DNA from: Crossaster papposus
Lineage: Eukaryota; Echinodermata; Asteroidea; Velatida; Solasteridae
Assembly (NCBI GenBank): GCA_037893245.1
Contig: JBAIAA010000454.1
Span: 186,001-250,000 of the forward strand
DNA: 64,000 bases
Reading direction: 5' to 3'
Every line of letters begins with the position of its first letter. Position 1 is the first letter of the stretch. The position numbers were made by a program, and so were the translations under genes. Shown one piece after another: positions 1 through 64,000 of this stretch. The notes beneath the pieces are model-generated. The model worked only from the letters and a program-made list of their open reading frames with translations, was not told the DNA's origin and did not search any database.

Positions 1-1715
1 CGAGTTGACCTGTTAACGAGTTTGGGCCGATAACCTGTTTTTACTGAGCAAGACTTTTTGGTGCTAAGCAAATTGTTGTGCTTTATGTATTATGAAATTG
101 GCCCTAGTCACTTTTATTTATTTTTTCATTGCGATTTCACCCATGATATGCCGTGTAACTGTAAACACCGTGAACATTTTTTTTTCTGGCGATTTTAGGG
201 GAAAAGTGCATTTCTCATTGTTCAGGAATTCATAGTGTATTCCATGAAAAATGGTCCAATCCCTAATGTTGTTTATTAATATCCGCATCGCGCGCACACT
301 TCGAACGACATGTACAAAACACTTGTGATAATGAGTTGAACCAAATATGTTTTGGCGGTCGTAACTGGAGGGTGGAACACAAACTATTAAGATTTTATCT
401 CGTGTAAATCTTGCCAAATTAAACTTGCACAAGAACATTTTGTGAAGAAAAAACACTAAACAGGAAATCACCCGACAAAATTACAAGCCATTTCAAAGTG
501 CCAGGCGCCGACCTAAATATAGCTTTCTATAGGCTATCCATGTCAGTCAGGCCTTCGGGGCATATTTTTACAATGTTTCTGAGGCCAGTTCATACCCGAA
601 CACAAATTTTGTGACGTTAGGGCAAGATTGTTCGCGCGAGTTCTGTGTATAGTTGTGACGTATACAGGAAGTGTTGTTGTTTGCATAGAGTTTTACAGCG
701 TGGTCGCATTAGGTTTACAGCGCGGAGCGTTCCCATTAGACTTTTTAGCGGCCCTGATAAGTTACCGTGGCTGCGCGGAAGTCTTCCGCGACCTCTTTCG
801 GCCTGTTAGTTTTACATCACGGTCGCGGTAAATTGACAGGGAGGTCAGTTTACCGTGCGTCCCCATTGGATTTAATTTTGTCATTCTAAAGAAAAATCGC
901 GGTACTCTAACAAAATTAAGTCCAATGGGAACATGGCTTAAGGCTCACGAGGCCAACACCCTAACCACTACACTACTGCAGAGCTTACGAGCTATTGGTG
1001 TTTCTTCTCTAATCCTGTTGTGTCATCATACTGTAGCGCCCTCTTTTGTTTTCCCAGTAGTGTCTGATTGCTTTGAATAATTTAGATTCATTCATTTATT
1101 CCTCGCCAACTGATTGGCTGGTGGGGGAGTGAGAAATGGTCGAGTCTAAGAAGGGGGTGTGATATTTTTCAGTCTTCGTGCACATATTAAATCACATTAA
1201 ACCCGCGTTCTCGGTCGAATCCTCAAAAGATCCAAATTTGATTTACGTCTTCTTAGTGTACTATGCTTCAAAAACGGAAGGGTCGATTTAAAAAAATTAG
1301 ATTAAGGTTAACCAAACCAGACAAATGTAACCGTGTAACCGTTTGAATGGTCGGTTAACCGTGTAACCGTTTAACCGCTGCAGGTGTATTTAATACAAAG
1401 AGTGGTTTCTCTGACAAACAAGGGTATATTGTTTAGTTCTGTGAACTCTAAAAGTCAGACAGGTGTAAATAGACCTGATTTTAGGTCATAACTTCTGCGT
1501 CAAAAAGAGCCTCCACTATACCATGCCAGTGCGCCACAAACGACTGCTGCCATGATCCTGCCTAGTGTCAAGAAACAAGGTAATGTTCAATTTGTGGAAG
1601 TTTGATGGCATAATTATAAAGAGCCAATCGAGTATAGAACTCATCCCAGGGTGATTATCAAAAACTGATTGACCTTCAATGTGCACACCATATTTATTCT
1701 TTTTTACATCAACAG
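1..1715. other. Non-coding spacer, no gene recognised
   Basis: I see no convincing coding exon here. There is a short inverted repeat at about 855-933 (arms containing CCCATTGGATTTAATTTTGT and its complement), probably a MITE remnant. At about 1309-1375 a GTAACCGTTT-type motif is repeated. The right end supplies the polypyrimidine tract and AG acceptor (to 1715) of the death-domain gene, so part of this stretch may be its promoter, 5' leader or first intron. Confidence 0.5.
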
Positions 1716-1721
1716 TTGAAG

Positions 1722-3298
1722 ATGGCCCTGAGTGAGAAGTACTTTCGAGAATTAGCAGACCAGTTTGTGTCGGAATGGGAAGGAGTGGCCACACAGCTGG
1801 ACTTTCTATCCGCTGACATTGCCAGGTTCAAATTAGACAACCGTGGTGTGTCCAGCCAGGCCTTTGCTATGTTGGTGGCTTGGTGGCAGAAACAAGGTTG
1901 TTCGACGGGGTTAGCCGCAAGACAGCAGTTGCTAGACGCACTGGGGAAAGTAGACCGCAACGATTTGGCTGAAAAGTTGGCAGGTATTATACTGTAGTTA
2001 AATGTGAGACAAAATGAACTAGGCCTACAAAAAGTACATGAGGTTTTTGGAGGGAACTGTCAAAACAAATTGTCGGGAAAACTACTGATAATTTTTACCT
2101 CAACTTCAAAGTTTGACAAAAAAATTGACTGGAGAGGGATGTAAACCTGCAACATCAGGATTGCTGTTCCGGCGCTCTACCAACTGAGCTTAAGCCTTGC
2201 GTTGGTGTTTTCCCCTAAACAATGCTAATTCGTCAATATCTAAGATGTTTTCACAATCTGCCCAATTAGTAACTGTGCATTCTGTACATTTTTGTTTTCA
2301 CGAACTGAAACCCGTTTTAATATCCAGAGTTGTAATGACTCGACTCAAGTCTGATTCAAGTCTATTTTTGGCGACTCAACTTGACTCGAGTTCTGATGTT
2401 TATATTCTACTTTTAAGTGCTCTTTTCGATTATCCTTTCGTTCAAAACGCATTTTGTAGCCCAATAGGGTGCTTCCAGGACGTACATGTACATGCAATGT
2501 CTCTTTATTTCTGGGGGAGTCGGGTTGGTGTAGCGGTTCTTTCCTCGCCTTCCACCACTATGACCCGGGTTCGAATCCGGCCTGGGCCAATATGTGGATT
2601 GGGTTTTCAGTCCCTGCCTGACTCTGTGGGTTTTTCCCCAGGATATTCTTCTGGGGTTTTCCTCCCACCTCTAAAACTGTAACTTCTTCACATTAATTGT
2701 TGAATGAAATAAAAAATTGTTGAATGAAATTTGTTCCCGCCGTAAATATGGCCATTGATGCTGGTACGGCGTTAAACCCTAAAAACTCACTCACTCACTC
2801 TTTATTTCTGAAGAGCCATTAATCATAAGGGAGATCTTGCTATTTTTATCAACTTGTGTCTTTATCAGTAGAACCTACATTTCCCCATCAAAATGCCCGC
2901 TGTGCAAAAGTTCAGATGAATATTTAGTACTTACACGAATGCTGGTTTTGTTCTGTTTTCTTCAACGCACAGCGAGAACGGCTGTTGCGATCACGCAAGG
3001 AGTCACGGTGAACATTGATGAAGACATGGAAGATGGGGCCAGCGGAGGGGTCCAGATTACGGCCAATATCATCAATCCACCAATGACTGCATCAACTCAT
3101 CAGCCGCAACCGCAGATGTCCTTTCACTGTCAGCCGCAAGGCGATCACGCCAACACAAACACCTACCAAGCGCCGCCCGTCATGGTTCCTTACATCGGCA
3201 GGCTGACCGTTACGGGTAAAAACAGTCCCATCATTATTGGGTCCGTCGCAGGTAGCACTTTTAATTTTGGCTGCGGCAATAATAGCAGCGATAAATAA
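1722..3298 (+). CDS. Death-domain protein with a Gly/Asn-rich, beta-prone tail (2 exons)
   Basis: Exons are 1722-1983 and 2973-3298, giving 195 residues. The ATG lies six bases after an acceptor ending at 1715, so an untranslated upstream exon is likely. The donor is G|GTATTA at 1984 and the acceptor ends CACAG at 2972; both are phase 1 and the frame continues. Residues about 3-87 match a death domain: LSEKYFRELADQF, EWEGVATQL, RFKLDN, AFAMLVAWWQKQ and DLAEKLA correspond to the helices of the fold. Death domains pair with other death domains in apoptotic or innate-immune adaptor complexes, so a cytosolic adaptor is inferred. The second exon (about 108 residues) matches no family I know. It has acidic DEDMEDG, a Pro/Gln/His-rich stretch and a hydrophobic Gly/Asn end (PIIIGSVAGSTFNFG). 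The intron contains a SINE. The domain call is strong; the function is inference. Confidence 0.82.
2125..2202 (-). repeat. tRNA-like sequence (SINE head or tRNA pseudogene)
   Basis: On the minus strand there is a good D-arm/A-box (AGCTCAGTTGGTAGAGC), then an anticodon-arm-like segment and a weak T-arm (CAGGTTTACATCCC, which departs from the B-box consensus GGTTCNANTCC). I cannot pair a convincing acceptor stem. It lies in the intron of the death-domain gene. Most likely it is a decayed tRNA-derived sequence and not a functional tRNA gene. Confidence 0.35.
2514..2797 (+). mobile_element. tRNA-derived SINE with 13-bp target-site duplication
   Basis: The head has Pol III A-box (TGGTGTAGCGG) and B-box (GGGTTCGAATCC) motifs. 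The body carries the GGGTTTTCCCC-type segment common in invertebrate SINEs, and the 3' end is an (ACTC)n tail. The element is flanked by exact 13-bp copies of CTCTTTATTTCTG at 2501-2513 and 2798-2810, as expected for LINE-mediated retroposition. A 13-base internal duplication (TGTTGAATGAAAT twice) lies near 2700-2730. It sits in the death-domain gene intron in sense orientation. Confidence 0.88.
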
Positions 3299-6200
3299 AG
3301 AAAGTAACGGAACAACGCCTTAGCATTTTATACACAGTACCAATCACAATGTTGTACTTAGTCTGACCAAATCTTGTCCAGTTCATCAGTTAGGCTATCA
3401 GCCTCAGTACAAATATTTGGCCACTGGTATCAAAAGATGGAGAGAAGTAATGTGCCTAGTGATTGTTGGCAAGACATGCACAACTAGAGTTGGACAATGT
3501 AAATGATAGCATTGCAGCATGAGCGGTGGAAGCTTGTTGGGTGTTATTACAATTTTTTATTTTGTTTAAATGGCCACAAATTGTTAGCGGATTAATTATA
3601 ATTATATGTGGTAACAAGGACATTGGCGGCCATTTAAAACTAACACAAAATGTTATAACGCCCACAAATTTGCCAATTGCTGCTGCAAAGCTATCAAACA
3701 TTTTCCAACTACATGTACAGGGGGCATGTACATGTAGATGTACCTTGCCAAAAATCACCATGAGCATTATTCTCCCATTTGACACCGACCAACCCCCCCG
3801 GCTGATGGCCTAAGTCTTTTAAGTATCTTTTTTAACAAATTTGTTTGGAAACTATTACTACAGTTTCTTAGATTCGGTGATTAGATTTTGTGCGTATAAA
3901 TAAGCCTGTTTCTGCTTTAGTTTTAAAAGTTCTTAAAACCTTTGTGAAAAACAATACCGCGCCTGGTCAATGAAAAAATAATCCCGGCGCAAACTGGTTA
4001 ACCTGGGCAAACTTGTTTAATTGTAAACCATTAAAAGTTTTATCTCTGTTAATTCAATTCAAAGTTTGCCGAGATATTTTGAATTGCGGTGTGATATGAA
4101 AATCAGACTCCTGCAAAAATCAGACCCCTTTTCCATTGGTTAAACCTCCTCTCATGTGACCAGTCAGTTTTCTAATTATCTTCACTTATACTAGGCATGC
4201 GCAATACTACCAATGAGTCCAGGTTTCACAGAGTCTGACATTCACACTACACCTACAAAAATGTGTCTCTCTCACAAACGACCATCTTTTATTTTGTTCT
4301 TAAAAATGACAGCATGGCAGAAGGAATAATTTCATAGGCAAATTAAGGGTTTGTATATAACTACACTGGCCAGTGCTAGCTGGCATTTGACGGCATTCTA
4401 AATTACAGGATATCTAGTGCAATCATTTTGCTGGTTGCCTAAAATCATTATTTACTTTCAAATACATGTAAATAAGATATTTCCTAAAAATGTTTGATAT
4501 CTGCAAATGGTGTATCTTATCTTGAACTATTGCTCCATGGGAGTTGTTTATTGTATGGCAGTATACATGTATGCTGATGCATACACAGGCATTTCATTAA
4601 ATCAATGAGATGCAAATATATTTTTTTTAATGTAGGATACACCTTTGGTAATTGCTTGAATTATCATGAATGGGTGGATTTTTTTTTTGGGGTGGGGGGG
4701 TCGTATTTTATAGTAAATATCGTTTAACTGACCTGTCCAAAGTTTTACAATCATGGATGCCGAGAAAAGCAATTTAGAATTTAGTGAATAAGATTTGTTT
4801 TTATTTGTTAGGTAATTATTGGACTCAATTATGGAGGTATGTTAAGATTTGTTTTTATTTGTTAGGTACATGCAGTACCTAATACACGTAGGTGGTTTGA
4901 GCTTCGGAATAACTGGAAGACAAATGCATAACCGCAACTCGCTAGAGTGACTTACAAGGAACCTATAGGTTTTACTAGGAACCACCCTTGCAAGTTCCAA
5001 CACCCACTGTTGGACTCTGATTATATTGTTATGCCTAACCCAAGGAGAACAATCAGTTTAACCCTAATTACCCCCTAGTGTCATTTACTTGGTAAATCCC
5101 AACATACACAAACTATTGGACTCAATTATGGAGGTATGTTAACCTAGTGTAAGACTGTCAGTTTAGGGGTCCTAATTACCCATCCTAACAGATCTCAACA
5201 AAACCTGGTGTTGGATGAGTTTGACTGGATGTGGATTGTTAGGGTTAAAGGTAGGATACACCATTGGTAATTGCTTGAATTATCATCATGGATGGGTGGA
5301 TTTAGGGGGTTGTATTTTATTGTAAATATTGTTTAACTGACCTGTCAAAGTTCTACAAGAATGCCAGGATGGCGAGAAAAGCAAAAAAAACCGTTCGTTC
5401 GTTGGGCAGTGATTCTTAAGCTGTTCTTGTTTTTTTCGCGATCGCCGTCCGGCGATCGTAATTTTAACTTAATAACTACATTATAAAGTGTCAGCCTGAG
5501 TGATACACCAAAATGAAGAGCAAATGCTCATTCTATTGCAGGTGAAAACTAGTAATACATGTACATTTACCTGAAAACTTTGAAGGATTGGGTCACATTT
5601 ATAGATTAATTGACCCTAAAAATACTATAAAAAACAATTGCTGCAAACTAGTTAGTAAAAGTTGGCTGGGTATTTGACAAAAAATCTGATAAAGGATCAA
5701 AACCTTCAGATTTTGAACAATGTAAAATACCAGAACGGATCAGTTTAGTATTTTGAGTTTGTTTCACTGAATTGTTTGACATGTGATGTCATTTTGGAAA
5801 GAATTCCACACACGAACATTACTAATTTAATATTTCAACTTGTTTACCATCAGAAAGCAATAAAAATGTCTTAAAAAGTCAAATTTTGCTCGGAAAATAT
5901 TAAAGCATTCACTGAGATAACTTTGTCTCAGGGTTTGTGCACAGGATGTTAAGTGATGTACATGATATGTATTATATATGGAATTCTTTCTGTCAATTTT
6001 CTTTCACAAGTACGTACAAGTACATGTATAGGCATGTAATGCCATCTCTTGTGCATCGATAGTCGTAACATGACGGCCATCTTTGTTTTGATAAAATGTC
6101 TTTAAAATTTGTTTAATTTCATATACATATATGTATGAAAGTGGAATTAATCATGAAAACAAAAGTTAGTAAAAAGTGTATATTAAAGTCAATTTTTTTG

Positions 6201-8287
6201 ACAAGTCTAATTTACGATGTAAAAGTAGCAATGTCCAAAAATGAACACAAACTCGTTGGTGCATTCAATCATGCCTAATTGATTTATAATTTTTCTTTGA
6301 AAAATAGTAGTGACAACTTCCTTTTCTTTGAACACAAAATGGCTGCCGATGAGCCACTCGGGAGCCATTTTGTGTCCAAAGGAAGGCAGTTGTCACAACT
6401 TTGGATAAATAACATTAATACAGTATAATATCAGGCAGGTATATAATTACCTTGTATAAGAGACTTAACATGAAGTTGTTTTTTTTGTCCAATGTGGGAG
6501 CCTTCCCTTCACCAACAATCTCTCGTGACAACACTTAAGTATACATAGTCTTGCAGACGACCTAATCGCGGTATGCACCACGCGTAGGCCGTCGATGCGA
6601 ACGCCCTCTAACGTACGCCGTTGAGTGCTATGACCTTCGAATAGAACGTCTTGGCTAACTGACATAATTGCTCGGGAAGTTTCCGAGCAGAATTGTGTTT
6701 TATTTGCATGCACGTGTGACGTTGCGAGCATAATTACGTTGGCGACCTACGCGCTCGCTGCATAATGCAATTAAGACGTCATGCAACCAAGACTAGATTG
6801 TATACAGTGTAATTTGTGTTCTTTTGAATAAAACAAATAAATAAATAACAAATCCCAAATTGAATTTAACCCCAATGAAAATTCCATCTATATCATCATT
6901 TATGTGAAGCACCTACCGGTACTGCTATTTAGGTGTGAACCAACCAGCCGACCCCAGCCACTGAGCTTGCTCGGTGGATAAGACATCTGCACTAAAAACA
7001 AAGAGGACATAGGTTCAAGTCCCACCCAAGTGATTATTTTTGGGGGAGAATAATAATCTCTTGGGACAACACTTTGTATACAGTGTTAATAAAAAAATAT
7101 ATATAAACAATCCGATATTGAATTACATCACCCATACGCAAATTCCTTTTTGTTTGTCTGATATGTATTTTTTTTTCAAAATGTTTTGGCCTTGTGTTAT
7201 TTTTAATTTTGCTGAACAGAACTTTTAGCTGGGAGACAGTGTATTTTTAAAATAGAAATAAAATGCATGAATAGAACTTAATTGCAATGCCGTGTTGTTT
7301 GTTTTTGTTCTGTGGCAAAAGATATAATATTTTGCTCAACTACGAACTCAAGTTTGATCATTACAACTTTGCCTGCCATGCAACAAACTTGAAAAACAGC
7401 ACATTTTTTAAATAAATATATCTGATCTCCATCTAAAGTTGATTTTGACCAGTTGATGGAGGATTGATGCATGGGTATCATGTGTGCAAAATCATATTGA
7501 ATACAGTATGGAGAATTATTAGGACTAGGGTTTATGTTTTTATGGGGGGGAAATGTATGTTTGCAAAACTATATTAAATTGTGTGCAACGACCAAATCCA
7601 TCTGCTGTAGACATTAATTGCTTGAACCTGAATTTGTTCTCACAGTGGTGAATATTGCCTCCCCCAAGTTCAAATTTCCAAGCTCCGCCCCTGAAATAAT
7701 GTCAATGTTTATAAAGCGCGCCCTCTAGTGCCATAAAACCTAACACTATGTCTTGTACCCACATCACGATGTGCCATGTTATGGTGCAGCAAATCTTTTG
7801 ATTATGGTTACAGACTACATATATCGATACATCCGCAAGCGAAAATGAAGTCTTCTTTTTTTGACGGAAGAAATAGTTGTAATCCCGTGGTTTATCTTCG
7901 GACACGTTTGAGTTTCATCTCGATGTTTGGCGTAGTTATACTGACGTTGATCTGTGAAGCCGAAGGAGCTAGATTCAACCCGTTCAAACCATGTAACTTT
8001 AAGTGGTTTTTTTTGGTTTGGTTATTATTAAAACGTAGAGCGCCCTCTATCTTTATGCTAGCCCTATCCCCCATGACCATGTACTTCAAAAAACTCGACC
8101 CCTAGCCTACTCACTCCTACTCCTAGTCCTATTATTCATTTAACATCATGGGCCTTTTATCGTACAAGTTTTACAACTAATTTGTTTGTTGGGACTCCGT
8201 AACTCGATGGGATTGGGACTATGCTTTGTTGAGGTTGAGCCTGTTCAGAGCTTTTTTTTTACAAATCTTAAACTAAACTGACTGCCG
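3299..8287. other. Repeat-rich spacer without recognised genes
   Basis: No exon is supported here. The 3' end of the death-domain transcript lies at the left. A repeat around 3700-3840 (CATGTACATGTA, then TGTACCTTGCCAAAAAT) recurs at 9376-9515. Two half-copies of the TTAA MITE family lie at about 4633-4775 and 5250-5395 in the same orientation. The phrase ATTGGACTCAATTATGGAGG occurs near 4818 and 5115, suggesting a local duplication. Segment 4080-4260 is a repeat shared with 60811-60980 and 62510-63215. A tRNA-like SINE head lies near 6950-7110. Confidence 0.45.
6310..6396. repeat. Hairpin-forming inverted repeat
   Basis: The arms are GTGACAACTTCCTTT...ACACAAAATGGCT and its complement AGCCATTTTGTG...AAAGGAAG...GTTGTCAC, separated by a short loop. 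They form an imperfect stem of about 35 bp, most likely a fold-back MITE remnant. Confidence 0.6.
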
Positions 8288-9176
8288 GTGCGGGGATATT
8301 ATTTATTTGTGGACCATACGGCATAAGATTAAGACTGGCAGTTTTATTACAAAATCAGAATTTTTTTACTCGCCAACTGTGACGTGATCTGGCAACTCGA
8401 ATATGTTCGTGACGATCACATGTTCGTGACGATCACATTTTGTACGGTGCGAGGTCATGTGATCTATCAATCAAGTAATGTCATCACATGGGCTCGACCA
8501 TTTTTAGAAGGGAAAATTTTCCTTTCACCACGCTCAACAATGATGATGTGATGTGTGCACGCTTCCTTCTACACATCATCATCATGCATCATGGCTGTTT
8601 AGACAGGATCACGAGAGCGGTCATTGGTGGTGCGCTCATGGAGGCCCTTTTGGACTCAGAAGTTGTGATCGAAAACCAGGACTCATTATTAACACCATCG
8701 AAATCGTTTGTAATTTTGTCTAGTGAATTCCTGTATATATATATATTTTTATTTTATTTTTTTAAATTAATTCTAATGACATATTTTGTAGTTTTTAACA
8801 GTTTTTTTTATGGTAAAAAATATCTGATTTTCTTCACATATCCAACAATTTACCCACAAGAATCTAAACCCTGCCCTCTATCTAAACACACCTTTTTAAT
8901 TTTAATGTCGCAACTAATTTGGTTAGTCCAGTAACTTCAAAGTGAATTTTGTTCACTATGTAGGAATGGGACCCAAAAAAACAACAATTTTCCCTTCCAA
9001 AAATAAATCGATCCCATACCGTGATGACATAACGTGACTGACAGATGACCATACAAAATGTGATCATCATGAACCTGTTCGAGTCGCCAGATCACATCGG
9101 TTGGTGAGTTAAAACTTGCATTTTTCAATAAAACTAACTGCCAGTCTTATGGTCCACAAGTAAAATCCGGCCCCAC
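8288..9176. mobile_element. Non-autonomous DNA element with long terminal inverted repeats
   Basis: About 220 bp at 8288-8520 (starting GGGGATATTATTTATTTGTG...GGACCAT) is repeated as its diverged reverse complement at about 8950-9176 (ending ATGGTCCACAAG...CCGGCCCCA). Matching blocks include TTTTTACTCGCCAAC / GTTGGTGAGTTAAAA and GGAAAATTTTCC / TTTTCCCTTCC. No transposase is present. It lies just upstream of the first recognised JKAMP exon, probably in intron 1 or the promoter region. Confidence 0.65.
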
Positions 9177-9240
9177 AAACTGTAGAAAGCTCTGATGTTT
9201 TTTAGGGGGGAAATTAATGTTTAAGAAAATGTAAAAGGGC

Positions 9241-9362
9241 CTGACCTCTCAGCTGTTTCTCTTACCTTTTATAAACGGACTGTGGACCTGTCTAAGTTCA
9301 CAAACTGTAACCTCTTCCCGTATCCTGTGGACGTCAATTGTTCGGAGGTCCACAGTGCGTAT
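9241..9362. repeat. Partial copy of the ACTGTGGAC fold-back family
   Basis: It ends in GTCCACAGTGCGTATG, the same terminus as the complete element at 20085-20358, in inverse orientation with shared internal blocks (CTGTGGAC, GGTCCACA, CTCAGCTG). Only one end is clear. Confidence 0.5.
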
Positions 9363-9555
9363 GAAATACTAACTCATGTACATGTAGGTGTGCATACATG
9401 TACATGTACCTTGCAAAAATTGCTATGAACATTACTCCTTTCGATCATTTGAGACCGGTGACCCAATTATTGGACCAAAGCTAATAGCCTACATGTACAT
9501 GTAGCTACTACTGTTGTAAAGATTAACGGCCGTGTTTTGTTTCACTCTAATTCAG

Positions 9556-12500
9556 ACCAAGGGAGTCTGGTTCCCGGTCAAAAGACATGCCCCGGACTCT
9601 ACTGTGGCAGGGTTCAGCTGTTGAACACAAGCACTAATGATTCCTATGGGCCATGTGGGGTAAGTAGTTGAAACATTTGGCACACTTACCCATCCCTTTT
9701 TAAACCATGAGCCACTATATGAAAGGCCATAAATCACAACTTCGGCCCAAATTCACTTCCTGGGTTAATTGGATGCGAGTTAAGTTTGTGTGAGTTTGCA
9801 TTCTAACAACTTAACCCAGGAAGTGTATTTGGACCGAGGATGTGAATTTGGAAATGTTTTGTTGAACTCGCGTCCTGCTAAGGAAAGTGTCAACTATGAA
9901 TTTAAAATCACATTATTCCCATTCCTAGTGTACTCGGCTTTCAGGTATTTTAACTTTTTCCTACTTTTCCTATTTTTTTTTTATTCCTGCTGTTTTCTAA
10001 GTTTTCTAATTTTGTTGTCCCACAATTAACTCTGAAAAATAAAATTTCCTTTGACATTTTGGAAAGAATGTTGCAACCTGACGCCACTTTTTTCTTCATA
10101 CCAGTAAATCATTTTGATGCAGGTCAATCAGTGCACAAATGTTGAACAGACCTAAATCTGGGACTGATATTTAAAACTGTTCCAATTTTATCAGGAAATA
10201 CTTTTTAAAGGGTTCTATAAATGTGGTTTTTATTAGTTTAAATGAAAGATTATAACTAATTGAGTGATTTTCAGTTTATAAAAGTTTAATTTTTTGGTAA
10301 ATTAATATGAGAAAAAAATTAATAAAGTGCTTTGGGGGACCGGCCCCGCCCCTAGAATGGTAGCTTATTAACATGTAAAATTATAATTTAAACAAATTCT
10401 CCTCGAAAGGTCTGCGTAGAACCTTTAAGTAAATTCCAGACTCTCGATAGACTTTGTACACAACCGCTGATGAAGTATTGTCGGGATACTACATTCTTTC
10501 CATCAATCTCATTTCTTCTGCAGGCGTGCCCAAGAGGTCACCGTCGGAATCCCGTGTCTATTTGTGAGCCTTGTGAGTCACAGCCCCTGTTCTTCGATTG
10601 GCTGTACGTTGGCTTCATGGTCAACCTCTCGCTGGGGTTACATCTGTTCTTCATCGACTTCTTCTCTAAGGGATATCAGTGAGAACTCATTTTTACTCCT
10701 TGAATTGATTTTTGTATTCGTAGCAATTGGTAGTCTATGGAATATCCGCTAATTTCACCATTGCAATTGCACGATTCTATGTAATTCTCGACGGTTGTTT
10801 TTGGTTATTACAGTTTCAAGTTACTACCGCTAAAATGCACTCCTGATTGGCTGGTACACGGGGTCGCATAAAATTAACATCCTGTCACCACAAAATGAGA
10901 GTAAAGTCGGAAATATTGAAAATTGAGCTATTGGTATTTTCGAATTCTTCAGAAAGAGAGCTTTCCAATGATACCTAACACTTGGGGGTTTTGCGATAAA
11001 TACTTTTTACAGCGCTCTAGAAAGTCACGGGTTTCACAAAACGTGTTTGTGAGAAAACTTACTTATAAACATCCTAAACAAAACACACAAAAGATTGCCA
11101 AACAGGACAAGTAAGGTTCGGTGAAGCATAGCAGCGGCTATGTTTTAATCATTATTTTTTTCTTGAAATTTTCCACACATACAAACTATTGTATAAACAA
11201 CAAAATATCAGAATTTCAAAAACATGGGATACTTACGAGGACCTTATTTTCATATTTAATTACCGTGTTAATTAGACCACTAATGGTCTTTATTCCAAAC
11301 ACTAACTACGCAAACACTGATCTCATCTCATCTGATCTCACCCGAAAAATGGGAATATGTAGAGGAGGACTTGGGCGTTCCAAATTACGCAAAATCTCAA
11401 AATTGACCACCCTTTCATCTTTTGACTTTGGATGGCCATATCTCTGAAACACATTGTGCGACTTTACTCTCATTTTGTTGTGACAGGTCACATATCAACA
11501 TTATTCCGTTCAGGTATAATGTCTGATACTCAGTTGAGGCACTAATACACCATTTGCAGATATTACAAAAATTATTATTTATTTGAATTAACTTATGATT
11601 TTAGGCATTCAGCAAATTATTTCGCTTAAAAAAATTAATGTTTATAAACAAAAAATCCCGATCGTTGGATGGTAATCAAGAAAAAAACAAGAACAACTGC
11701 CTGACACCGGTTGAAAACTAACAACGTTTTTATTGCTTTTTTCTCGGCATCTATGATTGTCAAACTTCGGGCAGGTCAGTTCAACGATATTAACTATTAA
11801 TACCAGGCCCCCAAGTCCACCCAATCCTGATAATTTAAGCAATTACCAATGGTATATACTTACCATACATGTACCTTTAAACATAAATTGTATTATCAAG
11901 CCTTCTACGTGTAATAATCCCTAACCCTCCAGGGTATTTTGGCTAGAAACCCTGACAAATGCTACAGATTGCTTCGTTTGTTAAAGTGACTTGGCTGCAG
12001 AGTGCAGCAAGATCCACAGGTCAGAAATCTCAAGTAAAGGTCAAACTGCTTTAGAGTCTGTGGTCACAGAACACAGCAGGATCCATCTCTGTCATTGTTC
12101 TATGGGGATTAGCTATCATGGTCTTAGACTGTGATTGTTTATACACTGTTGTTGACAGCTAAATCCATCGAAGTGCACCAGATCTTTTTACCTGATGCAC
12201 TGCGCTGTGTCTTTCAGGGTTAGAGTTAAAGTGTATTCCTGATACACTTTTTTTCCTGATTCTTTTTTTCCATATATGACAGTATTTTCATATTACATGG
12301 TGCAGCAGTACTGGAATGCATCTTAGCAACTTTGATGACATTACTTCTGATGGAACCCAAAGGTATATATCCCAAGTCTGGCAATAATTAGTCTATGGTA
12401 GTATTTACTGCTTCAAGTCGTGTAGTAACACTAGCTTCCTGAGGTGATCCACGGAGCATTCTTTTTACCCAAGGCTTCACCTCGGGGGGAAATGAATGCT

Positions 12501-15500
12501 GCATAGATCATGGAGAAAGGCAAGTTTGACTACACCATGCAATAAAGCAGTCAATATTTGTTTTATGACAAGTCACAAACATATTCTGCTCTTAAAAAAT
12601 AAATACATAATTTAAATCTAAATACAGTTTAAATGAACTTCTATTTCAATACAAAATTTGTGGAAAATGTATTTGCTCTTTTCCAAACCACCCCTTCACA
12701 AAATGTTTGAACCAAGCTCTGTAGCGCTGGCACTTGGAAACAATATGCGCAACGCTCATTACACACCTAATGATATGCATCTGCACACAAATACTGCCCC
12801 AGTACTCTGGTTGCTAATGGTAAATTACTTTGGCTGCTAATTAATGGTATAGTACTTTGGTTGCTACGGGTATGCACAGGAAGATAGCAAAAATAAAAAA
12901 TGCATGTGACTTGCTCTCGGCCAATCAAGACTTAGAATCTGTGGGTGAGCCTGAGGTTTTATAACATCTGTGTCTATGATATGCGAGTGTCTATAGATGA
13001 TGCGAGTATCTATGATTTGCGAGTATCTATGATTTGCGAGTATCTATGATTTGCGAGTATCTATGATTTGAGAGTATCTATGATTTGCGAGTATCTATGA
13101 TTTGAGAGTATCTATGATTTGCGAGTATCTATGATTTGCGAGTATCTATGATTTGCGAGTATCTATGATTTGCGAGTATCTATGATTTGCGAGTATCTAT
13201 GATTTGCGTGTATCTATGATTTGCGAGTATCTATGATTTGCGTGTATCTATGATTTGCGTGTATCTATGATTTGCGAGTATCTATGATTTGCGAGTGTCT
13301 ATGATTTGCGAGTGTCTATGATTTGCGAGTGTCTATGATTTGCGAGTGTCTATGATTTGCGAGTGTCTATGATTTGCGAGTGTCTATGATTGGCGAGTGT
13401 CTATGATTGGCGAGTGTCTATGATTGGCGAGTGTCTATGATTTGCGACTTGCGAGTATCTATGATTTGCGACTTGCGAGTATCTATGATTTGCGACTTGC
13501 GAGTATCTATGATTTGCGAGTATCTATGATTGGCGAGTATCTATGATTGGCGAGTATCTATGATTGGCGAGTATCTATGATTGGCGAGTATCTATGATTG
13601 GCGAGTATCTATGATTGGCGAGTATCTATGATTGGCGAGTATCTATGATTGGCGAGTATCTATGATTGGCGAGTATCTATGATTGGCGAGTATCTATGAT
13701 TTGCAAGTATCTATCGAGTATCGGTGGCATACTCTATGATTGGCGAGTGTCTATGATTGGCGAGTGTCTATGATTTGCGACTTGCGAGTATCTATGATTT
13801 GCGACTTGCGAGTATCTATGATTTGCGAGTATCTATGATTTGCGAGTATCTATGATTTGCGAGTATCTATGATTGGCGAGTATCTATGATTGGCGAGTAT
13901 CTATGATTGGCGAGTATCTATGATTGGCGAGTATCTATGATTGGCGAGTATCTATGATTGGCGAGTATCTATGATTTGCGAGTATCTATGATTTGCAAGT
14001 ATCTATCGAGTATCGGTGGCATACTCCGGAATAATAACCTGCAGGACCCTCAAAATAACCACTGCAATTGAAACAGTTTGATTTTCAATCTCGATAGCAT
14101 TGCAAGCAATCTGACAGCTCATAATGTTACAAACCTCTGGTGTTTCAGGCAGCCTCTCGATCTATGCGTGTGGTGTGCAGGTTCTCACCGATTGGTACAC
14201 AATGCTCAACAATCCCACGCCAGACTACACCAGAACACTACACTGCACCCAGGAAGCTGTCTATCCATTGTAAGCCATTACATATTTTGTTTGTTTCTTA
14301 ACCAGTTCGCGCCGGGATTATTTTAACATCAACGAGCCGATGCGCGGGACTACTTTTACCGAAACTTGATCCGATGCGGGTTCAGGCCGATAGTACCGAG
14401 AAGTACATTGCTCGTTGCTGACAGACATTTCCGGCCTTCCTCGTGGCGTGTTTATGCGTCATCCGTTTGGAATCTGGGGAAAACTTTGCGTTTATATACC
14501 TCATCCGTTGCGAACTGGTTAAAACCATACTATAACCATACATGTACATTTCATTACCCGTTTGCCATATCTTGCAGATACACGGTGGTATTTGTGATCT
14601 ACACATTTGAGCTGCTGCTAATGATGCTGTTCCGACCAATGCTATCTGTCAAATTCTGCAAGGGTCAGGGAAGGAACTCCATCTATGCTGCACTGTACTT
14701 CCTCCCGTTGCTGGTCCTTCTCCACGCATTGTGTGCAGGGCTAATATGTACGTTCTTCAGTCCCAACTTCTTATCTTTTGTGACTTAAAAGGACAATATA
14801 CCAATTTGTCGGTTGTGCATTTTTATCGTTTGAACTTTGAAGCAGCCAAAATGCTCAAAATATAAAGAAAGGTGCTCGACAAACAACCTGATGATGTTTT
14901 TTAGCTCTGTGGATGCTGCATATTCAGAGAAAACAATATTCTAAGATTTTGATTTCAGTTCAAAATTAGTGAAGTCACAGATTGAATTGCGATCATAGTC
15001 TGCGTCAATATAGGCGCATTCTCGGCCAGCGGATTGCAGCTACTCGCATGTCACACACTAAAACAGACCCAACAGTAGCGCCAATATGTGCATCGCACGT
15101 CGTTCAAACACTTGCGTGCACTATTTGTGGACATTTCCCAAATAGTGCATGACTAGTGGTTGGTCACACAAGTCTTTGTACGGAGCGTATACCTTCCTGA
15201 ACCATTTGGGCAAGAAACCAAGTTTACCTATTTCATATCGTCTTCTCTTTGCAGACTATTCCTTCCCTTACATCCTGATCATTGCGTCACTCCTAATGCA
15301 TGCAGTGCACTTTGCCTATTCAGAAATTGAGGTAAGACGTGTACATTGTATCTCAGATGTGATGAAATGTAAACAATAATATTATAATAATAATATAATA
15401 ATATTGTAATATACAGTGAAACGCCGCTATCACAGAATCCACAGATTTTGTTTGATATATCAATCGTTCGGTATAGCGATTTTCAGCCGCCGTTCCATCA

Positions 15501-18065
15501 GGTGCCTTTTTTAAGATGACGTTCGTCCTTTTACATTGTAAATAGCGATCCTCTTGTGGGGCCATACTTAGTTTGTGAAACCGAATGACATGGTGATTTT
15601 GTTGCATGGGTTAAACCCTACCTCTTTCAAAAAAGCCATTTGTGCGTGACCCTGAGGTAAATTTGAATAACATCTGGTACACTGACACAGCTTGGCATAT
15701 TTTAACTTTGAATTCTCCTGACCAAAGACGCTGTTGCTATATCACGTGATTATGGGCAAGCCTTACGCTAGCAACCCCCAGTTCCGGAATGGCCCGGGGC
15801 CGTATTCACAAAACGACTCGTTTGACGAACTCGTTTGACACGCGCGTGACGCAGACAATAAATTGTGCACTAACTTGGGCTTGAAAACTGCGTCGCTAGC
15901 TGTGTGCGAGTGCACGGGGTACGCGCGCATGATTAACTAGCGCAGATAGATTACATTTTCGTTGCGTAGGAACGTTTATGACGAAAATGTTTTGCGCATG
16001 AGCAACAGTGACTGCTTTAAACACTTAAGTTAAGTGGAGCACTAAGATAAGTGGGTTGCTTAGATCTTTTGTGAATACCAAATTAAGCGCGCCACTTAAG
16101 TTAGCAGGGTGCTTAGATTTAGGTCTGACTTAAGTATTCTCCTAAGTTTAAGTTTTGTGAATACGGCCCCAGGTGTCTTTGTGCCCTTCTCACCCATTGT
16201 GAACAATATATTTGTGATAAACGTCAGTATGAACGCAACTATGAAAGAGCATGCCCCGAATCATGTGATATGGCAACAGTGTCTTTGGTCTGGAGAATTT
16301 AAAGTTCAACGGTGCCAAGCTGTGTAAGCAAGTCAGTGTACCAGATGTTATTCAAATTTAACTCGGGGTCACGCGCTGGTAGCTTATTAGTTTATATTTG
16401 TTTTATAGGGTTACTTTAGTGAAAAAGTAAAATTTTTGAGTTTTAGTGAAATTCGTTTGTTGTGCTACCTGGTGATTTTGGTTATTTTAGCCAAAATGGG
16501 CATACATTGTAGCTACCGGTACCAATATTTTAGGGACCATACCTCGCTAACCTGTTGACCAAATTTGCTGATTTTGATTTCATTAGAAAGCTAATATCAT
16601 AAATACAGTCGACGCTCGGTTAGGAAGAGATTTGGCTTAAGACAAGCTTTTTCGTCAGTCTCAACCAAAGTGTACACATTTCTATGTGAAAAATGCTTAA
16701 TACGAGCTCTGGTGACAATACATTTTGGTTAAGTGCTTTTTGTATACAATGTACATGTAGAGTAAAAATCTATCGTTGTCTATATGTATTTTACACCAAC
16801 CCGAACGTACTCGTGCGTGCTTTGTATCGTACGTGGTTTTATTGAAATAATTTCGCGCCGAGTCCTTTGTCGCGTTTTCAGTCAGTTTATTATTTTTCTT
16901 CTTCACTTTTCTTTACTACAATACAGGTTTTATTGTTACATAGTTGAATTAATTTATATCTTCTTTTTTATACCCGAGAGCCCGTCTCATTGTGCCAGAA
17001 CCTCTCACATTTTAGTCCAGTCAATTAAAAGCAAAATAGGGCCTGACCTAGAAGTAATTGCAATAAAATTTATTTTAACACGTCATGCTGGGGAAGTACA
17101 TGTATTATTCTTTGACATACTAAAAATCGAATACTCCCAATGAGTGGAAAAGTGATCTAACATGTACAACAACAGTCGATACAGAGAAGGTGTCGTTTAT
17201 CTTTTGCGTCTGTCAATCAGTTCGCGCCGAGATTATTTTAACATCAAACAGCCGAAGTGGCGTGATTGTTTTTAACCAAACTCGATCCGGGGCGGGTTCA
17301 GGACGATAGCACACCCACGCATTTCCGGCCTTGCTCGCTGCTGACAGACATTTCTGGCCTTGCTCGTGGCGTGTTTATGCGTCATCCGTTTTGAATCCGG
17401 GGAAAACTTTGTGTTTATATACGTCATCCGGCATGTACTGGTTAACCGTTTGAAAATTTGTTCACATGCATGCGACACTGCAAAACTAGACTTATCACAG
17501 CAGACAACTTTTCTACATGTGTGTCTAGCAATTTATATAATATATGAGAATCTACATTTGTACCTTGCCACACATTAATATTTTGACGAACCGAAGCCAG
17601 GGTTTTTAAAATGGCCTAAGTTTCCGATGCACTGTCGTCTGCTGCAGTCACATTTGGTTTTGAATCGCATGTTGTTTGTTTATTTATTTAAATTTCTTTG
17701 AAGCTTTCTATTGCAATTAGTTCTACATGTAGGGCTTAACGTAAATTGACTGGACTATTCGCCGAAATGGACAGAGCAAACTATACAGTGTATGTATTTG
17801 AAAATTAAACAAAGAAATATTTATTTTATTTTAATATGTCTTCCTTTAATCCCAGACCCCGAAGAAGCTAGTTTCCAGCCCGCGTAACCTGGTGATTCTG
17901 CTGGCTCACTGGTTGTGCCACGCGTACGGCATTGTCTCCCTGACAAGACTAGCCGATCCACCCACGGACCTCCCCCTACTGGCCCTCGTGGTACTTCCCA
18001 TGGCCTTCTACCTCTCCACTGAGAAGTTTACGGAACCTCACCGAATCCAATCCAATGAGATCTAA
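9556..18065 (+). CDS. JKAMP: JKAMP (JNK1-associated ER membrane protein), 7 exons, N-terminus not located
   Basis: Exons are 9556-9659, 10524-10678, 12283-12362, 14149-14269, 14578-14747, 15255-15331 and 17856-18065 (TAA). All junctions are GT-AG with matching phases, giving about 305 codons against about 310 in vertebrates. Diagnostic pieces in order are CPGLYCGRVQLL, CPRGHRRNP, CEPCESQPLFFDWLYVGFM, LECILATLMTLLL, VLTDWYTMLNNPTPDY, HCTQEAVYPL, SIYAALYFLPLLVLL, FPYILIIASLLMHA, HWLCHAYGIVSLTR, LPLLALVVLPMAFYL and KFTEPHRI. The protein is a multi-pass ER/plasma-membrane protein; in mammals it binds JNK1 and recruits proteasome and ERAD factors. The cysteine-rich N-terminal ectodomain (CxxxxC pairs) and at least six hydrophobic segments are visible. 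The start codon must lie in an upstream exon ending in phase 1, which I could not identify. Introns carry many MITEs. The identification is strong. Confidence 0.93.
10881..11487. mobile_element. DNA transposon remnant with 29-bp near-perfect TIRs (JKAMP intron)
   Basis: The left end 10881-10909 (CCTGTCACCACAAAATGAGA...) and right end 11459-11487 (...TCTCATTTTGTTGTGACAGG) are inverted copies with one mismatch. The roughly 550-bp interior has no coding capacity. The superfamily is not assigned. Confidence 0.7.
11540..11876. mobile_element. TTAA-type MITE, diverged copy (JKAMP intron)
   Basis: It shares the family pattern also seen at 42107-42406: ACACCATTTGCAGATAT near the left end, a TGATTTTAGGCATTCAGCAA core, a CTCGGCATCTATGATTGTC block, and GTACCTTTAA at the right end. 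The left terminus is blurred. Confidence 0.55.
12975..14028. repeat. Minisatellite of about sixty 17-bp units (JKAMP intron)
   Basis: The unit is GAGTATCTATGATTTGC, with variants GTGTCTATG, TTTGCGT and TTGGCGAG. Variants occur in runs (T-type, then G-type), and a longer TTTGCGACTTGCGAG form appears in two clusters. A terminal block ending ATCGAGTATCGGTGGCATAC occurs twice (about 13702-13734 and 13993-14026), so a segment of about 290 bp has been duplicated as a higher-order unit. It separates JKAMP exons 4 and 5. Unit spacing is constant with no unique spacers, so this is not CRISPR-like. Confidence 0.95.
14302..14518. mobile_element. TTAA-flanked MITE, CCAGTTCGCG family, copy 1
   Basis: TTAA flanks both ends (14298-14301 and 14519-14522). 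Termini are CCAGTTCGCG and CGAACTGG. It lies 59 bp upstream of JKAMP exon 6, so it abuts the branch-point region. A second copy is at 17216-17441. Confidence 0.82.
15644..16374. mobile_element. Long-TIR DNA element with a second MITE nested in it
   Basis: The arms are 15644-15770 (GCGTGACCCTGAGGTAAATT...) and 16233-16374 (...AAATTTAACTCGGGGTCACG), including TAACATCTGGTACACTGAC / GTGTACCAGATGTTA and ATCACGTGAT / ATCATGTGAT blocks. The centre is occupied by the GGGGCC element (15796-16170). It lies in JKAMP intron 7. Confidence 0.72.
15796..16170. mobile_element. MITE with GGGGCCGTATTCACAAAAC terminal inverted repeats
   Basis: Perfect 19-bp inverted termini (GGGGCCGTATTCACAAAAC / GTTTTGTGAATACGGCCCC) enclose about 340 bp without coding capacity, including CACTTAAGTTA-type repeats. 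It is inserted inside the older element 15644-16374. Confidence 0.88.
17216..17441. mobile_element. MITE, CCAGTTCGCG family, copy 2
   Basis: It is homologous to 14302-14518 in the same orientation (shared TTCGCGCCG, GATTATTTTAACATC, GGGTTCAGG, CTGACAGACATTTC and GTGTTTATGCGTCATCCG). TTAA is retained on the right (17442-17445); the left end is eroded. A local CTTGCTCG duplication distinguishes it. Confidence 0.75.
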
Positions 18066-18212
18066 TGGATTTTGTAAATATTTCTATTGAATATTCATTC
18101 TTTTTTGTACAAACATGTCCTTATTAAACAGATGTGCCCTCTGGATATATGTGAACCCGTTCTAGGAAAAGTTGATATACAGGTACATGTAAGTTGCGCT
18201 TCGCATTTTAAA

Positions 18213-18690
18213 GGTAGGATGCACCATTGGCAATAACCGATTCACTATTTCCGCGGCGCAAGGCATGCTAGGTAAATTGTCAACGGTCACGGGAGATAAA
18301 CAAATTGCGTTGTCAGCAGTAACGTATTAACTCCCTTGCAAAAAACTAACGTTAGTGTGGCAATTTCTGGGCATAACATGCGATATTTCTGTTTTGTTTT
18401 GTTAGTAGAATGGAAGATCTTACATTAGAAGAGACAGTAAGCACGTTCGTTTCCACAAATGACAACAAATTATCTAAAATACGGCGACGGTAACGGTTCT
18501 GTCTAAACACATGCTAAAAAGTACGCGGGTGTATTGTTTATCTTTGAAAAGCAGTCGTCAGGTCATGTAACGGACATGCGCAGTTGCAATAGTGAATCGG
18601 TTAAATTCGGTTATTGCTTAAATTATCATGAATGGGTGGATTTGGGGGGTGGGAGTTGTATTTTATAGTACGTACAAAACTTGAAACTTC
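18213..18690. mobile_element. TTAA MITE interrupted by a nested element
   Basis: It begins TTAAAGGTAGGATGCACCAT directly after the JKAMP 3' region and resumes after the insertion as GCTTAAATTATCATGAATGG, matching the intact family order at 5250 and 21330. The interruption is the element at about 18235-18612. Confidence 0.7.
18235..18612. mobile_element. Nested MITE with CCGATTCACTATT termini
   Basis: CCGATTCACTATT at 18237-18249 is mirrored by AATAGTGAATCGG at 18588-18600, with an outer AACCG / CGGTT pair. The flanks GCAAT and ATTGC belong to the host MITE. The interior is non-coding. Confidence 0.68.
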
Positions 18691-19286
18691 AAAGGCCTTT
18701 TTCTTATTTTGCTTTTGCGATATGTTGATAAATGTGAAATTCAAACAGCCATAACTTGTTAATGGAGTGTCTGATTGATTGGTGTATTTATAATAATAAT
18801 CTTTTCTTTTTTCGTAATACCTGAGAACCCTCATTTCAACCACTGCCCAGTTCCGTCTCGTTTTGCCAGAACCCCTCACATATACCAAATAAAAGCTTGC
18901 AATGTATTATTTTTTTTTTTTTTTGCTGGGTATATCCTACGAACTTGACACTGGGGCATCATCCAAAATCACCCGACACTTTTTTGCTATTCAATCCTTC
19001 AAAGGAATTGTTTAGGTTTGAGCATGGTTTTGGAGGTAATTTGTGGAGGATTGGGCCATTGGGGTTAAAAAATTAATATTCTGAAATGTTTGACATTGGC
19101 AGTGTTGTATTTATGTGAGGTGTTAAAAAAAACTGAGGATGATTGTTTTTCCTTGGGATTTGTTGATATTTATTACCTTTTGTACTACAAAGTAAGAAAG
19201 GCATTTGAAGAAAAATCAATTGGCATCTTTCTAAACACAACTACATGTACAAAACTCGCCGCGCTGCGGGGGCCGCTACCCGGCCT

Positions 19287-19525
19287 ATAGACGATGTGCC
19301 CTCTGTTTACATCTGTATTCAAATGTGCCTAGCAATATGCGCACGCATCATGTTTTACATAAATTTGGTTAAGAGATGACATCAGAGGTCACATAAATCA
19401 AAGGCGATCTGACCTGCGACGTCACTCTTTAAGCAAATTTTATGTAAAACACGATGTGTGCGCATACTGCCGGGAACATTTTGAATACAGATGTAAACAC
19501 GGGCATCAGAGGGCATGTCGTCTAT
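19287..19525. mobile_element. Fold-back element (ATAGACGA...TCGTCTAT)
   Basis: Long imperfect arms: ATAGACGATGTGCCCTCTG and TTTACATCTGTATTCAAA on the left, with TTTGAATACAGATGTAAA and CAGAGGGCATGTCGTCTAT on the right, plus an inner ATTTTATGTAAAACACGATG / CATCATGTTTTACATAAAT pair. It would form a large hairpin with a loop of about 40 bases. Confidence 0.78.
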
Positions 19526-19705
19526 TGTGTATTATACTGACTGCGCGCATTGCAACAAGTGTCCGTCTTTACATGGTTTTTCATTCTTAACCCTAACTCC
19601 TTACACAACAAAGGAAGTTGGAGGATTTTGAAGGAATTGTATTGTTCAATAACAATGGTGAGGGAGTTAGGGTTAATCAGGGTAAAAATACAACAGTTTT
19701 CGGTC

Positions 19706-19970
19706 ATGCCGACTAGGTGTGTAGCTGCTGGGTGTAGCAAAACTATTGAGGATGGAGTAAGCCTTAATTTGTTTCCGGCTGATCCTAAATATCGGAGGAT
19801 TTGGACAGCCAAAGTAAAGCTTTACAGAGCGAAGTGGTCCAGGCCTAGTGATTTTCGGCTTTCTGCAGCGACCATTTTGAGCGGTCGTGCTTCAACCTAG
19901 AGCACCTAGAGGGACCCCATCTTTATCCTCGCTCGAGTCTACTGTCTGAATAAGAAATACATGTACTGTG
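19706..19970 (+). pseudogene. THAP zinc-finger exon, frameshifted
   Basis: The reading frame opens MPTRCVAAGCSKTIEDGVSL with LFPADPKYRRIWTAK following. This is the start of a THAP C2CH finger: CxxxxC, then a hydrophobic/Pro stretch and the invariant W. The second half of the finger (CSDHFE, giving the C-x2-H pair) is present about 50 codons later but in another frame, followed by a stop near 19950. A frameshift in the SDF / GFL region therefore breaks the domain. THAP fingers bind DNA and form the N-terminus of P-element-type transposases and some host factors. No transposase body follows, so this is probably a relic. Confidence 0.7.
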
Positions 19971-20084
19971 ATTCTAATCAGACGAATCAGTACTGTTTTC
20001 GTCGGATTCACTAAAAACCGAGGAAGAACTATCACGATAATTACGGTACCGAATACGTACGTTATACGGCGTGAGTTAGTCTTG

Positions 20085-20358
20085 CATACGCACTGTGGAC
20101 CTCCGAACAATATAGGTCCACACGATGCGGGAAGAGGTTACGGTTTGTGGACTTGCACACGTCCACAATCCGTGTTTCCGAAAAAGAGCGCTAGAGGAAA
20201 AACGGGTTAGGGTTATATATAGAAAAGATAGAAGGGACAGCTGAGGGGTCCATAATCCAAATTTGAGGGTAAATTTGTTTTTGGGAAGCGAGAAAAATGA
20301 GTATTTAGTCAAAGTTTGTTAACTACACGAAGACAAAGGAATGTCCACAGTGCGTATG
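20085..20358. mobile_element. MITE with 16-bp perfect termini (CATACGCACTGTGGAC)
   Basis: CATACGCACTGTGGAC at the left is exactly complementary to GTCCACAGTGCGTATG at the right. The interior contains another GTGGAC / GTCCAC pair and no coding sequence. A partial relative lies at 9241-9362. Confidence 0.8.
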
Positions 20359-20737
20359 TAAGGTAAAGCTGCGTGCGCGTGCGCGGATGGGGTGTACATG
20401 GGGTTGTGCGTCAGTTTGTTTTTGATTGAAATAGGGGACGGATATCAATAGAGGACAATAGGGTCCCCTATTTCGCCAAGGTCCCCGATTCCGACTCGTG
20501 TGCAAATCCTATGGCGATCATCCGAAAACGTTAGGGTACAAACCAACAAAGGTAAGACGGTCGGACAATGCCCCGTCCACGATTGACGGTCAATACATGA
20601 CTGCGTGCGTTTGTTATGGTGTAAATGGAGGACACATGCCTGGCGACACAATCGACGACGTCTTCAATTGAGATTTGTGTACAAAACCAATAAGAGCCAT
20701 CGAAAAAAAGTACTTTGAAAAAAGGCTTCTGTCGACC

Positions 20738-20812
20738 TCTCACGGTAGCTTAGTGGATAATGGGTTAGGTTATAGATCGTTCGACTGGGGTTCGAATTCG
20801 CTCTCTGCCTAT
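20738..20812 (+). repeat. tRNA-like sequence, weak
   Basis: It contains an A-box-like GGTAGCTTAGTGGATAA and a B-box-like GGGGTTCGAATTC at tRNA-like spacing. I cannot close acceptor or anticodon stems, so it is more likely a SINE head or tRNA pseudogene than a tRNA gene. Confidence 0.3.
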
Positions 20813-21329
20813 TTTTCATTGACTATTTTGGTCTCCAAGTTTGTTGTTTGAGTGAGTTTAATTTAAGGGAAAATAAGGATCTGAGAACCTAAGTGTGTTC
20901 CACTCAGTGTGGTGTAGATACTCCCATTTATGATAATTATCCCTAACCCTCCTATGAAAAAAATTACGCGTCCCGATCCTGCCCCGGTTTACGTCACTCA
21001 TTTTGAGTGGCCGCGGAAGTTTAAAAAACAGGGGGCATGTTTGACGTCAAATTACCACACTAAACGTACACTACAATGTAGAACCAGTTTTTTTATTCAC
21101 ATTTAATACACAAAGATCTATTAATTTAAAACACAAAATTTGTAATGAAGATGTTAGACTGCATGTCTCCTTGAAGCCACACATTATTCCTATTGGTTAG
21201 GGTTTGAATCCAACTGATCTGAACCATTTAGGCAAGCCACTTCACCCCAATTCGCCTAGAGTAACCTGCATGGACTAGCTAGCATCCCATCTAGTCTTAG
21301 TCGTTTAATGCTAAAGAAACCAGGGTTAA

Positions 21330-21487
21330 AGGTAGTATACACCATTGGTAATTGCTTGAATTATCATTAATGGGTAGATTTGGGGGGTTGCATTTCATAG
21401 TAAATATCGTTTAACTGACCTGTCCGAAGTTTTACAATCATGGATGCCGAGAAAAACACGAAAAACAGCGTCTGTTTTTAACCGGCG
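21330..21487. mobile_element. Half-copy of the TTAA MITE family next to the piggyBac element
   Basis: It contains GGTAGTATACACCATTGGTA, the AATTATCATTAATGGGTAG block and ATGGATGCCGAGAAAA, as in copies at 4633, 5250 and 42107 (inverse). The piggyBac element begins just after it, so the MITE was probably the insertion target. Confidence 0.65.
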
Positions 21488-21491
21488 TTAA

Positions 21492-24400
21492 CCCTTTCAC
21501 TCCCACTGAGCCAAATTGGCACAAATATGTTAATACCCTCCCGTACCACGGTGCCAATTTGGCACAAACATTTTCAACCCCTTCTCTACCGATGGGCCAT
21601 TTGGAACAATCCAACCGCAAAGGTTTCTAAAAGCATAATAGCCCCCTCAGTTGAGCACACCTTTCTGATTGGATGGCACGAGCGCATTCTTTGAAGCATT
21701 ATATATGAGAGCGTGGGGCACGCGCTGTTCATTTTTACCGCGCGTCTCCGGTGGTACGTACTAGACTGTGAATGCAAGTCCACCAACACATAAAAAGCAT
21801 CATGGAAGATGAGGAATTATTGCACGAATTGTTAGCGGATAGTGACTCCGAAATGTCGTCCGAAACTAGCGACGCAGTCACCGAGACAGACGACAGTGAA
21901 GACGACTTTGTACCCGAGTTCTCGGCAAAGTCAAAGAAGCCAAAACAAGCAAAGCCCGATTTTCGAAGTGGATGGAGTGAAGCTGGACCAACGTGGCGTC
22001 AAAATGCACCCGTATACACAGGTAGGCAACCTACATGTACTAAATGATCATGAACACATTGATTCATTAGTTGGCAAGAATTGAGAAGTTGACCATTGCT
22101 CCCCAACCCTTTATATTGCTTGCATCTTTTTCTAAGGCTAAAGCGAAAATGAAAAGTTTCACACAGATTTAATGTCATGCCATATTTGTTCGGAAATGAA
22201 ACATCTGGTGTTGAATTGTTAAAATAAGCAAAACAATGCGAAAATAAAAAGGTGTCACTTGACATTAAAATACGATCACACTAATTCATGGGCAGAGATC
22301 CCGTTTTTGAAGAGCGCCCTCAAGTGTTCAGTAATACCCCCTCCCCCCCCCCCCCCCCCCCCCCCCCACTTATCAAAATATTCTCAAGGGTGAATTGTTG
22401 TGGAGGTTCACTTTTTGGTTGTAATTCTGGGGGGAAATGCTTGATCATCACCCCCCACATTTGGACACCACTGCAGTAATTACTGCCAGGAAATGGGGCA
22501 AAAGTGGTCATGGGTCAAACTGAAATACTGTCACTGAATAGCATCCTCTCATGTTGTTGTTGTCTATCACAGGGCACCCAGGAGCAACTCGTGTTCAAGA
22601 ATGGAGAGATTTCTCACCAATGCAGATCTTCCAGCTGTTTTTCTCGCAAGCAGTGTGGGAGTTGATAGTGAGTGAAACCAATCGTTATGCTGAACAGAGT
22701 CTATCGGAGAAATCAACCAGCTACCAAAGTCAGTGGACTCCAACAACTATTCCTGAAATGATGGCCTTCGTAGCGCTGCTGATGTGCATGGGTATAAACA
22801 GGCGGCCTCAGTACAACATGTACTGGAGCAAATGGGACCTACTACACAGTGCCATCTATCCAGCAACCATGTCTCGCAACCGATTTCAGGCAATCCTGAA
22901 ATTTTTACATCTGGCCAACAACGAAGAAGCTCAAAAAAGTAAGGACAGCTCTCCTGACAAGCTGGTGAAGGTTCGCAAATTCATTCAGATGATAGTACCC
23001 TCTTTTCTTTGTCATTACACACCTGGCCAAAACCTTTCTCCAGACGAAACTATGATAAAATTCAAGGGAAGACTATTGTTCAAACAGTATATGCCAAAAA
23101 AGCCCACCAAATGGGGCATCAAATGTTTCTCTCTGAACGAGTCTGACACGGGGTACACGTGTGCGTGGCAGATTTACACAGGGTCACAATCACAGACAGC
23201 AACAACTGCAGACTCGGAGAGACAAAGTGAAGCAGACCATCCCGCTAGAGTACCTCTACCCGGCCAAGTTGTCTTGGAACTTTTGAACGGATTGGACAAT
23301 CGGGGTCATTGCATCTTTGCAGACAATTGGTACACCAGCCCTGCTCTTGTCAACAAGTTGACACAGCGTGGATTTGGCTTTTGCGGAACTGTGCGGTATA
23401 CCGCTCAAGGAGTTTCCAAATTTGCTAACCCAAAAAAGTTTCCCATGGCTAAAGGACAGATTCCTCGCTTTTATGACAAGTCCGGACAATTGTGTGTTAC
23501 CTGGCAGGACAAGAAGCGTGTGACACTCTTGTCAAACTATGGGGACTGTAGTGTTACAAGTAAGCAAATTCGTTGTAAGAAGAGTCCCACAGGTTACCGT
23601 GACATTAGCAAACCCAATGGTGTCATTGAGTACAACAAGCACATGGGAGGAACAGATCTTGCAGGACAGCAATGCGTGTACTATGCACATGCACACAGAT
23701 CGGTCAAGTGGTGGAAAAGGGTATTTTTGGCCATTCTAGACATATGTGTACTAAATGCCAGAATACTGTATAATAGCATTCACACAAACCGCACACTGTC
23801 AAATGTGGACTTTAGGATGTATTTGATCCAAGGTCTGCTGTTGACCTGGAAAAACGGCCCTGTCACACCTGTCCAAATGAGCAATCCATGTGTTTCAGAA
23901 GGTGCACAACATTTCCCTGGCAAAAATGTAACTGGGAAGAAGCGCGACTGCATTGTTTGTAGCACAAAAGCTCAGAGAAGGCAAACCCGCACGATTTGCA
24001 AACAGTGTAACAAGCCCATGTGTGTCATTGGGTGTTTTGAGAAATTTCACTCCCCTTGAATTCATTGAATTTGCCTGGTCAGACGTGTCTAAAGCTGAGA
24101 AATTAGAAAAGAATTTCATATTTCAAAGTTAATGAAAACAGAAACCTTGTATTATCAGGAATGAGAACTAAGTACATTACTTGGGACCTGTTGTAGTATC
24201 CAGATTTGACTTGACAAGGTAAAATACTGCTAATCTAGAGTTATTGGTCACATTAAATACTATTACAACTTATTTAATGCAACCGAAACAATCCTACTCT
24301 GAGCCCCCCGCCCCCCCCCCCCCCCCTGATTCAATGTTGGGTGGAAGGTCGGCACGTGATGGTCGTCTGCCAACATTGAATCAGGGGGGGGGGGGGGCAG

Positions 24401-24948
24401 AAAAGCATTTATATTTGGACAAAGGGAGAATGTTCCATAATTTATTGTCAACCGAATGGGGAAAAAAAAAAAAAACATTTTTCCAATTGCATGTAGTTTT
24501 TGAAAGTTTGTTGTACTTGTCGGAAAGAATTCCATATCTCACCGCCACCTTAGACCTTCTGTAAAGTCTACGGGCCATGACAGAAAATGTCCAAGTATTT
24601 TTTTATACAAACTTGAAATTGTCTCACTCCTCATTTGGCGTTTCTTCAGATTTACACTTCTTGGTAGTTGTCAAGTAATATTAAGGACAACAAAGTGGCA
24701 GTGAGATATGGAATTCTTTCCGTAATTGTTAGCTGTAGTGTTTCAAGTATACTTCCTTTCACTAGTGCAAATGTTGTTTTATACATTTGCATACACTCCA
24801 AGGCTGGAGCACTAGACCAATGCAAACTGTAGAGGGCAGTATGCAAGGAAATTGACCAATTTAGGTGTGGTATTGAGCTGGTAGTGTGTCTGTTTGTACT
24901 ATGGTACTGAGGGGTGCACAAGACAGAAATGGTGTGGTATTGAAAGGG
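21492..24948 (+). mobile_element. piggyBac-superfamily DNA transposon, structurally complete
   Basis: It is 3457 bp, flanked by TTAA at 21488-21491 and 24949-24952, with 8-bp perfect terminal inverted repeats CCCTTTCA / TGAAAGGG. Just inside the left end is a repeated palindromic element built on CCAAATTGGCAC / GTGCCAATTTGGCAC (about 21512-21565), a plausible transposase-binding region. The 3' untranslated part holds two further inverted repeats: CTGATTCAATGTTGG / CCAACATTGAATCAG (about 24327-24385) and GGAAAGAATTCCATATCTCA with its complement (about 24520 and 24700). It also has homopolymer G/C and A runs. It contains one spliced transposase gene. Confidence 0.93.
21772..24059 (+). CDS. piggyBac transposase (PGBD4-like, 2 exons)
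   Basis: Exons are 21772-22021 and 22573-24059 (donor G|GTAGGC, acceptor CACAG), giving 578 residues, close to the usual length. The N-terminus is acidic (EDEELLHELLADSDSE). The DDE_Tnp_1_7 core spans about residues 90-460, with catalytic Asp candidates D241 (SPDETMIKFKG), D334 (FADNWYTS) and D445 (HMGGTD). The Asp normally found three residues after the third one is Gly448 (TDLAGQQ). The C-terminus is a cysteine/histidine-rich zinc module from about residue 543 (CIVC, CKQC, CVIGC, H). It cuts and pastes DNA at TTAA in the nucleus. The frame is uninterrupted. An alternative start is the ATG at 21802. The 551-bp intron contains a 30-base poly-C tract. Confidence 0.95.
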
Positions 24949-24952
24949 TTAA

Positions 24953-26403
24953 AAGGCCTTGATCCTTATGCAAGGCCTTTTTTTTAGAAATCCCACTAGA
25001 CTATTAGAGTGACATAACCGTTCCTCCCTATCATCAACATTCAATAATAAATTCACCACATATTTCAGATTCAGGGTACGCTGGCAACATATTTCCCCTG
25101 GCATGAAAATATTAACTTGGTACGGCCTAATTACTAAATGCCTGTCTAAACAATTCAATATGATTACTTACTGTTTACTCTAAATTCTGCCTCCACGCTC
25201 TAGCCAATCGTAATCAGTAAACATGGATTTCCATCAAGGATTCCCGGAAAATCACAAATTATGTCGTGTGCACGAGATAATTTGTGTTTTTAATGTCCCT
25301 TCAGGGGCTCCGTACTTTCTGGACTCCCGAAAAAAATTAATTCGACGCCCCCCAAAAAAATGCGACGCCCCCCCAAAAAAAATCCCCCCCCAAAAATGCG
25401 ACACCTAAAAAAAAAAACGCATAACAAAATTAATAAATACAAAAAAAAAAAATGCGACGCCGACATAAAAAAAAGGGACGCCGAAAAAAATTAATGCGAC
25501 GCCGAAAAAAAAAAAATACGACGCCTAAAAAAAAAATAAAAAAACAAAAAAAATAAAAAAAAAATAAAAAAAAATGTAAAAAAATAAAAAATTACACTAA
25601 AAAAAAAAAAAGTCACACTAAAAAAAAAAAAAAGTCTTACAAAAAAACAACAAAAATTATTTAAAAATAAAAAAAAAAAAAAAAAAAATTTTTTTTAAAA
25701 TGTAGTTGCATTATCAAAACAGGAATATTTAACTGAATAAAAAACACATTGTTTTTTCGATGAAATTTTGTATTTCCCAACAAATCAAATGTTGGCCAAT
25801 TTACCTTAAAATGCTAGTCTAACCCCTTACATTTATTAATTTGTGTCAAATTGTAATTAATATGCTAGGCTAACACCTTATATTTAAATAAAACCCAAGG
25901 CTAACCCCTCCTAATTGGTTAATTTCCACAATTGTTTTTCCACATTTTAATTTATATATTTGCTAACACCTTACAATTTAATTTGCAGTACGGCATACAC
26001 TGCCACCCTATACTCCTAAACGTCGCGAGGCAGCGCTGTCTGTGTGATTGTGTGTTGTTTCCTATGGGTACATAACACTAATTCACTGTGAATTACTGCG
26101 CAATCTCATTAATATTTTGTGTTCCTTCAGATAATTTTGAATATGTGGTCCCTAAAGCCTATAAGTATAGGACTGATTATAAAAATATTTGTGGAGATCA
26201 ATTTTGTGGCTTTTGTCTTCCAACTCGGGGGAACAACGTGTGGGTCTATCCGACAGAATCGCTTTGTTTTTGTGTGTTTTGTTTATCAATCAGTTTTCCA
26301 TTTCTCGCTTTCGCATTCTTTGGTGGGACCTGGGGCTCGTTTTCTGGAGAAGCAACTAAAAAGCCACACTTGTAAAAACTGTATTTAGCAGAAAAAACAT
26401 ATG
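24953..26403. other. AT-rich spacer with a degenerate A-rich repeat
   Basis: No gene is seen. From about 25330 to 25690 a decaying minisatellite of GCGACGCC separated by A-runs passes into pure A-rich low-complexity sequence. Around 25800-25990 the phrase CTAACCCCTTACA recurs several times in AT-rich sequence. Confidence 0.6.
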
Positions 26404-26754
26404 GTGGCCCTGGAGGGACTACGCAGATCGTGAATATTGACGTCAATATTCACGACTTTGGGGGCAAGTCGTGAAATTTGGCGTCAATATTGACGTCAAT
26501 ATTCACGACTTTCGGGGCAAGTCGTGAATTTTGTCGCAAATATTGACGTCAATATTCGCGACTTTTACGAAAAGTCGTGAAATTTGACGCGAATATCGAC
26601 GTCAAATTTGACGTCGATATTCGCGATTTTTGGGGAAAATCGTGAAATTTGACGTCAATATTGACGTCAATATTCGCGACTTTGGGGAAACTCATGAAAT
26701 TTGTCGCATATATTGACGTCAATATTCACGATATGCGTGTCCATCCAGGGCCAC
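26404..26754. mobile_element. MITE built of TGACGTCA-centred palindromes
   Basis: Its termini are GTGGCCCTGGA and TCCAGGGCCAC (11-bp perfect TIR). The interior is a run of AATATTGACGTCAATATT-type palindromes alternating with GTCGTGAA / TTCACGAC. One palindrome is 26 bp long and centred on the cAMP-response-element core TGACGTCA. Confidence 0.8.
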
Positions 26755-27969
26755 CACAAAAACACGTTGAAAGTGAAACGCAAACGGAATCAAAACTGCA
26801 ACTGAACCAGCGGCCGTTTTTACCAATGTTAAGATCAATTTTAGGAAGACTAAGTCCTCCTAGATTGAAATAGATTCAATGCAAGTTAGAATGAGTTAGT
26901 CTTCCTAAGATTGGCTTAGTCGGTTCCACGTGATAAGTCTAGTTTTCACATCGACGTAAAGAAACGCAAAGTGAAATGCATACAGGACCCAAACTACAAC
27001 GCAAACTTGCCTCGCAGGCGATCGGCAAAGTTGAACCTGGTTTGCCGACGGTTCCGCGTACTGTCTGCGCGCAGCATACGTATATAGCTTAATAGTCCAG
27101 GCAATCTACCCAGTTTGGCCATTCAAAACGGAAAAAATTGCAACAGAATTTATTTGGACACAGATGTCAGCTATGAAGTGTTCTGAATAAAATATCAAAA
27201 GTCATAAGAAATTAGTGTTGCGGAAATGTGTTAAATTTTCAAAAATCCAAGATGGCCGCCATAAATTTGTAATGTATCATATCTCTGCTATCAGAAGAGA
27301 TATTTGAATGATTTAAAATTCTATTATATAGTCTTTGGACACAAGAAATCGTTTGGAATAGGTTAAAACTTGATTGAATGCAATGCTCATGGATAAAAGC
27401 CAATATGGGCGCCTAAAATACATAGTTATCACATATTTGCATTGATATACAACATATTTAATTGATGCCAATGCATGTACGTATGTTTCAAGTATTACAG
27501 ACACAAACGTATTCACTATAGCAAACTTTAATAACATACACATCAATATTCATTCTACCTATCAACAGTATAACGATAAGGGCAGGTGACACCACATAAT
27601 ACTATTGTAACTACACTGATTGTGTTTATTGGGAAGTAGCGTAATCATACATGTTGCTTACGTTTTTTTTAATTATTAGAACGATTCTCGGTCACATGGG
27701 AAGGACATTAAAGTGAAGGACGTGTAATACTGGGTTATGTGGAATTTTCTTTCTTTTTCTGGAGTGCTTTTGCAAGAAGGTAGCACAGAGAAACCGGTTT
27801 ATGCAGGCATACTTCAAGGAATGATCAGTTAATATTTAAATTTTTTTGGATCAATCCTAGAGTTAGCTGCCGTGAAATAGAACTTATTCTATATTGGATG
27901 GGGAGGGTGTTTATGGGAGTTGTCACAAGTCAGAACTTTTTCTCATCGTTTTCGTTATTTCTTTTTGGA

Positions 27970-28490
27970 GATGCTGAAGCAGTTCTGCTGCGTGAAGTAT
28001 CATTGGATTGTAGGTGTGTGGCTGGCCTGCAGAGATAAATCTGTATAATTATGATTTGCTGGTATGCCAGCAGTGTGGTTGCGTAACTATACTGCCCAGA
28101 GCGTAATTCTTAATTATTATTTGTTTTTCCTTAGTGATATACGCTTCATGGGAGGTCAGTTCAGGCCACATTTTTTTCGGCGAGATTGCGATCTGTATGA
28201 ATGGGGGGGGGGGGGGGGGGGGGGGGTGTTTCGTGTACAAGTTTCAAAAGAACCCCTCCGTGCTTTTCGTTATTTTTTAAGGTTCTGCTGACAAGTATCA
28301 TATGGATTGTATTTGTGACTGGTCTGCAGAGATAAATCTTTAATTGTACGTTATCTAGTGGGTATGCCAGAAAGTGGTCGTTTGACTGGCCTCTTCAGAG
28401 CGTAATTCTTAACTTTTTTTAAACTTTTTTGTGTAAGACACGCATCTGGGGAGTCAGTTCTAGCCACATTATCTCTGCTAGATGACAGTC
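27970..28490. repeat. Tandem duplication of about 300 bp downstream of the RT
   Basis: Blocks starting near 27986 and 28283 share CTGCAGAGATAAATCT, GGTATGCCAG, CAGAGCGTAATTCTTAA and a final CCACAT in the same order. A poly-G run (about 28202-28226) separates them. Because it follows the Penelope-like RT in its direction of transcription, it may be the repeated (pLTR-like) end typical of that class, but this is inference. Confidence 0.6.
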
Positions 28491-28800
28491 CAGGGTTGGA
28501 GTTCATGGACGGGCAAATACATCAAACGTCTGCAGGCCAATTGGGTTAGACATTCCCTAAAAGCAGGAGTTTCAAACCCTGTCTCTGGTTTTGGCGACGC
28601 GATGACTTTTTAGTTCACTCAGTGATTGATTATTACCGGTGATATAATATGCCGTTCCCTTTTCTTTCCTTTTTGGAAGGGGAGCAGGGCATATTGTCTG
28701 TGCTATGCACTTCATCAGTCACCATTCTTTTAGTTCACTTTCCTTTCCTTGTTTTGATTTGTGGGGGGGGGGGGGGGGGTCTTGACTTATTTATTTTGTT

Positions 28801-29769
28801 TTAGTCTTGAGATCCATTTCTTTGATCATTGTTTTGTTCTTCCAATAGGATTTGCAGATTCTCCTCATCAAGATTTTGTTCCTCTTGGTTGGATTGTGGA
28901 GATGCTTTAGTCCTAGATCGAACAAGTTCATCTTTTATGTTTTTGTGCCGTTTGTATGCCAGGATGGGTTGGGTATCAAATAGCCTATTTAGGTATTCGT
29001 TTTCACTAATCAAGGGCCAGTGTTTGAGGAAAGCCCGTTTGAGGGCTGGGTGCGCGACATGTGGGGAGTGTGGTAGGACGAACACCAGTGGGGTATTGTT
29101 TTTGTTTTTTTCACGCTTAGGGTCCGCGGGAGTCTTGCCTCGTTGAGAAAGGAGGGCTAGGTCTTCGTTTGTGTATCCGCGCTTTTGAAGTTTGTCTTTG
29201 AAGAATTCAACCCTCTCCTCAAAGTCTTTTAAATGGGTACATATACGTTTGTATCTGGTCACTTCGCCCTTGATTAATCCGCTAAATACCGACTTAGGGT
29301 GTGCTGAATCTCGAGCTAGGTACTGAAATGTATAAGTTTTTTGGGTAGCTACTCGAGTGTCCAATATCCCTTCATGTATGAATCGTTCGCCTTTGTAGAT
29401 AAAAAGGTCGAGAAAAGTGACGTGGCGGTGTGAGATCTCAGACGTGAACTTCAGCGTTGGATGAATTTTATTAAGTGATTGCACTAGGTCAGCAGCCTGC
29501 TTTTCATTTCCGTTAAAGATTATAAGAACATCGTCTCTATATCTCATGTAGCTCACAATTGAGTGATTGTGAGGGATAATGTTTTCTTGTTTGTATTTAA
29601 ATAGGGTTATGTCACAAATCTCCGGACTGCATTCGCTGTGCCCATGGCCACGCCAATTTTTGGTCTTCACATATGCAACACGTCTGTCTCGTTTAACTAT
29701 TGCCATCACGTTTCTTCTGTCAGCCTTGAACCGAAATAAGACATTCAATATATATTTAAGCAAATACAT
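28801..29769 (-). CDS. Penelope-like reverse transcriptase, C-terminal part
   Basis: An open frame of 322 codons. Residues about 92-100 carry the catalytic YRDD box (SYMRYRDDVLII), followed by HPTLKFTSEIS, FLDLFIYKG, a K-T-FQYLARDSAHP segment and a GEVTRYKRI segment. This order is characteristic of Penelope-type RTs. The N-terminal RT motifs and a GIY-YIG endonuclease are missing, so the element is 5'-truncated or has lost them; the C-terminal 100 residues are Gln/Asn/Glu-rich. The frame is undamaged, implying relatively recent insertion. It lies inverted within the long-TIR element. Confidence 0.75.
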   Translation of the reverse strand: MYLLKYILNVLFRFKADRRNVMAIVKRDRRVAYVKTKNWRGHGHSECSPEICDITLFKYKQENIIPHNHSIVSYMRYRDDVLIIFNGNEKQAADLVQSLNKIHPTLKFTSEISHRHVTFLDLFIYKGERFIHEGILDTRVATQKTYTFQYLARDSAHPKSVFSGLIKGEVTRYKRICTHLKDFEERVEFFKDKLQKRGYTNEDLALLSQRGKTPADPKREKNKNNTPLVFVLPHSPHVAHPALKRAFLKHWPLISENEYLNRLFDTQPILAYKRHKNIKDELVRSRTKASPQSNQEEQNLDEENLQILLEEQNNDQRNGSQD

Positions 29770-30221
29770 AGCACCAGATGTTGGGGTGATTCACATTTTT
29801 AGTATATTAAATAGGCCTACCTAAAGTAATAACATTGGTGATTGGTGAAGATTCACGTGCAAATGTATAATAACATTTTGATTTGTGGCGACCATATTAG
29901 ATTTTATCCATGACCATTACCTCCAATCAAGTCGTAACCTATTCCAAATGATTTATTTTGCCTAAAAAACATATAATAGAATTTCAAATAATTCAAATAT
30001 CTCTTCTGACAGCGAATATATGATACATTACATATTTATGGCGGCCATCTTGGATTTTTGCACATTTAACACATTTCCGCAACAGTAATTTCTTAGGACT
30101 TTTAATATGTTATTCAGGACACCTTATAGATGACCTCTGTGCCCAAATAAATTCTGTTGCATTTTTTTCCATTTCAAAAGTTAGTTTGCCTGGACTATAA
30201 CGTCGATATGGAAACTAGGCT

Positions 30222-33200
30222 TTAGTGACACCAGTCTGCGTAGTCGTATTGACAGGTGTGATAGAAAATCCAAGTTTGGGGCGAGTCATATATGCCCATG
30301 CCGATGAACCTGATAGGTGCGACAAGAGGTGGGGTAGCTGCCCACTCCAAGAACGCCTGCTGCTGGTATTTGCCTACCGCGAAGGTGCCTCGATTGTACC
30401 GCAGCCAGAAGCGACGAAACTCCGCTTGGTTCAAGATGTCAGGGATCGGCACACTATACGATTGAAGGCATTGCGTGCATGGTCGCATACTGACTCCTTC
30501 TCCTATTCCAAACACTGTAAATGCACAGCGGGGTGAAGAAAAAAACAGTTTGTGAGAAAAGCTTTCGAATTGTTTTTTAAATGTACGTATTTAAGCGGTT
30601 TTTATCGAATCCGGGTGCGATTTGTGGTTTTCAAAACGCCGAGTTCTCTCCGGTTCTTTTTACTTTTAGAACCACACAGCTCACTAAGAGAATTACCGTG
30701 GTGTTTTAAGGGATCGTATACGTTTCACTGGTAATTACTCCAAAAATTAATGACAATAAAAACTTACTTGGTAAGAAGTACAGCAGCTTTGGATAGTATA
30801 ATGCATTTTTAGAAACTTTTCACTTCGAAGTACTGCGGTTATGGAAAAAGATATCACTTTTTAGCCCCAAAAATTTGAATCTGAGAATCGTTACTGCAGT
30901 GACGTTTCTCAGACTGTGTATTCCAATGCAGATTATTCTTCCTGCGTGGACATAACCGCTCCAGATTTTCGGCAATATCTCGAAATCGCTACCACCTTTT
31001 GAAATGAAATTTTTACAGGTTAGTTTTATGGTATATATCTATAAATATATAGGATTGAAACAAACAATGGGTTCCAATTACGAAACGTGTACGATCCCTT
31101 TAATACCGCAAACTACATTATCATATTATGGATTTGGTTTGTTTAGCCGGGGTGGAGGGTTATTTTTATGCTAGATATCTAGATATCAAAATATCTCCCA
31201 AATGACCCAATGCATCACCCCCTCAAGTGGACGTACTCATATTCCATTTTTTGTTTCATCCCAATTTTAACCCGATACTACCAACTTACATAGGCTGACA
31301 CCAAGTACTGAACTTGTATGCGGAACAGTGATGCCATGGTGGCATTCGTGTATCAAATTACATGCAATAATCATAAATCAATTTAATCTTTGAAAATCAA
31401 TCAAAAATCAACCGTAAAAGATCGAAACTATTAGTTTGTGGGTTTCGATAGAACAATCCAGGGTTTTCATTTTCTTTCGCGTGCGTAAAATCACGTGACC
31501 CCTCCTTCTGGTCCAAACCGGAAGTGCCTTATAATTTGAAAGTGGAAAATGATGTAAACTTCCAACGATGTTAGTCATTGGCTAAGACGTATATTTTACG
31601 AATCAAATACCGGTGACGCCATAAAATGTTTATAGCGCCCTCAAGCAGCATATTGAAAAATGTTTAAAATTAATATATTATATGTTGATGTGTGTGACAA
31701 AGTTTGCTTGAATCACGTTATAACTATTGTATATAATTAGCTTCATGTTATGAACAAGTTGACGGGGAGAAAAATATGACGTCACTAGACCAAGTTAGAA
31801 TTAAAAAAAACCTGTTTTCCTTTACAAATTCCCAACAAAATTGCTTTTTGGGGGTTTTTTTGGGCAAAAACCGAACTTGGACATTCCCTGCGGCACCCTT
31901 GAAATGTCATCGTTTATGTTCTTGATTGCACGACACATATATGTATAATACGAGTACACGTACATTGTATTAAGCGTATACTGGCATTGTAAATACATGT
32001 CTACAGTGTATATTGTTATATTGAGCGTACTTACATAGTACGTACATACGTATTTATTTCATGGTAACGACGTCTACAAATAAAAGAGGACACAAATATA
32101 CCTACTAGGTGGGAAAACGAGGACACTTTGGAAAAATTAGGACAGTAATATTCTCGTAAAGGGGGTCTAGAGATAGCTTTGGCTTAGGGTATAATAAAAG
32201 GAAATGGACAGGAATACATTAGGGTGATGTTGAAAATGTTGGGCGAAAACATTTTCATGGTTTGAGTATATAGAGAGATTATCGTTAAGTACACAAACCT
32301 ATGGGCTGTCCTCACATTATATAGATTGACAAAAATATATGGAAAGATAGGACATTGGGTATCCATTTGTACGATGACCTGTGAAACCGATGAGTAATCA
32401 AATTGGGCCATGAGAAAGGGCGCCGCTAACGGCAGGTAAGTAAAGGGTGCACCACCCTAATTGAAAGGAGAATTTCTACGCGAGCTCATTTGCATGAAAT
32501 GTGCCCCCATAATTTCTTTTGAAAACGGATGCCGTTTGGTGAAAGAAATGGTGGGATTGTGTAAATATAGCATAGGATCAACTCCGTGGTTTTTGAGCTT
32601 CAATCTGAGGGCAGATTTGACAAAATTACGGTTGAAAAATGGGTCCTAATTGCCCTAGAAAAGAAATGGAAAGATAAAGACCAAGACAATAATCTAATTG
32701 TTGTTTGTGATGTCGGTGTGCATGAAACTTGGTCGTGAACATTGTTGATTTTACACTGTTTTCTAGCTTTGCATGATCGTTTGTATTGCTTCAGGAAAGT
32801 ATGTTACTCATAGCTTTTGTATTGCTTAAGAATTCATGTTAGTTTTGTGTAATTTCTTTTCTTACGCTACAGTTCACCGCGTGGATTAAAGAACACATGG
32901 AATCCAAGTTTTAACATTTGGCCGTGTCACTTCCTTTACCCGTGGTTGACACTCGCTGGCATAACCTTAGTTACCGCTACTTATAGCTACACTTTGCGCA
33001 GAAACCAGTACAGTGGCTGTGGTTTACGCTGTACACTTTGCCAATTCGTGACATCATTTTAAAATTTAACCTGAATTACCATGTCTATGCGGACGACACT
33101 CAGCTATACATCACGTTTAAATCTTCTCGAGAACATGCCAATGCCTCCATTGAAAGACTTGAGAAATGTATCCAAGAGATTCGCCACTGGACGCAACAGA

Positions 33201-34977
33201 ACTTCCTGAAGTTAAATGACGACAAGACAGAGTTCCTTTTATTTGGATCACGTCAACAATTATCAAAAGTTTCAGTGCCATACATTTCCATCGGTGATGC
33301 TCAGATAGCTCCCTCGTTGCAGGCACGGAACTTGGGTGTTATTTTTGATTCGTCAATGACACTTCAACCACACATCAACAACGTCATTCGTCTCTCAACA
33401 TTTCACATCAGGAACATCGGTAAAATACGCAAGTTTTTGGACAAGAGCGCTACAGAAAAAGTAATTCATGCATTTGTCACTTCTCGCCTTGACAACGGCA
33501 ATGCCCTTTTCTATGGTCTTCCGCATAACCAGATTGCTCGTCTCCAACGCCTCCAAAACACCGCAGCCCGCATGGTTACACTCTCTAAAAAATCCTGTTC
33601 CATCACCCCCATCCTGGAACAACTTCATTGGCTCCCTGTCTCTCAACGAATAATCTTCAAGCTTATGCTAATTGTCCACAAAGCACTCAATGGCAAGGCT
33701 CCCCATTACATCTCAGAACTTCTTCAAGTTTACACTCCATCAAGGAACCTACGATCCAGCAACATGCTTCTCCTCAAGGAATCCAAGTCACGACACTCGT
33801 GGGGCGACAGACGTTTTTCTGCAGCTGCACCACACATCTGGAACTCTTTACCGCTTAATCTTAGATCTTGTCTGTGTACAACAACATTCAAATCACTTCT
33901 CAAAACTTATCTCATGTCTCAGGTTTTCAAGAACTAATTTATTTGTTCCTCTCATTTGTTATTGTTTCTTTCAAGTTAAATATTACTTTGTTTGTTTTTT
34001 AGGGTCTCTGCGCCTTGAACACCCAGCAGGGTGGATATGTGCGCATTACAAATCTTATTATTATTATTATTATTATACAACTTGAACTCGTGTCTTGCAG
34101 ACAGTCACCATGATGACGTCATCATGAGTGACGTTACGTCATCTTAATTAAAGGTGCAAACAGGTTTATTCTTTTAAAAAAAAAGTCAACCGCGAAAGAC
34201 CGGAAATTGAAGTTTGTGACAATTGATAGAATAATCTAGGATCTTCATGTTTATCTCGTGTGCATAAAATCACATGGCCCTTCCTTCCGATCCAAACCGA
34301 AAGTGCCTCTAATTTGAAAGGGGAAAATGATGTGAGTCAATTGATCACCGCGGACATACGTCACAGGTCAGCGCGCCGAAGAAAACAATGCGCGCCGACA
34401 CTGCACTGAAGCATACAAGACTGCACGCGTGATTATTGTTTTCATCGGCGCGGTGTACGTATTATGACGCGTTATTGTGAAGGTTCCCGGATGTCCGCCC
34501 CGACCTATATCAATGGAAATCAATATAAAATCTACTGTAAAAGATCTGATTTTGATTTCTACAGGAATTTATATAATAATTCAGGGTGTTCAATTTTGTT
34601 AATTACCTGTAAAATGAACTGACGCTTCCTTCCGATCAAAACCAGTAGTGCCTTATATTTTGATGTGGAAAATGATGTGAACTTACTTTCAGCTATTTTA
34701 GTCTCTGCTAGGTGTTCTTTACAAACAAATTACCGGTGACGTCATACAATGTTATAGTGCCCCCTTGCGGCAGATTCGAAGTTGTTAAAATAAATATTAT
34801 GTTGATTCGTGTGGCAAAGTTTGCTAAAATCACTTTATAATTGATGTATATAATCAGCTTTATGCTAAGAACAAGTTAAGGCAAGAAAGGTTGATGACTT
34901 CAGCAGGCTGAAGGTTACAATGAAAAGACCTCCAAACCTTAAACAATTGCTGACAAATCTACCGCGAAAGTTATAAC

Positions 34978-35031
<54 letters not shown>

Positions 35032-35318
35032 ATAACGACCAATCCGGGGATAGGATGACCGGTCCATAGAAACGTACGGTAAAATTTACTTTTTTATTTG
35101 TAACCTAACCCGTTTTTACCTGAAGCTTTTGCCACAAAATTAAAAATCTATAGGGTAATGTACCGAAATCTATCGACATACTCAATAACATTTTAAAAAA
35201 TGAAATTTTATCGAGTACTTGGGTGTTCGGTCGACCACCAAACGGTCATCCTAACGTCGGTGGTCATCCCAATGTCGTAAACATACTGCAATCGGTCATC
35301 CCATCCGCGAAAAGGTAA

Positions 35319-35364
<46 letters not shown>

Positions 35365-36041
35365 GTTCCTTGGTACGTGGCATGTAGCATTGGATTTGTA
35401 ATATGTAGGTAAAGCTACAGATTTTTGGTTCGAGTCCGGCCTGGGACTATGGTGTGTGTGCCCTTGGGCAAGGCACTTTGTCAATCATTGCTTCTCCCCA
35501 CCCACGGTGAGGGCAGAGATAGTTATTGTGATTGATTTTAGCTGCTTTGCGCAGGAATGGCAGCATCGAGCTGTATACTCCCAAGGGATCTGAGATGGTA
35601 TTTGGAATGTTTCATGGGCTCAATGACCGGGGTAATAATGTGAGAGCCCCATGAGTACCAATCTTGGTAGATACGTGCGCTATAAAAGAAATGCCTAATA
35701 TTATATTACCCAAATGTTTGCTTCCAATTTTTGCTATTTTCAATTTAATGAAATGAAAATAAAATGAACAATTAAACAAACAACATACAATACCAAATTG
35801 CGAGAACAAAAATATGTTCTATTTATTGAACAGATATATTTCTAGTTGAAATTATTTGTGTGTGTGGGGGTGTCCTCACCAACTTGCATTAGAACGCCCG
35901 CATTCGTGCCATCGGTCGAGAACAGGACCATTGCGGCGTACGGAGCCCTGATAGCGAAGTCCAAGACAGTCTCGTCGTCATGAAAGGTAGGGAATGGGAA
36001 CTCACGCTGATACGGTGATAGCTGGTAGGTGGTACCGCACA
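30222..36041 (-). CDS. Methyltransf_FA (farnesoic-acid-methyltransferase-like) domain protein, last two exons
   Basis: Minus-strand exons are 36041-35880 and 30514-30222 (TAA), joined in phase 1 (donor G|GTGAGG, acceptor TTACAG). The first reads YQLSPYQREFPFPTF, LDFAIRAPYAAMVLF and AGVLMQVG. The second reads EFRRFWLRYNRGTFAVGK, FLEWAATPPL and GIYDSPQTWIF. Together these are the two halves of a Methyltransf_FA domain (PF12248), widespread in marine invertebrates, often in secreted or membrane proteins; the enzymatic activity implied by the name is doubtful. The first exon needs one base from an upstream exon, so the N-terminus lies beyond 36041 and was not found. The 5.4-kb intron is full of mobile elements. 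The stop codon touches the end of a transposon. Confidence 0.75.
30720..31099. mobile_element. TTAA MITE, GGGATCGTATACG family, copy 1
   Basis: It is flanked by TTAA (30716-30719 and 31100-31103), with termini GGGATCGTATACGTTT and AAACGTGTACGATCCC. The interior includes GACGTTTCTCAG and CTTCGAAGTACTGCGGTTAT. Its reverse-orientation paralogue is at 60104-60490. Confidence 0.85.
31340..32460. mobile_element. Old single copy of the L-type Helitron-like unit
   Basis: Diverged matches to the array at 44.8-59.4 kb occur in the same order: AATCACGTGACCCC, GGTCCAAACCGGAAGTGCC, TAGCGCCCTC, AGTTTGCTTGAATCACG, ATGACGTCACTAGACC, CCCTGCGGCACCCTTGAAAT and finally GGGCGCCGC...GGCAGGTAAG near 32420-32445. 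About 300 bp of unrelated sequence (about 32060-32390) interrupts it. Confidence 0.7.
33017..34078 (+). mobile_element. L2/CR1-type LINE, 5'-truncated
   Basis: It contains the 3' half of an ORF2 (33038-33937), a short 3' UTR with a CTGCGCCTTGAACACC motif and GCGCATTACAAATC, then an (ATT)n tail ending near 34078. The upstream boundary is about 33017, where homology to the RT palm stops. It is sense to the window, antisense to the surrounding Methyltransf_FA intron. Confidence 0.85.
33038..33937 (+). pseudogene. Non-LTR reverse transcriptase, C-terminal 299 codons
   Basis: It begins inside RT with PIRDII and the catalytic YADDTQLY box, then LKLNDDKTEFLLFG, LGVIFDSSM, TSRLDNGNALFYGLP, RLQNTAARMV, LHWLPVSQRIIFKLML and the WNSLPLNLR / FKSLLKTYL end typical of L2/CR1/Jockey-clade elements. 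The frame is intact but lacks the endonuclease and the first half of RT, so it is a dead-on-arrival 5' truncation. It cannot be functional alone. Confidence 0.88.
34085..34978. mobile_element. Old copy of the S-type Helitron-like unit
   Basis: It starts with ACTCGTGTCTTGCAGACA and ATGATGACGTCATCATGAGT and continues with a first ETS block (CTTCCGATCCAAACCGAAAG, about 34280) and a second one (about 34627). It then has TAGTGCCCCCTTGCGGCAG and TTTGCTAAAATCAC. Order matches the array units at 44.8-59.4 kb with heavy divergence. The (TA)n run follows directly. Confidence 0.65.
34979..35029. repeat. (TA)n microsatellite
   Basis: About 25 uninterrupted TA units. A second run of about 20 units lies 290 bp away at 35320-35361. 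Confidence 0.97.
35320..35361. repeat. (AT)n microsatellite
   Basis: About 20 uninterrupted AT units. The sequence between this and the first run repeats GGTCATCC several times. Confidence 0.97.
35395..35705 (+). mobile_element. SINE-like retroelement
   Basis: A B-box-like GGTTCGAGTCC lies near 35430, followed by the CCCTTGGGCAAGGCACTTTG block shared by many animal SINEs. The LINE-like 3' end is GCGCTATAAAAGAAATGCC with an ATT-rich tail. The 5' third is eroded and no clear target duplication is visible. Confidence 0.65.
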
Positions 36042-36469
36042 CTGTGGAGGATTTAAACGGGCAAAGATTTCACTAGTCATTGTTTTAAGTGTTGTGTCTT
36101 ACTCTGGATTACACAATAGGGCGACAGTTCCGTAGGCTTACGCACAACCTTATTCGACCTTTACTGTCACCTAACCCGTTTTCCCCTATTGACGACATTT
36201 TGGTATGGTTATTACGTTTTAGGCGCTGCTCAATCTGATTCCGACAGTAACAATATTTTTCCTTCGGGTAATTTGATGAATAGATCGACAGTAAAATGTC
36301 GCCAAGTTGAGGTGCGTCTCCCACTCAGAGCAAAACAAGTTTACTTTATCGTCCTTTTGAGTAATCCATGCTATAGGTTTTCTGGGACAAATTTTAATAA
36401 TCAACACGTATTTAATTTTTTATCAGATTTTTCAGATTTTCAGATTTAGTTAAGACTGGGTGCATGCAA

Positions 36470-37064
36470 CTCCAGTCATGTAGGTGTCGTATTTGGGACG
36501 ATCCCGATTTGGGACGATCTGGTACGTTCCGATACGTTCCGATACGTTTTGATACGGTCATCACGAACCGATGCGCTCTGTTGCGATCAGATATTATTGT
36601 GGTCGCGATGTCTTTCACGATCGGGATCGAGAGTAATCACGATTTGAGCCACGATTAGACCCCGACTGGTATATATACAGCCCGACTGACCATGGACTTC
36701 ATTGTTTCTTGAACTTCTACAGAGTGAAGACTACAACCCACAATCAGATCGCAGCGCATCTCAACAGAGTTGGCGTTTGTCTTGTCCAAGGTTGATCCCG
36801 ATCACCAGGACTTGGAAGCACGATTAGATGCGATCTGTCGCGCTTTGTTACGATCCATTACGATCTGATGCGATGATCACGATTGAAAAATAATCGTGTT
36901 GATGGTAGAAATTTTTTAAACCGTCCAAAAATCTTCTAAGATCAACACGATTGCCACGACTGACCTCAAGATCTGATAAGATCTGATAGGGTCACCACGA
37001 TTATTCCACGATTAAGACCACGATTTCAATCGTGGCGCTAATCGTGATAGTGGGAACATAGCAT
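36470..37064. mobile_element. ATCGTG-rich MITE, copy 1 (inverse orientation)
   Basis: It ends with CTATCACGAT-type sequence and GTGGGAACATAGCAT, the inverse of the ATGCT(A/T)GGTTCCCA terminus of the copies at 61555 and 63222. It shares their dense ATCGTG / CACGAT palindromic words and a unique core at about 36660-36830 (TATATATAC, CCATGGACTTCATTG, AATCAGATCGCAGCGCATC). A further CACGAT-rich piece with its own end (CAGTGTAAACCCAGCA) follows to about 37212. Confidence 0.75.
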
Positions 37065-37212
37065 CAAAAACGATCATCACGATCATCACGATTCCGTGCA
37101 CCAGGTCCTCTCAAGATCATCACGATTCGATCCCATAACCCCCACGCTCATCACAATTCCCTCAAATCGTGGCGATCGTGGGAATCGTGGCCCAGTGTAA
37201 ACCCAGCATAAC

Positions 37213-38693
37213 GGGATCCCGCGTTTCCCGCCGCACCCGCTAGCTCATACAATCATGTGACCAGACACATATTTTCTTCATCGTCTTTGTGCGATAAATC
37301 TCCCTAAACTATCCAAATTATCTCCTCAAGCACATCAGCTACAGAGAGCCAACCTTTGTACTTAAACACCTACTTTCGAAAACTGAAAGTGGAAAATCCA
37401 ACTGATTTATCAAAGAATTTTTATTCGTTTGTATTATTGTTGGCTTCCATCGGTCGATGCGTGCCGCGATCGTGATTGGTCAATCGATTAATTATACATG
37501 GACAATTGTTCCTTTTTTTTTTTTTTTTTTTTGTTGTTAATGTAGAAAAATAGTTAATGTTGTTAATGTGAACAAAATACATTCCACTGCGGTTCGTGGC
37601 GTAAACTCGTATGTTTTTTTAAAGCCCTTTTCTCGAAAAGAAATCGCGAGGCGGAGCGCTGTCAATTGTCCTGTTGTTTATCTTTATAATTAATTTAGCT
37701 ACAACAATATTTTTTTGTATAATTGGAAAGCTAACGAGCTGCTCTTTATTTTGGTAAACAACGGCGTTTGTTTTGAACCGGCGCAGTTTTTATGTTGTTC
37801 TTGGTTTTATTTGTGATCGCCGTCAGGCGAACATAAATTTTGTTTAATTAAAATTAATTGTTTCTGAACAATTACAGGTTATATAGCCTAATCCTTTTGC
37901 CGGATGCCTACAATCATTATTTACTTTTAAATAGTAGGATAGTTACTAATAATACGGCAGTAATTTGTTTCGATATCAGCAAATGGTTTATCCTACCTTT
38001 AAATGTATGTCAAAGTGTAAGGATTTGTACGCGTATTACTATCGGCAGAATATAGATCCCCCTAAAGTCAAAGACGGCCATTTTTAAAAAAACTGCAACT
38101 GCGTATTCTACGCAATCAAGCACGCGTTGCGCAGTGTGGAAAATGCTCCAAGAGGGCGCGCTTGTTGATCCAAATCATTGATCTCCATTATATAGACTGG
38201 ATGGGCCATCGCGTCTAAAATTCGTGCGCGCGCGTGTTTTTTTTTTAAGGGTAAAGAACGAACGTGGCGCGATCGCGTTTGTGCACGACCTACAGAGGTT
38301 TTTTAAAAAGTAGAAGACATTTTTTCTTAAATTCGTCAGTTTTGGAGGAAAAACAAGATTTTGCACCCCAATGGCTTAAAATAGATAAGAACAATGGTTA
38401 TGGTCTGCGCAGCAGTGAAGTGCCCGGAGAAGGATGTCCAATTGTTACGATTTATCCTACGATTGTTATGATAGACTTACGATTGCCTATTGAAAATCTA
38501 TCGTAAGCAAAACAAGCTCTGTGTGGCGAAGGCATAACGTAAGACGTCCAAATCGCATTGCCACCGAGCTGCAGCTGGCTGCGGTCAGTGTGCTCAAACC
38601 ATTTGGTGTCAGAATGCTGTAGGCTAGTGGTACGGGAGAAAGAAGACGAACCTTAACTAAAGCGAGGGGCAGAGCTGAGATTACTGTCCTTGC
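37213..38693. other. Spacer with repeat fragments, no gene
   Basis: A T-run lies near 37510-37532. A TTAA-MITE half-copy lies at about 37870-38003, ending GGTTTATCCTACCTTTAA. The TGATCGCCGTC block near 37813 recurs near 5442. No exon is supported. Confidence 0.5.
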
Positions 38694-39620
38694 ATGACCC
38701 CTTGTATTATTAAATTGATGTATAAGAGAGATTATTTTAAAGCTCATTCAATTCAAAATAATTGCCTTGACTCATTAATAGCCGAGTATAAGAAGACCAG
38801 AAATCTTCTCACATCTATTATTAGGAAATCTAAACGTGATTATTTCGATCAGGTGTCCACAAAGTACAAACATGTCCCTAAACAATTATGGAAAGAAATT
38901 CATAAAGTTACTGGTAATATCAAGTATGCGAAGAGTATCCATCCTGATCTAAATTGTGATGATATCAATAATTATTTTACTAATGTTGGTAAAGACATTT
39001 CTGGATCTTTCACAGATCCCTCTAAATTGGAAGAATCCTGAATGCACTTACAAACCTACTTTTAATACTGTACCAGATGATACAATTGTTCACGCTTTAT
39101 CTCATCTTATCAGTGACAGCAATTTGGATGTTCTTCATTTTGATACCAAATTGCTGAGATTAGCCTCTCCTTATAATCATAAGTCTCTTTGTCACATTGT
39201 TATTATGTCCCTCGTGAATAGTTTTGTTGCAGATGATTGGAAGTTTGCTCGAACTACACCAATCTATAAAGGCAAAGGTTGTAAAACAACTACAAGTAAT
39301 TATACCTATTTCAGTGGTGTGTCACATAGCCAATATTATTGAAAAAGAAGTTCAAGTTCAACTTCTGGATTATTTTAACGATCGCGATATGATTAATGTT
39401 GATCAGTTTGCATTAAAAACAAATTCAACTCAATTTAGCTTGCATCGTGTAATTGATGATTTTTATGAAGCTTTTAATTAACATGAGGTTGTTGGCTCTT
39501 GTTTTCTTGATATATCAAAATGTTTTGATACCATTGACCATGATCTCTTACTTTTAAAACTGAGTAACTACGGTGTGTCAGGCAATGAACAAAAATGGTT
39601 TACGAATTACATCTAAAACA
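38694..39620 (+). pseudogene. Decayed non-LTR reverse transcriptase (CR1/Rex-like)
   Basis: Fragments in successive frames read in order through an ORF2. First come a pre-RT segment (RDYFKAHSIQNN, YKKTRNLLTSIIRKSKRDYF) and a linker (KQLWKEIHKVTG). Then RT motifs follow: DDWKFARTTPIYKGKG; HIANIIEKEVQVQL; and FLDISKCFDTIDHDLLLLKL, which carries the first catalytic Asp. At least three frameshifts and several stops separate them, and the 3' half with the second catalytic motif is absent. An old, inactive copy. Confidence 0.8.
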
Positions 39621-40312
39621 AGTTGTGAGTTGCCATGATACATTTTGCATTTAAAATATAAATATAATTTTTTTTTGCGGTTCAATTTCGTTCTTTCATG
39701 GTTATAGACCCTATAATTGTTATATGTCATTTTAAAAATTAAATACGACCATAGCTTTGGTCAAGGTGCGTTCGTCGTTATCTGTCTGTCGTTATCCGTC
39801 CAGAAATACACACCACGCGCGCCCCGCAAAATTGCTAGCTCGCGCTCCCTGTGCAAATATTCAGCGCGAACAGCGACCTCATACGGCCACTATTTATGCA
39901 AATCAACGGAAGCTACTTTTACGCCCTGGATCAACCATTTTTGAAATCTTATGTTTCTCCTATATTTTGCGCCACATTTCTAGCGCATGTCCTCGTATGC
40001 GAATACAGGTAAGTATAGGCAGGGCTAAGATGTGGAGTGTCCAATCACAACGCGGTTGAATCCCGACGTCATCAAATTAGATGCAGTTACTTATTTGCAG
40101 CATGACATTTAAGACAACATGGCGGATTTTCAGCGTCGTCTGTCGTCCGAAAATATGTCGTGTTGTTTGAATTCTGCAGCGAATCCCTCGAAGATTTTAG
40201 ACCCGAGCAGCGAAATGCCTAAGAATCCTTTCTTCGTGGTTACGATGTTTTTGCGAATTTGCTGACAGGTTATGGGAAATCCGTCATTTTTCAGGCAGCC
40301 CATTTTGCTCGA
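39621..40312. other. Spacer, no gene recognised
   Basis: AT-rich at the left, then about 39750-40270 of moderately GC-rich unique sequence. Nothing with exon structure is visible. Confidence 0.4.
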
Positions 40313-40870
40313 AGCTCACATGTACGGCCAGGTACTCAGCGTTTTACTACGGAAGCCCAATAGGGCCAGGTACCTCTTTCTCTTTCACAGAGGTGCGTTT
40401 CTCTTTCGCGATGGTGCGTTTCTCTTTCACAGTAGCTCTTCTCTCTTTCAGAACGTGTGTCTCTCTCTTTCTGGGGGCAAGTCCATTTTTCACAGGGGTG
40501 CATTTCTCATTTATTGCAATTAAGTCGCGGCCTCGACTTACTAACTCGCGGCCGCCAGTTAGTAAGTCGCGGCCGCCACATAATTATGTGGCGGCCGCGA
40601 CTTACTAACTGGCGGCCGCGAGTTGGGGAGTCGCGGCCGCGACTCCCCATGTCGCGGCCGCGACTTAATTGCAATAAATGAGAAATGCACCCCTGTGAAA
40701 AATGGACTTGCCCCCAGAAAGAGAGAGACACACGTTCTGAAAGAGAGATGAGCTACTGTGAAAGAGAAACGCACCACCGCAAAAGAGAAACGCACCTCTG
40801 TGAAAGAGAAAGAGGTGCCTGGCCCTATTGGGCTTCCGTAGTAAAACGCTGAGTACCTGGCCGTACATGC
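40313..40870. mobile_element. Near-perfect fold-back element (snap-back MITE)
   Basis: The two halves are inverted copies around a centre at about 40583/40584 (CACATAATTATGTG). Arm landmarks are ACGGCCAGGTACTCAGCG, GAAGCCCAATAGGGCCAGG, AGAGGTGCGTTTCTC, CTTTCTGGGGGCAAGTCC and AATTAAGTCGCGGCC. The centre contains repeated GCGGCCGC octamers in alternating orientation, and the two arms differ there by rearrangement (TTACTAACT versus GGGGAGTC forms). A single strand could form a stem of about 240 bp. Confidence 0.93.
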
Positions 40871-40876
40871 GTATTA

Positions 40877-40991
40877 TTGGCTTTTTCGCAATTTGCGAAA
40901 AAGCCTTTGTTTTTGTTCTGATTTTTTTGGCTTTTTCGCAATTTTGCGAAAAAGCCTTTGTTTTTGTTCTGATTTTTTTTTTGGCTTTTTC
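40877..40991. repeat. Hairpin minisatellite, left block
   Basis: Units are GGCTTTTTCGC, a short AT spacer, GCGAAAAAGCC and TTTGTTTTTGTTCTGATTTT. Two full units precede the sequence GGCTTTTTCGCTTAAAGACC, where the 3.3-kb segment starts. Confidence 0.9.
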
Positions 40992-41397
40992 GCTTAAAGA
41001 CCTACAATAACGGTTTTAAAATTGCTTGAATTATATGTTATTGTGTTCAGTATATAATAAACTACACATTTATTCCAAAACAATGTTTGTTATGCGTATA
41101 CATTTTGTGTTATTTTGCGATAAATTCTGGACGGTTTTTGTCGAGTTATTGAAAACTTTCCACAAATTGACCGCTGGCGGCGCTGTTGAGAAACGAACAA
41201 TGTCTGACGTACTACCTGAGAAAACTAATAAAACTGGTACCCGTTTGACGGCTGGTTTCGGTTATGCATGTCTACACATAAATGCACGTACGCACCCGTA
41301 CGGGTGCGTACCCCCATGACCGATTCGTGCTTTTGCTAACGAGGTGGACGCTTTGTACTCGTCAAGTTTATAATTTTGTCTCCATGCTTTAACAAAA

Positions 41398-41629
41398 ATG
41401 CCTAAATCCTGTGTGGTTGGTGGTTGTACACGAAATTCTGCCAAAGAACTGAAATTGCGATTTTTTGAATTCCCGAAGAATGAGACCGTTCGGCGACAGT
41501 GGATCAAGTTTGTTGAGACGACGCGGTCAGACTTCTGTGTATCAAAATGGAGTCTCGTCTGTGGCGAGCATTTCAGTGCCGATTGTCAGGACCCGCAGTC
41601 CAAAATGAAAGCCACGTTGGGGATCGTTT
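41398..41629 (+). CDS. THAP zinc-finger exon (5' exon of a THAP protein)
   Basis: ATG at 41398 opens MPKSCVVGGCTRNSAKELKL, followed by RFFEFPKN, RRQWIKFV, SKWSLVCGEHFSADC. This is a full C2CH THAP finger, a DNA-binding fold with the CxxxxC, W, F-P and C-x2-H-F landmarks; the C-terminal AVPxxF-type motif is not evident. The open frame stops at 41640. A donor TTT|GTAAGG at 41630 after 77 codons would avoid the stop, so I annotate to 41629. No downstream exon was found; the ballast gene lies on the other strand. It may be a transposase N-terminus or a host THAP gene fragment. Confidence 0.65.
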
Positions 41630-41840
41630 GTAAGGACTAGTAAGGACTCTAACAAGAAAATTAAGGGTAACAAATAAGTACATGTAGTTGGGTACGATGT
41701 AGTCCACAAACGAAGTGTTATAAAAGTTCATTCCGGTTTTGTTTATTTTAAAGACTAGACATGGTAACAAGTGAGTATTTAGTCCACAACAGATCGAGAA
41801 AAACAAAAAAAAAAATTTCGGGTCATTTCACAAACCTTAA

Positions 41841-42068
41841 AGTAGAATACACCATTTGCAGATATCAACAATATTTATTAGTAATGTCTTACTTATTTGA
41901 AAGTAAATAATGATTCTGGGCATCCAACAAAATTAAATTTAAAAAAAACCCAGAACATAATAATCACTGCCTGAGAACGCCGTTTTTCTTGCTTTTTCCA
42001 GCATCCATGATTGTAAAACGATATTTACTATAAAATACAACCCTACAAATCCACGCAAATGGTTTATC
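41841..42068. mobile_element. TTAA MITE, truncated copy
   Basis: It begins TTAAAGTAGAATACACCATT and includes TGAAAGTAAATAATGATTCT, CAGCATCCATGATTGTAAAA and ATATTTACTATAAAATACAA in family order. The right terminus ends early at GGTTTATCC. Confidence 0.65.
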
Positions 42069-42106
42069 CGAAGGTTCAAACAAATTACAAGGTTCCCAGT
42101 CGTTAA

Positions 42107-42406
42107 AGGTATGTTACACATTTGCATATATCAAAAATATTTACTACCGAATTATTAAGAAATATCTTACTTATTATTTGAAAGTAAATAATGATTATAG
42201 GCATCCAGCAAAATGATTGCGCTAGATAGTAGATATCCTGTAATAATTCCGAAAAATAGAATTGTATAACAAATTGTTGTTCATGCTTTTCTCGGCATCC
42301 ATGATTGTTAAACTTCGCAAAGGTCAGTTAAAGCGATATTTACTATATAATACAACCCCCAAAATCTACCCATTCATGATGCAATTACCAATGGTGTATC
42401 CTACCT
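42107..42406. mobile_element. TTAA MITE, best-preserved copy of the AGGTAGGATACAC family
   Basis: Flanked by TTAA (42103-42106 and 42407-42410). Termini are AGGTATGTTACAC and GTGTATCCTACCT. It is 300 bp with no coding capacity. Related pieces in this window lie near 4410-4520, 4633, 5250, 11540, 18213, 21330, 37870 and 41841. Confidence 0.85.
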
Positions 42407-42544
42407 TTAACTAAAATTCATAATAAGGAAAGGACAATATAATTATTTTAAAGTTGGGTTGTACATATATGTAAAATAAAGACCGTTTAACTTGGAAAGC
42501 GAATTTCCCCTAAAGCAATTTTCTTGTGTCATTTATTTGAGTAA

Positions 42545-43872
42545 CTAATCAAGGGGCGGGTATTTAAAACCTTTGTACTGGCCATCTGGATTGGGGTAGG
42601 TCCTACGAATAGTATCCATCACACAAGATGGAAGCGGTACTCGGTTGAAACGGCCCAGGTATCCCCAACACCATCTCACTACTTGTCGATAAGCAACATG
42701 GCGAAACTTTCTGAAATGAAAAGAATGCAGATTGCTAATGTTATCAAGTTTAATACTTATGTACAGATAAATGTTTTTATTATCAAATTCTTTGGACAAG
42801 GATGCCCAACAATTTTTCTGATGCGAACAGGGTTGGAACTGTATTAATAGAGCTGCCGAAATTGATAATCACGTGGGGCTATCTTCACAGAAAATAAGGG
42901 CAAGGGTTCCATACATGAACATCGCTTGAAGTGTTTTCTCAGTAAATGCTTCAATATCTGTCCTGCTAATTTGGAAAATTGCTAATTTTTAAATTTATAA
43001 GTACATGTACTTACTGGTCAACTGTTCCCTCAACAACATGCCTGCCATATTGTGTCTGGTACTGCATATGTGCAGTTTGTAGAGTTGCAGGATGTAAGCA
43101 GCAAGCTTCAAACCAAGGGTGTTGGGTTAGGCACTGGTTGTGATCGTCAACGTTCACCTCTAACTCGGTCATTTTATTTGCCGTCTTTTCCACTTCCTTG
43201 CAACAAATGTTATTCAGTGCACACTGCTGAATTGTACACCTTCCACATGTACACCTGTTAATGATAAGATACACCATGTAAGGATTGGAAAAAGTTGACA
43301 AAATGAACATATAAAATGATATATAGCCAGCGTAATTGCAACTGACTTTCAAAATACACGTACATAAAAGCATGACAACTTTCTTTATCATCAACCATGC
43401 ATGGATTTGATAAGTCAATGGGCCGCCGTATAAGCACCGGTACGGCAGATTGCAGCCCCGCACAAGACACTGACAAAAATGAGAAACTCAACACGCAAAT
43501 GTGCAAAACATGTTCGTCATTTTTTGTAAAGAAACAATCTACTGGAAACGGCATTTAACATATATGAAATTGATATTTGTATCGACATCGCAGTTCTTAC
43601 CAATCTGTATTTAGAAGACGGTTTGGGTCGCCTTCGTTGTCCATTTCTGGGGCGACTTCGTCCGGTCCTACGACGGGCTCGTACCGGTACGGCTCCACAC
43701 CGCGGATTCCGTTGTGGACCTCCTCACCCTCTGACTCGTTATCGTCTTCTCCGTCTTCTTCATACGACGAAGAACCAGCCAAACTGCTGTCTGAACTAGA
43801 ATTACTTTTACGTGAATACAATTCTTCCTCATCGAAGCTGTGTTGTTCCCAAGAATCATCACTTTCGGTCAT
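42545..43872 (-). CDS. P2X7-ballast-domain (zinc-binding) protein, 3 exons
   Basis: Minus-strand exons are 43872-43601, 43254-43015 and 42710-42545 (TAG). All junctions are GT-AG in phase 2, giving 225 residues. Residues 1-90 are acidic and Ser-rich (TESDDSWEQHSFDEEEL, SYEEDGEDDNESEGEE) with GVEPYRYEP. Residues about 91-170 are Cys-rich: CTCGRCTIQQC, ICCKEVEK, QCLTQHPWFEACCL. Then follow RHVAYRQVVRWCWGYLG, PLPSCVMDTIRR and PNPDGQYKGFKYPP. This matches the cytosolic ballast domain at the C-terminus of vertebrate P2X7 receptors, a zinc- and guanine-nucleotide-binding module. In many invertebrates it occurs as stand-alone, multi-copy genes of unknown function. No P2X channel is attached here. 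It sits between inverted repeats, next to a THAP exon on the other strand. The identification is strong. Confidence 0.9.
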
Positions 43873-44295
43873 CTTAAAACTAAATTCACGCGAAAATACA
43901 CCCCCGTATTGAACTGAAGGAAAGTCGTATTGAACACTGGATTAACCGTACGTGCACTAATGTACACATGTACTGTACATGTACATTGTACGTCCGATTA
44001 CCGTACGTCTATACAATGCGCGTGGGTCGTGGTGTTGTTGCGTGCAGCTTTCTCGCTGATCAACGGTCACACGTCACCGAATTCGCTATTCATTAGATGC
44101 TAATGAGCTTTGACGTCACGCTCCTTTTTACAAAAGCAGCATTGACTCGCGCAAAAAAGGGCTACAAAAATGCTATTTTTCTCGGAAACACGTGCGTGAA
44201 AAAATATATATTGACACATTCCTGTTTTATTAGACATCGCTCTTCTGAATAGGACTTCAATATAAGAAAATTCGAAAACCGTTAAAGTAGGTCTT

Positions 44296-44832
44296 TAAAA
44301 GCGAAAAAGCCTTTGTTTTTGTTCTGATTTTTTTTTTTTTTTTTTTTTGGCTCTTTCGCAATTTTGCGAAAAAGCCTTTGTTTTTGTTCTGATTTTTTTT
44401 TTTTTTTTTTTTTTTTTTTGGCTTTTTCGCAATTTTGCGAAAAAGCCTTTGTTTTTGTTCTGATTTTTGTTTTTTTGTTTTTTTTGTTTTGGCTTTTTCG
44501 CAAATTTTGCGAAAAAGCCTTTGTTTTTGTTCTGATTTTTTTTTTTTTTTTTGGCTTTTTCGCAATTTTGCGAAAAAGCCTTTGTTTTTGTTCTGATTTT
44601 TTTTTTTCTTCTTTTTTTTTTTTTTTGGCTTTTTCGCTTAAAAGCGAAAAAGCCTTTGTTTTTGTTCTGATTTTTTTTTTTTTTTTTTTTTTTTGGCTTT
44701 TTCGCAATTTTGCGAAAAAGCCTTTGTTTTTGTTCTGATTTTTTTTTTTCTTTTTTTTTTTGGCTTTTTCGCAAATTTTGCGAAAAAGCCTTTGTTTCTG
44801 TTCTGATTTTTTTTTTCTTCTTCTTCTTCTTT
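44296..44832. repeat. Hairpin minisatellite, right block (about nine units)
   Basis: Units of about 50-60 bp contain GCGAAAAAGCC, TTTGTTTTTGTTCTGA, a T-tract of 10-21 bases and GGCTTTTTCGC, so each junction forms a perfect 11-bp stem. The T-tract length varies most. Long Lys- or Phe-rich open frames here are artefacts of the repeat. Shorter blocks recur at about 48226-48420, 51648-51780 and 55526-55600, each directly after a Helitron-like 3' end. Confidence 0.93.
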
Positions 44833-44842
44833 TTTTCTTTTA

Positions 44843-47800
44843 GTAACCTAAACTCCATAGACTTTGTACACGTTTTTTCTGCCAGTCACTTTTAATAGAA
44901 AACAAAGTCGTATTTCCATAAAACTTAACCCAGGTGAAGACCCTATAGTGAACTCGTGTCTCGCCGAAAAACGTAATGGTGACGTCATCAGGGGTCACGT
45001 GACGTCATCTTAAAGGTGTAATTGATTTAATCTTTGAAAATCAATAACAAATCAACCGCAAAAGACCGAAACTTAATTTTTGTGGCAATAGATAGAATAA
45101 TCCAGGATCTTAATTTTATCTCGTGTGCGTGAAATCACGTGACCCTTCCTTCCGGTCTAAACCGGAAGTGCCTCATACTTTGAAAGTGAAAAATGATATG
45201 AACTTACTTTCAACGATGTTAGTGTCTGGCTACAATGTATTTTTCAAAAAAAATATTGGTGACGTCATAACATGTTATAGCGCCCTCTAGCGGCAGTTAA
45301 AAAAATTGTTAAAATGAATAATATGTTGATGTGTGTGGCGAAGTTTGCTGAAATCACTTTATAACCGGTGTATTTAATCAGCTTCATGGTAGGAACAAGT
45401 TGACGGGAAGAAAAAATTATGACGTCACCAGACCGGAAGTTAGAATGAAAAGACTCCTTTTCCTTTGAAAATTCGTAAAAAATTAATCCTGACAGATACA
45501 ATCTTGATTTTTGCTCTAAAGGTTAATGTAAAAGTAGTTCTCGAACTTCCCTGTGTTTTGGGGCAAAAAACGAACTTGAACATACCCTGCGGCACCCTTG
45601 AAATGTAATCGTTTTGGCCTAGGTGCAAAAAGCATTGACCCCTCACGTACGTGTGTATGGCACACGTATAATATACATGCTAGTACATGTACGTATACAC
45701 TGATAGTGTATTATGTATTGAGCGAATGTATCACCACTGACATCGTTCGTGCAAGCACATGTACGCTTACCCAAGAGGACACTAGCCGCCAACCTGTGAA
45801 ACAGGATGACGTCAACAAATTGCCCATGGGGAAGGGCGCCGCGTACGACAGGTAGGTAAACACGCTTTCGGCTACGCAGAATCCAACCCCGTAGACTTTG
45901 TAAACGTTGCTTGCACAATTCAAAGCACTTTTAACGGAAAAACAAAGTCGTATTCCCATAAACTTGACCCAGGTGAAGACCCAATAGTGAACTCCAGTCT
46001 CGCCGACAGACACCACGAGGAAGACGTCATCAGGGCCACGTGACCTTATCTTAAAGGTGCAATTGATTTAATCTTTAAAAATAAATAACAAATCAACCAC
46101 AAAAGACCGAAACTTGATTTTTGTGGCAATAGATAGAATTATCCAGAATCTTCATTTTATCTCGTGTGCTAAAATCACGTGACCCTTCCTTCCGGTCCAA
46201 ACCGGAAGTGCCTCATAATTTGAAAGTGAAAAATGATATGAACTTACTTTCAACGATGTTAGTTTCTGGCTAGAATAAACTTTTCCAAAAAAAATCAGGC
46301 GACGTCATAATATGTTATAGCGCCCTCTAGCGGCAGGTTGAAAAATGGTTAAAATGAATAATCTGTTGATGTGTGTGGCGAAGTTTGCTGAAACCACTTT
46401 ATAACCGGTGTATATAATCAGCTTCATGCTTAGACCATATTGGGAAGGAGAAATATTTATGACGTCACCAAACCGGAAGTTACAATGAAAAATCCTTTAA
46501 ACCTTAAACAATCGCTTAAAAATCACCCGCTATAGATATAATCCAGATTTTTGCATCAGATAGCAAAGTAAAGACAGCTCTCGAGCTTTATGTTAATTAC
46601 GTCACGATGACGTCATCAAATGTCAGATTACAAGCAACCAAATATTTATAGATTTAATCTTTGAAAATCAATATAAAATCAACTGTAAGAGATCTGATTT
46701 AGATTTTTAAGGAAATTGATAGATTAATCCATGGTCTTCATAATTTGTATTACATGCAAAAAGACTTGACACTTCCTTCCGGTCCAAACCGGAAGTGCCT
46801 TATAATTTAAAAGTGGAAAACGATGCTAACTTACTTTCAACGATGTTAGGCGCTGGCTAGGTTGTAAGTAACAAAAAAGTTAACAGTGACTTCATAAAAT
46901 GTTAAAGCGCCCTCTAGCGTCATGTTGACAAATGTTACGTCATATTACGATTATATTTGAATTATTACGTTTTTAGACCTTTAAGGCATATCTCAGCAAC
47001 GGATCGTGTTAACATAACACCTCATTTTGTGTTGTTAGGTGATAGATAGTTGCACAAAAAGTTCACAAACGTGTGACGTCAAACGTGTGACGTAATCCAG
47101 ATTTTTGCTTTAAATAGCAAAGTTAAGACAGCTCTCGATAGATAGAATAATTAAAGATCTTCATTTCAACTCATGTGCGTGAAATCACGTGACCCTTCCT
47201 TCCGGTCCAAACCGGAAGTGCCTTATAATTTAAAACTGAAAAATGATATGAACATACTTTCAACGATGTTAGTGTCTGGCTAGAATAAACTTTTCAAAAT
47301 AATTACCGGCGACGTCATAACACGTTATAGCGCCCTCTAGCGGCAGGTTGAAAAATGGTTAAAATGAATAATCTGTTGATGTGTGTGGCGAAGTTTGCTG
47401 AAATCACTTTATAACCGGTGTATATAATCAGCTTCGTGCTAACAACATATTGAGAAAGAGATTTATTGATGACGTCACCAAACCGGAAGTTACAATGAAA
47501 AGACCTTAAAACCTTAAAACGTCGCTTAAAAATCAACCGCGATAGATATAATCCAGATTTTTGCTTTAAATAGCAAAGTTAAGACAGCTCTCGAGCTTTC
47601 TGTTAATTACGTCACGATGACGTCATCAAGTGTCAAATTACAAGCAACCAAATATTTCTAAATTTAATCTTTGAAAATCAATATAAAATCAACTGTGAGA
47701 GATCTGATTTAGATTTTTAGGGGGATTGATAGATTAATCCATGGTCTTCATAATTTGTATTACATGCAAAATGACCTGACACTTCCTTCCGGTCCAAACC

Positions 47801-48218
47801 GGAAGTTCCTTATAATTTAAAAGTAAAAAACGATGTGAACTTACTTTCAACGATGTTAGGAGCTGGCTAGATTGTAAGTAACAAAAATTTTAACAGTGAC
47901 TTCATAAAATGTTAAAGCGCCCTCTAGCGTCATGTTGACAAATGTTACGTCATATTACGATTATATTTGAATTATTACGTTTTTAGACGTTGAAGGCATA
48001 TCTCAGCAAAGGAACATAACAACTCATTTTGTGTTGTTAGGTGATAGATAGTTGCACAAAAAGTTCAGAAACGTGTGACGTCATCGTTTTAATCAGTTTG
48101 AATTTATTTTAATCTGTTTAAATTAACTTAAATTCGGTTTTTTTTAAAACAAATACTCTAAAAAAATGCGAAAGCGAAAAAGCCCTATGTTCTGTTCCTT
48201 GAACAGACGTAGTTCTAG
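44843..48218 (+). mobile_element. Helitron-like unit 1 (L followed by repeated S modules)
   Basis: It opens GTAACCTAAACTCCATAGAC after a T-rich tract and ends with hairpin TCTGTTC..GAACAGA, then ACGTAGTTCTAG at 48218. L part: ETS palindrome near 45146, the CCCTGCGGCACCCTTGAAAT block and the GGGCGCCGCGTACGACAG block near 45850. A second internal start (CCCCGTAGACTTTGTAAACG near 45890) leads into S-type modules with ETS palindromes near 46180, 46773, 47190 and 47780. It is larger than the other units because the S module is partly duplicated. It has no protein-coding capacity. Confidence 0.75.
44969..45300 (+). promoter_or_regulatory. Representative composite of CRE, E-box, ETS and CTCF-like motifs
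   Basis: In order: GTGACGTCATCAGGGGTCAC overlapping GTCACGTGACGTCATC (CRE palindrome TGACGTCA twice, E-box TCACGTGA), then AATCACGTGACCC (second E-box). Next is CTTCCGGTCTAAACCGGAAG (two ETS sites tail to tail), GTGACGTCATAAC, and TATAGCGCCCTCTAGCGGCA, which resembles a CTCF core. The same order recurs in every unit of the array. The motif matches are direct observations; protein binding is inferred. Confidence 0.5.
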
Positions 48219-48430
48219 TTTTTTGGCTTTTTCGCAAATGCGAAAAAGCCTTTGTTTTTGTTCTGATTTTTTTTTTTCTTTTTTGGCTTTTTCGCAAATG
48301 CGAAAAAGCCTTTGTTTTTGTTCTGATTTTTTTTTTTCTTTTTTTTGGCTTTTTCGCAAGTTGCGAAAAAGCCTTTGTTTTTGTTCTGATTTTTTTTTTC
48401 TTCTTCTTCTTTTTTTCTTTTTTTCTTTTA

Positions 48431-49803
48431 GTAACCTAAACCCCATAGACTTTGTACACGTTTTTTTGCACAAGTACTTTTACCAGAAAACAAAGTCGTA
48501 TTTTTATAAAACTTAACCCAGGTGACGACCCTATAGTGAACTCGTGTCTCGCAGAAATACGTCATGGTGACGTCATCAGGGATCACGTGACGTCATCTTA
48601 AAGGTGTAATTGATTTAATCTTTGAAATTAAATAACAAATCAACCGCAAAAGACCGAAACTTGATTTTTGTGGCAACATATAGAATAATCCAGGATCTTC
48701 ATTTTATCTCGTGTGCGTAACATCACGTGACCCTTCCTTCCGGTCCAAACCAGAAGTGCCTTATAATTTAAAACTGGAAAATGATATGAACTTACTTTCA
48801 ACGATGTTAGTGTCTGGCTAGAATAAACTTTTCAAAAAAATTACCGGCGACGTCATAATACGTTATAGCGCCCTCTAGCGGCAGGTTGAAAAATCGTTAA
48901 AATGCATAATTTGTTGATGTGTGTGGCGAAGTTTGCTGAATTCACTGTATAACCGGTGTATATAATCAGCTTCGTGCTAAGAACATATTGAAAAAGAGAA
49001 ATATTGATGACGTCACCAAACCGGAAGTTACAATGAAAAGACCTTTAAACCTTAAAAAGTCGCTTAAAAATCAACCGCGATAGATATATTCCAGATTTTT
49101 GCTTCAAATAGCAAAGTTAAGACAGCTCTTGAGCTTTCTGTTAATTACGTCACGATGACGTCATCAAGTGTCAGATTATAAGCAACCAAATATTTATAGA
49201 TTTAATCTTTGAAAATCAATATAAAATCAACTGTAAAAGATCTGATTTAGATTTTTAAGGGGATTGATAGATTAATCCATGGTCTTCATATCTGTATTAC
49301 ATGCAAACAAAACCTGACAATTCCTTCCGGTCTAAACCGGAAGTGCCTTATAACTTAAAAGTGGAAAACGATGTGAACTTACTTTTAACAATGTTAGGCG
49401 CTGGCTAGGTTGTAAGTAACAAAAAAGTTAACGGTGACTTCATAAAATGTTAAGGCGCCCTCTAGCGGCATGTTGACAAATGTTACGGCATATTACGATT
49501 ATATTTGAATTGTTACGTTTTTAGACCTTGAAGCCATATCTCAGCAACGGATCTTGTTAATATACCACCTCATTTTGTATAGTTAGGTTATAGATAGTTG
49601 CAAACAAAGTTCACAAACGTGTGACGTCAACGTTTTAATCATTTTGAAATAATTGTAATCTGTTTAAATTAATTTAAATTCGTTTTTAATGATTTCAAAT
49701 TGTTTTGATAGTAACAAAGTTCAAATTTTGAAAACAAATATTCTAAACAATTCCGAATACGAAAAAGCCCTATGTTCTGTTCCTCGAACAGACGTAGTTC
49801 TAG
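48431..49803 (+). mobile_element. Helitron-like unit 2 (S type, 1.37 kb)
   Basis: Start GTAACCTAAACCCCATAGAC. End hairpin TCTGTTCCTCGAACAGA plus CGTAGTTCTAG. ETS palindromes near 48731 and 49320 and CTCF-like cores near 48866 and 49454. Followed directly by a T/C tract and the next unit. Confidence 0.75.
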
Positions 49804-49824
49804 TTTCTTCTTTTTTTTCTTTTA

Positions 49825-51647
49825 GTAACCTAATTCCCATAGACTTTGTACACGTTTTTTTGCACAAGTACTTTTACCAGAGAACAAAGTCGTATTTCCA
49901 TAAAACTTAACCCAAGTGAAGACCCTATAGTAATCTCGTGCCTAGCCGACATACGACATGGTGACGTCATCAGGGGTCACGTGACGCCATCTTAAAGGTG
50001 CAATTGATTTAATCTTTGAAAATCAATAACAAATCAACCGCAAAAGACCGAAACTTGATTTTTGTGGCAACAGATAGAATAATACAGGATCTTCATTTTA
50101 TCTCATGTGCGTGAAATCACGTGACCCTTCCTTCCGGTCTAAACCGGAAGTGCCTCATAATTTGAAAGTGAAAAATTATATGAACTTACTTTCAACGATG
50201 TTAGTGTCTGGCTACAGTGTATTTTTCAAAAAAAATATTGGTGACGTCATAACATGTTATAGCGCCCTCTAGCGGCAGTTTGAAAAATTGTTAAAATTAA
50301 TAATCTGTTGATGTGTGTGGCAAAGTTTGCTGAAATCACTTTATAACCGGTGTATTTAATCAGCTTCATGCTAGGAACAAGTTGACGGGAAGAAAAAATT
50401 ATGACGTCACCAGACCGGAAGTTAGAATGAAAAGACTCCTTTTCCTTTGAAAATTCCTAAAAAATTAAACGTGACAGATACAATCTTGATTTTTGCTCTA
50501 AAGGTTAATGTAAAAGTAGTTCTCGAACTTCCCTGTGTTTTGGGGCAAAAAACGAACTTGAACATACCCTGCGGCACCCTTGAAATGTAATCGTTTTGGC
50601 CTAGGTGCAAAAAGCATTGCCCCCGTATGTGTGCATGGCACACGTATATTATACATGTACATGCATGTACATGTACATGTACATACACATCTATAGTGTA
50701 TTATGTATTGAGCGAATGTATCACTACTGACATTGTAAGCACATGCACATGTACGCTCACTAGAGAGGACACTAGCCGACAACATGTGAAACAGGTTGAC
50801 GTCATCAAATTGCCCACGGGGAAGGGCGCCGCGTACGACAGGTAGGTAAACACGCTTTGGGCGACGCAGAATCCAACCCCATAGACGTTGTAAACGTTGT
50901 TTGCTCGATTCGATGCACTTTTAACGGAAAAACAAAGTCGTATTCCCATAAAACTTAACCCAGGTGAATACCCTATAGTAAACTCGTGTCTCGCAGACAT
51001 ACGTCATGGTGACATTATCAGGGGTCACGTGACGTCATCTTAAAGTTGTAATTGATTTAATCTTTGAAAATTAATAAAAAATCAACCGCAAAAGACCAAA
51101 ACTTGATTTTTGTGGCAATAGATTAAGGATCTTCATTTCATCTCGTGTGCGTGAAATCACGTGACCCTTCCTTCCGGTCCAAACCGGAAGTGCCTTATAG
51201 TTTAAAAGTGGAAAACGATGTGAACTTATTTTCAACGATGTTAGGCGATGGCTAGGTTGTAAGTAACAACAAAGTTAACGGTAAATTCATAAAATGTTAC
51301 AGTGCCCTCTAGCGGCATGTTGGCAAATGGTACGTCATATTACGATTATATTTGAATTATTACGTGTTTAGACCTTTAAGCCATATCTCAGCAACGAAAC
51401 GTGCTAACATAACAACTTTTTTTATTGTTAGGTGATAGATAGTTGCACAAAAAGTTCACAAACGTGTGACGTCATCGTTTTAATCAGTTTGAATTAATTT
51501 TAATCTGTTTAAATTAACTTAAATTCGTTTTCAATAATTTTAAATTGTTTTGATGGTATAAAAGTTCAATTTTTGAAAAATTTAATCTAAAAAATTGCGA
51601 ATGCGAAAAAGCCCTATGTTCTGTTCCTCGAACAGACGTAGTTCTAG
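49825..51647 (+). mobile_element. Helitron-like unit 3 (L plus shortened S)
   Basis: The L part has an ETS palindrome near 50126, the CCCTGCGGCACCCTTGAAAT block near 50568 and donor-like GACAG|GTAGGT at 50841. The second half retains only one ETS/CTCF module (near 51166 and 51304). It ends hairpin plus CTAG at 51647. Confidence 0.72.
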
Positions 51648-51790
51648 TTGGCTTTTTCGCAATTTTGCGAAAAAGCCTTTGTTTTTGTTCTGATTTTTTA
51701 TTTTTTTTGGCTTTTTCGCAATTTTGCGAAAGAGCCTTTGTTTTTGTTCTGATTTTTTTTTTTCTTCTTCCTCTTTTTCTTTTTCTTTTA

Positions 51791-54195
51791 GTAACCTAAA
51801 CCCCATAGACTTTGTGCACGTTTTTTTGCACAAGTACTTTTACCAGAAAACAAAGTCGTATTTCCATAAAACTTAACCCAGGTGAAGACCCTATAGTGAA
51901 CTCGTGTCTCGCAGAAATACGTCATGGTGACGTCATCAGGGGTCACGTGACGTCATCTTAAAGGTGTAATTGATTTAATCTTTGAAATTCAATAACAAAT
52001 CAACCCCAAAAGACCGAAACTAAATTTTTGTGGCAATAGATAGAATAATCCAGGATCTTCATTTTATCTCGTGTGCGTGAAATCACGTGACCCTTCCTTC
52101 CGGTCTAAACCGGAAGTGCCTCATAATTTGAAAGTGAAAAATGATATGAACTTACTTTCAACGATGTTAGTGTCTGGCTACAATGTATTTTTCAAAAAAA
52201 ATATTGGTGACGTCATAACTTGTTATAGCGCCCTCTAGCGGCAGTTTGAAAAATTGTTAAAATGAATAATCTGTTGATGTGTGTGGCGAAGTTTGCTGAA
52301 ATCACTTTATAACCGGTGTATTTAATCAGCTTCATGCTAGGAACAAGTTGACGGGAAGAAAAAATTATGACGTCACCAGACCGGAAGTTAGAATGAAAAG
52401 ACTCGTTTTCCTTTGAAAATTCCTAAACAATTAAACCTGACAGATACAATCTTGATTTTTGCTCTAAAGGCCAATGTAAAAGTAGTTCTCGAACTTCCCT
52501 GTGTTTTGGGGCAAAAAACGAACTTGAACATACCCTGCGGCACCCTTGAAATGTAATCGTTTTGGCCTAGGTGCAAAAAGCATTGACCCCTTACGTGTGC
52601 ATGGCACCCGTATAATATACATGCTATTACATGTACGTATACACTGATAGTGTATTATGTATTGAGCGAATGTATCACCACTGACATCGTTGGTGCAAGC
52701 ACATGTACGCTCACCCAAGAGGACACTAGCCGCCAACCTGTGAAACAGGATGACGTCATCAAATTGCCCATGGGGAAGGGCGCCGCGTACGACAGGTAGG
52801 TAAACACGCTTTCGGCTACGCAGAATCCAACCCCGTAGACTTTGTAAACGTTGCTTGCACAATTCAAAGCACTTTTAACGGAAAAACAAAGTCGTATTCC
52901 CATAAACTTGACCCAGGTGAAGACCCAATAGTGAACTGGTGTCTCGCAGACAGACGTCATGATGACGTCATCAGGAGTCACGTGACGTCATCTTAAAGGT
53001 TCAATTGATTTTATCTTTGAAAATCAATAAAACATCAACCGCAATTGACCGAAACTTGAATTTTGTGGCAATTAATAGAATAATCCAGGATCTTCATTTT
53101 ATCTCGTGTGCGTGAAATCACGTGACCCTTCCTTCCGGTCAAAACCGGAAGTGCCTTATAATTTGAAAGTGAAAAATGATATGAACTTACTTTTAACGAT
53201 GTTATTGTCTGGCTAGAATAAACTATTCAAAAAAATTCCGGCGACGTCATAACATGTTATAGCGCCCTCTAGCGGCAGGTTGAAAATGGTTAAAATGATT
53301 AATCTGTTGATGTGTGTTGCGAAGTTTGCTGAAATAACTTTATAACTGATGTATATAATCAGCTTCATGCTTAGACCATATTGGGAAGGAAAAATATTTA
53401 TGACGTCACCAAACCGGAAGTTACAATAAAAAATCCTTTAAACTGTAAAAAGTCGCTTAACAATCAACCGCTATAGATATATCCAGATTTTTGCTTCAAA
53501 TAGCAAAGTTAAGACTGATCTCGAGTTTCTGTTAATTACGTCACAATGACGTCATCAAGTGTCAGATTACAAGCAACCAAATATTTCTAAATTTAATCTT
53601 TGAAAATCAATATAAAATCAACTGTAAGAGATCTGATTTAGATTTTTAAGGAAATTGATAGATTAATCCATGGTCTTCATAATTTGTATTACATGCAAAA
53701 AGACCTGACACTTCCTTCCGGTCCAAACCGGAAGTGCCTTATAATTTAAAAGTAAAAAACGATGTGAACTTACTTTCAACGATGTTAGGAGCTGGCTAGG
53801 TTGTAAGTAACAAAAAATGTTAACCGTGGCTTTATAAAATGTTAAAGCGCCCTCTAGCGTCATGTTGACAAATGTTACGTCATATTACGATTATGTTTGA
53901 ATTATTACGTTTTTAGACGTAGAAGGCATATCTCAGCAAAGGATCGTGTTAACATAACACCTCATTTTGTGTTGTTAGGTGATAGATAGTTGCACAAAAA
54001 GTTCAGAAACGTGTGACGTCATCGTTTTAATCAGTTTTAATTCATTTTACTCTGTTTAAATTAACTTAAATTAGTTTTCAATGATTTTAAATTGTTTTGA
54101 TGGTTTAAAAGTTCAATTTTTGAAATATTTAATAAAAAAAAATTGCGAATGCGAAAAAGCCCTATGTTCTGTTCCTCGAACAGACGTAGTTCTAG
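51791..54195 (+). mobile_element. Helitron-like unit 4 (L+S, 2.41 kb)
   Basis: Full L+S order, with ETS palindromes near 52090, 53126 and 53710. It is co-linear with unit 6 over its whole length, so units 4+5 and 6+7 form a higher-order repeat with a period of about 3.83 kb. Confidence 0.75.
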
Positions 54196-54215
54196 TTTTT
54201 TTTTTTTTTCTTTTA

Positions 54216-55525
54216 GTAACCTAAACTCCATAGACTTTGTACACGTTTTTTTGCACAAGTACTTTTACCAGAAAACAAAGTCATATTTCCATAAAACTTA
54301 ACCCAAGTGAAGACCCCATAGTAAGCTCGTGCCTAGCAAACATACGTCATGGTGACGTCATCAGGGATCACGTGACGTCATCTTAAAGGTGCAATTGATT
54401 TAATCTTTGAAAGTCAATAACAAATCAACCGCAAAAGACCTAAACTTGATTTTTGTGACAATAGATAGAATAATTAAGGATCTTCATTTCATCTCATGTG
54501 CGTGAAATCACGTGACCCTTCCTTCCGGTCCAAACCGGAAGTGCCTTATAATTTAAAACTGGAAAATGATATGAACTTAATTTTAACGATGTTAGTGTCT
54601 GGCTAGAATAAACTTTTCAAAAAATTACCGGCGACGTCATAACACGTTATAGCGCCCTCTAGCGGCAGGTTGAAAAATGGTTAAAATGCATAATTTGTTG
54701 GTGTGTGTGGCGAAGTTTGCTGAAATCACTTCATAACCGGTGTATATAATCAGCTTCGTGCTAAGAACATATTGAGAAAGAGATTTATTGATGACGTCAC
54801 CAAACCGGAAGTTACAATAAAAAGACCTTAAAACCTTAAAACGTCGCTTAAAAATCAACCACGATAGATATAATCCAGATTTTTGCTTTAAATAGCACAG
54901 TTAAGACAGCTCTCGAGCTTTCTGTTAATTACGTCACGATGACGTCATCAAGTGTCAGATTACAAGCAACCAAATATTTCTAAATTTAATCTTTGAAAAT
55001 CAATATAAAATCAACTGTAAGAGATCTGATTTAGATTTTTAGGAGAATTGATAGATTAATCCATGGTATTCATAATTTGTATTACATGCAAAAAGACCTG
55101 ACACTTCCTTCCGGTCCAAACCGGAATTTCCTTATAATTTAAAAGTAAAAAACGATGTGAACTTACTTTCAACGATGTTAGGAGCTGGCTAGGTTGTAAG
55201 TAACAAAAATGTTAACCGTGGCTTTATAAAATGTTAAAGCGCCCTCTAGCGTCATGTTGACAAATGTTACGTCATATTACGATTATGTTTGAATTATTAC
55301 GTTTTTAGACGTAGAATGCATATCTCAGCAAAGGATCGTGTTAACATAACACCTCATTTTGTGTTGTTAGGTGATAGATAGTTGCACAAAAAGTTCAGAA
55401 ACGTGTGACGTCATTTGAATTTATTTTAATCTGTTTAAATTAACTTAAATTCGTTTTTTTTTTTTTTAAATACTCAAAAAAAATGCGAAAGCGAAAAAGC
55501 CCTATGTTCTGTTCCTTGAACAGAC
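54216..55525 (+). mobile_element. Helitron-like unit 5 (S type, 1.31 kb)
   Basis: Start GTAACCTAAACTCCATAGAC. ETS palindromes near 54507 and 55105. Ends hairpin TCTGTTC..GAACAGA and CTAG at 55522-55525, then one hairpin-minisatellite unit. Confidence 0.75.
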
Positions 55526-55611
55526 GTAGTTCTAGTTGGCTTTTTCGCAATTTTGCGAAAAAGCCTTTGTTTTTGTTCTGATTTTTTTTTTCTTCTTCTT
55601 TTTTTCTTTTA

Positions 55612-58024
55612 GTAACCTAAACCCCATAGACTTTGTACACGTTTTTTTGCACAAGTACTTTTACCAGAAAACAAAGTCGTATTTCCATAAAACTTAACCC
55701 AGGTGAAGACCCTATAGTGAACTCGTGTCTCCCAGAAATACGTCATGGTGACGTCATCAGGGGTCACGTGACGTCATATTAAAGGTGTAATTGATTTAAT
55801 CTTTGAAATTCAATAACAAATCAACCGCAAAAGACCGAAACTTGATTTTTGCGGCAATAGATAGAATAATCCAAGATCTTGATTTTATCTCGCGTGTGTA
55901 AAATCACGTGACCCTTCCTTCCGGTCTAAACCGGAAGTGCCTCATAATTTTAAAGTGAAAAATGATATGAACTTACTTTTAACGATGTTAGTGTCTGGCT
56001 ACAATGTATTTTTCAAAAAAAATATTGGTGACGTCATAACATGTTATAGCGCCCTCTAGCGGCAGTTTGAAAAAATTTTAAAATGAATAATCTGTTGATG
56101 TGTGTGGCGAAGTTTGCTGAAATCACTTTATAACCGGTGTATTTAATCAGCTTCATGCTAGGAACAAGTTGACGGGAAGAACAAATTATGACGTCACCAG
56201 ACCGGAAGTTAGAATGAAAAGACTCCTTTTCCTTTGAAAATTCCTAAAAAATTAAACTTGACAGATACAATCTTGATTTTTGCTCTAAAGGTTAATGTAA
56301 AAGTAGTTCTCGAACTTCCCTGTGTTTTGGGGCAAAAAACGAACTTGAACATACCCTGCGGCACCCTTGAAATGTAATCGTTTTGGCCTAGGTGCATTGA
56401 GCATTGACCCCTTACGTGTGCATGCCACACGTATAATATACATGTACATGCTAGTACATGTACGTATACACCGATAGTGCATTATCTATTGAGCGAATGT
56501 ATCACCACTGACATCGTTCGTGCAAGCACATGTACGCTCACCCAAGAGGACACTAGCCGCCAACCTGTGAAACAGGATGACGTCATCAAATTGCCCATGG
56601 GGAAGGGCGCCGCGTACGACAGGTAGGTAAACACGCTTTCGGCTACGCAGAATCCAACCCCGTAGACTTTGTAAACGTTGCTAGCACAATTCAAAGCACT
56701 TTTAACGGAAAACCAAAGTCGTATTCCCACAAACTTGACCCAGGTGAAGACCCAATAGTGAACTCCAGTCTCGCCGACAGACACCACGAGGAAGACGTCA
56801 TCAGGGCCACACGACCTTATCTTAAAGGTGCAATTGATTTAATCTTTGAAAATCAATAAAACATCAACCGCAAAAGACCGAAACTTGAATTTTGTGGCAA
56901 TTAATAGAATAATCCAGGATCTTCATTTTATCTCCTGTGCGTGAAATCACGTGACCCTTCCTTCCGGTCAAAACCGGAAGTGCCTTATAATTTGAAAGTG
57001 AAAAATGATATGAACTTACTTTTAACGATGTTATTGTCTGGCTAGAATAAACTATTCAAAAAATTCCGGCGACGTCATGACATGTTATAGCGCCCTCTAG
57101 CGGCAGGTTGAAAATGGTTAAAATGATTAATCTGTTGATGTGTGTTGCAAAGTTTGCTGAAATAACTTTATAACTGGTGTATATAATCAGCTTCATGCTT
57201 AGAGCATATTGGGAAGGAGAAATATTTAAAACGTCACCAAACCGGAAGTTACAATAACAAAATCCTTTAAACTTAAAAAAGTCGCTTAAAAATGAACCGC
57301 TATAGATATAATCCAGATTTTTGCTTCAAATAGCAAAGTTAAGACTGATCTCGAGTTTCTGTTAATTACGTCACAATGACGTCATCAAGTGTCAGATTAC
57401 AAGCAACCAAATATTTCTAAATTTAATCTTTGAAAATCAATATAAAATCAACTGTAAGAGATCTGATTTAGATTTTTAAGGAAATTGATAGATTAATCCA
57501 TGGTCTTCATAATTTGTATTACATGCAAAAAGACCTGACACTTCCTTCCGGTTCAAACCGAAAGTGCCTTATAATTTAAAAGTGGAAAACGATGCTAACT
57601 TACTTTCAAAGATGTTAGGCGCTGGCTAGGTTGTAAGTAACAAACAAGTTAACAGTGACTTCATAAAATGTTAAAGCGCCCTCTAGCGTCATGTTGACAA
57701 ATGTTACTTCATATTACGATTATATTTGAATTGTTACGTTTTTAGACGTTGAAGGCATATCTCAGCAACGGATCGTGTTAACATAACACCTCATTTTGTG
57801 TTGTTAGGTGATAGATAGTTGCACAAAAAGTTCACAAACGTGTGACGTCATCGTTTTAATCAGTTTTAATTCATTTTACTCGGTTTAAATTAACTTAAAT
57901 TAGTTTTCAATGATTTTAAATTGTTTTGATGGTTTAAAAGTTCAATTTTTGAAATATTTAATTAAACAAAATTGTGAATGCGAAAAAGCCCTATGTTCTG
58001 TTCCTCGAACAGACGTAGTTCTAG
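55612..58024 (+). mobile_element. Helitron-like unit 6 (L+S, 2.41 kb)
   Basis: Near copy of unit 4 in order and length. ETS palindromes near 55916, 56956 and 57540. Donor-like GACAG|GTAGGT at 56622. Ends CTAG at 58021-58024. Confidence 0.75.
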
Positions 58025-58061
58025 TTTTTTCTTCTTCTTTTTTTTTTTTTTTGTTCTTTTA

Positions 58062-59396
58062 GTAACCTAAACCCCATAGACTTTGTACACGTTTTTTTGC
58101 ACAAGTACTTTAACCAGAAAACAAAGTCGTATTTTCATAAAACTTAACCCAGGTGAAGACCCTATAGTGAACTCGTGTCTCGCAGAAATACGTCATGGTG
58201 ACGTCATCATGGGTCACGTGACGTCATCTTAAAGGTGTAATTGATTTAATCTTTGAAATTCAATAACAAATCAACCGCAAAAGACCTAAACTTAATTTTT
58301 GTGGCAATAGATAGAATAATCCAGGATCTTCATTTTATCTCGTGTGCGTGAAATCACGTGACCCTTCCTTCCGGTCTAAACCGGAAGTGCCTTATAATTT
58401 AAAACTGAAAAATGATATGAACTTACTTTCAACGATGTTAGTGTCTGGCTAGAATGAACTTTTCAAAAAAATTACCGGCAACGTCATAACACGTTATAGC
58501 GCCCTCTAGCGAGAGGTTGAAAAATTGTTAAAATGCATAATTTGTTGATGTGTGTGGCGAAGTTTGCTGAAATCACTTTATAACCCGTGTATATAATCAG
58601 CTTCGTGCTAAGAACATATTGAGAAAGAGATTTATTGATGACGTCACCAAACCGGAAGTTACAATGAAAAGACCTTAAAACCTTAAAACGTCGCTTACAA
58701 ATCAACCGCAATAGATATATTCCAGATTTTTGCTTCAATAGCAAAGTTAAGACAGCTCTCGAGTTTTCTGTTAATTACGTCACGGTGACGTCATCAAGTG
58801 TCAGATTACAAGCAACCAAATATTTCTAAATTTAATCTTTGAAAATCAATATAAAATCAACTGTAAGAGATCTGATTTAGATTTTTAGAGGAATTGATAG
58901 ATTAATCCATGGTCTTCATAATTTGTATTACATGCAAAAAAACCTGACACTTCCTTCCGGTCCAAACCGGAAGTTCCTTATAATTTAAAAGTAAAAAACG
59001 ATGTGAACTTACTTTCAACGATGTTAGGAGCTGGCTAGGTTGTAAGTAACAAAAATGTTAACAGGGACTTCATAAAATGTTAAAGCGCCCTCTAGCATCA
59101 TGTTGACAAATGTTACGTCATATTACGATTATATTTGAATTATTATGTTTTTAGACGTTGAAGGCAAATCTCAGCAAAGGATCGTGTTAACATAACACCT
59201 TATTTTGTGTTGTTAGGTGATAGATAGTTGCACAAAAAGTTCAGAAACGTGTGACGTCATCGTTTTAATCAGTTTGAATTGATTTTAATCTGTTTAAATT
59301 AACTTAAATTCGGGTTTTTTTGAGAAAAAAATACTCTAAAAAAATGCGAAAGCGAAAAAGCCCTATGTTCTGTTCCTTGAACAGACGTAGTTCTAG
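58062..59396 (+). mobile_element. Helitron-like unit 7 (S type, last of the array)
   Basis: Near copy of unit 5. ETS palindromes near 58366 and 58950. The array ends at CTAG 59393-59396 and is followed by (TTA)n, not by another T/C tract, so this is the authentic outer 3' boundary. Confidence 0.78.
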
Positions 59397-61554
59397 TTAT
59401 TATTATTATTATTATTTGGACAAAATTTAGCCGACAAGGCATTTAATTATCAGAGTTCCGCGTTTTACCGGGGCACGTTTTTCAGCTGGATTAGATGCGT
59501 GCGATATAATGTAGGGCCGAGTTCGACACGTTTCAAAAGAGTAGCGGCCTTCTCCAGTCGCCGCAGTTGAAAACTCAAAACCGAGCAGCTAAAAACAACT
59601 AGTTTTGACCATAACATTGTCAACATTCAAGCAAATACCCAGCAAAACGAGCGGAAAAAACCTGCGACCCCACCAATCAAGCCAGACAGTTCAAATCTCC
59701 ATGTGGATTCCTACAAGCCTTCCTAACAATCACTCAACTTTCTCCGATTTAAGCAAATACCCAGCAAAACGAGCAAAAATAACGTACGGACGGGTAACGA
59801 TGAACGCCTTGACCAAGGCTAATACGACCATTACATTCACTCTGTGTATGTATCCAACTGAACTATTGAATGACCTACAGGGGTGATAACATGAAAGAGC
59901 AGTATAGTGGAAACCAATTTCAGGGAACGGTATAAGGAAAATGATATTCATTAAAGAATGTAGGCCACATTACGTTTGAAAAAAATAGTAGGCCTACATA
60001 ATTATTAAGAAAGTGTAAAAAAGCTGGCTGTGTTTGGACTGCATGACTCCCTATCGTTTTTCGTTAAATAATTTTTTAATGATTTATTTGGCAGAGCGCT
60101 TAAAGACATTGTACACGTTTGGTAATTGGAACCCATTGTTTGTTTCAATCCTATATAGTAATAGATATATACCATAAAACTAACCTGTAAAAACTTCATT
60201 TCAAACGGTAGTAGCGATTTCGAGATATCGCCGAAAATCTGGAGTGGTTATGTCCACGCAGGAAGAATAATCTCCATTGGAATACACAGTCTGAGAAACG
60301 TCACTGCAGTAACGCTTCTCAGATTCAAATTTTGGGGGATAACAAGTGACATCTTTTTCGATAACCGCAGTACTTCGAAGTGAACCGTTTCTAAAAATGC
60401 ATTATACTATCCAAAGCTGCTGTACTTCTTACCAAGTAAGTTTTCATTGCCATACATTTTTAGAGTAATTACCAAACGTATACGATCCCTTTAAATTCCT
60501 CATACCCCCATACGAAAACAAATACGATAATCTCGATAACTACTCGAGTTTTCATATACATACGCGGTGTCCTATCCAGTCTATATAATGGAGATCAATG
60601 GTGCAACATTTAAACACGGCGCAGCCGATGTGCGTTACGCAAGTTGACGCTTGTTAACGTGTATTGCCATTTTGCAAAAGGCTTACTGTGGGCAAACAAT
60701 ACCGTTGCTATTTTCAATATAAGGCGGGTTTCATAAATAACACTTAATGTATATAATTACATGGATTTCCGTGTAATTTATTCCAGATTAACTGCTAGCT
60801 ACAGGTGTAATATGAACACCAGATTCCTGTGAAAATCTATTGTCCCTATTATTGGTTAATCTCTCTCATGTGACCGGTCACTCTCCTAATTATCATGATT
60901 ATCACCCAATTAAGCATGCGCAATACTACCAATGAGTCCGTATTTCATATATTCTGAAATTAATGCTACAACTGACCTATTATGGTTTTTTTAGCACTGT
61001 TATTATGGGCGGAGCCTGCTTGGTCGCTAATTACTACGCTCAAGGTTCTCACGTGCACGCTATTAAGAAACTAATTTAAATGGTGGCCTATGTTATCCAG
61101 CGATGAGGGTTGAGTGCATTCAAGACGTACAGAGGCCTTCGTTCAAGCAAAAGCATCTTTTTATGGTTCTCATATATTTTTGTCGATCGATTTATATATT
61201 TACCTCATATATATTTTTACTCTCATCTATTTTTACCTGAAAGATCTGTCGATTGATTTAAAAAAAATAAGTTCCAATGTTTATATTTTTTCATGCTATA
61301 CTTCGCTTCGCTCATACGTATACAAAACCAGTGTCTCTGTGTGTGACCAGACAGAGGAAGAATGTTATACACGATAGGTATTAGTTAGTTCAAAGTTAAT
61401 TTATTACAGCATGGGGAGTAGGTGTTGCACATAAATTACGGCAAGTGTGTCACCCCAAAACAAATACAAAACAGGTATAAACGAACTTTAAACTAACTTG
61501 TAATAAGGGTAAGTATGTTTCGTTTTTCTTTCCATTTGTCTCTCATGCTAGGTT
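59397..61554. other. Spacer with MITEs, no gene recognised
   Basis: Starts with (TTA)n. The phrase GCAAATACCCAGCAAAACGA is repeated 121 bp apart (about 59631 and 59752). Segment 60811-60980 is the repeat shared with 4080-4260 and 62510-63215. Remaining sequence is AT-rich and unique. Confidence 0.5.
60104..60490. mobile_element. TTAA MITE, GGGATCGTATACG family, copy 2
   Basis: Flanked by TTAA (60100-60103 and 60491-60494). Inverse orientation to 30720-31099 with clear similarity throughout (GGTTATGTCCACGCAGGAAG, CTGAGAAACGTCACTGCAGT). Confidence 0.85.
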
Positions 61555-62385
61555 CCCAGTATCACGATCGCGCCACGATTGAAATCGTGGTTTTAATCAT
61601 GGAGTAATCGATCCTATCAGATCTTATCAGATCTTGAGGTCAGTCGTGGCAATCGTGTTGATCGTAGACATTTTTGGGATGGTTCAAACATTTTCTATGA
61701 TCAACACGATAAATTTTCAATCAGGATCATCGCATCCGATCGTAAAGGATCATAACAAAGCGCGACATATCGCATCTAATCGTGCTTCCAAATCGTGGTG
61801 ATCGGGATCAACCTTGAACAAGACAAACACAACCTCTGTTGAGATGCGCTGCGATCTGATTGTGGGTTGTAGTCTTCATTCTGTAAAAGTTCAAGAAACA
61901 ATGAAGTCCATGGTCAGTCGGGCTGTTTATATACCCGTCGGGATCCAATCGTGGCTCAAATCACTCTCAATCCCGATCGTGAAAGACATCGCGACCACAA
62001 TCGTATCCGATCGCAACAGAGCGCTTCGGTTTGTGATGATCGTATCGGAACGTATCGGAACGTATAGGAACGTACCAGATCGTCCGAAATCGGGGACCCC
62101 GATCGTGCTGATCGTGCCAGATTGGGACCTATTATTGTGGACTCAATCGGGACAGTCCTATCGAAACGTATCTGATCGTGACAGATCGTGTCACCTGAAA
62201 TGGACCAATCGTTACTATATTGCATCCAGGCGCACCAAATCGTACCAGAACGTATCGACTCGCATCAACTCGTATCCAAACGTGAAATTTCAGAAAAGGA
62301 AACAACAATTTCACGATCCCCTACGAATGGCCAATCGTGGCGTTCGTTATGGATCGCACGACATGTAACAGTGGGAACCTAGCAT
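61555..62385. mobile_element. ATCGTG-rich MITE, copy 2 (complete)
   Basis: Termini ATGCTAGGTTCCCAGT and GTGGGAACCTAGCAT. The interior is saturated with ATCGTG and its complement plus GAACGTATC words. The unique core includes CAATGAAGTCCATGGTCAGT and TTTATATACCCG. Confidence 0.85.
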
Positions 62386-62594
62386 CAATGAAAAATAGTG
62401 ATATCTCTAAAATAGATATCTCTAAATAATTAGGGACATCTTTAAACAATTGAAGATATCGCTAAATAATTAACAATAGCTCTAATTCATATAGAGACAT
62501 CTCAAAATAACTCAAATGTATCCTTCCTATTATTGGTTAATCCCTCTCACGTGACCGGTCACTCTACTAATTATCATGGTCATCACTTAATTAA

Positions 62595-63195
62595 GGCCCA
62601 GTCACACCGGGCTTGCGACCAGGTTACAACCTAGCTGCGACCGAAAAATGTTGCAATCGCGGGCAAATCGTACAAAGAGCGTGCGACTGGTCGCAGAGGT
62701 CGTGGGTCATCGCAACAGCAAAATCAGTCGCAGCAAGGTTGATGGTCATGTTCAAAACTTCTGACCTGCGATTCCAAATCGTAAGAGGTTGCAGACAGGT
62801 TTTACATGGTCGTACCACCAGTCGTGCATGCTCGCACCACCATTCGTGGATGGTCGCGGGTCCCACAGTCGCACGATTAGTCGTGCAACTGGTTGTAGGT
62901 ATACACGACTGATCGTGCGAGTGGTCGCAGGTATACACGATTGCTCGGACGATCAATCGTGGGTGCCTGGGACTAGTCGCACAATTACCTACGACTGATT
63001 TTGCGATCAATCTTCTCCAAATGCTTGTGATCGCACGACCAAGCGTGCCACCAATCGTACATACCAGTCCTACGAGCAATCACAGCATACGACCGCTATG
63101 CGGAGATCGTCGCAAACATCAGCGATTGGTCGTATCTCTGCCAAATCGCACCAATCGCACGATCCAGAAATCGTACGATCCGGTGTGACTGGGCC
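62595..63195. mobile_element. TTAA MITE with 16-bp perfect TIR (GGCCCAGTCACACCGG)
   Basis: Flanked by TTAA (62591-62594 and 63196-63199). Termini GGCCCAGTCACACCGG / CCGGTGTGACTGGGCC. The interior is full of GTCGCA, ATCGTG and TCGCAC words. The flanks GGTCATCACTTAA and GACATGCACAATACTACCAA are halves of an older repeat that is continuous at about 60890-60930. Confidence 0.92.
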
Positions 63196-63221
63196 TTAAG
63201 ACATGCACAATACTACCAATT

Positions 63222-64000
63222 ATGCTTGGTTCCCACTATCACGATTCGTGCCACGATTGAAATCGTGGTCTTAATCGTGGTCTTAATGGTCTTAATCGTG
63301 GAGTAATCGTAGTGATCCTATCAGATCTTATCAGTTCTTGAGGTCAGTCATGGCAATTGTGTTGATCGTGGAAGATTTTGGGACGGTTCAAAAGATTTCT
63401 ACAATCAACACGATTAATTTGTAATCGTGATTATCGCATCAGATCGTAATGGTTCGTAACAAAGCGCGACAGGTCGCATGTAATCGTGCTTCCAAATCGT
63501 GGTAATCGGGATCAACCTTGGAAAAGACAAACACCACCTCTGTTGAGATGCGCTGTGATCTGATTGTGGGTTGTAGTCTTCACTCTGTAAAGGTTCAAGA
63601 AACAATGAAGTCCATGGTCAGTCGGGCTGTTTATATACCCGTCGGGATCCAATCGTGGCTCGAATCGTGATCACTCTCGATCCCGATCGGGAAAGACAAC
63701 GCGACCACAATCATATATGATCGCAACAGAGCGCATCAGTTCGTGGTGATCGTATCGGAACGTATCGAAACGTATCTGCACGTACCAGATCGTCCCAAAT
63801 CGGGGACCCCGATCGTGCTGATCGTGTCGGACGGGACCCAACCGGGGACTCAATCGGGACAATCCTATCGGAACGTATCTGACCAATCGTGACTATATCG
63901 CATCCAAGCGCACCAAATCCTACCAGAACGTATCGACTCGCATCAACTCGTATCAAAATTTTTAGAAACTTTAGAAAAGAAAACGAAAATCCTACGATCA
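63222..64000. mobile_element. ATCGTG-rich MITE, copy 3 (runs off the window)
   Basis: Starts ATGCTTGGTTCCCACTATCA and matches 61555-62385 in the same orientation, including the GTCAGTCGGGCTGTTTATAT core. The right terminus lies beyond the window. Confidence 0.85.

What the first reader, a model, noticed from the sequence alone, without database searches (positions are those of the whole stretch)
44843..59396. Seven head-to-tail non-autonomous Helitron-like elements
Each unit ends in a 7-bp-stem hairpin (TCTGTTC, 3-base loop, GAACAGA), then CGTAGTT and CTAG followed by T. This is the Helitron 3' signature: a hairpin a few bases before CTRR. All seven units point the same way and are joined end to start, as rolling-circle transposition or unequal exchange would produce. 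Lengths alternate between about 1.34 kb (S) and 2.41 kb (L+S), with a 3.83-kb higher-order period for units 4-7. No Rep/helicase is present.
Basis: partly seen in the sequence, partly recalled or inferred. Interest (0 to 1): 0.82.

Follow-up and report, generated by a model that had tools for sequence, protein, structure and literature searches.

The report
Transposons nested inside their own ends
What looks like a tandem row of jumping-gene copies in an animal-like genome is mostly a set of copies that jumped into a T-rich landing strip inside one another, like nested brackets, which gives a readable record of how such arrays grow.

Summary
The seven hairpin/CTAG ends are real and belong to a large family: 2,223 exact 3' ends in the 1.02-Gb genome, reversed-pattern control 0. 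The element is Helentron/HINE-like: 5' TT + palindromic subterminal repeat ("cap"), T-tract, body, matching 3' subterminal repeat, hairpin, CTAG. One insertion was checked against an empty site: it adds TT...CTAG between A and TT. The array starts at 40877, not 44843; a TTAA-flanked THAP element splits its cap stack. The rows are not simply head-to-tail: copies insert into each other's T-tract, leaving stacked caps on the left and cap-less "resumed" bodies on the right. A prediction noted before the letters were read (at least 5 caps for five tails) was met with exactly 5, and a second family encloses them 2:2. Split T-tracts add up again. Genome-wide, stacked:resumed junctions are 899:767. 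Against pure nesting: family 2 is 3,248:608, the window's first block is 10 caps:1 tail, and two of four checkable tract predictions failed. Self-insertion and multi-5' Helitrons are in print; the scale, bracket order and landing tract look new. No autonomous partner was found.

The parts
40877..40993 (+). Left edge of the array: 5' TT and the first caps (GGCTTTTTCGC-n-GCGAAAAAGCC + TTTGTTTTTGTTCTGA + T-run), the third one cut by an insertion
40994..44298 (.). Later insertion into a cap: TTAA-flanked element with inverted ends AGACCTAC..GTAGGTCT and a THAP-domain reading frame (Kolobok-like by recall); the uninterrupted cap form GGCTTTTTCGCTTAAAAGCGAAAAAGCC is present at 44627
44301..44836 (+). 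Rest of the first cap stack (10 caps in all before the first body) and the T-tract
44837..48218 (+). Body 1 and its 3' end (3' subTIR GCGAAAAAGCC 48174-48184, hairpin 48191-48207, CTAG 48215-48218)
48219..48424 (+). Stack of three caps and T-tract
48425..49803 (+). Body 2 (capped) and 3' end; nearest relative is in another array (0.990 over the last 620 nt)
49804..51647 (+). Resumed (cap-less) body 3 and 3' end
51648..54195 (+). Two caps, body 4 (L type) and 3' end
54196..55535 (+). Resumed body 5 (S type) and 3' end
55536..58024 (+). One cap, body 6 (L type) and 3' end
58025..59396 (+). Resumed body 7 (S type) and last 3' end; right flank TTATTATT...
31283..35845 (+). Older, diverged L-type copy with 3' end TGTTCTATTTATTGAACAGATATATTTCTAG followed by TT, broken by a LINE reverse-transcriptase fragment and AT repeats; its 5' end was not recognised

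Best explanation
A non-autonomous Helentron-type (HINE-like) rolling-circle element: 5' TT-[GGCTTTTTCGC-n-GCGAAAAAGCC cap]-TTTGTTTTTGTTCTGA-[T/CTT tract]-CTTTTAGTAACC-body-[GCGAAAAAGCC]-hairpin-CTAG 3'. It inserts at T-rich sites. Because each copy carries a T-tract on the same strand just behind its 5' cap, later copies insert there, in the same direction. Each such insertion stacks the new cap on the old one and leaves the rest of the old copy as a cap-less body behind the new CTAG, so arrays read like well-formed brackets. Extra caps probably come from transposing a nest from its outermost 5' end to the first 3' end, which makes elements with many caps and one tail. Unequal exchange adds local duplications. 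Shown from sequence: ends, one empty site, nested order and tract arithmetic in several arrays. Inferred: a Helentron protein drives the movement, and how extra caps arise.
For: One empty site: the flanks of the L007 insertion (itself a two-copy nest) joined with a single TT match a paralogue at 213/213 nt; 37 of the 40 scored matches (of 178 candidates) span exactly 213 nt. Prediction noted before the letters were read: array A22 with tails X,Y,Z,Z,V must begin with at least 5 caps; it has exactly 5, preceded by 2 caps of a second family, and 2 second-family bodies and tails follow the last family-1 tail before a new cap block begins: [[(((((b)b)b)b)b)f]f]. L007 and the first part of L008 read ((b)b). 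Split tracts minus TT: two Z bodies identical over 620 nt both give T8GT2CT31 from different split points; a V body in A9 gives T11CT27, equal to the unbroken V tract in L007. The nested assignment scores best of 24 in A22 (6 against 8 for the next; references chosen by me). Caps 2,241 (28-nt pattern) against tails 2,223 (18-nt pattern); stacked junctions 899 against resumed 767, controls 0. In 33 listed clusters 63 of 77 caps pair last-in-first-out; 20,000 order shuffles gave mean 46.6, maximum 61. 54 of 55 neighbouring tails within 6 kb share strand. Helentron-type proteins exist in the genome: Helitron_like_N in L042, PIF1 + Exo_endo_phos in the 3' stretches L045 and L046 of two such open frames.
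Against: Window first block: 10 caps, 1 tail; L021 one cap short of its tails. Family 2: stacked 3,248 against resumed 608, far from 1:1, so caps also multiply another way. Left/right tract lengths in the 10 letter-level pairs correlate as nesting predicts but weakly (rho -0.54, p 0.10). Mean identity is higher within arrays (0.898, 107 pairs) than between (0.866, 596 pairs), and the closest relative is in the same array for 12 of 36 units (shuffled labels: mean 5.8, maximum 16 of 2,000), so local duplication contributes. No autonomous element with these ends was found. Only one empty site was tested.
Confidence: 0.8

Rival explanations
1. Rolling-circle concatemers: the 3' terminator is bypassed, so several units are copied head to tail and inserted at once.
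For: 54 of 55 close neighbours share strand and several junctions are exact CTAG|TTGGC. PMC4067079 (passages read) says tandem Helitron clusters are thought to arise by bypass of the termination signal.
Against: Predicts a cap on every unit; 767 resumed junctions leave at most 31 nt after CTAG, too little for a cap. Predicts neighbours to be sisters; 24 of 36 units have their closest relative in another array, some at 0.99-1.00. Does not predict the second family enclosing the first, 2:2.
Confidence: 0.07
2. Satellite-like growth by unequal exchange of an original dimer, with caps as an ordinary minisatellite.
For: A repeat of about 4.58 kb, and a 4.26-kb version, recurs in L015/L014 with parts identical at 0.998-1.000; the window has a 3.83-kb period at 94.5%; mean identity is higher within arrays than between (0.898 against 0.866).
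Against: Does not predict that stacked caps and resumed bodies nearly balance in family 1 (899:767) or that T-tracts of paired pieces add to a type-specific whole. The closest relative lies in another array for 24 of 36 units.
Confidence: 0.08
3. Caps amplified by rolling-circle replication after loss of the 3' terminator, giving multiple 5' ends with one 3' end, as proposed for plant centromeric Helitrons (Xiong et al. 2016, known here only through passages of the review PMC12628747).
For: Fits 10 caps/1 tail in the window and 3,248:608 in family 2.
Against: Gives no cap-less body with an intact tail; cannot make ((b)b). May act beside nesting rather than instead of it.
Confidence: 0.05

Closest known systems
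HINE / DINE-1 elements (non-autonomous Helentrons), Thomas et al. 2014, PMC4067079 (passages and its section on target sites)
   Same: Palindromic subterminal inverted repeats 2-4 nt from the 5' end, matching 3' subTIR, short hairpin near the 3' end, T-rich TT target, variable Ts at the ends, no target duplication, internal repeats
   Different: 3' end is CTAG; 72 of 100 listed copies are in arrays, with self-nesting; autonomous partner not identified here
proto-Helentron-Pi of Phytophthora infestans (PMC4067079, passages)
   Same: 5' TT, 3' CTAG, insertion between A and T
   Different: That element codes for proteins and is called Helitron-like in structure; here there are subTIRs, a T-tract and no gene was seen
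FoHeli self-insertions with multiple 5' termini and one 3' terminus, Fusarium oxysporum (PMC5148889, passages)
   Same: The proposed route: self-insertion, then transposition from the outermost 5' end to the first 3' end
   Different: There one nested example and a number of elements with short 5' duplications; here hundreds of junctions, bracket order seven deep across two families in one array, and a fixed landing tract
[quoted passage not shown]
   Same: Multiple termini explained by nesting
   Different: There multiple 3' ends whose inner ones lost CTAG in 99 of 100 sampled; here inner 3' ends keep CTAG
Cg_HINE elements of the Pacific oyster (PMC7492417, passages)
   Same: subTIR + complementary IR + microsatellite on the left, subTIR + palindrome on the right
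   Different: Carry internal satellite arrays; no nested cap stacks described in the passages read

Membership tests
HINE (non-autonomous Helentron) | 12-15 bp subTIRs, palindromic, 2-4 nt from the 5' end | tested here: met
   11-nt GGCTTTTTCGC starting 2 nt after the 5' end, followed by its complement; one nt shorter than the range stated for mites, equal to the 11-12 bp stated for Cg_HINE
HINE (non-autonomous Helentron) | 3' subTIR complementary to the 5' one, near the 3' end | tested here: met
   GCGAAAAAGCC starts 45 nt before the end; family 2 has its own matched pair; a variant cap at A9 15100 and a variant 3' subTIR GCGGAAAAGCC (L011) pair when brackets are matched by eye
HINE (non-autonomous Helentron) | 5-10 bp palindrome 8-35 nt from the 3' end | tested here: met
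   7-bp stem, 3-nt loop, 11 nt from the end
HINE (non-autonomous Helentron) | T-rich TT target, no target duplication | tested here: met
   One empty site with a single TT; TT before the cap at 7 of 7 left edges and TT after CTAG at 7 of 7 right edges looked at. A 2-bp TT duplication is not excluded there, but two inner junctions read CTAG|TC (L009, L022), which argues that the TT belongs to the element
HINE (non-autonomous Helentron) | Shares its terminal sequence with an autonomous Helentron | tested here: inconclusive
Canonical Helitron (Helitron1) | 5' TC | tested here: not met
   5' end is TTGGC
Canonical Helitron (Helitron1) | 3' CTRR with hairpin about 11 nt before it, insertion between A and T | tested here: met
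   CTAG|T; A before the 5' TT at 5 of 7 left edges, G and T at the other two
Tandem satellite DNA | Units are copies of one period and closest to their neighbours | tested here: not met
   Distances between neighbouring 3' ends run from 1,050 to 5,633 nt, cut at 6 kb; 24 of 36 nearest relatives in other arrays, though mean identity is higher within arrays

The most novel reading that the evidence does not exclude
The T-tract behind the 5' cap is an evolved landing pad: these elements, and at least one second family sharing the same layout, aim at their own kind, so that arrays grow as mutual nests that spare the host and keep a stack of caps as a count of past insertions; nests then move as many-capped elements, ratcheting the cap number up.
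Probability: 0.35. Interest if true: 0.8.

Novelty: new variant of a known kind. Interest (0 to 1): 0.6.

Why it matters
Arrays of this look are easily filed as tandem repeats or rolling-circle concatemers. If they are nests, the order of insertions can be read from the sequence, target choice of a Helentron-type element can be measured on hundreds of natural events, and one origin of satellite-like DNA and of palindromic minisatellites becomes testable.

Tried and rejected
Viral contigs: 0 exact 3' ends. Rfam: 0 matches; tRNA: 0. Autonomous partner: 3 family tails against 4 stretches downstream of Rep/helicase frames gave no score above 30 shuffles for families 1 and 1b; one family-2 score in L046 was just above them (34 against a maximum of 30), is a partial match of about 30 nt and was not counted. 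Counts still wanted but did not complete: tail-to-cap and cap-to-body junctions. A DNA search for the 3' end of the L045 element did not complete. A CTCF/insulator role was considered because of motif density; nothing here tests binding, and the motif names are recalled. Simple concatemers were considered first and dropped. Rows dropped before counts: one search used only units with the exact 18-nt 3' end and at least 620 nt upstream (38 units), leaving out the sister subfamily with the ATA or ATT loop; one search used only exact caps and tails up to C25:1804704 (89 of the 100 listed caps and all 100 listed tails, of 2,241 and 2,223); one search used the 33 clusters with more than one token (77 caps, 85 tails), leaving out 27 single tokens; later pointed to a third cap in the C17 cluster that the exact pattern had missed. 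The ten tract pairs are those I could pair in the loci held, not a random sample.
Full report
What was checked. The window is G000:C454:186001-250000 of a 1.02-Gb, 1,841-contig genome; no tRNA or Rfam match was found in it, and the two proteins recognised among five ORFs scanned are those of eukaryotic mobile elements.

Size of the family. The hairpin occurs at 3,452 places against 2 for the reversed pattern; the 18-nt 3' end GAACAGACGTAGTTCTAG at 2,223 places against 0. Of the first 100 listed, 72 lie in same-strand groups of two or more within 6 kb, and 54 of 55 neighbouring pairs share strand. So arrays are common and not a peculiarity of this window.

True ends. At sampled edges the left end reads TTGGCTTTTTCGC (window, L005, L007, L008, L020, L021; mutated in L012), preceded by A in 5 of 7. 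The right end is CTAG followed by TT in 7 of 7 outer edges looked at. Joining the flanks of L007, a two-copy nest, with a single TT gives a 213-nt sequence that exists uninterrupted elsewhere: best match 100% over all 213 nt, and 37 of 40 scored matches span exactly 213 nt. The insertion therefore adds TTGGC...CTAG, or GGC...CTAG with a TT duplication; there is no TIR and no longer duplication. Two inner junctions read CTAG|TC (L009, L022), which favours a TT that belongs to the element. This is one empty site.

Anatomy. Behind the 5' TT comes an 11-nt subterminal repeat and its complement (the cap), then TTTGTTTTTGTTCTGA, a tract of T and CTT, CTTTTAGTAACC, a body of related subrepeats, a 3' copy of the subterminal repeat, the hairpin and CTAG. 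A second family has the same layout with another repeat (AGCTGTTTCGG / CGAAACAGCT) and a hairpin TGTGTTTGT-CC-ACAAACACA before CTAG. In array A9 one cap has the variant GCTTTTCCGC...GCGGAAAAGC and one printed 3' end has the matching variant GCGGAAAAGCC. They fall together when brackets are paired, although a tail of the sister subfamily stands between them; this pairing was done by eye, uses that mutated tail near A9 17963 and crosses a stretch where bodies lack their own tails, so it is a lead rather than a test. This layout is that of HINE elements as described in PMC4067079 (passages and its section on target sites) and PMC7492417 (passages); TT...CTAG ends with insertion between A and T are described in PMC4067079 for proto-Helentron-Pi.

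The left edge. The cap repeats continue to 40877, cut by an element that sits between two TTAA copies (40994-40997 and 44295-44298), has AGACCTAC..GTAGGTCT ends and carries a THAP reading frame. The uninterrupted cap form GGCTTTTTCGCTTAAAAGCGAAAAAGCC stands intact at 44627. Left flank GTATTA and right flank TTATTATT suggest that the whole array sits in a TTA repeat.

Why not a plain tandem array. Three of the six inner junctions lack a cap and continue with T-tract and CTTTTAGTAACC. Over 38 units from the window and sampled loci, the closest relative of a unit lies in another array in 24 of 36 cases, for instance 0.990 between unit 2 of the window and a unit on contig C5, and 1.000 between units of two arrays on contig C3. 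On the other side, 12 of 36 in the same array is above the mean for permuted labels (5.8; maximum 16 of 2,000), and mean identity is higher within arrays (0.898) than between (0.866), so local duplication also happens.

The nesting test. If a copy inserts into the T-tract of another, the outer cap is left stacked on the inner cap, and the outer body resumes, cap-less, after the inner CTAG. L007 and the first part of L008 read ((b)b). The stretch holds exactly five family-1 caps, preceded by two caps of the second family; after the last family-1 tail come two second-family bodies and tails, and then a new second-family cap block that runs off the locus. The whole is well-formed: [[(((((b)b)b)b)b)f]f] (1,299 nt between the two stretches were not read). 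In the window, everything after the first tail is well-formed too, six caps and six tails: (((b)b)((b)b)(b)b).

Tract arithmetic. Unbroken tracts begin with T10 or T11 and then C in 13 of 14. For ten nested pairs the two halves minus TT were added. L007 gives T11CT3CT8, equal to the unbroken tract of the single copy L020; the two Z bodies of A22, identical over 620 nt, give T8GT2CT31 both, from splits 18+15 and 23+10; the V body of A9 gives T11CT27, equal to unbroken V in L007, and the V body of A22 T11CT31; another unbroken V tract, in A9, is a plain T39. Y of A22 ends CT7CT7 as does Y of the window. The other pairs have no unbroken partner of the same type to compare with. In A22 the nested assignment scores best of all 24. 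Across the ten pairs left and right lengths correlate at rho -0.54, p 0.10, which is only suggestive.

Genome-wide accounting. Caps (28-nt exact) 2,241 against tails (18-nt exact) 2,223; the patterns differ in length, so the equality is rough. Stacked-cap junctions 899 against resumed junctions 767, controls 0. In the part of the genome covered by both lists there are 89 caps and 100 tails; 17 of 33 multi-token clusters balance exactly, and 63 of 77 caps pair last-in-first-out, more than in any of 20,000 shuffles of token order (mean 46.6, maximum 61). A row of simple (b)(b) units would also pair well, so the point is that 22 of the pairs enclose another pair.

Results against. The first block of the window has ten caps and one tail. 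L021 lacks a cap. In the second family stacked junctions outnumber resumed ones 3,248 to 608, so caps multiply by some further route; short exact patterns may undercount resumed junctions but hardly fivefold. Of five tract predictions noted, the letters could not be fetched; from places alone C25 was met (left tract 10) and C18 was met (about 27, from spacing), C22 missed (11 instead of 5-7 or at least 12), C17 missed (6; the right part was probably assigned to the wrong tail, since a third cap came to light), C13 untested. The Fusarium study PMC5148889 (passages) offers a fitting route for extra caps: the transposase nicks the outermost 5' end of a nest and stops at the first 3' end, giving several 5' ends with one 3' end. 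The review PMC12628747 (passages) tells of plant arrays with multiple 5' and a single 3' end, ascribed to rolling-circle amplification.

Who moves it. PF14214 finds at least 150 Rep domains in the genome, many in open frames over 3,000 codons. One such frame carries Helitron_like_N (L042), and the 3' stretches of two (L045, the same frame as L042, and L046) carry PIF1 and Exo_endo_phos, the Helentron combination; another class (L026, L047) has Rep and PIF1, and no endonuclease match in the stretches scanned. None of four downstream stretches clearly holds the family-1, 1b or 2 ends. The link to a Helentron is therefore by structure, not by a shared end.

Novelty. Self-insertion, nested Helitrons and multiple termini are in print (PMC5148889, PMC3288121, passages). 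I call it a new variant of a known kind.

Noticed in passing
40994-44298: TTAA-flanked element with inverted ends and a THAP-domain frame (41398-41637, PF05485 E 9.5e-13), inserted in a cap of the array; Kolobok-like by recall.
   Followed up: partly
40877-59396: Dense transcription-factor-like motifs in the array: GCGCCCTCTAGCG (CTCF-like by recall) 17 forward, 0 reverse, and 0 in 43,479 nt of other window DNA; ACCGGAAGT 27 against 0; TGACGTCA 49 against 8; TCACGTGA 21 against 2. All 17 CTCF-like copies point one way.
   Followed up: partly
L014/L015: Higher-order repeat of about 4.58 kb (and a 4.26-kb version) of a whole nest, (((b)[[)b), with near-identical parts: segmental duplication on top of nesting.
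   Followed up: partly
L016-L019: Copies of the sister subfamily (loop ATA or ATT) share nearly the same right flank TTGTTATTGTTTTTGTC..., so they sit in another repeat at one position or have extended ends.
   Followed up: no
G000, e.g. L042, L045, L046: Helitron_like_N in open frames of more than 3,000 codons, with PIF1 and endonuclease domains in the 3' stretches of two of them.
   Followed up: partly
G000:C5, L022 and L049; genome-wide: A second element family with the same layout and even larger cap stacks (3,248 stacked junctions).
   Followed up: partly
12973-14006: 17-bp minisatellite, 60 copies.
   Followed up: no
40319-40869: 551-bp inverted repeat, arms 91.3% alike, with GCGGCCGC palindromes next to the left edge of the array.
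   Followed up: no
22551-24059: 502-aa open frame matching DDE_Tnp_1_7 (E 6.4e-84), a piggyBac-type transposase by recall.
   Followed up: no
30704-31103 and 60100-60495: 400-bp inverted copies, 92.5% identical; the first lies next to the older diverged copy.
   Followed up: no
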